Assembly (NCBI RefSeq): GCF_037975245.1
Contig: NC_092568.1
Coordinates: 4,477,001 to 4,541,000 of the forward strand
Length of the DNA: 64,000 nucleotides
Reading direction: 5' to 3'
Source: Apostichopus japonicus
Lineage: Eukaryota > Echinodermata > Holothuroidea > Aspidochirotida > Stichopodidae
Shown: one piece after another, positions 1-64,000 of the stretch
How the letters are laid out: each line of letters opens with the position of its first letter
How positions within the stretch are numbered: position 1 is the first letter of the stretch
The notes under the pieces: model-generated
Databases searched by the model: none
Told to the model about the DNA's origin: nothing
What the model saw: the letters and a program-made list of their open reading frames with translations, nothing else
Program-made: the position numbers and the translations under genes

Positions 1-89
1 TATTGTCAGTTAAACCTGGTCCGACTTTGTAAGTGACTCCTGGAATACTACCAGCCCATTTCTCCGGTACATTATCACCAGCAAGTAAC
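1..89 (-). CDS. NAALADase-like gene, coding exon 7 (cut by window edge)
   Basis: At least 89 bp, residues from 304, reading [20 protein letters not shown] followed by KVGPGLTDN. The family has a WRGSL..PYNVGPGF-like segment here. The acceptor is CTGGAG. The exon continues outside the window. Confidence 0.88.
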
Positions 90-1393
90 CTCCAGAGTAA
101 AGAAATAAAGGGAATAAATATACAGTCAAAATAATATGGTGGATGAAAATATAGAAGAAAATAAAAAGACGATTCGATTTAAATTTCTAATTTCCATCTT
201 TTGCTGTTGGTGTTGTAATTAATAAAGACAATAGAAGACTTACTGAAGGAACTGCTTCGCGTCGTTGTATCCTATTGGTTGTATGGGAATTTGGGGGAGG
301 GTGACCTCACTCTCATCATTACGGTACATATAGTCTAAAGAAGATGAAAAACCAAAGCAAGGCTAATTGAAGATGAGTACACATTGTATAACAAAGCAGA
401 ATGTAATTACGGAAGTGTGTATTGTTTTCTCTCAAGTTATACATGTAACGTCCATCCGGTTACTGCGACAGCAAACATTACTACGGTGATAACAGTATAA
501 CTACAAATATTGTTATAACTGTATAATTCTTATACTTTACCTATAATTACAACTAGATTAATCTGCAGAGCAAGGAAATTACATCACAAACCAGGTCTGC
601 TGTTGTTCCATGGAGGTATGTAACAAAAGCAATATACCAGCATTCTTGCCCGTTTCCTTCCACTGGATACTTGGAAGGACAAACAAACTATATTCCAGTC
701 CATAATTTTGTGATCATGACTATACGTTAGTCAAGATCTCTTTATTAGAAATAATTATCCAGGAGGCAATCCACGGAGTTGCATATCTCATCGCCAGCAA
801 GCCGTTTAGGAGGAGTCTTTGACACAAAATTGCGCTTAAAATATACATTTGACCTTTAACCACGTGACCTTTCACCTTGGTTCCCATGGCAACCACATAT
901 TTTGGTACTACTCGACAATTCCATTATACCTTTGATGGTTCCATGGTAACTGTTGCTATGGCAAATGACATAGGTGTAAAAGGCCCAACTGGCAAATGAA
1001 CTATAATTTTGGAAGCGCTGAGATATGTCGATGACCATTTCTTTCAACTTACTGTATATATATTCATAATAAAACAGCATGGTTATACCTTTTGCTGGAT
1101 ATCCTTGCGTCAGGGGATCTCCCTTTACTGTGATGACGTTTCCTCTCTGTATTCCTGTCCCAGGGAGAAACCAGGTGTCTGGATAGACCCTCTCCTCGTC
1201 ATCAACTGCGTAATCTGCCGGGTCGGAATACAGAACGAGACCCAGAGCTCCGTGAAGAAACGCTTGGTTTGCCTGTATAGAAAGAGTATATCACGTGAAT
1301 GAACCTTCTCAACATCTGGTGCCTTACTCTAGATATGGTTGTTTACAAGGGGAATGATTGTTTAGCTATTAATGAATGCAATGTTTCATAAAA

Positions 1394-1424
<31 letters not shown>

Positions 1425-4400
1425 ACAATATTTTCATCACCAGATAAATTTCTTGGGGGGGGGGGGGAAATTATAAAGAAATGTAAAATGAGAAAAATAA
1501 TAATCAGCAGTTGCCATGACGATGATGTAATTCGTTCACTCTTCTTTTGGTTGCAAGAGCTATCAACTATCACCCGAAAGGATAAAACTCTATATTTTCT
1601 CTAAAATAATATTGCTTTTTTTTCAATCAATCAGAGTTAAATTAAAATGGTGCCTATACAAGAATAGTGTAACGACTGGCAATACATTACCTTGTCCCCG
1701 CGGAAGATCTCGCCGTAACGTGCAATGGCTATCTTTCCTGACACATTTATTCCAAGCTCTCTTTCTAACTTCTGGAAATCTTCGACTCTACCATAGTTGA
1801 CGTATACTAAGTCACCCTGTATGTAGGAAAGTAGAAAACTATGAAGAACAGCTTATTTTTTAATTTGTGAAAACCATGCAAGATGACATATATACAGTAA
1901 AACACTTTGACAACATAGTGTGATTCTTGCTCATGATGCAATCAGGGAGTTGTTATGGAAATGTAGTCTACCCTCCAATGAGAAACTCAAAACTGCTAAA
2001 TTATCGTTCTCACTTAGGCCAAACGTCATCGGCATCCCCCACCCGTCCCCTTTTTAGCACATTAAAAATGGCTAGAAGTGTCCAAAAGTAACCTACTTTT
2101 CCCTGAAGACCATGGTCCTCAATACTATTCCAGAAATTGAGGATTGTTAGCATAGATAATTAAAGCGTAACTTCTTTTTGAGTGGCGTTAAAACGCCATG
2201 TTAAAATTGGTGGCCATTATCTGACTATCTAGCAGATTTGGGGAGCTTTATTACAGACCTTCAATATTTGACATAATTCATCCTGCTGTTGCCAGGTGCA
2301 TTCACAAAAATACCATTAAATTGAAGGGGAAAAACCCTCATATCTACGCCATTAAAACAAGCTTTGAGGATGTGGCTTCCACCTAAAATCGCGGACAATT
2401 TCCAGCATGCCTGTTTATTAAGCAATTAACGATTTTAACGTTATTAAGCAAATCAACGTTTAGCCACCGGAATATTCCTTTAAGATCATGGGTTCAGAAA
2501 TACATATCATGTGATGTATTTTCTGAGACCATGCATAGCGGGGTCACCGTCTTAAATGTGACGTAAGAGAGTGAGAGGTTGTAATTGGTATTGTCATAGT
2601 TGGTTTCCGTTGTTTTGTTAAAGATCATATGGTTTAGTGAATTATAACTTGTACTATATACCAGACTTGTTGGGATTTCTATATCTTGAAATTCTCGACC
2701 GGCCATTTTTTACAAAGGGTTACATCGTACGAATTATCACAAAGTAGATATATATCGGTTACCGCTATTTAAATGAACTTTGAATTCTTATCTCAAACAA
2801 AGACTAATACTGCGATAAAACAAGGATTTTATTGCACCTTAATTACTGGGTATTGCTTTTTATGGATTGCGTTTTATAGTCAAGTAAGTTGTAAAACTAA
2901 ATTGAATTTTAAGATAATAGCCAACGGTTTTTCTTCAATCCTCTACAGATAGTTGACAGTATTTAACAGAAGAGTTTTCAGTTCAAGAAAGATATAGACA
3001 TTTGAGTGTTCATATGCCTATGACATAGCCTATATCATCTTTTATCATCATTTAGCTGATGGATATCCATCACGGAAAGAGAAAACCAAAGAGAAACCAT
3101 AAAAATAGGTTACCGCGTTATGTTATTATGGAAATGTGGAAGGGGTGTTGTTCCATGCGGCATATGCCCTAGTGTATATAGTATACATAAATTGTTGACC
3201 CAATAAACCTATACCTAACAACTTCCGTCGTACTACTTATGGGCAGGGGCGCAACCAAAATTGCTTTATGTGGGGGGGGGGGGGGTTACTTCTCATAGCG
3301 TGTGAGGGAGGGGTCTGGGAGAAATGGAGGGTGCTTAAATTCAACATGGTGATATATCTTGTAACTTTTGACACACTATTGAAGTATTTTCGACTGTTTA
3401 TGCTGTACCACAGATTCATGTTATATTTATGTACGGTGCGCTAGATTTTATTTGTAGTATTCTGTCTGCCAGTGGAGAGGGGAGGGGGGGGGGGAGTGGA
3501 GGAATGATCCTCTGATTATGTGTATATGTATATATAGGTGCATGACACGAAGTAGTATTTAGGAATCCGAACATCTCGACTTTCTAAGGATGGGGAAGGA
3601 TGGGGAAGGATGGGGAAGGATGGGGGAAGGATGGGGAAGGATGGGGAAGGATGGGGAAGGATGGGGAAGGATGGGGAAGGATGGGGAAGGATGGGGAAGG
3701 ATGGGGAAGGATGGGGAAGGATGGGGAAGGATGGGGGAAGAATGGGGGAAGGGTGGGGGAAGGGTGGGGAAGGATGGGGAAGGATGGGGAAGGATGGGGA
3801 AGGATGGGGGAAGGATGGGGAAGGATGGGGAAGGATGGGGAAGGATGGGGAAGGATGGGGAAGGATGGGGAAGGATGGGGAAGGATGGGGAAGGATGGGG
3901 AAGGATGGGGAAGGATGGGGAAGGATGGGGAAGGATGGGGAAGGATGGGGAAGGATGGGGAAGGATGGGGAAGGATGGGGAAGGATGGGGAAGGATGGGG
4001 AATGATGGGGAAGGATGGGGGAAGGATGGGGAAGGATGGGGGAAGGATGGGGAAGGATGGGGGAAGGATGGGGAAGGATGGGGGAAGGATGGGGAAGGAT
4101 GGGGGAAGGATGGGGAAGGATGGGGGAAGGATGGGGGAAGGATGGGGAAGGATGGGGAATGATGGGGAAGGATGGGGGAAGGATGGGGGAAGGATGGGGG
4201 AAGGATGGGGGAAGGATGGGGAAGGATGGGGGAAGGATGGGGAAGGATGGGGGAAGGATGGGGAAGGATGGGGGAAGGATGGGGAAGGATGGGGGAAGGA
4301 TGGGGGAAGGATGGGGAAGGATGGGGAAGGATGGGGGAAGGATGGGGAAGGATGGGGGAAGGATGGGGAAGGATGGGGGAAGGATGGGGAAGGATGGGGG

Positions 4401-7400
4401 AAGGATGGGGAAGGATGGGGGAAGGATGGGGAAGGATGGGGGAAGGATGGGGAAGGATGGGGAAGGATGGGGAAGGATGGGGAAGGATGGGGAATGATGG
4501 GGAAGGATGGGGGGAAGGATGGGGAAGGATGGGGAAGGATGGGGGAAGGATGGGGAAGGATGGGGGAAGGATGGGGGAAGGATGGGGAAGGATGGGGGAA
4601 GGATGGGGAAGGATGGGGGAAGGATGGGGAAGGATGGGGGAAGGATGGGGAAGGATGGGGAAGGATGGGGAAGGATGGGGAAGGATGGGGAAGGATGGGG
4701 AATGATGGGGAAGGATGGGGGAAGGATGGGGAAGGATGGGGAAGGATGGGGAAGGATGGGGAAGGATGGGGAAGGATGGGGAATGATGGGGAAGGATGGG
4801 GGAAGGATGGGGAAGGATGGGGGAAGGATGGGGAAGGATGGGGAAGGATGGGGGAAGGATGGGGAAGGATGGGGGAAGGATGGGGAAGGATGGGGGAAGG
4901 ATGGGGAAGGATGGGGAAGGATGGGGGAAGGATGGGGAAGGATGGGGGAAGGATGGGGAAGGATGGGGGAAGGATGGGGAAGGATGGGGAAGGATGGGGG
5001 AAGGATGGGGAAGGATGGGGGAAGGATGGGGAAGGATGGGGGAAGGATGGGGAAGGATGGGGGAAGGATGGGGAAGGATGGGGAAGGATGGGGAAGGATG
5101 GGGAAGGATGGGGAAGGATGGGGAATGATGGGGAAGGATGGGGGAAGGATGGGGAAGGATGGGGAAGGATGGGGAAGGATGGGGAATGATGGGGAAGGAT
5201 GGGGGAAGGATGGGGAAGGATGGGGGAAGGATGGGGAAGGATGGGGAAGGATGGGGAAGGATTTGGAGGCGGGATGAGAGAGGGGTGGCCGATGAAAGTC
5301 GCTGGTGACCTTTCAGCCGCTGAAGGACTCTGTTCCCGGGCTACGGTGCTTTCCTCACCTCTACCGTGGCAGCTTTAGCATATGCGTTGAATGGTGAAAC
5401 TGTTTTGGGATGTTTATCTCCAGGAGTCAATTCTGCTTCTTCGGCGGCAGTCCGAAATTCTTTACTTCCATTTGCACTCAAAATGTAAACCTATAGGAAA
5501 AGTATAAAGTATCATTTATAATCCTTCGACGGAATTCAGAGGTTTCAATAGGTTTTGTTCAGTAAAGGTATCATTATTCGTAGGTGAGCTTTGATCTGTA
5601 CCTTAAGAACCTCTCTAGTAAACAACATATCATCAATCATTATTAGCACCCAGTTGGGACAAATTGTTTCTATACTGTAGTGTCATGTCCCGCTTTAGAG
5701 CACTCGTATTTGTCAGTACGAGCAGTATGTATATCATGTTTCTAGCAGATCAAGATTAGGAACTGTTTGAACTGTCAATACCAGTGCTTTGAAGCATGAT
5801 ATTGGAGTACAGTTTAGAGAGGTATTAGCATGAGGAAATTGTCTCAATTTGGCTGATTATTAGAGAACCTTTATCCATTATTTATTGATTTGTTTTGTTA
5901 TTCTAAACCTTTTATTAAATGAAACCCCCTTCTAGGGAATTTGACATTGTTGACTGTTGATTGTTGACTGTTGTTGAACAAATGGTCCATATCTGAACAC
6001 GAAGACCTGGATACGGTCACAGAAACAGCATAGTACATATCGTATAACCAAAACCATATATAGCCCCGAAGTAAGAATTGTGAGTTTGGAAGCTTTCAAC
6101 AGCTCCCTTTGTGTTCTGGTTAGAAAAAAAAATGAATTATTTTAATTTTATTATCTGACCTCTAATGTCATCTTTCTCAACATTCTAAATAATCCCACGA
6201 CTCAACATTACCATGCAGAAGTGTTCATCCATTCCTTAACACCCTTAAAGTGTATTCAATGTCCTAAAAATGATCTCTGATCTCAAATTTATGAACCTAA
6301 GTAATTCCTGTTTTAATTATTAACCTATATGTAAGACATTAACAGGAAACTATATTACAACGGCTTGAGCTTTATAACATAATAAAACCAATGCAAAGAC
6401 CTCATGCATATAGGCTGTATAAACGTAAGTGTTTCCAACCTATATAATACACTGTTGGTCGTAAATCAGTCGTTTGTTTCAATTCATTCGTCTTTTCATA
6501 CGATTCTATCAGATCTCACTTGAAAAGTAAGTTATGGAAGTTTACATATATAAAATAAGATGTGATCATTTAAACTAACGTCATATTGAAATTGTACAAA
6601 GTCTTAAATAAAATTCGTCTTACATAGTTTGGTTGTTCCTTTTTTGGGTAAGATAATAGAATATCATATTTGACTATCCTACTTGAGTCCAATCCCTGTT
6701 TGTCCCATTGCTCCTTGATGTACGTAGCGGTTTCCTTCTCTTCATCTGTTCCTCCGAGATGCGGTTGTGAGGTTAAATACCTGTTGAAAATTGATCATAT
6801 ACAATATATAAATATATATATATATGTATGTATATATATATATATATATATATATTGAATGGTTTTGGAGATTGAAGTGATTGTATATATATATGAAGTG
6901 ATTGTATATATATATATGAAGTGATTGTATAAAAAAAATATATATATATATATACAATCACTTCATGTATATATACAATCACTTCAATCTCCAAAATCAT
7001 TCAATTGAGAATTTGCGTGTTATTGCCATTGACCAGAACGATTCTTGGACAGATAAATCTAGGAAAGCGAAAGAAAATTTCTGGGAACTAAACCTAAAGA
7101 CCACGGCACCATTCGGTTTAAACATCAGAAACGATTTGCCGTCCCAGATAAACCAAAACAATTCCTTTACAATTACAACGGAATCGGATTAAAATAATCC
7201 GAATTTCTAAAACTTCTGCTCAATTTAGCAGAAATCAGTAAGTCGCTTTGCCTTTACAACCATGCCGACATCTTCTTTATAAAATAGTTTCAATTCCTGC
7301 TACTCCTTGTCACTTTCGGTGATCATGCACTGAAGATGAGCTAGTTTTGCTCGAAAGCTCTGCAAAAACCAAGCATTGGCTGCTTTACTTCCAATCACTT

Positions 7401-7490
7401 ACCTAATTCAATTATTGTATCTCACTCGAGATCCAGCCTTTCTCTAAATGCAGCATAGTTGTTTAACAGTTTTTCCGTTATTCCTATATA

Positions 7491-7574
<84 letters not shown>

Positions 7575-7579
7575 CCTAT

Positions 7580-7639
<60 letters not shown>

Positions 7640-10229
7640 GTTTATATTTTAATTTCGAAGCACAAGGTCGATTTTCTAACAAACAAAAAACACTTCCGAG
7701 GTAAATGCATCGCTGTTGTCGTTGTCTCACCATGTTTATGAATCTGCATTTAATCAAATGAAGAGTGAAGTGTGAGGGGGTGGGTGGGGTGTGTGGGTGG
7801 GGAGGCTTAAAGTTCAGAGCTCTATCATAGTTATATTGCAAGTTGTCCTAGCTCGGTTTAATCGCCTCTGATAAAGTTGAGTCGTTGAATTGCCATGGCA
7901 TGCATGTTTGATACTTTACTTTTCTGAATACTGTTTCATTGTTGTTGCTGACTGTACTTCCGCCCCCACCCACCCACCTAGCCACCCCACTTCCACCCAA
8001 CCCACACCCCAAGTCACGTTAGTGTATCACATATATTACATTGTAGAACGAATACCTATATTCTGTAAATTTGTCTAAATTAAACACTTTCAAATTCTCC
8101 ATCGAGTTTACTATTGGTCTAAATGATGGATTGTGTTTCGGTTTACAATTCCTTCTTCATTTGTATAGCTTCGCATATTTTCAAAACAAAGTTACACAGC
8201 TCTCTGCGACAAGTGTTTGACATATGAACCTGTCAGGTTCGTGCAGCTTTAAAGGTTAATGTCTTTGGATATAATAAATATGTACGAAACCCTAAAAGTG
8301 CTAGTGTTCACCTACTTATAAACTACCAAAAGAGCAGTCTTTCTCATTGAGATATTTAACATGTAAATTGTGCGCAATGTATGGAATCAAAACAACACTA
8401 CGTCTTCTATTCTTGATGCATGTCGCATTTCATCATTTTCTACTTCCGAGGTATGAAAATAAATGTCAGAAATCGTCTTTGTTTTGGTCTTTTGTTTAGA
8501 ATTAATCAAATATTTAAACTGAGCACTAATTGGAAACGGGTCACTATGAATATTGATGTTTGAGAGGGTGGAAAATTAGTTTCTCAAAACCAAAAAGAAT
8601 TATTAAGTTACTTCGTAAACAGTAAATAAAAACGTAGGCCCCTCTATTTCTGTTTTTCTTTCAACCTAACCCCAGTGTGATAACATAAAGGTTATTCTAA
8701 AATATATGTTCCTTATGACTTTTTAAGTCATTGGAATATGATGCAAATCGACTGAACAAATTTCCAAGTGAGTACACACTAAATGTTGCGTGCATCAAGC
8801 CAACTCTGAACCATCCAACTATATGCTAGTATTTTTTGTCTTTGTCTTTTTCTTACGTTGTTCGATGCTAGGCAGACACAATTCCATAATAACGATGCAG
8901 ACCATTATAGCTGCACAGGGGCAACTTCTCCCCCCCCCCTTATAAAAACACTTTTCTGTTTGTTTGATATAATACTAGTATGAAATATTTTTAGCAAAGT
9001 TGGTCGGCATTATTGTTAGCTCGTAATGTCATAAACGTAATGTCCCAATCAATGATGATGTTGGACTACTGCAAATATTGTGCAGAACCCGAAACTTAAC
9101 ATTAGTCTTACATGGATGGTTCTATTAATGGAAGGTGGACGCTGCATGGAAAGTGATATGACTTGCAATTGCTTTTTTATTTTTGATATTTTCTTCAAGA
9201 TATAATGGCAAAAACGTAGATCACAAGTATTTTTGGTATCACACAATATGACAGAAAATTCCACACGTTGCCGTAATATCAAACTAGATCATCTGTAAAT
9301 CGTATACATGCATATTATTGATGATGTTAACTCTGCTAATTCTAATTAAAGTCATGGGAAGAAATTGATACTTAACAATAAAGTTAATAAATATATAGTT
9401 TTAGTTTGTTTCCTTTCTTAGTTGAACAGACATTATGTCGATATGTTTAACTTCAGTCATTGAAAATATAATATCAACATATTGATATATACACAAATGA
9501 CGATCCTTTTTTTTAGATTGAACCATATTTATGAATCAATTGAAGCAAAAACTTGAACAAATCCCTGCAGGATATTCAGAACTAAGGGGCTGAAAAGATG
9601 ACGCATAATAGGTTCAGGAACAAAAGGTACTTTTGAAGAAAAGTCACTCAAGAAAGAATCTAGGCAAGAAAAACCCAAAGAAACTGACCAACTGATCCGC
9701 TCTCAACCCAGTCCCCCCCCCCCCCATCGAGACTGTGACTGTGTCTTAACCCCAGTCCCCTTGCATCGAGACTGTGACTGTGTGATCATCGTCAGGTGTG
9801 TATCACGATTTCCCTAGAAAGGGAACCATTCACCCAGTTGGGACAATTTTTTTCTATACTGTAGTGTCATGTCCCGCTTCAGAGTACTCGTATACTATAA
9901 GTACGGGCAGTATGAATATCATGTTTCTATCAGATCAAGGTTAGGAACTGTTTGTACTGTCATACCCAGTGCTTTGAGAGCATCATATTACAGGACAGTT
10001 TAGAGAGGTATTAGCATTAGGAAATTGTCCCAACTGGCTGAAGGGAACATAATGCATGCATAATGCATGATCTTAGCCAAAAGGCCGAGAAGCGATCCAA
10101 AACAGCGAATGGCATTTACTCTGCTGCAAAGTTCAATGGTTACTTTTTTTTTACGGTGGCGTATGTCGTGGATCACATTCTGCGGTAAATTATGTAGAAC
10201 ACTTTAACGTGTATAAACCCATATATATA

Positions 10230-10267
<38 letters not shown>

Positions 10268-11529
10268 GGCCTATATATAGGCCTATATATATAGGCCTAT
10301 ATATAGGCCTATATATATAGGCCTATATATATAGGCCTATATATAGGCCTATATATATAGGCCTATATATAGGCCTATATATATATATATAAATATATAT
10401 ATGCTATATAGGCCTATATATATATATATATATACATAAATACTCCCTACAGCATTTTTGTTGAATAAACTTCAGTGATTCCAAGGATTTGCATGTTACA
10501 GACATGGATTACACTAAAGCACCCATACCAGCTCTATAAATTATAATATACATTTCTATCGGTTATTTTCATTCTTGACTCTGATTGGCCGATGTGGTAT
10601 CGTGAGACCTTTCCTGACAATCTGCCATTGTTCCTTAAGGATGCAAAAGTTCAATCCATGGCTTCGTTTTAATAATGTTGGTTGTTTTGCTTTAGACCAT
10701 GTGAGATAAACAACAACAGTAATTCCCAAAAGGTCTGTGGTGCATGATTGTCGGGAATTCTTCATAGACAAATCACGGGGGAAATATAATATCCTTTTTA
10801 TAGAATGGTTTGGATTCGATGTCAGAATCAGATCATCGTACAATATGTCAACATGATCTCATACAAACGACCCAACCGACGTGTTTCTTATGTGATGTAC
10901 CAATGCATCATGTTACATTGTAAACTAAGTCCGTACGGTATTGATGTGTATTAGGTAAACAAAGGGCGTTGGAATGTACATAATCTGGTTTAGAATGTAT
11001 TCTTATATACGTTTCTAGAAAGTTTTCAACCGAAAATGACCTCAAGCAATTTTCTCCAAATGTTAGCTTACATGACGCTATTTAAAAACGTTATTCTCCG
11101 GGCCATTCGCACCCCCCCCCCCCCCCACGCACACAGTGACACACCTTTTGCCAGGAAATATTCAAGAAAAGGTCAATATCGCTATACGGCCCCTGTATGA
11201 AGAAGGCGTCTAAATGAAGGGTGGTCGATCTAACGACAGTAACACTTTTGGTTTGAAGTGCCGGATGTGACGTCACTTAAACATATGTCTTATAGCATAT
11301 ATACTTACTTGAGGTTTTCTTTTATATTCTCCGCCATCATTTCTTCCTGAATCATTTTACCGATACCGGTGTCTCCATCAGCAAGGGCATCCATCCAAAT
11401 GTTGAAGGCTTCATTATCGTTGGGTGTGTTGCTAGGAGAGGAGAACCAACCTATCAGGAAGCCGAGAACGATACAGACAACACCAACCGATGCAGCAATG
11501 ATCATAACAGATCTCGATGAACCTCCCAT
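1..11529 (-). CDS. NAALADase / glutamate carboxypeptidase II-like type II membrane peptidase, 5' part (spliced, runs off left edge)
   Basis: Coding exons in transcript order: 11529-11309, 6780-6624, 5490-5359, 1816-1691, 1272-1089, 334-244, 89-<1. Phases agree at every junction and give about 333 residues. ATG at 11529 has a good context (G at -3, G at +4). The protein starts with a short cytoplasmic tail and one hydrophobic segment (about residues 8-27, ending GFLIGWF), as in the FOLH1/NAALAD2 family, where the catalytic part is outside the cell. Recognisable family stretches are PHLGGTDEE and YDILLSYP (exon 2), [19 protein letters not shown] and [17 protein letters not shown] (exon 4), YSDPADYA and PGTGIQRGN (exon 5), and [15 protein letters not shown] (exon 6). 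This covers the N-terminal and protease-associated regions. The zinc-binding M28 peptidase part lies beyond base 1, so activity and the exact paralogue (NAALAD2, NAALADL1, FOLH1) cannot be judged. Similarity is from memory of the family, not a search. Confidence 0.93.
244..334 (-). CDS. NAALADase-like gene, coding exon 6
   Basis: 91 bp, residues 274-304, reading [20 protein letters not shown] then [11 protein letters not shown]. It matches the family segment with the LPxIPVxPIGYxDAxxLL pattern. Acceptor CTTTAG, donor CA|GTAAGTC. Confidence 0.9.
335..1690. other. NAALADase-like introns 4-5 with a TA tract and G-run
   Basis: Two introns flank exon 5 (335-1088 and 1273-1690). The second holds a (TA)n tract at about 1395-1419 and a poly-G run at about 1455-1467. 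I see no other gene or repeat in them. Confidence 0.5.
1089..1272 (-). CDS. NAALADase-like gene, coding exon 5 (PA-domain segment)
   Basis: 184 bp, residues 213-274. It contains [32 protein letters not shown] and [11 protein letters not shown], all in the family order. Acceptor TACAG, donor AAAG|GTATAA. Confidence 0.95.
1691..1816 (-). CDS. NAALADase-like gene, coding exon 4 (PA-domain segment)
   Basis: 126 bp, phase 0 to 0, residues 171-212. [19 protein letters not shown] and [16 protein letters not shown] are near-diagnostic for the glutamate carboxypeptidase II family. Acceptor TACAG, donor AAG|GTAATG. Confidence 0.95.
1817..3589. other. NAALADase-like intron 3, non-minisatellite part
   Basis: No coding exon is recognised. 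There are poly-G runs at about 3271-3286 and 3486-3495. The GGGGCGCAACCA phrase at about 3245 recurs in reverse complement, slightly altered, near 15170-15185, which suggests an old dispersed repeat. Confidence 0.4.
3590..5263. repeat. 1.67-kb G-rich minisatellite, 10/11-bp unit GGGGAAGGAT
   Basis: The array has about 160 head-to-tail copies of a 10-bp unit GGGGAAGGAT mixed with 11-bp copies that have one extra G. A GGGGAATGAT variant recurs at about 4000, 4157, 4491, 4700, 4781, 5123 and 5183, often in the same local order, so larger blocks have been duplicated. The plus strand is almost pure purine plus T, with a G4 run in every unit. It sits in intron 3 of the peptidase gene, whose pre-mRNA would carry the C/U-rich strand. 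The right edge is about 95 bp from exon 3. Confidence 0.97.
5359..5490 (-). CDS. NAALADase-like gene, coding exon 3
   Basis: 132 bp, phase 0 to 0, residues 127-170, beginning [12 protein letters not shown] and ending AKAATVE. It lies about 96 bp from the edge of the large G-rich minisatellite, which occupies the next intron. Confidence 0.88.
5650..5852. mobile_element. MITE, ~203 bp, copy 1 (CCAGTTGGGACAA termini)
   Basis: It begins CCAGTTGGGACAAATTG and ends with a decayed inverted copy (AAATTGTCTCAATTTGG). It is nearly identical along its whole length to 9834-10037 and has no coding capacity. It lies in intron 2 of the peptidase gene. Confidence 0.75.
6624..6780 (-). CDS. NAALADase-like gene, coding exon 2
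   Basis: 157 bp, residues 74-126. It starts after a CAACAG acceptor and ends PNY before GTAAGA. It contains [20 protein letters not shown], matching the family motif that follows the membrane stem, and KYDILLSYP at the end. Confidence 0.93.
6855..7004. repeat. 150-bp foldback (inverted repeat) of Penelope-like coding fragments
   Basis: The left arm starting TTGAATGGTTTTGGAGATTG is the inverted copy of the right arm ending CAATCTCCAAAATCATTCAA, with one mismatch. The arms are separated by TA-rich sequence and further GAAGTGATTGTATATA units in both orientations. The right arm is the coding start of the neighbouring GIY-YIG fragment ([11 protein letters not shown]), so the left arm is an inverted piece of the same element. 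Confidence 0.8.
6975..7192 (+). pseudogene. Penelope-like element remnant: C-terminal GIY-YIG endonuclease fragment
   Basis: The frame reads [18 protein letters not shown], then [18 protein letters not shown], and stops at 7190-7192. HxNL.(N/G)HSI..LRV followed by E.FWI..L.T..P.GLN is the pattern at the C-terminal end of GIY-YIG endonucleases of Penelope-like retroelements. The catalytic GIY half and the whole reverse transcriptase are missing, and TA-rich foldback sequence replaces them, so this is a dead 5'-truncated copy. It lies in intron 1 of the peptidase gene on the opposite strand. Family assignment rests on motif recognition only. Confidence 0.68.
7326..7364 (+). ncRNA. Hammerhead-like fold at the 3' end of the Penelope-like remnant
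   Basis: Helix I is TGCA/TGCA (7326-7329 with 7361-7364), then CTGAAGA (CUGANGA box), one extra T, helix II GAGC/GCTC around a 7-base loop, GAAA, a minimal helix III AGCT, and the C that would precede cleavage (7360). Hammerhead motifs are known in Penelope-like elements. The unpaired base between the CUGANGA box and helix II departs from the textbook fold, so activity is uncertain. Confidence 0.55.
7486..7638. repeat. (TA)n microsatellite
   Basis: About 150 bp of nearly pure TA with one TAGGCCTA interruption at about 7571-7579. Confidence 0.95.
7639..9833. other. Peptidase-gene intron 1, part without recognised elements
   Basis: No gene is seen. It holds a C/A-rich stretch at 7965-8010, a poly-C at about 8931-8939, and a short tandem duplication at about 9705-9785 in which CATCGAGACTGTGACTGTGT occurs twice. 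Confidence 0.4.
9834..10037. mobile_element. MITE, ~204 bp, copy 2 (CCAGTTGGGACAA termini)
   Basis: Clean inverted ends: CCAGTTGGGACAATTT at the left and AAATTGTCCCAACTGG at the right. The interior matches 5650-5852. AAGGGAAC occurs just outside both ends (about 9818-9826 and 10041-10048). The superfamily is not assigned. Confidence 0.85.
10068..10096 (-). pseudogene. U2 snRNA 5'-end fragment (29 nt)
   Basis: On the minus strand, ATCGCTTCTCGGCCTTTTGG followed by CTAAGATCA equals nucleotides 1-29 of metazoan U2 snRNA without a mismatch. The match ends abruptly: real U2 continues with AGTG, here TGCA begins a palindromic TGCATTATGCATGCATTATG stretch. No branch-recognition region, Sm site or 3' stem follows, so this is not a working U2 gene. 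Confidence 0.85.
10215..10432. repeat. Self-complementary AGGCCTATATAT minisatellite with (TA)n flanks
   Basis: A TA tract is followed by about ten TAGGCCTA cores spaced by 8-14 bp of TA. Each core and spacer is its own reverse complement, so the array can form many alternative cruciform hairpins. It lies in intron 1 of the peptidase gene. Confidence 0.92.
10433..11308. other. Peptidase-gene intron 1, exon-1-proximal part
   Basis: No gene is recognised. A poly-C run at 11111-11127 is the only low-complexity feature. Confidence 0.4.
11309..11529 (-). CDS. NAALADase-like gene, coding exon 1 (signal anchor)
   Basis: This exon encodes residues 1-74, beginning [16 protein letters not shown], with a single hydrophobic anchor and then an acidic stem ending in AENIKENLK. 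The donor is AA|GTAAGTA at 11308. The open frame continues upstream of the ATG to 11688 without a stop, but that sequence does not look like family protein. MGGSS fits the usual short cytoplasmic tail, so the upstream part is taken as 5' UTR. The transcription start is not resolved. Confidence 0.88.
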
Positions 11530-12200
11530 CGCTGTGTTTATCCTGACGCTAATTGGACACTGGCAACAAAGATATAAACTGACGTATGTGGACACTGTAT
11601 GAAGTGTCGCAGAGCGCCACAACAACTTGGTTTTCCTTTGTTTTACACTATAAAATAATTGCGGGCATGTAATGAACTGCCAACGCACTGTGCAACGGTG
11701 GAAGCATGACTATACCCAGCTGTGTGATGCTACCATTAGATGCACTTTTAAGAGTGTAGTAAACCTTGCACTTGGCGCTCTTTTACTATTATGCTAACAA
11801 AAAAACCGGTGGGCCACTTGCTGCAGCGATTGTAACAAACCTGTTTACCGGTATAATAAGCGCCATAACTACCTTAATAATAACTGCTCCTGTACATGGC
11901 TTCACAAAAGTCTAGAGTCGGAACTTCTGATCACGCGGAACAATCTCGTAACGTCACTTCTAGTCGACACTATGCCTTAGATCATGTGATCACTTGTAAA
12001 CATTACACGGTAGATCGCTAAGCATCTTAACCTGATAAAGTGTAGCATATCTATAGGCCAATTCCCTTTCCAAGGGACTCTTGATACTCACCTGACATAA
12101 GGCATCGTCATAAGCATACGGTTACAGCCCTGATATAAGGGGGAGTGGGGTTAAGAGCGGCTCAAGTTGTTTAGGTTTCGCGCCCAGGCGCTATCTTGGG
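11530..12200. other. 5' region upstream of the NAALADase-like start codon
   Basis: It should contain the 5' UTR and promoter of the minus-strand gene, but I see no TATA box or other element I would commit to. Confidence 0.35.
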
Positions 12201-12242
12201 TGACTTTCTTTAAAAGCGTATGAATGTCTGTTGTCAGTTCAT

Positions 12243-12452
12243 ACAATTTTACACAGAATAACCACATAATTTTACACAGAATAACTTCGCCTGATGAGTC
12301 CCAAAAGGACGAAACCGGTCGTGAAGTGGAATTTTTCTGGTGTGTTATTCTTTTTTTATTTACTATATATCTGTCATACCACTTGCTACACATTCATTTC
12401 TTATTTACGGCTTGGCTTGCCTATAAAGAGTGGTTATTCTGTGTAAAATTGT
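12243..12452. mobile_element. 210-bp element bounded by a perfect 23-bp inverted repeat and carrying a hammerhead
   Basis: The left end (12243-12265, starting ACAATTTTACACAGAATAAC) and right end (12430-12452) are exact reverse complements over 23 bp. A second partial direct copy of the left end lies at 12267-12284, immediately before the hammerhead. No coding capacity. The class (MITE-like or retrozyme-like) is unclear. Confidence 0.7.
12284..12327 (+). ncRNA. Type I hammerhead ribozyme, complete core
   Basis: Order of parts: helix I strand ACTTCGC (12284-12290), CTGATGA box (12291-12297), helix II GTCC-caaaa-GGAC (12298-12310), GAAA (12311-12314), minimal helix III ACCGGT (12314-12319), cleavage base C12320, and helix I return strand GTGAAGT (12321-12327). 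Helix I pairs over 7 bp with one G-U. Every invariant hammerhead core base is present. The helix III palindrome ACCGGT is too short for a stable monomer but could pair between two molecules, as in known dimeric hammerheads of satellite and retrozyme type. No tool was run. Confidence 0.88.
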
Positions 12453-12554
12453 CATATTCAAAGCACCAGGGGTGTACTCTGTACAATCATAACACTTGGG
12501 TAATACGCCCTCAATAACAGTTATACAAAGCCTGTGTATACGCATTCACACACC

Positions 12555-12620
12555 AGTAGAGTGATCGAGTGATACGGACTTCGGTTCGTGACACAAGATC
12601 CGGGGTTCGATTCCTACCTT
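12555..12620 (+). other. tRNA-like (SINE head) pol III promoter with B box
   Basis: GGTTCGATTCC at 12604-12614 is a perfect B box. TGATCGAGTGATACGG about 35 bp upstream resembles a Ser/Leu-type A box. There is no complete cloverleaf, so this looks like a tRNA-derived SINE head rather than a tRNA gene. It runs directly into the decayed hammerhead. Confidence 0.6.
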
Positions 12621-12690
12621 CGCCTGATGTGTCCCAAAAGGACCAAACCGGTCATTTCAAACCCAATCATTTCTTATTTACGGCTTGGCA
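12617..12690 (+). pseudogene. Decayed hammerhead copy with shared tail
   Basis: CTTCGCCTGATGTGTCCC, then AAAAGGACCAAACCGGTC, matches the hammerhead at 12284 but with two core changes: A9 to T in CTGATGA and G to C in GAAA. The helix I return strand is also lost. Both copies share the downstream phrase TTCTTATTTACGGCTTGGC (12398-12416 and 12671-12689), so they belong to one repeat family. Cleavage is not expected. Confidence 0.8.
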
Positions 12691-12699
12691 TCAGCAATG

Positions 12700-14483
12700 A
12701 GAAGAGATGGAATGAAAGAAAACAACACCGTTATTCCGCGTATGTCATATATTTTTTCGCACAAACAAATGGTATAACCTGCTCAGAAATAGTGCCTTTC
12801 AAAACAAATATCTCAAATAGACGCTTATCTGAGCCTCTGCAGCGTTGCTGCTCGTGTCACTTTGATAGTCTTCATACAAATCATTTTATATTTGCTAACA
12901 ATTAAGATCACGTCCGTACCTCCGGATGCAACAACCTTCTACCATGCAGGGAGTTGTTTTATAACAACTCACTGCTTCTACAATGAACTAAAATTTATCT
13001 TTTTCCCCTGTCGTGATGACAATTTAAGATCTTCTTGCTAAATTAATTTGGCACTGAGTAAATCATCCGTCGCTCTTCAAGGTTTGCTTATTAGTTTAAT
13101 TTCTCAGTTTACAACCGGCCGAACTCTAATGGGGTTTCACACTTATTGGTGTGATGGACAGACTTGTAGCAAGCATATATTTACTAGCCGAGAGTTGCTG
13201 CTTTATAGGATAAATGATAAAATTGAGCCGCTACCACATTTATAAATCAGCTCACCTGATGTTCACAAGTTTAAGTGGATGGTTACACGTTTTATTTAGA
13301 TATCTGTAGATGCTGTGTCCCGAGAAGAAAGCATATTCCGTCGATGATTTGCTTTATCAAGCCTCTTGGTAGATTTGGTGAAACTACTGGAAAATTTCGA
13401 TCTGAAAGGTGAGTATTACCTTGGTTTGTTCTTATCACAAACAGGTCCTACATTTTTATTGTAAAAGATTCAGCGCGCGCAGTCTGTAAGTGATGCTAGT
13501 TGGTGGTGGGCGGTGGTCGGATGTGGGATGGCACCACCGACCAAATTTATTTCTCTCTCGTTAGAAAAATAAACTCAATTAGAAATTGGTAGGCCGGCTG
13601 AGGGCAGTGGCCATGAATAGCAAGTAACTGTTAAAGAGTGAATCTCACAGCTAAAGTGATAGCTTCCAGTCAGACTTGGTGTGCGCAAGTAGGAGGGGAG
13701 GACGGATACACTATACCCTCCATCTTTCACTCGGGGAGAAATGGTTCAGTTGATTTTGTAGAATCATCCGGGAAGAATAAAACCACTGCTACGAGTACTA
13801 TTAACACAACCTTACGTTTATAGTTTGGACTAATTCATATAGCTTATATATATAGCCTTTGAAGAAGATCCTGCTAGGATCGAAACGTCAGGACAACTTA
13901 CTTTTACACAGCTTATATGCGTCAGAATACACCATTTGACGTGTAATTTTCTTTATGGGGGTGGGGGTTTTGACCTCTACATTGGAATGGGCTTCAACAT
14001 CCCCAGGCCCACACCCTCCTGTATAACATTCTTTATTCGCCTCTGGTCGTTCCTTCAAGGTTCATACCTACCTAGATCGGTCGGGGAAGTTTAGAATTTA
14101 CAACCTCCCCAACCTTTGAAATCTTTTGCACGCCACTTCTTCATATCATCTTAAATGTTAATGACCTATATAGGAATGACCTATACTGTATACGAATAAA
14201 AACCCGTATAATAACAAAATTTGTTGCGTTCAGTTATATTGATATGTCCACAAGAGAAAGGTTTTAATGCTTCTGTTCTCACGTCACTCCCAAATGATGA
14301 GATGGGCATGTATGAATCTATACATTTATGGCTGAAAAATTAGTGATTATAAGAACTTTTCTACAATAACGTGGAAACCTGAAAATAATGTCGTTCCCTT
14401 CATACTGCAGAATACACATGTGAAGCTGTAATTAACCCTATATCAGCTCATAAATGTAGTAAGTTGGATCATTCGTGTGGATG
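12700..14483. other. Intergenic DNA between divergent peptidase and glucosidase genes
   Basis: No gene is recognised. The only structured piece is a hammerhead-like hairpin at 13855-13895. Confidence 0.4.
13855..13895 (+). ncRNA. Hammerhead-like hairpin (GATCC-TGCTA-GGATC family), fragment
   Basis: TTGAAGA (CUGANGA box with C to T), an extra A, stem GATCC/GGATC with loop TGCTA, GAAA, ACGT, C, AGG. It is the same dispersed family as at 38721, 38768, 40265, 52942 and 53008. The box change and missing helix I predict an inactive copy. Confidence 0.55.
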
Positions 14484-15067
14484 CAGAGGCGTAGCTGAAC
14501 TTCATTAGGGGCCCAGCATAATCATGGGGGGGGGGGGGAGAGGGATCAGGTTGGACTGACCCTACGACGCCAAAGGCCAAAAAGCTCTCCCCCTAAGGGC
14601 ATGGGGTCCAGGGGCAATTACGCCCTGGCGAGGAGCATGGGGCGAATCCACTGGAAGCTCTGGGGTATATTTACAAAATTGTGGGCATTAGAATGAAGCA
14701 TTTAATCTTCAAATGGTACTGTATCCGCACTAAATAGAACACAACATTCACCATTTTCCCATTTTCTTTTTTATACTCGGACTAACGGCCGGTTCATTTG
14801 ATGGTGCAGCGGGATTGCGGGTGGGGAGGATGGATGATGGTAGGGTTGCATGGGGCATTGGAATTTGCACTCAAGCTGACCAATAGGAGGTTTCAACAGG
14901 AAGTATTAATAAGATAAATAGTAGCATTTTAATATATGTTAGTAATTGTTTCACTGCGATTTACAAATTTAAAAATGATCCATTATATTAAAATTCCTTC
15001 CTAATTTCTCTCGTCTCCTTGCCTTATTTTTTTTATGTTATTCTTGCCTCTCGTACCTACGCCCCTG
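14484..15067. mobile_element. hAT-type MITE, 584 bp
   Basis: Inverted ends CAGAGGCGTAGCTG and GTACCTACGCCCCTG. The flanks TGTGGATG (left) and TGGGGATG (right) agree at 7 of 8 bases, fitting the 8-bp target duplication of hAT elements. The interior holds a G-run and GC-rich non-coding sequence but no transposase. Confidence 0.72.
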
Positions 15068-15677
15068 TGGGGATGGGAAACGGTGAGTTTAGGAGAACTT
15101 TGCAACTTTAAACATATAACAATACAGTGACAGTTTTAACCCAGGGCGCCTGACGTTCTCTCCGGGGAAAATCTGGTTGCGCCACCATGACTGACCAGCA
15201 AAGGCGAGACGGATATTCCATACCATGTAACCGTTGAGAACTATGTAGGCCATTTGTATGTTTATTTCCAATCGCCATTTCCCGAAACCCCCCTTTTAAC
15301 CCAGTATCTCAAGGTTCAATTCAGTTCTATGAAGATTCTTATGAAGTTCTTATTACGATTCAGAAGATGTTCGAAGATTAACACTTGCGTCATCAATTAC
15401 GTAACAGAGAATCCAAAAAAAATCATCTCTATCCTTAATTGAACACTCTCCTCCTAACCCTCCCCAAAACGTTTGCTAAAACCTCGCTTCGGATCTGCAA
15501 TGAAATAACTACCAAATAAAGCGGAACCAAAAGTTATTTCTGCCACTTTTCAATCATTTCCATATTTGTGGCCCGACCCCCTCTGTTTATGGCATATAAC
15601 ATAGCAGCCCTTTAATACCTAATCACTGTAATGTACTGTATGTTGTTTTATCTACTATGAGTCTTGATAACAGCAAA

Positions 15678-15715
15678 ATGGCTGCGCACATCCGAAACCA
15701 CGGTGTCATGTTCTC
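15678..15715 (+). CDS. GANAB: GANAB-like coding exon 1
   Basis: A 38-bp exon, [12 protein letters not shown] plus two bases, with donor TC|GTAAGTG. Joined to exon 2 it makes ...[17 protein letters not shown], a clean signal peptide. The ATG has A at -3 and G at +4. MAA also starts the human protein. The 7.5-kb intron that follows is the longest of the gene. Support is by splice logic, not a transcript. Confidence 0.8.
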
Positions 15716-18700
15716 GTAAGTGTTTTATCACTCTCATTTGCCACTTTCTTACCTTTAATCGTCATGAAAGACAAGTTTATACATTCGCATGTAATTTTCT
15801 TATTTTGGGTATCATTTACGTCCAAATTCTTTTCTTCTATCTAATAAGACGTTCTTTAAGCTACGTGTTAATCGCACAGTGTACCGTTATAATAATGTGA
15901 CCGAGACCTCGGTAGCCTAAGTTAGTGCTAACGCTCGAACAAGCGTACGATAGCCTAACGTTGGTAATTAAACTAATGGTACAGATATATGCTTAGGCTA
16001 GATGCGACTGACAAAGTGAACTAACGTTAGGCCGTCTGTATCGGCTACTATTAAAGGATAATTGCCATGGATTGCACGAAGTACGTTCACACAAGCAAAC
16101 AAAAATGAATTCAGTTTGTATTTTCTTTGTAAAAACCTAGTAACATAGGCTAGGCCTAGGCAGTAGGGGTACAGAACTAGCCTAGTCCTAATGAGGTTAA
16201 CTTTAATATTTCGAAGTTAGCATTGGTCTTCCCTTGCAATACAAGTTACATCAAGGCAAACCTATTGAAATAGCTCTGCTCCAGGCCTGGTATAATCTAA
16301 CACTTCTTGTTGAAGAACAAAGCTCTTACTTCTTAGGCTAACATGGCTCTTGCTGGGACTAACTAGGGGCCTAGGCTCCCTGTTGAAGACTATGTTAAGT
16401 TTTGTTTTCAAAGAGCTCTGGTACAAAGGCTACCCGATAAGATGCAAGTAAATGGGAACTCAAATGGAACCCAAGAAAGGTGTTATTCAGTCAACAGCTA
16501 CAGTTAGTCAGCCTGTTGTGTTAGCTTCTATTTACTGTGTAATATATATATAGTTTAAAGTATGATATCTTGTAAATTTCAATTTCAAACTCTATAATGT
16601 TTCAGCTTTATTTCATATCTCATGCAGTTTTCGGTGGACTGAACTAACAGGTTATGGTTTTAGGTACCTTACCGTTTTTTCATCAAAGGGGTTCGGTTGT
16701 CTGTGGGACAAGAATCAATAAAGGAGGTAGTGCATTTCCAACACAAAACAAAGTACCTAACCTTCTGTGTAACACATGTATACTTTTTATTGAATGCAAC
16801 ATATTACAAGTACAATCAAATGGTTACTTGACCAACACAATGTAAGAGATACAACATAAAGTAAAGAAAAGAACAATCGCAACAAACCAATAACAACAAT
16901 CGCAAACCCTTCCTTGAATGTCCCTGATAAATAAACATTACAGCAGATTCATGCTCTAACAATAGCAAGCTAAGGGTACTTCTTACAAAGAAGCCCCCTG
17001 TGGATTAAGAAATTAAACCAAAATTTAAAAATTAATAGTTTTCAGGGTCAATCACTGCATATGTGCCTTAAGGAGAACATACTCTTTACAGAAATTCAAT
17101 ATACAGCTAAAAGCAGCTATTTTAAAGCAGCCCTATTGACCAGAATAGAATGCAAATGATGTAACCACAAAACCCCTCTTGAAGCTACACTATATTTGGC
17201 AATTAATTAATGGTTCCTTTCATATCCAAACATATGGACATCCAGTCACTTTTCCATATTGTTATCAATCATTTAGCAGACTTTGCAAAAATGCCAGTTT
17301 CCCAATATTTAAGACTTTTCTTAATTTTTGAAACTGTACGAAAGAATTTTTTGATGCTGAAAGTGAAGGAATTGAAGTGCGTAGTGAAAGTCATTGTCTT
17401 CAAGAGGGGGAAGGGGGGGGGTGCGGTAGAAGACTATGGAGACCACCAACTTAAAAACACAGCAATACACTGTGTCAGCATTCTTCCTAGATCAATTTCT
17501 ATGATATTGTATGAATGTACTGTACCATCAGATAAATGTGTTGGTGACTGAAGGGAGAAACTAGGCTGGAGTCGTCTGCACTATTGAGCTATAAATTAGG
17601 TCACTCTATACTCTGGTATGATTTAGACCGCTAGTCGAAAGATTGTAAAATATTCATCAGCTTTGTGGACAAATTGACACGATTTTAATTATTGGTAATT
17701 GCCAGAAACAAATTAAAACTATAGCCAGAAACAAAAGTGGGAAATTTAAAGGAGCATTTCATAGCCATGAAATTGGAACCTTCTCTATCCTCTTCTCCAT
17801 GTAAATCATTTTTGTTTTTATGATAAAAAGTAATATGAAGTGTGTTTAATTGCTGTCATTACGATTACCTTTTAATCGCTATATCATGATTCAGAGCCTT
17901 GCCTAACCTTGTTAATGAATTCTTGTTATTAATGGAGAAATCCCGTTGCCATTAAAGTTGATGGCTTATATTTACAAAATTATTGGGAATTTTCTATATG
18001 TCTCCAGATCAAAACCACATTGTCATAGAGCATGAAAAAATGAGGAAGTTTCCAAATTTGGTGAAGAATGCAACTAGCAACAGAAGAGGGAATGATGTTA
18101 TAACTGCAATTGAGCTGAAAATGTTGACATTGTTTTATGAGTATCACTTTTTGACGGTACTTGATAACAATGTACTACAACAAATGGTGAATCATGATAA
18201 AATTTACAAATAGGACATTGACAGCTACTGTAAGCATATGAAGTAATTAAAACCAAAATTATATTAAACAAGAAAGAAACACTTTTGCAGGACAAAAATC
18301 AAGATGACATCATATGGTAGAACCCCCCTAATGTAACCCACTTCCTGGTGTACGAGAGGGGCTTAGCGGGTCAGTCTTGATAGGTCCCATCCAATCCTTC
18401 ATATCAAGATCTATGGATGAGATATTGAGATGAGGTTTTGAACTAACAGCTCTGAATAATTCTCTCTTTAAAATGATATTCACATTATCTCCTCTGGAAT
18501 AAACCTTCAATTCCTGCATCACCATGCTCACTACTCGGGCAGTTTTTAGATAGATCTAAAATGTTAACTGACATAATAAACATTTGATCACTTGAAGACA
18601 GTTTCTTGCTTTTACCTAAAGTTTTTACATTCAAACTATCATCTTTAAAGATTAGTACTCTACCGTGATAGTTCTGTGGACTGCGCAGCATCTCTGTACA

Positions 18701-21700
18701 AAGTCTGCTCGTACTGTACATACTAAGTAAGCATTTCATCACACTAGACAGTTATAACTTAGAAACTTTTTCATTGAAACTAAAGGATGCTCTTTAGTTT
18801 TATCATGGGTTGACTACTGTACTGTACATATACAGTGACATTTATATAGGATATATCTATAATCTGATCATACAGTTAACTAATTTCCTCAGAGTTTGCA
18901 CTCCTGAGAGACTGTAACGATACAACAGGCGAACTCCATATTCCATACAGCAGTGTCCAAGTGCTCACTGAATGTATGGGATCTTGTTCTGATGTAAAGT
19001 ACTGTATCTACTCTATGCCTGTGGTCTTTAAGATGTTTACGTAATAACAAGTTAACTGCTATCATATGTGGCTGATGTAATTTAAAATTTAGGCGTACAT
19101 TGTTGCTATGTACACAGTGTGACTGAGTGTGTAGTACTGTGTATATAGTACTTAACAACAAAATGTGTACAGATTTTACCTGTCTTTCTATACCTTGCTC
19201 TTAAATCTTACAGAGCACTAGCATATTTGGTGAGCATTTGATTTATAAGGTACAGTAGCACTGAAGTTAATAACTCTCTAAACCAGTGTACTGTACTGTA
19301 CAGTACACACAACAATACCTTTAAAGAAGAACAGAAAAAAATCCTTTAATATATATGAAATATATTAGTAAATATGTCCTACTTTTAGGACATTGAAGTT
19401 AAATATTCATTTTGTTAACAAATTGTTAATAAATACCAACAACATGTCATGTGTTCAGCATAAACTGTTTTAACTATATATACAGTACCTGGATGCATGT
19501 GTTACTTCAATGTGCTGTACCATACTGTGTTTTTTGCAAAGACTCATCTTTGCTTGGTTTGCCAAGTCGTTGCTTATTGTTAATGAGCTGTGATGTTTTC
19601 ATTTATATAAATTTACATCCTCGTTGCCTTGATCACTTCCTTGGGGCATCAGAGCCATCAGGAAACACATAAAGGTTAGTTAGAACTAGTGTTGCTACAC
19701 ACATTGTGATATCGGTGTCAACTGCCAGACATACATGTAGCTCAGTGATGTCAAAACACTGACGAGCTAGCTCTCTATGGATATATAAATTCAGTCAGGT
19801 GTGGGTATTCATCATGTACTACATAGTTATGCATCTTACCATTACTGTATACTGCTAACAAAGCATGTATAATACCATGCGGCTGTCGTAACTGGTCTAG
19901 ATCTCTGGTAATAAAACCAGGGGTCGCTAAAACCCCTCTAGGGTCGCTAAAATATTCGGAGGGTCACAATAAAAAGACTGGAAAGAAAAGAACATTGACA
20001 ATAGCTGTGAAAAAAAAATGTGGAAAAATCTTGTCACTGTCATTAAATTACAAAAAATGTAAAATATAACACCATGAATATTACAACTAAGTGACCTTTC
20101 ATTTAGAAATGTCCTGAAAAGGTAGGGAAATATCACCTCGTCAGTCGTTGAATCTTTCCAGGGTCACAATATCCACCACTCACCAAGCAGGTCAAGGTGA
20201 AAGGTAGTGTAACCGAGTCAGTTGAGGGTGGGAAGTACTGAACAGAAATCATCCCTATTGTCCTATCTTTCTTAGCAAAGTTCATGAAATACCCCCCCCC
20301 CCCAAAAAAAAGACCCCCAATTTATGTAATCTCTTCAAACCACAGACTGTTTTGGGGGGACAAACTCATACTATTTTTTGAAAAGAAGTCCCCATGTTAC
20401 ACATTGTACTACTTCTTAAATATTGTATTTAAAAGACACATGGACAATAAAAACTGTCATAGTTGTGTACAGTATTATTAGTGTGATCTTCCAGTGGTAG
20501 ATTTTCCTGGATGGCGGGTGGAGGTTGGTTGATTGGTTTTGTATGTTGTGATCAAGGGTGGCGGAAGCACTTTTAATCTGGGGGGGCACCGACGTCGAAG
20601 GGCACTTTGCAGAAATTTAATTGGACTGATGCAGCCTGATATTTAGTACCCTTTATAACTCTTATTGTATTATCTTATATGCATATACACATCACTCCAT
20701 CACCGCCCCCCCCTCAGTGGCGGAGCTAGGGGTAATGGTCAGGGGGGCGAGAATGGTATGTAGGCCGGGGGCACTTTCGACACTATCTAAGCAGAGCGCC
20801 ACCACAAGTTGGCGCGGAGCGTTCAGAAATTTTTTGAGTAAAGATACTCCCTAGATCGCCGGAAATGACCCTTTCCGTGCCTTGCTAATTTGCAGATAAA
20901 CGAACAATAAATAGGTGTCATCGCCATTTTGTCAGAAAATTACACCAACAAAATGTGACAAATGTCAAGAGGTATTTGAAAGTGCAATAAAATAGTCAAT
21001 AATCGCGAATAAGTAAAAAGTGGTAAAAAGCTGAAAATGGCGCCAGCAGTCATTTTGAGTCCGTCAGGGGGGGCATCCGCCCGCTCTGACTGTATGGACG
21101 CTCCGCCACTGCCCCTCCCCCCCTCTCAAGGAAAAAATGCATACTAGCACTGCAATATCCAATGTGCAAATTGGAAACAAGGAACAAGTTTTCTTTCGAG
21201 ACAAAATGAGGTGAAATCATTATAAAGTCCAAGTCCATACACACGCGATCGATACATGCATGAAAGCAAATGAAATATATCAAAATACGAAAGGATGGGG
21301 TAGGTTATGGGATATTAAAACTAAACTCATTATTCATAGTAGGCTATAAATGGCTTCTGCTTATTACAAAGTCACAATGTAATATAGCAATGTATTTTTG
21401 AAAATGTATTAGGATTTTTTGACAAATTGAATATATGCATAATGGCACTCACCAGAATGTTAGAAGCCTTGTGGTAGTAAACATTTGAGTTTGACCCACA
21501 GAAATTCATTAATACTTCTAAATTAGGATTAGATCTCCTACTGAAATATCGCTGACCTAATAAGGTGATCAAGAGTACAATTTTTATGTAGAAGAAGGGC
21601 ACATTTTTATCCTGATGAAAAGTGGGGGGGGCACGTGCCCCCCCCCCGGTTCCGCCGCCCTTGGTTGTGATTGATACAGTTTCTCATGTTTATCTAGACT

Positions 21701-24700
21701 TAGATCTTTTTCCTGCAGCAGTGGTCCATATTGTGAACTTCCATGTACCTGTGTTTTTTGGAAGATTTTCAATACAGTTTAAATTCAAACGCCGTACTAA
21801 AAGTATATATAGTCTTAGACAAATAAAAGTTTGCATTGAAATAGTCCACCCCTCATATGTAAATTGAATAACCCAGTATAACTATTGCACAGACTCACAG
21901 TTCCCTCTTCAGTACAAGTTTGGGTAATATTTTGAAATGAATGCATCAATTTCTTATCCAGCTGGTGTACAGAGATGAGGTTAATCTCACCTTTACCCGA
22001 CAGATAATTTATTTATTTTATGCAAATTCAGTTAACAAAGATTGTTATTGACATCACAGAGTGACAAGCTCTTCCAGCTTTGTTTAGAACAATATTTAAT
22101 TGCCAGGATAGCTATGTGAGTATTATTATACACGACTGTGGGTTTGTTACAAACAGGAAAAGTTTAAGCTAATGGACCTTGCTATTGGCTTATTTTAAGG
22201 AGGGTTTTGTACTCTGTATATATATATCGCAAGAGGAAACGTCAAACTAGCCAATTGAAGCTACAGTAATCCCTAATTGAGGATATGCTGGTACTCTACT
22301 GCAGGTGTTAACTTGAACAGGCAGAGAATTGGATGGATGTTTTCTTGTTGAGATTTGATGTCAGCATGTCAAGGTTTGGGTGGGGGGGGGGGCTAAGGGG
22401 AGAGAAATGATTTATTCTCAACTTGACCTATCTGAAAAGGAATGCATCGCTTAACAACTTGGACAAAGCTCACAAAAATTTAGTAATTCCAAACAAACTT
22501 TGTATAGACATTTTAGTTTATCTTGAAAATGTGGGACCTTCTCATCTAGTTAAGTTTGTTCAGATGGTGATTTCGACTACTGTGGAAGAAAGACTGTGTA
22601 TTATTGGAAAGTACTTTAAGCCATTGCCTTCAGTGTGAAGTTATTTGTTTCTTCCAACTCCAGTTCCATAAAGATTAATATCAATATGTATTAGGGTACT
22701 GGCAGAAGATACTTAATATGATAATGAAATGCATGTACAGTATGTGTTTCAATATCTTCATAATTATCATAATAAAAATCAACATTCAACTTGTGTAATT
22801 TTTATAATAATTTTTGATAATAATCTTACTAAGGCCATTATATATTATAACGCCATATATAATTATGATTCATCCGTTTATATATATATATATATATATG
22901 TATGTAAAGTTAATTTCCAGAGTGAAGGGACTATTAACAATGTTTTGTACAAAACGATACTCCACACAAGTTGTTTGGAAAATGTTTTTATATTACACGC
23001 TATCACAGGTTGATTTTCCTGCAGTCAGAGCTAGTAGTTTTGTTTGTTACTTGCCCACTGTAATTTTACATACTGTACAGTAGGATAACCAATGATGTAA
23101 GACTCTTATAGAAGGAATACAAAATTTGAAACCTTGATGACGAGTTAAAACACCTTTTATGGATTATAAATGTTTAAATTCTTGTTCTTTTCTTTTTTGT
23201 TATTTGGTTTTTAGAAGAGGCTTGCATCTGCTAGTAGCAGTGCTGGTAATACTATCTGGAATGGCAAGAGCAGTGGATAAATCCAACTTTAAGAAATGTG
23301 ACCAAAGTGGATTTTGCAAGTAAGTTGTAGCTCAAGAAATTTTCATATATATTTGAGACGTTAAATGTTTGGAAATCGATCAATAGAAGTTGTGCAGACA
23401 AGATTTGGCAGTTGTTTCTTAAGTTTCTTGACGTTTGACTCTAACTAATGAGTCTACATTAACTACATGAAAGTATTTCAATTTTGCTCTGGACATGTTA
23501 ATGAAAAAATCAGTACTGCAAGGCATGCTGTTGTTTGGCCCCACTTATTTCCACTCCTGCTCCCCACCCCACTCCCCCTCTCTAGTTATACCCATGTAAC
23601 ACTGTTCCCCTGTCTCTGTCATTTCTTTCCCCACCCCCTACTCCCCACCCCACTCCCCCTCTCTAGTTATACCCATGTAATACTGTTCCCCTGTCTCCCT
23701 GTCATTTCTTTCCCCACCCCCTACTCCCCCTCTCTGGTTATATACATGTAACACTGTTTCCCTATCTCTCTCTTTTTTCAATCCCCACCCCACTCCCCCT
23801 CTCTGGTTATACCCATGCAACACTATTTCCCTATTTCTCTCTTATTTCTATCCCTACCCCTACACTACCCCCACTCCCCATCTCTACTAATACCCATGTA
23901 ACACTATTCCCCTATCTCTCTCTTTTTTTCAATCCCTACCACTTACTCCCAACACCCCTTTCCCTCTCTCTATTTATACCCGTGTAACACTATTCCCATA
24001 TCTCTCTCTCTCTCTCTCATTTCTAGACGTAACCGTCGCATCCAACCAGGCAGTTCTCCATACGCCGCTGACCTGGATTCAGCAAGGCTGGAGAATGGAG
24101 TACTGCATCTCAACGTCCTGAACACACAGACCGGCATTCTCCTCAAGCTGGAACTTTACGCACTTCAGAATCAAATGGTCAGGATGAAGATCAATGAAGT
24201 TAGCCCTCTGAAGCCCAGATATGAAGTCCCTGATGTGCTAGTAGCTGAACCAGAAGTTGCTAGGTGAGTATACTGTACTGATCTCTCTGTTTTGTTATGT
24301 TTACTTTCGTTTATAACTGATTTAGAGAGACTGTTGACTTGGATGGATGTTCTCAGCTTTTTAATCATCTTTTGATCACTTTATGATGTAGAATATAATG
24401 AGTAGGTGTTTGGTGGAGCACAGGTTGGTTAATTTGAAGAGGAGTTAAATGATAGCAAAGTATTTTTCTGGAATCTAATAAGTAGATTGATATTGTATAT
24501 CACCCAAAAAAACAGACTATTTAAACTGCTCTTATTTTTTCCATAAATGACCAGATCTTTGTTAGGTAAAAGGCATATACACCAAATGATGCAGAAAAAG
24601 CTGTTTTTAGTCGTTCAGAGGAAAACAATTCTTTCTTTTCTCAACATGCAGTTGGCAACTAGGTGAAAAGAGCGAGAGTGTTCTGGAGGGTTCACACGGT

Positions 24701-27700
24701 AACGCGATGTCTTTTGTCTTGACCGCCCAGCCGTTCCGCTTGGACATCCTGTATGATGGTCAGCTAGTCACCAGGGTCAACTCCAGAGGACTCATGAACT
24801 TTGAACACCTTCGGACCAAAAAGAAGTGAGTTCGTCTTCCACCTTTCTTCTGCTCTGCGTGAATATTTTAATAGAGTGGTTTGTTCTTGATTAGAGGTTA
24901 GTGAGATTTATGTATGTATGATTCCAAGTTCAATTTCCCTAACTTGTATATTTAATACTCTGATATATATTGTTAAGTGATTATTGCCTCCCAAACTTGC
25001 AATTAGCTGGTAATTAGACTTCCTGGTTATTGACATTAACTTCCACTTCAATTTTCCTTATGTTATACAAGGAAGGGCCTTTAGGTTCACTTGTTCCAAC
25101 TCTTTTACTACTCTGTGAATTGTTTTGAAATTAACAGTTTCTTATAGTAAACATCGTGCCCCAGACTAATTGCGACAAAATTCCAAACGGAAGGGAAATC
25201 AGATAATGGCAAAACCACTTGAACTTGGATTCGTACCTGTCAAGTTTATTTGTGAATTTGTTGGAGGTATGCAGGAAGCATTGTTAATCTATATTGTATA
25301 TCTATATGGTACTGTAGTAGTGAGAGACCTTCCCAAGGTATTAAATGTCTTGATGTTTACATCAAATTCAGATTGCAAATGTTGCATAAAGATCCCCAAA
25401 TAGGTAGAACGATAACATTGGTGTCGCCCTTCGTCACTTTGGAAGATATTGACATAAAACTAAAATAGTCGCAGTATTGTGATCCATTAGAATTTGAGTT
25501 TACTGGCCTAAAGATACAGACTTAGTGTTCAATATACACCAAACCTATGCATTTCTCCTACAGTGTACACACTGATTTGATCTAAAGTTGTTACTTTTTT
25601 TCCGGCCAAAAACTAAGACCTGCTTGTCCTATGTGGACAACCAGAAAAATCCTTAAAAATTTGCCCTTTCTTGCATACAGAGAGATTTTGTTAATTTCCA
25701 TGATCATAATACTGTACCTGTACATAGAGGAAACTCAGCACAAGTTGGCTTTAGAAGCAATTTTTTTATTTTTTGTGGTTTTATTCAAGTCGTCAAATCA
25801 AACACCCTGTTTAAATTGTAATTAACATTTCTGTCTCTCACTCCATATCCACCAGCTGATCTTATCACCTTTTATTTTTATCTGGTTATAAAATATCAAA
25901 TCTCAGCGTGTGTTTTAGATTAGGAGTACCCCAGGAGGTTTCTCTCACTGTCGACTCGCCAAATTTTGTATCGTTCATCCTAAGATATGCTAACTCTCTG
26001 AAACATGTACATGTATGCATAATTCAATGCACGAGGCAACTAGCACAAATGCAACTGCACTACTTCATTCATATTGGTGTGAGATGGCTGATTGTTTGAG
26101 AAATCCTTTTGCATGTAAATTTACAGGTGATTCAACTTTCATGTGCATTGATAGAAAAAAATTGCACTGATTTATGCAGATTTAGAATGTTATATACAAA
26201 ACTGCTCTGTAGTAGAAGTTTGTATTAATTCATATTAAACGTTATACTGATGCTTAAAAAGCAGCCAACAAATGATTAAGTTAATACATTCCTTGATAAT
26301 ACGACCTGTTATGTTATTCCCAAGTGCTGAGACAATTAAATGTCTCAATGAGGAGAAACGACTTATGGATGCAGGTAAAATGCTTTTGGAACATGAGTGA
26401 TTGTTATTTGACTAACTCCTAGCATAGGACAATACCTTAGAACTGATTGGATCCTCAATGTACAATGACATAGCATTTCTTTTTCTCTCTGCAATTTCAC
26501 TTAACCTCTAAATGTTGTCAAGTGGTCTACAACAATACAACATAGTAGATGTAATTTAAGTCTAGCCTAACCTGTATACAGATGTACCTCGGTCTAGCCT
26601 AATCTACAAACAGATGTACCTAGGTCTAGAATAATCTGCATACAGAGTACATAGGTCTAGCCTAACCTGCATGTACTTCTGTAGGCCTTGTCAAGTCTGC
26701 ATACACATGTAGGTCAAGTCTAATCTGCATACAGATATATCTAGGTCTAGCTTAATCTGCATGCATATTTAGCAAGGTCTAGTCTAACCTGCGTACACAT
26801 GTACTTAGGGCTAGTCTAACCTGCACACAGATGCACCTAGGTCCAGCCTTATCTGTATTGCTTTAGTGAGGTTGTTGAATATTGTCATCCAATTATTATA
26901 AATACTTGCTGATGTATCAATTTTTGACAAGCAGAAATACTTCATATCATCCATGTGGAACAATTGCAAAAAGTAAATGATGAATGAATAAAATGTTTTA
27001 TAATTCACAGAGATGTATAGTATCATTGAAATGCAACAATCTGCTGTACATTTCAGGTTTTACAGTTATCTACAAGTAAGTTTCAGAAGTAGTAGCCAAA
27101 GTATTTATTTTTTTGTTCTTCTTTTTACTTTCTCCTTAGTGTTGATCCTCCTCAGGATGAGAATGAAGAGGTAAGTTTCTCCCCTTTCCTATATTTTCCA
27201 ACATTCCCTTTCTCTTATCTTTCATTTGCTATTAATGGTTTTTTCCTGTAGTAGGTCATTATTCTATCAGATTTAAGACTTTTGCAAGTCTTTTAGAATC
27301 TGCTAACACCAAGAACCCATTATTAGTGCAATAAGGGATGTTTTGATTACTAAGGTGGCTACATTACATAGCAAAACATAAAGTGATTTGAGATAGCATA
27401 CATATAGCTGTCTTAATTAAAACAGTTAACAGAACAGTAAACAGAAAACAATATAATAGATAAAAACAGGAAATCTGAAAGTATATTCATGATGGTGGTC
27501 GTTTTTTCCCTAAAATCTTTCAGGAGAAAAAAGAGGAAGAGGGAGAAGAGCAGGAAGAAGAGGTTGCGGATGATTCAGAAATAGAAGATGAGAAGGCGGA
27601 TGGCATGTGGGAGGAGACATTTAAAACACATCACGATAGTAAACCAAATGGTAATGTTTCATTCTTGTGATCTATCTCTACTTTGTGAGATATGTCAAAC

Positions 27701-30700
27701 TCTTTAAAACACGTACATCTTGATAGTCAACCAAATGGTAATGTTACATTCTTGTGGCACTCTATCTCTACATTTTGTGGAATATGTCAAACTCTATAAA
27801 ACACATCACGATAGTAAACCAAATGGTAATGTTTCATCCTTGTGGCACTCTATCTCTACACTTTGTGAAATATGTCAAACTCTATAAAACACATCACGAT
27901 AGTAAACCACATGGTAATGTTTCATTCTTGTGCACTATCTCTACATTTTGTGAAATATGTCAAACTCTATAAAACACATTGTGATAGTAAACCAAATGGT
28001 AATGTTTCATCCTTGTGGCACTCTATCTCTACACTTTGTGAAATATGTCAAACTCTATAAAACACATTGCGATAGTAAACCAAATGGTAATGTTTCATTC
28101 TTGTGCACTATCTCTACATTTTGTGAAATATGTCAAACTCTATAAAACACATTGCGATAGTAAACCAAATGGTAATGTTTCATTCTTGTGGCACTCTATC
28201 TCTACACTTTGTGAAATATGTCAAACTCTATAAAACACGTACATCTTGATAGTCAACCAAATGGTAATGTTTCATTCTTGTGCACTATCTCTACATTTTG
28301 TGAAATATGTCAAACTCTATAAAACACATTGCGATAGTAAACCAAATGGTAATGTTTCATTCTTGTGCACTATCTCTACATTTTGTGGAATATGTCAAAC
28401 TCTATAAAACACATCACGATAGTAAACCAAATGGTAATGTTTCATCCTTGTGGCACTCTCTACACTTTGTGAAATATGTCAAACTCTATTATAAAGCAGC
28501 TTATTACTCTTTCACGTAATACTGTCATAGCAATATTGCATTTTGATCCACCTATCACTATTTACAGTTATTCCTCGATATCTAAGTTTCTCTTCATCAG
28601 TAAATGAATTTTCAGTTGTTTATGCTTTCAAGACTGTGACAACAACTTTTGCTCATACTTTTTTTTTCTTTAATATGTTGAGGTTAGGCCTACCGTAGCT
28701 ACTGTATCTGCATATAGAAAATATGGTGTCATCTGCCCAGATAGGCTTAGTGTTGGAATTGTTTGTATTAATATTAAGGGACTTAACAAGAAATAAACAG
28801 TTCATGCCGAAGTTAATGTTTCAACCAACTGCTGTAACATACAGATTAGACTTCATTAGTTTTCAAAATAAAAAGAAACTGTTAGCAAACTGCTTATCCA
28901 CTAAAGAGCCAGTGTAAATTAATTAGGTTTCATAAGGAATGTGTGATGTCTTAACCTGCATATTGTAATTCAGTGCCACATTTAATAGTTGCATTTATAA
29001 ACTTCTCTTTGTCTTCAGGTCCTTCTGCGGTTGCTATGGATTTTACATTCCCTGGTTACGAACACCTTTATGGTATACCAGAACATGCCGATACATTAGC
29101 ACTGAAGACAACTAAGTGAGTGCTCTGTCCTTGATGCTTGTAATGAATTGAAGTTAGAAGAATCACACAGCACAAACTGCACAGTCTTTATTAGATTAAT
29201 GTTATCAAGCCATTGTGAGACATCAGAAAGCAACTTTCATGAATAACACAAGATTTTACCATTAATTTCTGTCTGGTATCAAGTACAATCTACATACATT
29301 GAAGTTATTATTATCACTTCAACATTGTAATTTGTCCATGGTTGAGGTCAGCTCAATATTAAAAGCTCCAGAAATAAGAATTGATCGAAGAGTTCTCTTC
29401 TGCCTTCAGTGATTGTACAACCATTTTGGTTTGTTCAAGTACTTTTCATTTTGTTTTTGTTTTTTTTGGGGTGGGGGGGTAAGGGTAAGGGTAAGGGCTG
29501 TGACTGTAGTGGGGCTGAGCTGAAAGCAAGGTTTAGGGTAACATTCAGTTCCTATTTTTATCCAAAGTGTATGGTTTGGTTCTTGTTTTTGAGTGGTACT
29601 GTATCATATCTAAATGAAATGATACAACTATGAACTGTTCTTCTGAAATGGAAACTTTTTCATATGTTAAGTTATATCAGTCGCATCGGGAAACCTTTGT
29701 TACATCTTTTTGTTTTCAGATCAGACGAGCCGTACAGGCTATACAATTTGGATGTATTTGAATACGACCTAGATAGCCGCATGGCCTTGTATGGGTCTGT
29801 TCCATTGATGCTAGCTCATAAGTGAGTACGCCTTCATAGGTTTTCTGTGTACCTTTAATTCTATAGGAAGGTCAGATCACCAAATGACAGATATCTCGTT
29901 TAATGTTAGCAAATAAATACAGGGAGATAACATACTTGACTGGCATAGTTTTCATCAATGGCTGTGACCATTATTTATATACATTCTGGTACAGAAATAT
30001 CATAAAAAATTTATCAGTCTTATTGTATTTTCATCTGGTAACAACAGTGTGTGACATCACTGTTGTACATTAGTTGAAAATGTTTCATTATGTAGAGTTT
30101 ACACTGGTCTGTGGACCACCTTGGTTTATGAAAAAGGATGGGATTGTCATGGATACATGAGAACAATGGACTATGGTCATAATGGAATGTAGTCTATATA
30201 ATGGAATGTAGTCTATAGTTCTAAGCTTGTCTATATGGAATTTCATAGATTGTTTCAGTATTACATTAAGATTAGAAATGTTTTGTATCCTCAGAAACAA
30301 AGTGATTGTGACCATTCAGGCACACACAATGCTTACGTTGATTTGAGTTGCTGTTAAGTGAGATAGAAAGTTAAATGTTATTTTGTCGTGATTATCTTCA
30401 CAGTTCTGATCGTACTGTCGGTCTGTTTTGGTTGAACGCAGCAGAGACCTGGATAGATATCACATCAAACACAGCAGACAAGGTAAAGAACAGGCTTTTT
30501 CATTTCTAATTTGTATTTTCTAAGCATCACTCATTAAAGGAATCTGGCTATCTGCTCTAGTTGCATTGAATTCCAGATTTGCTAGTCGATTTTTATTAAT
30601 GGTTACCTCATTATCTTGTCCCTCACACATACTTGTCTCTCACACATGACACACAGAAATTTATTATTTATTCCATCACTAATATCTGCATCTAAAGTAG

Positions 30701-33700
30701 CTGGTTGCCTTTTGTGCAGTTTTCCCAGATCCATTTGTCATAGAGTCATCAGTTAATTAGCGTTTCAAGCATTTAATTATACTGACAATTTCCAGCCTTG
30801 AGTGAAAAATTCCTTTTCTAAAGGCCTTTTGTATATCAAAGAAAATTTTACCACAGTATGGTATCTTTGGTACAGTAGTGTGAATATTTTGCAGAATCTT
30901 TTGTGTTAAGTGTATTTGCATGGCAGTATATACTATATAATAGTGTCTTGTTAAGAGAAGTCACTGCTTCAAGTTGCAAATAAACAGAGTTATTGTTGCT
31001 GTCAGAGAGAAGTCGTTCATTATGTAACACTTGCTTTAGTGTTGTATGATTTAACTAGACACTTCCCTACAACTGTACAACAGTAATCTCAATGTTTGTA
31101 CACATCAACGATTTCATTTGTCATCGATCTCATGGGTTTATCTTCAGAGTATGTTTGGAAGAATGATGGACTATGTGAAGGGAGACCAGGAGGTTCCCGA
31201 GATGAACACTCACTGGATCTCGGAGAGCGGTATCATTGATGTCTTCTTCCTGATGGGTCCAAAGCCCTACGACATCTTCAGCCAGTATGCCTCTCTGACT
31301 GGGCTACCGTACATGCCTCCGGTAAGTCACCAGCCAAAAGATTAATGGTCAGAATAGGGTATTGTCTAAAGGCTAATTATAATACTTACATGCCACCTGG
31401 TTTAAGAACTGTTGATTTGAATGTGGTATTTACAGCTTAAAGGAATCTGATAATGTACACACTGCACATAAGTCATCAGTTGAACAAATTTCAGGATTGT
31501 AGTAGGTTATTCCCAGTTTAAAAGCATAACTGATTGAAACATAACATTATAGGTTGAGAGACTAGGATGACATGAGTGTACCCATCTGTTCAGTCCGTGA
31601 ATTTAGTACTCTCACCTCATCCCTCACGCCCCATGTAAACCTTTCCTTCCTACCTTTATTTGCCTCTCCTAAGCAAACCAGTATAATGGGTAAAGACAGT
31701 TGCCCCCACCTGCCACCCAATGCTATCATATTTCCCGTCAATCACAGATATTGCTTTCCATTTAATCCCATTGTTTGTTGTTTTGGTGTTGACAGATGTT
31801 TGCTCTGGGATATCATCAGTGCAGATGGAACTATAACGATGAAGAAGATGTGAAAACGTAAGCAAACCTTTAGAAATATCTCGTTATATTTAGAATCCTT
31901 CTTTTTTCTCAAATGGTTGAAGTAGTTTAGTTTTACTTTTGTTTTCTAATATCAAGTAATTTTTTATATTTCATTATAATTAAGCACTTTTATGTCTAGC
32001 TTGTCTCTCTGCATTGTTTTAAGTTATTAATATATTGTTTTTTTAATTTAGTAGTTTTCTTTCTCATATGTTACATTTCTTCATTGGTAATTGTTGCTTG
32101 CTGCCATCATGTTTCTTAATCTGTTAACATCAAGGATACATGGTATATGTAAAATCATGGGTACTCTGTTATTTTTATCAAGTGAGCAACATGTTTTAGT
32201 TGAGTTATCAGAATTTGTAAAACAATGTATTAACATATATCCCCCCTCCCCCACCCCGAGGTGCTGACATCCTAAATATAGCTTCATTAGCATTCCAGAC
32301 ATTGAGCATAACTATTTTGAAGGTGAAAATCTTGAAAACTGGAATGGCGATAGAAACAATTACTAGCACTCAAATTTTATTTTTAGTTGGTCTGTGGCCG
32401 ATCAAGACTACAATTCATTCTTGAATATGTTTATATCTACATTTTTATTGTTATGGTTATTATGATTGTTGTTGTTATGATTATGCTTCACCCTTGGTAA
32501 TAAATTTTACAAACACTTGTGTAAAATTGAGCCACTTTGCATTAATAATAATGATATACTTTTCACCAGAATTCTTTTGTCTTTTTCAGAGTTGATGAAA
32601 AGTTTGATGAGCATGATATACCGTATGACGTCATTTGGTTGGATATTGAACACACTAACGGAAAGAGGTGAGTGATATGAACTGGTTTGAATTCTAATCA
32701 GTTATCAACTCTAATTATGCGGTTATTCTGCAGTTTTATCAATCTTACAACTGTTGTTACCCACAATATGATTGCAATGCATCACACTTTCACATTTTCA
32801 ACCAAATAAATATAAATTTAGTGAGTAATTCATTCATTCGTTTTTATTCTTAAAAGTTTTATATCACCTCGATACTTTTTCATATTAGTAATTATTATTG
32901 GCATAATTATTCAAAAGAAACTTGAATAGACAAACTGATGTACTACATGTTTAGTGGTGACCAAATATTGACCACACTCTTGTCACTCCTATAAACTTTT
33001 TTTCTCTCATTTTTGTTAAAATATATGCCTTGGTGCCCCATTCAATAATCATTTGAAATTTGCCTTGAGTGCCTTGCCATGTTATTGTCTCTCTTGATCT
33101 TTAATTATAGCTCTATATGTAACCTACAGAGGATTGTAGAGTGAATATAAAAATTGGGTAAATAGCTAATACAACTCCCCCACCACCTACTCCCCCCCCC
33201 CAGGACACACACATCCTTCTTCTCTCAACTTGTTGGAAAGAGAGGAACAAACATTAATTGATCTGATTTACTTAAAAGTGGAGTTATTCCTAAGTTTGGA
33301 CAGTTTTAAGCAATAAAGTTTTGACTAATTACACCTAAACAATTATTGAGTATGATAAAGTCAGTCATGGGTGTATTTGTGCTTCATCCTTTACTGTGTA
33401 TTTCTTATTTCACGCAGATACATGACTTGGGACAAACATAAGTTCCCAAACCCAATCGAAATGCAGAATAACATCGCCTCCAAGGGTCGGAAGGTAAGAG
33501 AGATGTTGCCCGATAAATCCAGTAGTTTACATGAGTATGCCAATTTCATCACATTTTGAATGAACCTATCGGGGTATTATCTGTCTTGAAATCTAGTATC
33601 CAAACTTAGAATTTATCAACAGGGAATACTAGTGTTTGCCTTCAAATATGAACTTGGTTATTAATGAGCAAACTACGGCAGTATTGTGCAGTCTTTTCGA

Positions 33701-36700
33701 TGTTAATTATTACTATTGTAAACTGTAAGTTTGATCCTCAAAGGTGAGTATATCCAGGAGGCAAATAGTTTTGAAATCATTTTGGTCATTTTAACTTTAA
33801 TTTTTGACCCAGTAATTTGATCCTAAGACACTAGTAGTCAAAGCCATCCACTAATTGTAGCTCATTATTTGTAAGATTCTTCAAATGGGGGGGAAGTCAT
33901 ATCCCCAAGAGTGGAAATATCATATCATAAAATGACATATCCCCAACACTGAAAATATCATATCATATCATAAAATGACATATCCCCAAGAGTGGAAATA
34001 TCATATCATAAAATGATATATCCCCAACAGTGAAAATATCATATTATAAAATGACATATCCCGACTTTGAAAATATCATCATAAAATGACATATTCCCAA
34101 CAGTGGAAATATCATATCATAAAATGACATATCCCCAACAGTGAAAATATCATATCATAAAATGACATATCCCCAACAGTGAAAATATCATATCATATCA
34201 TAAAATGACATATCCCCAACAGTGAAAATATCATATCATATCATAAAAATGACATATACCCGACTTTGAAAATAATAGTTTTTAATTGCTAAGAGTACTA
34301 GGCATCCCTATGCATTTTGATTTCTATGATATGTTGAAGTCTCGTTTATAGGTTGTGATTGCAGATTCCTCTTTTGAATAAACTTGTTGTCACTTCCTAC
34401 TGATGTATTCATTCTTTCTTTAATTAGTTGAATATTCAAATGAGCATTGAATCTAATTTGCATGTGCAGATGGTGACCATTGTGGATCCACATATCAAGC
34501 AAGACAATGGATACCATTTATACAAGGAAGCCAAAGATCAGGATTACTTTATAAGAAATAAAGACAACAATGAGTTTCAAGGATGGTGCTGGCCAGGTAC
34601 AAACAACAAAAGAAAACAAAACCCTTGCTAACCTCTTTACTTTTTGCCTCCACTATTAACCCATCTCAGTTTCCTGACCATCCTTGACATGGTTATGCCA
34701 GGTATGATACATATATGTTAAAATGCAGCTTCCTCCCTCACTGTGGATTGATTATCAAAATTAGGTATCAAAATTTTTATTTTTATTTTTATTCACAACT
34801 TGGAAGATACTTTCCAATGTCTCATAGTGAGTTTTCTTCTTTCAGAAATAATGAAAAAGAAAAGAAGAAATGTTGGTACAGAGGTCTGAAAGAAAATGTT
34901 TGCTTCACTCTTCACTTGTCTGTTTCGGCATAATTATTGGCTGTGATAATTTATGAATATTCACGAGTATGCTAATGTGATGTTAACATGTTTACATCAA
35001 GGGATTTTATTTTGTAAAAAGCAAAAGTACAGAATATTGTCATTCTAAGATGTTTCATACCTGGCGTAATCATGTTTTTTTTTGTGGCCCTTTTATACTT
35101 TGCCCTTTTTTCATAATTTCATCACCTTTTTTTACTTTCTCCTTCTGATATCTATTTTGATACTTTTCCAATTTTTCCAATAATGCTGCCCTTAAATAGT
35201 TAGTTGCAACGCTGGATCCACATCTGAAAAGATGTAAGAAATATACACTGTACAGAGAGGCCAGAAGTAATGGCTTCTTTGTGCAGAATAGCGCAGACAA
35301 AGAGTATACTGGTTGGTGTTGGCCAGGTGAGTAGGTAGTTTACCAAAGACATATATACTAGTAGAATGGAGCACGTCCATCTCAGAACCACCTGGCAGCC
35401 ATGTCGTGTAGAGTGTCTTGATAAAATCTCCTCTCAAATCTACACACTATGGACCAAATTTGGTATCCTTGCTGACTTTTGCTTTACTTTGGGAAACAAT
35501 AGTACATTCACAGAAGTTCACAACTAGTTTCTTCGGTTCCATATTAATTTAAGGCAGAACATTTTGATAATAGTTTCATTGAAAAAGTCAAACAAACCCT
35601 CAAATTTCAAAGATACAGGAATTGTCGACTGTTACATTTTACCATTTATTTTTGTTTGTGAATCCAGTTTCCTTTTACCTCAATTATCTCAATGGAAATG
35701 AAGGAGACCTTGACATCCTATGAACAAAAGCCATGCTTTATTCGGGCCTTCCTGACCTCCACGAGGTGCTTATTTCAAGCCTTGTGTATTTGTAGTAATG
35801 AGAAGTTCATTTCAACCATTAAACCATTCAGTTACAAGATGTTAAGTCCAGTTCAATAGTTGTATATTTTCTAGCAAAAAGAGAGTTGAACTTCCTGTGA
35901 ATCGTTCATGAACTATTTAATGATATCCTACCTTTGTCAGACTGGCAAGGTTGAATTCCCTTAAAGGCTAGAATAAACTTTACAACCATGACTGCTTCTG
36001 AGTGATGGTCTATCTAACAGACTAGAACATATGTCCTTGTGATTGTGGTCTGGTGTGTACAGTAGCTTGCATTGCAGTGAAGTAGAATAGAAAAAAAAAA
36101 GAAAAATTATTTTGAACAAATTCATATCTGACATTGGGAAATATTAATATATGCAAATTGCTATGGCTTTCAAAAGCACCCTTTTTAAAAAAAAATCACT
36201 CTTTTAATAACATCTTACTTCTGGCTCTTCTTATCATGCTCTTCTGCAAAAACAGTAAATTTCAAAATCTTGTGTTTTTTTGTAAAACCATATCCTAAAT
36301 TTTCATTTCAGTATTCCAAATCTCTCTTCTTTCTTTCAATCTTCAAATTGGCACATCTTTTATCTTATTGCACTGATTAGATACTGGTAACATTTACATG
36401 CTCTGTGAAGATTGTGAAATGTCTGATCTCTTCTCTATATTACTATTACATATATGTGATTGGGTTCACTACATGGTAAATAATGCTCCATGGCACAGCT
36501 TTTGCCTTCAACTCACTCAATAAAACAAAATCCACCCTTTGTTGATCTTTAAATATTCAATGCGTTATAGCACCTTTGGAATTTCACATGAGATTTAATT
36601 TTCTCAAATTTATGATTTCACTAATCGTATCAGTAAACATTCAAGCTTCTTTATGATTAAAACTTTTCCATAAGTGAACACCTGTTTTTCTCTTGCATAA

Positions 36701-39700
36701 GTTATTGTTTTGAACCCTCTTAGTCGGAGACGGTTAGAATTATGTGTAGTAATAGTGTTTAGTGTATGCAACAGTGTTGTAGCTGCTCTATAGGGTCTTG
36801 CCAATGTTTAGTTATTCTATAGAAATTGAAGTGAAATGTGTACTGTAGTATTTTGTGATATTTATGTCAAAAGTTTTGGATATTTTTGTAAAAGAAATAA
36901 CTTAACTTATTTTCAATATTATTTAACAAGTTTACTCTCTGTTCAAGAATCTTTGATAATTAGTGATTGATATGCAAACAAAATGGAAATCCTTTTTTTT
37001 TTGTATTGGCAACCGTAGTTTTGTATCATATTCTTGGCTTACTCTATGTTCGAATTTGCTAGTGGGTGTTTGTTGGGCTAAACAGAAAACTGTGAAACCC
37101 ATTATTCGTGTAGTAGTTGGATTGCTGTGAAAATTCCAATCAGTCTTATGTACCCTGACCAGATTTCAAAGAACTTCCAAGTTTAGGGCTGTGAAAGGTC
37201 TCCCTTTACATGCATTACATTTTTCAAAACTTTTAGACAATGCTCGCAAATCTAACTGACGGTGATACCTCGAAAGAATGTAACAGGACTTTGACAAGAG
37301 TTATATCAGCTACTCATGATAATCTCACTGGGCCATTACTGGTGGTTATATCAGCTATAATCTCACCGGGCCATTACCGGCGGTTACATCAGCTATAATC
37401 TCACTAGGCCATTACTGGTTGTTATATCAGCTACTCATTATAGTCTCACCGGGCCATTACCGGCGGCTATATCAGCTACTCATTATATCACCGGGCCATT
37501 ACTGGTGGTTATAGCAGCTACTCGTCACCGGGCCATTACCGGCTGTTATATTACCTCACCGAGCCATTACTGGTGGTTATATCAGCTACTCATATTCTCA
37601 CTGGACCATTACCTGCGATTATATTTGCGACAACAGTTTTTTTCTTGTGGATTTTACTGTTTAATGATAAGTTTTCACAACTGTACATTTTGATAATAGT
37701 TCAGCATCAGATGCCAGGTGGACATTCACAAAGTTTTCTCATAGTTGATTGTCATTTTATCAGTTGAAAGCCATGCTTTATATTAATGAGACAATGTCTT
37801 TGTTGTATTCCCCCCCCCTGCCCCCTCTTTCCCTAAACACAGGGTCATCTAGCTATCCAGACTTCACCAGGGAGGATGTACGTGCCTGGTGGGCCAGCAA
37901 AATGTCCCCAGAGCTGTACGAGGGTTCCACTCACAATCTCTTCACCTGGAATGACATGAACGAGCCCTCAGTCTTCAATGGTCCTGAGGTCACCATGCAC
38001 AAAGATGCCAAACACGCTGGAGGATGGGAGCACAGAGATGTTCATAATATCTATGGTTTTTATGTGGTGAGTGTGTGGAGGTGGATAGAAGAGTTGAGCC
38101 TTCTATTAATAAAGTAGCTGGTTGTCTTCTAACATCATGTTCCAACTCCCACTTCAGGGGTTTGTTCAAATTACTTGTGAATTCATATTAAAAGACTGGA
38201 GTTTTTCTGCCCTCTTCGCAATGATGCAGTTATTCACCGTGAGAGTCTTGTCACATATTCAGCCTGATTCCTGTATGCAAAGAAGCTTTAGGCTTGGTAT
38301 ATTTGGCATAAAAGATTAAAAGGTTTAGTCAAAGTACTGATATTGGTTTTGGAAAAATGGGAAACAGGAAAACAACTTCATCAAGACTTTAAACATCCTT
38401 TGTCACATTCATGCAAGATACAGATTCTGTTCAAGATTTATGGATGATGGGAAATATTTTGCTCAGAATGCAACCATCTTCTTCATAATATTTTGATTCC
38501 AAAGTTGCTGTATTTGTGATATAACATTTCCCTTGTTGACCAAATGTAACTTAACGACGATTTACCATCACCTGGTTAATAGCGATACTTCAAGGATAAG
38601 ATGTCAACCTATGAATTGCTTCAGATCTGAGCAAAGCAAGTGGTCAAAATAAAACAAAACTGTTTGCAAACTGCTTATCCACTGAAGAGCTTGTGTAAGA
38701 GAATGTGTAAAAGTAAGAAGGCCTGATGTTTCGATCCTAGCAGGATCTTCTTCAGAGGCTTGTCATTCAGCCTCTGCAGAAAATCCTGCTAGGATTGAAA
38801 CGTCAGGCCCTCTGACTTAACACAAAGCAGGTGGTGACAGCATGGTGCCATCATTTCAAGCAGTTTATCACAGAAACCAAAGTTTCTTTCTCATGTTTGT
38901 TCACAAGGAGGGTAAATTTGTATTAATCAATCTGTTTTTCCTTTCCATTTCAGCACAGAGCAACAGCTGAAGGGCAGATTGCCCGAACGGATGGCCGTGA
39001 GAGACCATTTGTCCTATCTAGAGCATTCTTTGCCGGCTCACAACGTTATGGTAAGTGGACAATAACACCAAGTGAGTGTGAATCAAATATACAACGTCCT
39101 AGTGTTTACTCAGCAGTTGCTTGCTGTGGGGAATCACATTGTGTCGTAAAACACTGTTTTGTCTTGTCGTCCTCGTAGGTGCCATCTGGACGGGTGATAA
39201 TGCTGCAGAATGGTCACACCTGAAGGCATCCTTGCCAATGTGTCTTAGCATCAGTATCGCGGGAATACCTTTTATCGGTGGTAAGTGGTTTTGGTTTCTT
39301 TCTGATTAATATGAATCTTGTGTTCCTTTGAGTCTTTACTTTGATCCTGTTTTACTGTTTTTCACAGAATAGGTCTGGTGGGTTTAAAGTAGATGTGCAA
39401 GTAGAGCTACTATACAGTAGACCATAGTTTTATAATAAAAATGATAATTATTATTTTTATCGTAAGTTTTATATGTCTGCTTTATAATAATATACAAACT
39501 TTCATGTTGACCTGCAATACACCAGACCTCCATTAGCACATATGAATCTGATAGATACCTGTCGGCCATCAATTCCATCCATGGTGACCTGCGCAGCTCC
39601 TTTTATTGTGATTATCACACCTTGCTTTGCTATTCTCCTTATCGAGGGGTTACTCTAGGACATACTGTTACCCTGTCCATACCTAAACTTAAAGCAACTT

Positions 39701-42700
39701 TGTCTCTATTCTTAAGTTGTTACTATGTCATCTGCATTCCATGAAAGCAAACGATCCCTGTTTCTCAATGTTAGTTGTTGATCCTCCTTTCAGCTGACGT
39801 AGGAGGCTTTTTCAAGAACCCGGATACAGAACTTTTAACGAGATGGTATCAAGTAAGTAACAGTTAGAGTAGGCTACATTTAATTATTAATGATAATTAA
39901 TTAATTATTAGTATTAATTATTCACTTTGTGTGCTTTTATATGGACTATTTTTTCAGGTGCTTGGTGAATTAGTACTAACTCCTACAACTGTAGTTAGCA
40001 TAGCATAATACCTGTATTATGATACCCAAACTCCTTTAATGTTGAATACATTTTGTAGTTCAAATTGTAATCTTTTCGGATAAAAGATTTTGCACATAGA
40101 TTTAAAAAAAAAAAACTTTTGAGGTGCAATGGAATCGGCGTTTGTCTTTGATATCAGTGGGCAAACCTCAATACTTTTGTCTTCTAAGATCTTCTGAGAG
40201 GGAGAACACTTAGCAATCTGCTTATCTACTGCAGAAAGTTAAATATGTACGTAAAGGTTAGAGGGCCTGACGTTTCGCTCCGAGCATGATATTCTTCAGA
40301 AGCTAACTCAGGCTTCTCCAGTTAGCCTCTGACATTTGTGGAAATATATTTGCCAGTTGGGATTAAATTAATTTGTTATTTTTTAAATGTTTTGATGTTA
40401 GCTGTTGTACTCCTGGTAGAATTCACCTGTATAACTGTCATGTGATTTTTGTTTGTTTCTCAGGCAGGAGCATATCAACCATTCTTCAGGGCACATGCTC
40501 ATCTTGATACTAAACGTAGGGAACCCTGGCTGTACCCAGAGGAAAACACAGCTGTGATTCGTACAGCCATCCGTAATAGATATGCCCTACTACCATACTG
40601 GTACACACTCTTCTACCAAGCTTCTCAAACTGGTGTCCCACCAATGAGGTAACAGACTCATTTTATTTTTGGGAGGGGGTGATGGGGGTGGGGAGGAGAG
40701 TACCAGTGGTTGTGCCTCTTCCACTTCTGTTGATTAATTTGGGATTTTGTAAGATTTGCACGTTCATCAAGGTTTTAATCTTGTGTGGACATAGGGCTGG
40801 AGGGGGTGGGGGGGGGGATGGAGGGAAGACATTGAGGGAGGGGTCTGTTGGATACTACCCATGTAGGATGCTACTAATCCAAATACTAATTCCTTTTGAG
40901 ACAGCTGACAGCAGACTGTATCCAATCACAACCTTCCTCTCGCCCGTCCTTTTTGCCAGCACACATACAAGCAGATATTTCCGTTAGTTTGTGATCTATT
41001 TACATGCAAGTCAATCTTACCACACAGAATTCAGTTGTCATTCTCACTTCACAACTTAAGGAAATCTTTGATAAAATGATGGGTCATATTTGAATTGAGT
41101 GTACCTTACTTTGTTTGTAGAGACACACTAATTAATGATTTAGATTGTTAAACTTCAGATTCCAGTCATCGATCAGGTTTAAATTATGCAAGTCGTCTAT
41201 AGTGTTTCATGTATTAATTCATGGATTGAGATGCATATAATGATAAGTTTCAGGAAATTGCTTGATATGTAATGTTTTGAGATTATTAAAAATGAGATAC
41301 AGGTCATTGATCCGGCTTTGATTTATATCGTCTGCTGTGTTTCTATTCATAAATTGAGACGAGATGATGTTAATTTAAGTTTAATTATTTCATATTCTAA
41401 TCATATTTTCCCTCTTCCAATACAGACCTATGTGGGTGGAGTTTCCAGAAGACAGTAAAACATTTGCCATGGAGGATCAGTATATGATAGGTATGACAGT
41501 ATGAGTTAAATGTTAACATCATGTGAGAGGGGTGGAGTGAAGGGTGGGGAACAGTGACTTTACAGGGGGCGGGGTGGAAGCTGACAGTAAAACATTTGCC
41601 ATGGAGGATCAGTATATGATAGGTATGACAGTATGAGTTCCATGTTAACATCATTTGAGAGGGGTGGAGTGAAGGGTGGGGAACAGTGACTTTACAGGAG
41701 GGGAGGGTGGGAGCTGTCTGTGTTTGAAATCTTATGTTTTTAAACCATCCTTTATTTTATTCCTCATATAAAGGAACAATAAATAAACAAATAAACTGAC
41801 TAGGAAATTATAAAGATTTGAAGGAGACTTTATTGTTATAAATGTATTCACACTGGTGACCAGCTATGCGTATTAGGTATAAAAAGATTGCTTTACACAC
41901 TTCCCTATCCAGCCTCTAGCTGGTGGTACTTGGTGTTACTTCTTTCCGAGGGTACCGGTCAGAAACCATGGTACCCTGCAACCGCTATTACTGCGAATGT
42001 ATAACCAGAGAAAACAAACCAGTATCATTGATACAATCAAGAAAATTACTCGGAACAGTTTCAAGAGTTCAACAACGCAATTCAGTGATGTTTTCATATG
42101 TAATGAACAGAAAATACAGATGGCAAGTAACAGTAAAATTTTGGAAGATCAAACATCATTAGCTAGAATGGTATTTGAACCAATGACCCCAAGAATAAAA
42201 GTCCTGTGTTTTTTGTCTGGTTGGTAGACTAAATCTGTGATAGTTGTGGTTATATGCCTCATTATGCTAATTACTTTTGTAGTTCATGAATTATCATATT
42301 TCATAATCATTAAAATGTTTTTCACTTTCATAAATTAATCATGACTTTAATTTAATAATTACGACTATATCATTTGTTCTCTTCTTTATTCAAGGCTCAT
42401 CACTTTTGGTTCGACCAATCACCGATGCCGGAGCGACGTCTGTTTCCGTCTATCTGCCGGGACAAAACACAGTAAGTATGAGTGGTCTGGACAATTAACA
42501 TTCATTAGTACTGCACAGGGTTGGCAGTAAAGCTTAAAAGCCTGCTCACCCACCCAAAAAATTGGTCATTCACAAAGCCAATAAATCCAGGCTGGACCAA
42601 GGCTCTTAAAGGTACGAGGTTTAGGTATACCATTGTTGTGCAGTTATTACAAGATTTAAGGGTGAGTGTTTGGAGGAGATGCCATCTGGCTTGAAAAATC

Positions 42701-45700
42701 ATTGTCACAGTTTGCATTCAGTATTGTCATGTGGGTGCATCCATTAATGTCATCCTTTCTTGCCATGTAGGTGTTGCATGCCATTTGAAAAAAAAATAGT
42801 ACAGTTATTTGTTTGCATCCCATTTTGTTTGTTCATCTTGTCACTTTCTGCAACCCTTGTTTATACCATTTCTTGAATCATGGTATCTCAACAACATTTG
42901 CCCAACCATGTTGTGATCTATCAATATTTCTTTTCTCCTGTAAAACAAAAGTCTACTCAATTACATGGTTTGTTCTCTGTTACACATTCTGCCCTTTTTT
43001 ACATATTTCCTGTTCTGTTATATATTTCCTGTTCTGTTATATATTCCTGTTCAATTACATATTATGCATCGTAACATCAAGCTCTGCCAAAACAAATTTG
43101 AATGAAACTTTATAATAATAATGTAGCAGCTGTTACATGCATCACTGGGAATGTCAAATACCAAAGTTTACCTACTGTAATTCAATATTCTTGAATCAAG
43201 ACTAAATTCAAAACCAAGATATTGGAAACAGCAACTTGTGAAAACCAATTGTTCTTTATCGATGATCATTCTCTGAGACTCTGTCTCTGAGACTCAGAAT
43301 GTTTTCTGTTTGTTACCCATCTTTCACCGGCATCATCACTGCTAATGAGTAAGATAAAACAAATAGAAATTTTTAACAAACTGCTTAACTACTGCCAAAA
43401 AGCCTGTTTAGGTATTAAAACATAAAGTTTGAATGCCTGACTGGCAGAATCATCTTGCTTAGGTATTGAAACTTCAGGCCATCCGAACAACTGTAATTAC
43501 TTCCTGAAAACTAACTGGAACTATGCAGTAACTCCCCCCCCCCCACCCTCTGCAGTGACAGGAGTTGTATCTCACATTCCGTCTCTGTATTACACAATGC
43601 ATAGTACAGATTTCAAAGAGTGTGTATTGAGAAGCATTCAGCATCACCCCCATAGAGTTTCCGAGGCATAGGTAATAAAAAAATAAAACAATATATGGAG
43701 ATAGATTTGTACAAATAACTGAGGCTGATTGTGTCCTTCACTTCAGCTTCAAAATAGCCATTACATTTTACACACACACACACGCATGTTTGTATTACAT
43801 TCAGACCGAGGACCCCATTGTATTTTCCATTGTTCAAATCCACGTACCCTAACCTTAACAATACCCCATACAATAGAATTCTTCTGAGGACGTGGTGATT
43901 CTTTAGAAATCACAACCGAGGACCTGGAATTCTTTTGTTCAAGTCCTCTGTCAGAATACAAAACAAACGCATACACAGACACGCACACACACCACACACA
44001 CCACACAAAGATAGCAAACCGTAATCATGCCATCAAAGATATATTTGATCAGCCGCTGCTGGTCTTCCTTTTTTGTTTGAAATGGCTGTGTTTTTGTTTG
44101 CCTATTGCACCGTCTGTTTAAAGCATGCTTGCATCCATCAGCAACACATTTTCTTTTCCCTTAAATCAATGACCAGACCAGCATGGTGAGACACACAGTG
44201 GTGAAAGAGGAAACGGTGAGTGGATCTAGGGATCAAGCGTTTGCATGAGCAAGAGATTTAAATCGGGCACATGGAATTATGAGAAGTTGTACATTGTCCT
44301 TTTTACACATGCATTCCCTGAAAACCAAATTATGTAAGCAGAAAAATTTATCAGTTGTCTTTCTTCTTTCAATGTGGTTATTGGGAGAATGTTTTTGAGA
44401 TGGTTGTAACCAGAAAGCAACAGAGAAATGTGTCTTTAGCTTAGCCTGCCGACTAGCTACTGGCTGTAGCTCCCCAAAGGTACCTAAGAAATTGCTGTTT
44501 GAAGGACTTTGTGGTTTTATCTTCTGATATACAGTGAGAACATAGCAATCAACACTCAATAAACTGGTAGTTACCTTCTTCCATTGACCTTTACAAAACC
44601 ACTGAAATGCATGGAAATAAATAAAGAATGAAATCATGAAAAAAAACCCTGAAAGATTGAATATCATTTTTTCTCTGTGTGGTATTTTGCCCTTTCTAAT
44701 TTCATCAAGTTTTCTCTCTATCCCAATCCAGCGCTGGTACAGAATGGACACATTTGACAAGATGACAGGACCCACACAGGTGTCACTCTCTGTCTCCTTG
44801 ACAACGGTAAGACACTCCTAGCCAGCTAGAGGCTAGATACCTACCTACCGTACCGTACCTACCTACCTGGGAGAGAGCTTACTGTTGATAAATGATTCAG
44901 AAGACATTTAGAATGTTTTTTCTTCTTTCTGTTTTAAGTGAATAGTCTTTCGTACATACCAGACAGGGAATTTAACTACCACGAAAAAATTGTCGGTATA
45001 AATTCAGATGGCATTACTTAAATGATTACGTACTTATTTAGCAATGGCTCCTGCTATATTTATAATATTCCAGAGGATTAATCAAGTATTAGTTTGATGG
45101 GTTTGAATAAAGAATAATGCCAGAACTTTACAATTTTGACATATTCCACCGTCATGTCGCTGAACAGTTATGATGTGAAATAAGGTTCCATCTTGACTTT
45201 TAATTCTGTATTATATTATATTACATTTTATTGTATGATCCTATATTCATAAGATATCATACTGTAGTTAACCAATTAAATTGATAGCCTCAAAAATACT
45301 TGATCATATTTCAGAATAAATTAAAGTTCTTTTGAATTTGACAGTCACAACCAAATTTTTTTAATAGCAATTGAGTCAATTATGAAATCTTTGTAATACA
45401 AATCAAATGTTTGAAATTAGGAAATACTGGTATTGTTCCAAGGTTCAGAATCCACTGTTTGGAAATGTAACTCATTTCCAGAGATATTTTCACTTCATGG
45501 TTTAATTTAAAATCCTCTTGTTCACTATATTTACATTCATATTATCAATTTCTTTGTACTCATTTCAATATTTGCTCAATGTTCTACACCTCATCGGTTT
45601 TCTGTGTTTTTAAATGTCCATCCTACTAGGTGCCCGTGTTCCAGCGTGGTGGCAGTATACTTCCCACAAAGGAGAGAGTTCGGCGCTGCTCCAGTCTCGG

Positions 45701-47542
45701 CGCTGGTGACCCATATACGCTAAAAATAGCTCTAGATGCACAGGTACAGTATGCACAAGAGATTGTTTAGAGGAAATCTTTAATGTGATGATTATTCTCA
45801 TAAGGGTCTTATATATTTTATGGAATAATTAGATGAAAGCAATTAAGTTTGACGTTTAATCCCAAATGCATCAATTTTTACTAAAAGAAAAACCCAAAAA
45901 GAGACTTCAGCTGCTGTTATTATTGCAAACAAAACACTGTTTGTGTTGTTTATGGCAGTCTGCTTATGGATACTGCATTCCTGAGAAAAAGATAGCAATT
46001 TTATTCAATTGCAATGGATTGAATTGTCCATCCATTGTTTAATACACCGCCCCCTCCCCCATTTATAGGGGTGCAGGGGGTGTCAGGTTTCAGGCTCATA
46101 GAAGATTCTCCCATTTTCACGAACACCTCCTTTCTTACTTTGCAGGGATCTGCTGTGGGCCAGTTATACACCGATGACGGCCACACCTATAATTTCCAGA
46201 AAGGTCAATACATTTACAGGCAGTTTGAGTTTAAAGATAATAAACTGATATCAAAGTAAGTTAGTTTATGATTCATTCACTTTTCATTTAAATGCTCTTG
46301 AGTTTTTGTGCAAATTGTCCGGAATAGTAGTCATGTGTGGTTTCAGCATAAAGATGGGGGTGGGAAGGGAAGGGTGGCGAAGGGTTGGGTGGGTGGGGGG
46401 GAGTTCAGAAGGGGGTATAACACTACATTCCCCTTCCCCTGTCCAACTCCACACAAAAACTTATACTTAGTTCTTATCATTACTCTTTTACATGCAGAAG
46501 TAATTATAGAGTTTCATGTGAAAAGATTTTTTTTTAAATTAAAAGTGGAAACAATTACTCCTTCTAATTGTCATTATTTCAACACTTCCATATTGTTCTC
46601 TCCTTACAGAAATTTAGCTCCAGTGAGTGAATATAATAGCAAATCCTGGCTGGAGAGAGTGGTCATTATAGGTTTATCAGAATCACCCAATCATGTTTCT
46701 CTTATTAGTCAAGGTAAATAATGAGGATTTGTGAATTGTTTTAACTTTTTGCTTTAATAAACAGCGAACTACCTTCTATGAGGTTGAGAGGACCTCACAG
46801 CATGTACTGTAGCTAATTTGTAGCCCTATTTGCATTATTATATCATATAATTATCATATAAAATATCAAATCGCAAGGAAATTTGAAATCCAAAATTTTT
46901 CACATTTCAGTCAATATGATGGTTGGACATGCAAAATATGCAACTATTAATTCCACTTTATATTACATGAATAAAAAATAAAACCTCTGTGGATGAAGTG
47001 TTAACTGGCTGTCCACAAAGTCTGCAAAATTTAATGTTAAAGTTAATGAACATTCAGAATAGCTATAATGAAATCAGCTACCTGTTACCCATTGATGAGC
47101 ATCATAAGATGTTTGTCATCAACAAACTCTCAGACCATTCAAAGGAGAAACCAATCAAGCCATCATATTTAAAGTATGCCACAGAGATGTTTACAATATA
47201 ACACCTTTAAACAGCTTAATATAAGCAATCATCCATTTTTGGGATTGCGTCTGCCTTAACATTCCTTCATGACATGTTAACATGTGACAGGCAACTATAT
47301 GAACATCCAAGAATTGTGTCCCCCATTGATTATGGAATAATAAATAAATTAAATTATAAAAGAACTTGTGCATTTGTACTACAGACTATGCCATGTTGTA
47401 TGACAATTGCATATCTATTTCTACTCATTCGACAGGTGGTAACACCCAGTCTCTGGAATTTGGTTACTCTGTCCAGAGGGTGCTCTCCATACGTAAACCT
47501 GCCATAAACATAGCCGAAGACTTTGAGATCTCTCTCACATAG
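15678..47542 (+). CDS. GANAB: Glucosidase II alpha subunit (GH31, ER N-glycan trimming), complete spliced gene
   Basis: Coding exons: 15678-15715, 23215-23319, 24027-24263, 24652-24825, 27140-27170, 27524-27650, 29019-29115, 29720-29821, 30404-30482, 31148-31321, 31796-31857, 32590-32667, 33418-33493, 34470-34596 or 35200-35326, 37843-38066, 38954-39050, 39179-39280, 39794-39852, 40464-40648, 41426-41490, 42395-42471, 44732-44806, 45630-45743, 46146-46255, 46610-46713, 47436-47542. All phases agree and give 941 residues (human alpha subunit about 944). A signal peptide (hydrophobic about residues 15-29) leads to [16 protein letters not shown]. Family landmarks: acidic loop (exons 5-6), [37 protein letters not shown] with nucleophile D540, TGDNAAEW with acid/base D616, [14 protein letters not shown], and PVFQRGG. 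It removes the inner glucoses from ER N-glycans with a beta subunit. No KDEL is present, as expected. The gene could be the common ancestor type of GANAB and GANC. Confidence 0.96.
15716..20552. other. GANAB-like intron 1, left part
   Basis: No coding sequence is recognised. TAGGCCTAGG-type phrases are frequent near 15940-16400. A poly-G is at 17405-17418. Short ORFs here are not convincing. Confidence 0.4.
20553..21663. mobile_element. hAT-type MITE, 1111 bp, outer member of a nest
   Basis: Ends CAAGGGTGGCGGAA (left) and TTCCGCCGCCCTTG (right) are inverted repeats with one mismatch. An exact 8-bp direct repeat GTTGTGAT abuts both ends (20545-20552 and 21664-21671), the hAT signature. No transposase frame. 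A second element sits inside. It lies in GANAB-like intron 1. Confidence 0.88.
20715..21111. mobile_element. hAT-like MITE, 397 bp, nested inner element
   Basis: Ends CAGTGGCGGAGC and GCTCCGCCACTG are perfect inverted repeats. It sits wholly inside the 20553-21663 element. Its flanks are C/T runs, so a target duplication cannot be judged. Confidence 0.8.
21664..23214. other. GANAB-like intron 1, right part
   Basis: No gene is recognised. It contains a poly-G at 22381-22391 and a (TA)n tract at about 22879-22899. Confidence 0.4.
23540..24026. repeat. Pyrimidine-rich minisatellite ending at the exon 3 splice acceptor
   Basis: About six imperfect copies of a 65-75-bp unit: CCCCACTCCCCCTCTCT, then TTATACCCATGTAACACT, then TTCCCCTATCTCTCTC and ATTTCTTTC. 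The last unit ends in (CT)n-ATTTCTAG, which is the acceptor of exon 3 (24027), so the polypyrimidine tract is itself part of a repeat unit. Confidence 0.85.
24264..26550. other. GANAB-like introns 3-4 around exon 4
   Basis: Apart from coding exon 4 at 24652-24825, no gene or clear repeat is seen. Confidence 0.4.
26559..26857. repeat. ~40-bp minisatellite in GANAB-like intron 4
   Basis: About seven diverged copies around the phrase AGGTCTAGCCTAACCTGCAT followed by ACAGATGTACCT. Confidence 0.85.
27628..28490 (+). repeat. ~87-bp minisatellite copied from the 3' end and donor of GANAB-like exon 6
   Basis: About ten head-to-tail copies. The first begins inside exon 6 (AAAACACATCACGATAGTAA then ACCAAATG|GTAATG). 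Each later copy repeats this exon end, the donor GTAATG and about 60 bp of intron. Long and short variants of the middle (GGCACTCTATC and GCACTATC) alternate. Reading past the true donor gives NGNVSFL then a stop, so a downstream donor would truncate the protein. Confidence 0.93.
28870..28920 (+). repeat. Fragment of the hammerhead-hairpin repeat family (tail only)
   Basis: GAAACTGTTAGCAAACTGCT followed by TATCCACTAAAGAGCC matches the tails at 38660-38695 and, inverted, 53075-53115. No hairpin remains here. Confidence 0.6.
29116..33893. other. GANAB-like introns 7-13, left part of the last
   Basis: Between coding exons 8-13 the introns hold no recognised gene. A poly-C occurs at 33191-33201 and a poly-G at 29468-29478. 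Confidence 0.4.
33897..34270. repeat. ~38-bp minisatellite just upstream of alternative exon 14a
   Basis: About nine copies of ATATCCCCAACAGTGAAAAT followed by ATCATATCATAAAATGAC. It ends about 200 bp before the acceptor of exon 14a, in GANAB-like intron 13. Confidence 0.93.
34470..34596 (+). CDS. GANAB: GANAB-like exon 14, version a
   Basis: 127 bp, enters in phase 0 and leaves after one base, residues 461-502. It reads [20 protein letters not shown], then [20 protein letters not shown] and WP. This is close to the usual glucosidase II sequence at this place (IVDPHIK..SGY and GWCWPG). The second Trp of GWCW is by alignment a sugar-contact residue of the active site. Acceptor TGTGCAG, donor CCAG|GTACAA. 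Confidence 0.95.
35200..35326 (+). CDS. GANAB: GANAB-like exon 14, version b (duplicate, predicted mutually exclusive)
   Basis: 127 bp with the same phases as version a, 603 bp downstream. It reads [20 protein letters not shown], then [20 protein letters not shown] and WP. It is identical to version a at 18 of 42 residues, including DPH, LY, EA and the final GWCWP. Acceptor AAATAG, donor CCAG|GTGAGT. No stop and no gap. Using both or neither shifts the frame, so one is chosen per mRNA. The alternative, a recently silenced copy, is unlikely because frame, length and both splice sites are intact. Confidence 0.9.
35327..37842. other. GANAB-like intron 14 with a ~50-bp minisatellite
   Basis: Long intron. 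At 37305-37620 lie about seven copies of CTCACCGGGCCATTACCGGC followed by GGTTATATCAGCTACTCAT. A poly-C is part of the exon 15 acceptor region at 37811-37818. No gene is recognised elsewhere. Confidence 0.75.
38660..38830. repeat. Hammerhead-hairpin repeat in GANAB-like intron 15 (two inverted cores)
   Basis: The tail AAACTGCTTATCCACTGAAG leads into GTGTAAAAGTAAG, then one core on the minus strand (38760-38721) and one on the plus strand (38768-38808). The minus core is the best of its family: GCCT, CTGAAGA, A, GATCC-TGCTA-GGATC, GAAA, ACAT, C, AGGC, with helix I GCCT/AGGC. The plus core has CTGCAGA and GATTGAAACGTC. As in the family, one extra A separates the box from helix II. Confidence 0.65.
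40205..40345 (-). repeat. Hammerhead-hairpin repeat in GANAB-like intron 18
   Basis: The minus-strand core at 40304-40265 reads CTGAAGA, ATATCATGCTCGGAGC, GAAACGTC, AGGC. The CUGANGA box and GAAA are intact but helix II is decayed. Confidence 0.6.
41451..41718 (+). repeat. 132-bp tandem duplication of the 3' end and donor of GANAB-like exon 20
   Basis: Copy 1 (41451-41582) starts in exon 20 at GACAGTAAAACATTTGCC and covers the donor ATAG|GTATGA at 41490/41491 plus intron. Copy 2 (41583-41718) repeats exon end, donor and intron with few changes. Copy 2 has no acceptor. Extending exon 20 to the second donor hits a stop within four codons (GMTV then TGA). Confidence 0.92.
42472..44176. other. 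GANAB-like intron 21, left part
   Basis: It contains a decayed hammerhead-hairpin family copy at about 43373-43480 (GCAAACTGC-like tail and GAAACTTCAGGCC), a poly-C at 43533-43542, CA-repeats at 43770-43785 and 43979-44007, and a pair of ACCGAGGACC phrases near 43806 and 43915. Confidence 0.5.
44177..44215 (+). CDS. GANAB: Candidate 39-bp cassette exon of GANAB-like gene
   Basis: Between exons 21 and 22 lies ACCAGCATG...GAAACG flanked by a pyrimidine-rich acceptor (TTTTCTTTTCCC, then GACCAG) and a strong donor ACG|GTGAGTG. It is in phase 0/0 and would add [13 protein letters not shown] after YLPGQNT in the C-terminal beta-domain. Human GANAB has no insert at this point as far as I recall. 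Skipping it restores the usual length, so it would be an optional exon. It could be chance. Confidence 0.42.
44807..47435. other. GANAB-like introns 22-25
   Basis: Non-coding sequence between exons 22-26. A G-rich stretch lies at 46352-46413. An open frame at 46989-47201 has no recognisable similarity and is taken as chance. Confidence 0.4.
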
Positions 47543-49082
47543 GATAATCCAGAGTAGACCGAAAAGCAGTTTTTTTTCTTCTTAACTTTTTGAGTAATGT
47601 ATTTGTTGCTGTGATTCAATGCAGAGGAGACAGTTCGAGATTGCTCTCTGATCATGACAGCTTTGTGACGTTTAATTGTTTTTCTTACGTAACTCGGAGA
47701 CCAGGTGTTTGGCTATGAGATAGAGACTGGATGCTTGTGAAGGACGGATGGGGGAGATAGTAACATTTCTGTAGTGGTCCGGTGCCTTCATTACTATGCA
47801 CCTCTTGTTTCTTTGTGTTTGTTATGTTTCTGTTTATGGTGTGTGTAGTAGTATACGGTAACTTTGCATGTCCTCTAACATTGTGTATCTGTGCTGATGG
47901 ACAATGCAGGTGCTGTGTGTATATAAGGCAAGTTAAAAACACTATCTTAAGTTGCCGTTTTCAATCTGAACAGCCACAATGAAATTAGCCCTATTTTATA
48001 CAGTGAATGGAGGAAAGGTCAAGTTTGTATATTTTGAGAACTGGTTATGAAATATTTCACCCATATAGAAGAATTTTTAACCGTAAATTTTAATACATGG
48101 GTGATGTTGGAGTAAGTTTTACTTTAATACTTGAAGCATTTTGATTCAAGACCCTTACAAGGTAACTTAATCTCATTGAGATAGAATCTTATCAAAAAAA
48201 CCATTGATGAAATCACACATAGCCGAAGGATAAAACTAAATGGCAGAGCTTGTCATTACAGATGCTCTTTAAGATACCTTATTTTGTACTCTTAAACATT
48301 GCAAAGTTACCGTATACCATAATACAACTTATTTCACTTAATGTCCACTTCCAAGTACACCATGGACTTCCAATGGCAGTTCATCGAGGAATCATTTATC
48401 AGGGATGTGCTCAGGAATATTTGAGTGTCGGGCAGATTGTGCGGTAGTGTGATCCACACCGTGGGAGAGGGATCTCATGGGTGGGGTACCCCCTCCCCAC
48501 TGGACAAATGTTGCACATGAAGTATGCTTAGGTGGAGCTATTTTTCCTATTCTGTGCCATGTATTCTCCCAGATTTTGGTTATGGTCAAATTTGTTAAAT
48601 TATCATCAAAAAAGTGCCGGGCGGAAATGTTTGTGCTGGGCGGCATTCAGAACTGCTGGGCGCAGCCGCCCGGTGCCGCCCAGTGCCGTGAGCACATCCC
48701 TGATTTATTTATCACTTCAGTATAGTAGAGTCATTGCCATATTAAGTCTGAAGTAGTTATCTTGATCAACTGATATCTGTTTGTCTGTGTGTCCTTCATT
48801 TTATACGCAATCAAAAAAAAATTCCATTGCTGGACTGCATGAGATGCAATAACGGAATGTTTCTACAGTGACAAAGAAGAAAGTAAACTACCCCATCAGA
48901 GGTCGATAGGTAAACTAAAGGGTTTCAGTCACAGAGAAGTTCATTGTGTTATCAGATGCTACAGTTTATTTCAAAGACAATATCCGTTTCATTCTTTGTT
49001 GGACAAAAGTCTTCAATATTTCTCCAAAACTTCTTATGTTACTTGTGACTTTGAAGATATGTTAGTTACATTTTATAATAAA
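47543..49082 (+). other. GANAB-like 3' region with candidate poly(A) signal
   Basis: Downstream of TAG at 47540-47542. The first AATAAA is at 49077-49082, another is at 49548-49553. If the first is used the 3' UTR is about 1.5 kb and includes the MITE at 48400-48702. Not verifiable here. Confidence 0.4.
48400..48702. mobile_element. MITE, 303 bp, in the probable GANAB-like 3' UTR
   Basis: Inverted ends CAGGGATGTGCTCA and TGAGCACATCCCTG are perfect over 14 bp. ATTTAT occurs directly outside both ends (48394-48399 and 48703-48708), a probable target duplication. The right half is GC-rich (GCCGCCCGGTGCCGCCC). Confidence 0.82.
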
Positions 49083-49553
49083 AAGGCCCACCTTCATTAA
49101 GGTCGAAATGTGCCAGGGATAAAGGCTGTATCATGGTAGTGTGTAAATGTCTTTATTTAAGAGCACTAATTTACAAGAGTCGAGAAAGTTTTAGCTAAAT
49201 TTCTTGAAGTTCTCTGTCGCTGTTGTTTGGTACTCGAAGAGGGGGAAGAATAGTCTCTACGTATCGGTACGATTCATTGAAACAAAACCTCTGATTGGTC
49301 AAGGGCATTTCAATAAGACCGCTATGACATAATTTGGCGAAAGACGAGAACCTTGAGTAGCACTGCAATACATTGATTGCGTTTTGATTTTTTCGTCTCA
49401 ATTTACAAGTTTTGTTACATTGATATTTCATTTAATGTTCAAAAGTATATAACAAAAGGAGAATTCCTCTTGATTATTTTTTGTACAAGCGTTTGCCTTC
49501 CACTAACCCCATCTCCTCCTCCAACCTTCTCCTCCTAGGTTGGATGAAATAAA

Positions 49554-52149
49554 ATGGGATGAAAAGTGTAAATGTTTAAGATATTTCAGGTAGAATCATA
49601 CTAATTTCTTCTTATGCTAAACCTCTGTAGAGCTATAATTTGTACAATTACACTGAATAACAACAGTGCAAATATTTCACCATGTGGAAGAATTGTTATA
49701 CTAGAATTGGTCTAGCAGCACCTGCAGATTATATCAATTTAACAGTTTTCGGATTTCTGAACAGATTGCTCAAATCCTTTCTTCACCTTCAGATAAGCCA
49801 CGAAGGAAAAGAAATGTTGATATTCGTCTCAGATCAGAACTTCCTACAACCTTAGATGAACTGTCTTTCAGAGCTTAGTGCAAATAATGGTAACGAGTGA
49901 TACTCTTAATAATGGCTATTAATCGGTATTTAAATAACTCCAAACAGTCAAGAAAATTAATTTAACTGTAAGACATGGTTTCGTTGTAGCTTGTGAAACA
50001 GGTAACTACTATGTAAAACATGAGTGTATCAAGTATAATTTCTTTCTCTCTTTTGCAAAATTTAATACTTTTGACAGTTGATCAGGTTTAAGGAGATTTG
50101 AAGGTATAAACAGAAAAGTATGAAAGTGAATAATCTTGCAGTTATGTTTCAGCCATCTGGCATAGAAAAAAAATACATATGCAATGACAAAACTGATTCA
50201 CTTTGATCACATAGCTATCACCTTCTACAATATTGCCGTTAATGTGTGTGCTAACTAGTCCCTATTGAAAACAAAAGAGAAAAAAGACAACCTCCCACAT
50301 CCCCCCACCCAAAATAAAAGGGTTACACTAACCTTACCACGAAAGAAAAAGAAAATAGTAACCTGTGACCCTGCAGAAAAGATCTGTTCCTCTTTCCTTC
50401 CTCACCCCCTAACACCTCCCCCAACCAAATATAAAACAGTGTCCAGAGTACCTCATGAATGTTTGTGAGTTTTGAGGATCTCCACTGGTTTTTATACACC
50501 TTGTTGAGTTCTTGCATAACTATGTGTGTTAGTACCTCCACAGGTGCCAGTGGTATGTTATTGGGTGTTTGAACACCTCATGGGTGTTGTAAAAAGTTCA
50601 TGATTTGAAGGTTCATTGTTTGAATACCTCCATCGGCGTTGGCTTCATCCATGTGTTCTTGGTGATACCTCCGGGGGCTGGGGGGGGGGGGGGGATTTGG
50701 TTTGATGATAGTTTCCTGGGTATCAATGATATCTCCATGATGGGTGTTGAAGGTTTCTTACTGAGTATTTGCAATAAAGTTATGGAAGGTAAAAAGTATT
50801 ATACTTTACTTGTTTTTATGTTTGTTTTTATAATCACAGATCATCAAAAAAAAGCAGAACAGATTAGAAAGTCTGATATATATATATATATTTATTACAT
50901 ATCAGATAATGTCATTTAAACCATGGAATGCAGTGAAACAATATCAAACATGCAAGACATAATGTTTGGCAATTGTTAGTACTATAAAGGCTTGTCTTGT
51001 CTATATTCTGTTCTCAGGATGTAGGTAATGCACAACTGAAAACAGATTGAAGCACTCAATAAATGATGATGAGTAAAGAGAAAAGATTTTACCTTTAAAT
51101 TAATATATATTAATGCCAGCCCCAACCGCCCCCCCCCCCCCCACCGACCTCTTACATGCAAACCAAAACATTTAAAAGATTGTGACTATATAATGTGGTA
51201 ACCTTGTTAAAAAAGCTAACTTCTTTCTTTTACTGTATCTCTCTTCCATAATACTATATATAAAGTCCAAAACTTTTATAGAATAATGTAAAAGTTAAAA
51301 GACTTGTTATTAATTGTATTGCAATTCCATTTATATTCCAAGTAAAATCAAAATGTACAGACATAGTTATAAACATGATATCTTTCACTTTACGAATAAC
51401 ACTTTACGAAGGCACTACTGATATCAGGCAATCTTTCAAGAGGTGTACTCCTCACCAATTAAATCTTTGGATCAAGATGTAACTCCCACGAGACCTCTGG
51501 ATCAAAAATGTTTCAAATAAATCAAGAGAAATATTATTGCATTGGTTGTTGATAAACTGGTAGCTTTGTAGAAAGGAGTTCAACACATATTTAGTCATGA
51601 AAATTGGTTAAAATAATTAATTTTTTGTAACATAAACTGTTTCTCTAACATTTCTCAACTCTTATATCAAGGCAATGGCTTAAAACAAACCAATGCCAGT
51701 CTAATAATTTAAAAACTTTGATATGAAATAACTTTGTGACACATTTCAAAAGTCTTTTTAGTTAACCAGAAGCATTCTCAAGTCAGTTACATTTTGGTAA
51801 AATATGATGCTGGGCAGTGAAATAATTCCAAAAATATACACTTGGAACATAAAAGAGAGAAACTAAAAGTCTAGAAACAAAGTAATTATTTTATAATAAT
51901 ATTTTAAAGCACCAAGTTTAAAGATACCTCCAACTAATAGTTTACCAAACACCACAACTGAACCACATCATTAAAAGTCTCAAAACCAAATAAATAGATA
52001 AAAGGCATTTTCTGTTGCAATTCAACTGAAACTTGCCTTTCCTCCTCTGAAAACCTACAATAATACAGATAGTTACTAACCAATTGGAATGACCATACCT
52101 TTGTTAGTTAGACTGTTTCACTTTGTAGCCTAGAATCACCATGACTGGT
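49554..52149. other. Convergent intergenic region between GANAB-like and ADPGK genes
   Basis: No gene is recognised. Poly-G at 50677-50693, a (TA)n at 50877-50891, and poly-C at 51129-51143. The ADPGK 3' UTR must lie in the right part, but no clear poly(A) signal stands out near the stop. Confidence 0.4.
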
Positions 52150-52817
52150 TCATATTTGTAACACCAGCCCAGCCGATGAGACATTATCCCCACCCCCAGC
52201 AGTCATATTAATATCAGTACAAACCAATACCGGAGCCACGCAGATAGCTACTTCCCCTTCATCCCAACAAGACACAGGCCTGTCATTTCTGAAAGGCATC
52301 CTTTCACTTCCAGCCTCTTCGGAGATGGAGAATGATTCATCCATGATGATTCTAGACTTGGTGACGTCCACCTTGGAGGTTCCGCAGACGTACCTGTTTG
52401 CCGTCAGGGCCGCTTTGGCCGTTGCAGACATGGTGTTCTTCCAGCCGGAATCCTTGGCTGTCATAATCGCTTGGAATGCTAGAGTATGGACATGGAGTCT
52501 GGACAATCTCTTTTCCCCTTCGGCGTTTGGATCGTTTCTGAGAGAGTTGAACACAAACCTCATCTGGTCTAGAATTGTGGCTGTCCGGGGGTAAGGATCA
52601 GCTAGCAGACTCACATTCCCGTAATTCAGAAGACTGTAAAGGTTTGGGAGTTCCTGTTCGTTCATACCGATAGAGTTCGAATATGGAATTATGTACTGCA
52701 GTAGGTCACGGAGCATCTGTTCCTCGGCAAAGGACGCAAACTCAAAATGCGTCTTGATGTCTGGTGATAAGCCAACCATCAACTTCTGTAGTTCCAAAAG
52801 TCTGGATTGTCTCTCCT
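52150..52817 (-). CDS. ADPGK: ADPGK coding exon 5 (catalytic C-terminal half)
   Basis: 668 bp, residues 253-474, after a CAACAG acceptor. It has RQSRLLELQKLMVGLSPDI, HFEFASFAEEQMLRDLL, SIGMNEQELPNLYSLLN, LHVHTLAFQAI and TAGGGDNVSSAGLVLQI before TGA. It is one large exon here. Confidence 0.96.
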
Positions 52818-55800
52818 CTGTTGCAAGAAAGTTGGTTCATGGGGTGAAGTGAACATGTAAATCTATTCATCTTGACATATATAATAAAATAGAAAAACAA
52901 GACTAACAAAGTAAAATAGTAACTGTGTAAAAGTAAGTTGGCCTGACGTTTCGATCCTAGCAGGATCTTCTACAGATCGAGGCTAAATGAAGAGGGTATT
53001 TGTCATTTAGCCTCTGTAGAAGATCCTGCTAGGATCGAAACGTCAGGCCAACTTACTTTTTCACATTCTATTACACAGGCTCTCTAGTGGATAAGCAGTT
53101 TGCTAACAGTTTTATTTTATTTTAAAATAGTTACTGACATAACCTTAAGATCCAATTTAACTAAAAGTTTGACTCAGCATTAAGTCATGAATACAAATGC
53201 ACGAACATGTATACTTGTTAATGAAGGAACTACTTTTGATTGTGTAGGGGTGAAGGGCAGGAGTTGGGGTTTAGGGGGGGAGGTGTTTGCTCACCAATTT
53301 TAACTTCACCTGCAGAGAATTACAGAAAATAAATTTGTAACTATAAATATACTACATTACTTCCAACTTTGGGGAGCCCTACATATAGACAGCAGATCTC
53401 TAGGTGGAACAAGTTTGGCAAGTGAGTATCCAGAATTACATTATCATGTAGCATGGTATCCAAAACACTCTCCAATGTCAGTTGTAATGTGACATGGCTG
53501 AATAAACTTCTAGAAACAAGAAATGCAGCTTTATTTTGAACAACTTGGAGAGTGAATACCAGCATTGGAATACCAGCAGTACTAAATGTACCATACATCA
53601 CAAAAAACTCAAGGTTTTAAAAGCTACAGTAGAGAGGCCAGCTCAAACTCATACCAAAGTTATAACAGTAGATAGACCATGACTGCATAATATACAGGTA
53701 CCAGCAACAGAGTTGGACAAGATAAGCTGGGTGATGATTAACTAAGACATCACGCAGTTGTGTGTGAAGACACAACCTTGCACTACAACAGAAGTAGAAT
53801 CACATCTGCACAGGGAGTATGGGGACATAACATACTGAATAAGTAATACTCCTTGTTGAGACTAAAAGAAAGTATTTGACATAAATGAGTCAAAGTTGAT
53901 AGTTGTAGATATCAAAGTACCGATAGTAAAGGGGGTGGTGGGGGGTGGAGAGGGGTTACCTTTTCTACCTTGCTATTGAAGGATGTGTACAAATTGAATC
54001 CAGTCTTCCCATCAATTTAAGGTGCTATTTACCTTCTCTAAATGGGAAATTATCCATCATCTGTAGTCCTCCGATGACAACTGCCTGTGGTTTGAATGCA
54101 CCTAATTCCTCTCTAAACTCATCTAAAGATTCCAGCATCGGATTGGACGAGTCCGAGTGGACAATAAACCTACAGATAGAAGAAAACAAAAGAACATTTC
54201 ATAATCAGGTAAAACCATGTTCACACAGGTCTGGGAACAATAATGTTTGAGGGGGGGGGGGAGAGATGTGGGGAGGGAGAGAGTAATATTATTTGGTTCA
54301 TAAAATACGTAATGGTTTATACAAATGTTCTACTCTATATTCGATCATATTTCATTCACGAGTCACAGAGTGAAACACTTCTTGTGACAGACTTTTCATC
54401 ATTTTACACCACTCATGGTTTAAAGCACAACTCTGCTTTTCTAGCAGCTCTCATGAGCGCATTTTGTCTGAGCACATCATACCAGCAGAAGGGTTAAACC
54501 CGTCATATGCCTTCTGTAATCTCGCTATACCAAACCAACATGATTGATACAGAGAGTATCATGTGAAGTAAGAGTAATGAAGCTCTTAACTTATACTGGT
54601 TGTTTACCAGTTGTTAGTAAATGTAATTCTCTTCACTATACGTACTCCATCTTACTTCTCTGATGCTCTTATATGTATCGCAATAACATGTGTAGCCTAT
54701 ATACCTTGAACCAGTAATTTAGTTGCACATTGTTCAAGGAAATGCAGATCAAGTGTTAAGGAAACAGTTCAACACAAGAAGCCTTCATGATGTTTCGATG
54801 AGTCTGGAGAAATTAATCTTTGATGTTTGGGTTGTAATAATATTACATTATGTTCTTCTTCTCAACAAATACATCCGATAGGCATGTACCCTTTGGTGTA
54901 ATTTGGTGATTAACATAAACATTGGACCATTATATTTTCCGTCGAGATTTTGTTTTAAGATGCTAAGCTCTGTAAGGTACAAGGTCACTGTTCAGAGTAT
55001 AGATTATTACAGATTTATTAATTCCACTATTTCCTACCTGTTAGCTCTTGGCGTCTTATATTTCCCCCAAACTTCTCCAGTTTTGTACTCCATTATTAAG
55101 TGTACATCATCCTTTTCCAGAGGAGTGCCGACAACTACGAAGTAAGAAACAGAAATATTAGAAAGCAGCATGTCTTAGTGATTCCTTGCCACATTTTATA
55201 TGAAAACATTCAACAGTAACAATGCATAAACATTTTTTTTAAAAGTTTTGACCACAATTGAGTTTAAAAAGTAATGATAAAGGTTCTTACACTAATGTCC
55301 GTTGGACCAATGCTTCACTTTACGATTTAAGTTGCTTACAACTATTTCCAGCTTTTTTTACCTCTCTTCACCTCAAATGACCTTTGATCTCAACAATAAC
55401 ACAGGTTCTTGCACTTGCCAAGCATAATGAATGAGTTATTGTTTTTTTTAAGGTTTTTGTTTCTTTGACAAGATCTGCCAAAGTCAAGTGACTTTGACTT
55501 ACAACGAAATGTTAGTGGTCTTTGCAATTGAAATGGTACAGTTGATCTACACACCAAGCATGCAGTTCCTCCAAGCTGTAACCTATGAGCCATTGTTAAC
55601 ACTGTTCACACTTTTCACTATCGGTTGACCTCAAGTGACCCTCACCTTAAAAGAAGCAGTAGGGTCATTCTGGTCACAACGCAAATTAGTTCAACCATCC
55701 TGTACTTTCTGAATCATCATGTTTACAAGCAGTGTATCATACACACAGAATGCACACATACACAACCATGCCACATCACCACCACAAACAGTAGATTCCT

Positions 55801-58800
55801 CCAACCTTCCACAAGTAATCAAAAAGTGTGTGGTTGTTTATTTTCTAAGTAGAAATAATTAACATTAAAAACACAGAATATCCATAGTTTGACATCTGGT
55901 CATCTGATTCACATCTCTCTTTACTTTATAGTATTAAATTGCATTAATAAAATAGATACAAAAATTTGATTTTTTTTTTTTGAAAGGGAGAAACAAATTT
56001 ATAAATCATGGTTCAAAAATGGTCTCTCTCTCAAACTTTTTATTCATCCTCAGGCTTAGAGATAGTGTGTGTTCAAAGTCTTTGTTTAAATAAAACATAC
56101 ATGTATTTACTGTGTGCTACATTGTATCAATTAATAATTAATTAATAAAAACAAAGATAATCCACAATGGTGTGTTGAATCTGTATCTAATTATTATGTG
56201 GATTCATCAAGTTATTAACATACAGTATGATATGAAGATCAATAGTAAACATGTCAGAGTAATGAACAGAACCAAACAATATCTTTTTTTCTGCAATATT
56301 GCAGAACAATGCAACTTAAAACTGGCTAATTGAATCTCAATGACATCAACTGACGTACAAACAGTGAGACTTTCAACCTTTGCCTCTAATAATTCTTTCT
56401 TCATGTTTTATTTGTATTCTCCCTGAATTTGCCCAAAATTTGCATCTCATTGCATTTTGTTCTATGTCAGTAAACTTTTCAAAAAATAACCTTTCTGTAC
56501 TGAAAGAGACAGAAATCACATCATGCAAGGCATAAGCAGGCAAGCAAATCAGTTCCTTCAAAACCCGGATGTTTCTTTCACTTCAATTGCTCTACTGTAC
56601 ATGCACATTCACCCTCATTTATTCATACCATGCGCAGTATGTTCCTACCCTTCAAATATATTTTTCGGTTCTGGCAGACAGAATTTTACCAGAGCACCTC
56701 AATAGTGTATGCCTGATATGCACATATCTCAAAGCAGTTTACTTCCTATGCCATCAACACAAGTTGGATTGATCTCTAATTTGTTTACGAGTTTGTGGTT
56801 GTCCCTCAGCCAGTAGAAACTTCATAGCTGAGTTCAAAGTACTGATATATGTCCGAAAAAACAAAACAATTGTTGTTGCAAAGATAAGGTGGTTCTGCTT
56901 GTTGCTCAGACTGTAAGGATAGTTTAAGAGTTGGACTGTCCATATTGTTTGAACATCTCAGACCCTCCAAATAACCTTCAAAAATCAGAATTGAGAGCAA
57001 AATGTTCCAATTTGAATACTAACTCTGTACATTGCCACTCTAGGTTATTAACCTAGTCTTTACTAACCTGATTAACATCTGAGAAATTTTCTCTGGAATA
57101 CAAGCTAAACTTCATGCATGACACCCATGTGGAACAAAATGATCATTTCAAATTGAGCTATATAGAAGTCATCAAAAAGCCACCCCCCCCTCTCCATACC
57201 CCCTATGCGGTTCCAGCAGATTTTCTTGCTCTCTTAATTGTATCCTTTGTGGTTCAGAAAATTTATTTAAATTTAGCCATTCACCTTTCACCCCTTCCTG
57301 GAGTTGACCCCTTAATTTCTGGGACATGCGACCGCCTAGTAGTACCTCACAGCCCTCCTTGGCTAATCTGTTGGCCATAGCTGGGGCATTACCACCGATG
57401 TACCACGCTGCACTGGGTTTCTTCTCCACCAATTTTAAAACATCTTCAAACAGGGCTTTGTCATGCAGGTATCTCCTTAAACATAAAAAGAATAACATGT
57501 TCAGAGTGAAAGTACAGTAGTCTCAGTGAGCTGTGTTACAAATCTATGTCACTAACTACACAATGTAAATTATACAATCTACCATTGAAATCCCATGTCA
57601 CCTATTACTGCACTTCAAAACCGTGACAGTCCAGTTTTAAGCCTAAACTTAAGGATCCTGGAAACCGTGCTGTTAGATCTCAGTGCAATATTGAGTCATA
57701 TTGGGTTTGTATTGGGCAATAGCCTAAAGACCCTTTCACACTTTCCCAGATCATGTGACGTACAGTTTGGAATGAACCTTAGCGCAATGCGATTCAGCAG
57801 TTTCAGTGACCTGGAAAGGCAAAGATGCGTGAAACTATGTATCCAGAACGAGTTGTAACTGGTCCAGTATGCGTTTCCATGACGTGCTAAGGATTATTAT
57901 GAATTTAGCATCCTGGGTCTACTTCGTGTAGGTGCAGATAACTAACAGATGGCTACAGCTTACTACGACTCTCTTACGGTTTGATGTGGTTCCACTTCCG
58001 CTTACTACATGGGCAGTTACTGTCCCCTTTGGATTATTAAGGCTGGGTACTGTACGTGGTATAAAATGGTCATTTAATGCAGTCATTCATTTCTCCCCCC
58101 CCCCCACACCCTCATGTTTCATACATTAAAGGACCTCTGGAAACCTCGCCAGTGGTAAAGTTCGTATATATATATACCCTCTAAACGTTGTCACATTTTC
58201 CCGTGGGGGCCAAAACTTTGTCAACCTCTCAGTGATCAGGGACCAAGGTTTTTTTCGAAAAACGTTTTACGTGCAAAGTCAATGGGTGATAAATTGGCAA
58301 AGTTAACTTGCTTGACAAGCCCCTTGCCCCTGTAAAATAAAGGAATTATCCCGGTGAGGGGGGTTGTGATAAATTTCGTATATACCCTCTAAACGTTGTA
58401 TGAATTTGGAGGCGAAAGGATGTCGCGTTTTCCCATGGGGGCCAAAACTTTGTCAACCTCTCAGTGATCATGGACTTAGGTTTTTTATTAGATTAGTTAT
58501 ACGTGCTGTCAATGAGAGATTTTGGACACAGTCGAGATTTGTGTAGGCTACTACTGCTTGAGATTTAGCCTCTGTTAGCGCTATAGCCCCTACTGAACTT
58601 ATAACTAATCACGTTGTTAGGGTAAGTGGACTATTTGGGCCTACATATGGACTATCTGGACCTACGATACCATACTGGCCTATGCCACGGTTTAGTAACC
58701 ATAGATATAGGGCTGGTAGTTGGCCTAATCAAAAGAATTGTGCGTTAAAAGTTTGGACTGAGGCTGTACTATACCGTTAGGCCTACATTACATGAAACTC

Positions 58801-59134
58801 ACTCTCCTGCGGCACCCTTAGAAAAGAAAAATGCAAAGGTCTCAGAGAGTTCCTTCTTCCCTTCAATCGATCCATAATGTTTGACTTCTGGAGGAGGTTC
58901 GATGTTTAATTCCTCTAGGAGAGGAACGGCATCAATAACTCCATCTAGACAAGCCCCTAATCCTATTGCAACACGGGGACGTGGATGCAACTTTGCTTTA
59001 TGTTCAGCTTTTCGAAGGCTATTGAGCACGCTATCAAGTTGCCCTCGCAATTCGGTATCTTGATTTCTCTTGAAGTAAATGGCAATAAAAAGGATGACCA
59101 TTGACAAAATGCTGCCGTATTTAAATAGAGACAT
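52150..59134 (-). CDS. ADPGK: ADP-dependent glucokinase, complete spliced gene
   Basis: Coding exons in transcript order: 59134-58803, 57475-57285, 55134-55038, 54169-54033, 52817-52150. Phases agree and give 474 residues (human 497). The N terminus has a hydrophobic anchor (about residues 6-21), as in vertebrate ADPGK, which is ER-associated. Family landmarks: VAIGLGACLD, SKGAAGERYLHDKALFED, WYIGGNAPAMANRLA, HLIMEYKTGEVWG then PRANRFIVHSD, VVIGGLQMM, GMNEQEL, and the C-terminal GGGDNVSSAGL with catalytic-base Asp D463 (human GLGDAIS). It phosphorylates glucose using ADP rather than ATP. The protein ends shortly after the catalytic motif, as in the family. The start ATG has A at -3. Confidence 0.95.
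52905..53130. repeat. Hammerhead-hairpin repeat in ADPGK intron 4 (large inverted pair)
   Basis: The minus-strand core (52982-52942) and plus-strand core (53008-53048) face each other, each with GATCC-TGCTA-GGATC, GAAACGTC and helix I GCCT/AGGC. The boxes read CTGTAGA on both strands, a change in a core position. The right part carries the inverted family tail ATAAGCAGTTTGCTAACAG. The whole 52941-53049 segment can fold into one long hairpin. Confidence 0.7.
53131..54032. other. ADPGK intron 4, remainder
   Basis: No gene seen. G-rich runs at 53272-53281 and 53932-53947. Confidence 0.4.
55135..57284. other. ADPGK intron 2
   Basis: No gene or clear repeat is recognised. A poly-C lies at 57181-57190. 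Confidence 0.4.
58155..58500. repeat. ~215-bp tandem duplication in ADPGK intron 1
   Basis: TATACCCTCTAAACGTTGT, GGGGGCCAAAACTTTGTCAA and CCTCTCAGTGATCA occur twice, about 215 bp apart, in the same order. Confidence 0.85.
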
Positions 59135-60730
59135 TCTGCTTTCTGTGTCCTTTGGTAGGCAGAAAATTAAGTCTGTTCTTATTCCGGTACCTCACAGAAA
59201 ATTACAACGCTGCCAGTATAGTAACAGACTTGTACTTCGTGTACGTCTGCAATGGTTTGGATTTTTTTGTAAACAACAGTGTTTGCACACATAGCATTAC
59301 ACTGTACGCAGCAATATATGCTGAGTCATGGCAGAAGTCTTGTGTCCAGCTGGATCTCGGTAGTTTCGGGGGCGCCATTATGTCGACCCTGGAAAGGATC
59401 GACATCGGTGCATTTATAGGGTGATATCTAGTATACTGGCCACCTGGCAGACTTCATTACGTAACGATGTCTAAATGTTGCCAAGTGATAGAAAAGACGT
59501 TTTCAGAGTGACAATTGGACACTGCTACAAAGTTAATTGCACTCTGCCTCAACATGATCCTCCTATACAGGTTAACCCACCCCCCATCAAATGATTATAA
59601 AATGCCTGGTGTCTGAAAGAATTGTAAGGATAATGACCCAGATCTCCCGCTGTAATTCAATCTTGTGATAAACTGCTGCAGTTTCCCTAAGCCAATTGCC
59701 TTTACGATTACCACGTAAAGGAATGTGTTTATTTCTGATCAAGCAAGAGCAAGGTTGGGGCTGTTGGATTTGGGGACTGTTGGAGTTGGGATCACCATAA
59801 TAGAATCTTCAGGTCTCATATTGCAATCCTCTCTTAATGGCAGTGTAACTGTCCCTGTGATTAAACATAAGTATTTTCTCTGATTCAGTACAAGTACCAC
59901 TATTTTATTTAATATACTTTTTGTGAAAGAGAACAGTTAAGCGGTAAATATTAAGAAATCCCATGGGGTATGTCAATAACATTTTGCAACTGACACCACA
60001 GGAGCTGAGTCAGACATGTAGGTGGCTCCTCTGCCAGTTCTTCATTTCTCCCTCAATCTCACCTTCCTGAAGCCCACCCCACCCTCCCCAGGTGTGTCAA
60101 TCCATAGTCAGTTACGCGTGGCAGAATTTATACATTAAAACATACATGCACGCACCCACACACGTATAAACACACACATACCCACACTTAATACCTTATG
60201 GGGAACACCTTGTGAGGAACAGCAATGAGCGTGAGGATACCTTAGGGGTAACGGTGAGGATGAAGATACCTTGTGAGGAACAATGGTGGCTAGCATACAC
60301 ATTAGTGTTTTAATTATTCCTTAATTAATTGGACAGTTAATTAAATAAATGACACTTTTAAGGATCGTGTTGTATTGTGTGGTGTTGTTTAATCCTGATT
60401 TGCTGTAGCTCAACTGAATATACAAGAAAGGGTTTTAAGCTGTTCCATGAACAAAACATATGATGATTGTGGTGTAAACAAAAACTAATTAAGTTCAAGG
60501 TTACACTACATCTCTTGCTTTATAATACGGATCGGGGAACGAAAACCATAAGAATCTAAACAAATAAAGGTATAAAAGTTAGGAGCTACCAGGTAAGCTA
60601 GGATATATTGATCCCTTCAAGTAAATGAGATTAACCTTTACTGTGTAGCCTGGAAGGAGATTACCTAATTACTATCACACGCAACTGTATATTGTTGAAT
60701 CATGTTTCTTGTGTTATTGTTACCATTTGC
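59135..60730. other. Upstream region of ADPGK
   Basis: It should hold the ADPGK 5' UTR and promoter (59135 to about 59400), where short ORFs on both strands show no family similarity. Decayed short repeats with GGATACCTT(A/G)GGGG-like phrases occur at 60195-60290. Confidence 0.4.
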
Positions 60731-60734
60731 ATTC

Positions 60735-63700
60735 TAGGACCTAAATATTATTTGAGTACCAGTGTAGCTTGTGGGGTACAGAACTTAAATGTGATATAAA
60801 TGCACCTTAATGCATCCTTGTTGCAGCCTAAAGTAGATGCCTTCATTGCTATTAGAAGCCAACAATAACTTCGACAGTTGCTGTATACTGGATAATGAAA
60901 ATTCACCAATTGATGCTGGCCATGTTGTATGAGTGCCAGGATACCTTGTGGCGTACAGAAAGTGAAATAAAACTTCAATTTGCAATTTGGCTCAAAAGAA
61001 CTAAATCCTTCTACCTAGCAAACAATGGAAATTTTTGAATTCATCTAATTGACAGTAGTAATCTGTACAGTAAATTTATTAATTTCATTGTAGGACAGAA
61101 GATTATATGGGTACAAGTGTAGCTTGTGAGGTACAAAATTAAAATGTGATATAAGTATACCTTAATGCATCTAAGTGGCAGCCTAAAGTAGATGCCTTTG
61201 TTTCTATTAGAAGTTATAAACAATAACTTTGACCTTGGTTTTATACTGGAATATGAAAATTCACCTATTGATGCTGTATTCTGGTCATGTTGTATGAGTG
61301 CCAGGATACCTTGTGGGGTACAGACAGTTAAATTTAATTAAAATTTGTCTCTCAAGAACTTAACAAGAACTAAATCCTTCTACCTATCAAACAATGGATG
61401 TTTCTTGATATGAATTCATCGATTGACAGTGGTTATCTGTACAGTAAAATTTTATTCGCATTGTAGGATTTAAGATTATATGAGTACAAGTGTACCTTGT
61501 GGGGTACAGAACTTAAATGTAATATAAATATACCTTAATGCATCTAAATGGCAGCCTAAAGTAGATGTCTCCATTGCTATGAGCAGCCAACAATATTTTT
61601 TACAGTGCTTTATATGGTGGATAATAAATATTAACTTGTTGATACTGTACTCTGGTTATGTGGTATGAGTGCCAGGATACCTTGTGGGGTACAGAGAGTT
61701 AAATTAAATTAATATTTGTCTCTCAAGAACTAATAACAAAACCTTAATCCTTCTACCTAGCAAACAATGGAAATTCTTCAATATCAATTCAAAGAATTTA
61801 CCATGGTTATCTCTACAGTAAAACTTTTATTCGCATTGTAGGACTAAAGATTATATGAGTACAAGTGTAGCTTGTGGGGTACAGAACTTAAATGTAATAT
61901 AAATATACCTTAATGCATCTAAATGGCAACCTAAAGTAGATGCCTTCATTGCTATGAGTAGCCAACAATAATTTTTACAGTGCTTTATATACTGGATAAT
62001 AAATATGAACTTGCTGATACTGTACTCTGGTCATGTGGTATGAGTGCCAGGATACCTTGTGGGGTACAGACAGTTAATTCACAATTTGTCGTACTGTACT
62101 CTGGTCATGTGGTATGAGTGCCAATATACCTTGTGGGGTACAGACAGTTAAATTACAATTTGTCTCTCAAGAACTAAACAAGAACTAAATCATTCTACCT
62201 AGTAAACAATGGATATTCCTTGATATGTATTCATCAAATTGACAGCGATAATCTATACAGAAAAATACTTATCATTCGCATTGTAGGACCTAATATTATA
62301 TGAGTACCAGCGTAGCTTGTGGGGTACAGAACTTAAATGTGATATAAATACACCTTAATGCATCTAAGTGGCAGCTAGAATAGATGCCTCCATTGAAGAG
62401 CCAAACAATAACTTTGACCCTGGTTTTATACTGTAATATGAAAATTCACCTATTGATGCTGTATTCTGGTCATGTTGTATGAGTGCCAGGATACCTTGTG
62501 GGGTACAAACAGTTAAATTTAATTAAAATTTGTCTCTCAAGAACTTAATTAGAACTAAATCCATCTACCTAGCAAACAATGGAAATCCTTCAATATGAAT
62601 TCAATGAATTTACCATGGATATCTAGTAAATTGATAATTTGCATCAAAGGACTTAAGATTATATGAGTACCAGTGTAGTTTGTGGGGTACAGAACTTTGA
62701 TGTGATATAAATATACAATAATGCATCTAAGTGGCAGCCTAAAGTAGATGCCTTCATTGCTATTAGAAGCCAACAATAACTTTGACCTTGGTTTTATACT
62801 GTAATATGAAAATTCACCTATTGATGCTGTATTCTGGTCATGTTGTATGAGTGCCAGGATACCTTGTGGGGTACAAACAGTTAAATTTAATTAAAATTTG
62901 TCTCTCAAGAACTTAATTAGAACTAAATCCATCTACCTAGCAAACAATGGAAATCCTTCAATATGAATTCAAAGAATTTACCATGGATATCTAATTAATT
63001 GATAATTTGCATCAAAGGACTTAAGATTATATGAGTACCAGTGTAGCTTGTGGGGTACAGAACTTTGATGTGATATAAATATACAATAATGCATCTAAGT
63101 GGCAGCCTAAAGTAGATGCCTTCATTGCTATTAGAAGCCAACAATAACTTTGACCTTGGTTTTATACTGTAATATGAAATTCACCTATTGATGCTGTATT
63201 CTGGTCATGTTGTATGAGTGCCAGGATACCTTGTGGGGTACAGACGCTTACAATTTGTCTCTCAAGAACTTAATTAGAACTAAATCCATCTACCTAGCAA
63301 ACAATGGAAATCCTTCAATATGAATTCAAAGAAGTTACCATGGATATCTGTATAGTAAATTGATAATTTGCATCAAAGGACTTAAGATTATATGAGTACC
63401 AGTGTAGCTTGTGGGGTACAGAACTTTGATGTGATATAAATATACAATAATGCATCTAAGTGGCAGCCTAAAGTAGATGCCTTCATTGCTATTAGAAGTT
63501 AAACAATAACTTTGAAATTGGTTTTATACTGGAATATGAAATTTCACCTATTGATACTGTATTCTGGTAATGTGGTATAAGTGCCAGGATACCTTGTGGG
63601 GTACAGACAGTTAAATTACAATTTGTCTCTCAAGAACTAAACAAGAACTAAATCCTTCTACCTAGCAAACAATGGATATTCCTTGATATGAATTCAGCAA

Positions 63701-64000
63701 ATTGACAGCGATAATCTATACAGAAAAATACTTATCATTCGCATTGTAGGACCTAATATTATATGAGTACCAGTGTAGCTTGTGCGGTACAGAACTTAAA
63801 AGTGATATAAATACACCTTAATGCATCTAAGTGGCAGCTAGAATAGATACCTCCATTGAGAAGCCAAACGATAACTTTGACCCTGGTTTAATACTGTAAT
63901 ATGAAAGTTCACCTATTGATGCTGTATTCTGGTCATGTGGTATGAGTACCAGGATACCTTGTGGGGTACAGACAGTTAAATTTAATTAAAATTTGTCTCT
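60735..64000. repeat. ~365-bp satellite array, running off the right edge
   Basis: Nine unit starts at about 60735, 61090, 61466, 61840, 62285, 62650, 63017, 63378 and 63747, marked by TAGGAC-like sequence, then ATTATATGAGTACCAGTG and AGCTTGTGGGGTACAGA. Spacing is 355-376 bp except one of about 445 bp that contains an extra partial copy. Each unit holds two related halves: TATGAGTACCAGTGTAGCTT and, about 180 bp on, TATGAGTGCCAGGATACCTT, both followed by GTGGGGTACAGA. No coding capacity. Confidence 0.95.

Follow-up and report, generated by a model that had tools for sequence, protein, structure and literature searches.

Old tandem-duplicated exons in the glucosidase II alpha gene of Apostichopus japonicus probably yield two mutually exclusive versions of an active-site segment

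Results

The GANAB locus

The window is a stretch of 64,000 nucleotides of the sea cucumber A. japonicus (contig NC_092568.1, positions 4,477,001 to 4,541,000), and all coordinates below are positions within it. Its plus strand carries the gene for glucosidase II alpha (GANAB) from 23215 to 47542, where we placed 25 coding exons; the exon with the start codon lies outside the placed set. When these exons are joined at their splice sites, the spliced frame stays open for 928 residues. Residues 5 to 927 of that frame aligned with PDB chain 8d43_A, neutral alpha-glucosidase AB, with 1218 bits. We take this chain to be human GANAB. A domain search placed PF01055, PF13802, PF21365 and PF17137 above their cut-offs with either version of the exon described below. 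The preliminary description had named the gene as glucosidase II alpha, and the near-full-length alignment and the GH31 domains bear out that identity. The WNDMNE and WTGDN motifs of the sea cucumber protein align with PDB GANAB chains. For glucosidase II alpha of Chaetomium thermophilum, Asp556 and Asp633 are given as the catalytic nucleophile and the acid/base residue (PMC4742823).

Several repeated structures were seen in the window. At 27638-28445, a GANAB exon end and its donor are repeated in tandem; counting the genuine junction, there are 10 copies at up to 3 mismatches, and the array presents up to nine consecutive decoy donors. A second exon-intron junction of the gene is duplicated in tandem at 41451-41716 (132-bp unit, 2 copies, 94% matches); by eye, read-through from the first copy hits a stop ahead of the second. 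Tandem arrays of about 38 bp lie at 33898-34240, in the intron ahead of exon A, and at 37300-37588, past exon B, with units that look unlike. A fold-back element with the core CCTGACGTTTCGATCCTAGCAGGAT was matched 6 times in the window when up to 3 mismatches were allowed, and long hairpins form at two of its places; it lies at 38711-38818 and 52924-53065, and also at 13868-13892 and 40266-40290. Outside GANAB, two ADP-dependent glucokinase reading frames (PF04587) lie on the minus strand at 52150-57522, and a minisatellite-like stretch rich in SFPILPHP at 3516-5374 is open on both strands and in several frames; it looks like repeat DNA and not a gene.

Two versions of one exon

The pair lies between an upstream exon at 33418-33493, which ends in phase 0, and a downstream exon at 37843-38066, which carries the nucleophile motif WNDMNE. 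Exon A spans 34470-34596 and exon B, the alternative version, spans 35200-35326, all on the plus strand. Each is 127 bp long, stop-free, and of phase 0 at its start and phase 1 at its end, and an intron of 603 nt separates them, so that the anatomy first described for the pair was found again. Exon A is the closer of the two to the GH31 profile. Aligned without gaps, the two versions have 18 of 42 residues identical (E = 1e-17 for this single comparison), the same count as had been reported, and 74 of 127 bases. The likeness is far above chance and, judged on these alignments, the exons are homologous.

We searched the animal's own genome (671,581,487 bases in 35 contigs) for other copies. With exon B as the query, two places were found at E ≤ 0.001, exon B itself and exon A, and the exon A query gave the same result. 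At the same threshold, the downstream exon has one place. Because exon B matches two places and the downstream exon one, both enzyme versions can come from the GANAB locus only. An origin of exon B in another gene, a pseudogene or a repeat is rejected, since its sole genomic matches at E ≤ 0.001 are A and B. This conclusion rests on the exon B query; a GH31 family search of the same genome gave 48 matches. The 603-nt intron was found in one genomic place at E ≤ 1, and its 421-nt core in one at E ≤ 10. A 151-residue piece in its B form found no relative among viral contigs, and in its A form gave 11 pattern matches in prokaryote genomes, of which 0 were confirmed. In the sea cucumber genome, a contig of 16,099 bases carries a COX1 whose frame is full-length under the echinoderm mitochondrial code. 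Five further COX1 matches were found on another contig (C29:14745-31219); their likely source is either nuclear copies or a piece of the mitochondrial genome that was misassembled.

Position of the segment in the enzyme

In the Chaetomium structure 5dkx, the segment aligned with the exon pair is chain residues 451-492. The construct comprises residues 31-977 and the chain has 951 residues, which gives an offset of +26 and places the exon at residues 477-518. The offset was checked by the nucleophile, Asp556, which then coincides with the Asp of WNDMNE. Asp482 and Trp517 are listed among the residues surrounding the glucose, and subdomain B2 is given as residues 484-526 and as part of the pocket (PMC4742823). 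The same paper elsewhere assigns Trp517 to B3, at odds with its own ranges. In this numbering, exon residues 6 and 41 are Asp482 and Trp517, identical in A and B, and exon residues 8-42 fall in B2. By the published residue numbers, the exon encodes the last part of a barrel strand together with most of B2, one wall of the sugar pocket. The active-site location proposed earlier for the segment is thus upheld, as is the retention of its last Trp in both versions. In the mouse enzyme, Trp517 corresponds to W525, a residue of the +1 site that belongs to a loop (523-528) displaced by inhibitors (PMC12732852, PMC5390498).

The two versions differ most visibly in the loop past DPHI/LK, which reads QDNGYH in A and RCKKYT in B, the strong change that had been noted there. 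The net charge of the segment is -2 in exon A and -2 in the human chain, against +3 in exon B. Where A and human agree, exon B has Thr for Ile at position 4 and Cys for Asp at position 12, the latter directly past DPHLK; these departures count against the two-enzyme reading. Position 4 presumably contacts the sugar.

Splice signals around the pair

Splice sites were scored with a matrix built from the other introns of GANAB; the acceptor at 23215, which belongs to the first placed exon, was unscored. The acceptors of exon A (-2.6) and exon B (-4.2) score below all 23 other scored acceptors, of which the lowest reaches -0.1. In pyrimidine content, the acceptor region of exon A is the lowest of the 25 listed, and that of exon B is tied for second lowest. 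Of 23 other donors, 19 outscore the donor of exon A and 2 that of exon B, which is strong. The preliminary description had called the splice sites good. All have the AG and GT dinucleotides and the donor of exon B is indeed strong, but the two acceptors are the weakest of those scored and the donor of exon A is weak. Weaker splice sites are named as part of the control of exon pairs (PMC6071210), and weak sites on both members are what would be expected under regulation. The weak acceptors would fit a dying exon as well.

A U-rich stretch of 148 nt without AG precedes exon B (35050-35197), the second longest among the 25 acceptors. We read it as suggestive at most, since two other GANAB acceptors have stretches of 144 and 358 nt. 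The acceptor region of exon A contains TGCATG at 34459-34464 on the plus strand, 6-11 bases ahead of the exon and the sole plus-strand copy between the flanking exons. We take TGCATG to be an RBFOX-type hexamer; RBFOX bound at such a site is expected to block exon A. The hexamer may stand there by chance. The whole window, both strands included, holds 53 copies where 38 are expected, a count reached in 2 of 100 shuffles, so that the site is no evidence by itself and is kept as a weak lead.

Two mechanical routes to exclusivity were considered and put aside. With 603 nt in the intervening intron, exclusion through steric hindrance, be it from a short intron or from a distant branch point, is unlikely. 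U12-type splicing was set aside by eye: the donors are ordinary GT donors, and CCCTTAAAT ahead of exon B, compared with the U12 consensus, is too near the AG.

Retention of exon B

The comparison of A with B gave a pN of 0.34 and a pS of 0.77, the latter over 22.8 synonymous sites and close to saturation. Together these values imply an old split between the two exons with protein change held back. Each version has 18 of 42 residues identical with the human chain, lower in proportion than the flank before the pair (23 of 37) and the flank after it (54 of 72). When A, B and human are compared three ways, 12 positions are identical in all and 12 different in all, 6 carry a change private to A, 6 carry one private to B, and 6 are common to A and B only. 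With the human chain as the third member, 6 changes unique to each exon put the pace of B about level with that of A. The pattern is that of a star, and exon B appears to have changed no faster than A to any visible degree, although 12 informative positions give this comparison little power. Exon B also retains some family residues that exon A has lost.

Neutral evolution was simulated from each exon to the observed divergence. Starting from A, 190 of 2000 runs remained stop-free; one of the 2000 was stop-free and kept at least 18 residues, and none kept both DPH and GWCWP. Starting from B, 194 of 2000 runs were stop-free, 2 of them also with at least 18 residues, and again 0 with DPH and GWCWP. 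Of 2084 intronic stretches without a stop (20,000 drawn), 21 had a codon score at least as high as that of exon B. Among 803 GANAB coding windows, on which the score was trained, B stands at the 8th percentile and A at the 10th. Scored on its own against the GH31 profile, exon B gave 17.5 bits and exon A 31.7, with the Pfam cut-off at 23.5.

Exon B could be a relic, an old duplicate that was once used and is now silent or nearly so, with only the A form being made. Its weak acceptor, pyrimidine-poor beside the AG, and its GH31 score below the Pfam cut-off would suit such a history. Against this, the frame of exon B is intact, its donor is strong, the catalytic residues are kept and its amino-acid rate equals that of A; moreover, the acceptor of exon A is about as poor, although A is the version closer to the family. 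The decay, codon and rate tests argue against a long neutral decay of exon B and are compatible with a recent loss. We consider the relic unlikely. Within what one genome can tell, and with a recent loss possible, both exons appear to have been kept by selection. Should exon A alone be used, the pair would be a case of a well-preserved relic exon.

Candidate RNA pairing in the intron

Exclusivity might be enforced by competing RNA pairing, with a docking site and selectors, as an addition to regulated choice between the exons. The possible left arm of a stem lies at 34686-34712, within the intron between A and B, and its possible right arm at 35050-35076, where the long AG-free tract of exon B starts; a speculative competing partner of the left arm lies downstream of exon B at 35388-35405 (all on the plus strand). 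Pairing of the left arm with 35050-35076 would leave B available, and pairing with the region around 35388-35405 would loop B out. This geometry matches the published docking-selector model (PMC6071210). At 26 of the 27 stem positions pairing is possible (3 as G-U). The stem scores 55, where 100 shuffles gave 37 at most, and is outscored in one of 20 other introns shorter than 1300 nt. None of 300 shuffles of the neighboring 300 nt, and none of 60 in which the whole downstream intron was shuffled, reached the energy of the second pairing, -28.3 kcal/mol. The intervening intron is itself no detectable repeat, in keeping with its single genomic place.

Other controls were less favorable. When the window was divided into 212 overlapping stretches of 603 nt, 11 of them, counting the one with this stem, had a stem as good, mostly TA repeats and fold-back elements. 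The second pairing was equalled once in 30 shuffles of the whole region and once among 60 random 27-mers, and another site near 37016 reaches -25.7 with the left arm. When the right arm is blocked, the left arm folds onto 35202-35215, at the beginning of exon B, instead of onto the second partner. The intron as a whole has a folding z-score of -1.03, with 4 of 20 shuffles folding equally well, and the sites were picked after looking. We regard the stem as a weak lead, and a role for it in exclusivity as quite improbable.

Reading-frame outcomes

With A alone or B alone, the frame of 928 residues stays open. Skipping both exons leads to a stop at codon 485, and joining both through the acceptor at 35200 leads to a stop at codon 501. 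It had been claimed that both or neither would break the frame, and this holds for neither and for both from the acceptor at 35200. It fails for a second AG, 4 bases into exon B (35202-35203, plus strand), which would start exon B at 35204 and shorten it to 123 nt. Double inclusion can keep the frame because this AG restores it: A followed by the 123-nt B is in frame and open for 969 residues. The 123-nt B without A is out of frame, with a stop at codon 454.

The use of the two exons might therefore be non-exclusive, either with a doubled 41-residue segment made from A and the 123-nt B or with B acting as a poison exon that tunes output by way of frameshift and decay. The open 969-residue product from 35204, the stop at codon 501 from 35200 and the score of the second AG (-0.6, against -4.2 for the main acceptor of exon B in the gene's own matrix) are in its favor, but the barrel would probably not tolerate a strand and B2 present twice, and a poison exon alone need not retain DPH, GWCWP and family residues; we hold this to be quite improbable.

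Discussion

The evidence is best explained by an old tandem exon duplication in A. japonicus GANAB whose members are spliced in a mutually exclusive manner, so that one locus probably makes two catalytic subunits. One of A and B would be chosen for each mRNA, and the resulting subunits would differ in 42 residues only. The weak acceptors would leave the choice to regulators. Most errors would be removed, as transcripts that lack both exons, or join the two through the main acceptor, would meet early stops and be destroyed, in the way described for U2AF1 (PMC5224494). Both proteins are predicted to fold, to keep their catalytic residues and to be active alpha-glucosidases, each acting on the alpha-1,3 bonds of Glc2/Glc1 N-glycans. 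The B form differs at the rim of the pocket, and the shift in charge from -2 to +3 may alter its substrate, partner or timing properties in one or another tissue or stage. We infer the use of both exons, their exclusivity, the activity of both forms and a functional difference between them from the features of the pair described above.

Glucosidase II helps to check protein folding and sets the time that a glycoprotein spends with calnexin and calreticulin. It is usually treated as a single constant enzyme. A bolder possibility, which we put forward tentatively, is that the animal has two glucosidase II enzymes with an acidic and a basic B2 swapped and thus two settings of the calnexin cycle, from a pair that perhaps predates the split of echinoderms and chordates. 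If the mutually exclusive use of A and B is real, the rate of the two-step trimming becomes a regulated, tissue-specific property, the sea cucumber pair amounts to a natural experiment on the B2 residues that set that rate, and an essential glycosidase joins the genes with old duplicated exons.

Mutually exclusive exon pairs are already known, and it is the placement of one in the active site of GANAB that appears unexpected and new. A report naming such a pair in GANAB or in any animal glucosidase II was not found in the open-licence literature searched. For vertebrate GANAB, where the preliminary description knew of no such pair, none was named in the parts of the literature covered, the splicing met there being a 66-bp insertion that gives two alpha subunits with similar enzyme activity (PMC9266668) and a cassette exon 6 that responds to PTB (PMC1940037). 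The vertebrate case is alike in that alternative splicing of the same gene yields two alpha subunits. It is unlike in that exon 6 is a 22-residue N-terminal cassette outside the barrel, which the text available from those sources does not describe as a duplicated exon. In the PDB alignment, the isoform-2 GANAB chain breaks at this 22-residue cassette. Among echinoderms, a neutral alpha-glucosidase AB model of Strongylocentrotus purpuratus carries the label LOW QUALITY PROTEIN in a published table (PMC9277089), for which a duplicated 127-nt exon might be one cause of several.

Exons 4a and 4b of OGDH are mutually exclusive, with distant branch points near the upstream donor and with their use proven from RNA (PMC7969005). 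Like the GANAB pair, they are an old exon duplication in a housekeeping enzyme of which one of two is chosen, and a long AG-free, pyrimidine-rich tract lies ahead of the second exon. The likeness ends at the mechanism, since distant branch points bring about exclusion in OGDH, whereas the GANAB intron is 603 nt long and, by eye, has branch-like sites at an ordinary distance. The use of the OGDH exons is known from RNA; that of the GANAB pair is predicted from sequence. Exons Ab and 3 of U2AF1 are likewise duplicated exons with splice sites of unequal quality, and nonsense-mediated decay is reported to lower the amount of mRNAs that carry both (PMC5224494). U2AF1 differs in being a vertebrate splicing factor for which the splicing of each exon was tested. 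A further comparison is with the structures of glucosidase II alpha itself, from Chaetomium and the GANAB PDB chains, which are of the same enzyme and supply the map of B2, Asp482 and Trp517. The aligned PDB chains have one version of the segment, whereas the sea cucumber gene has two.
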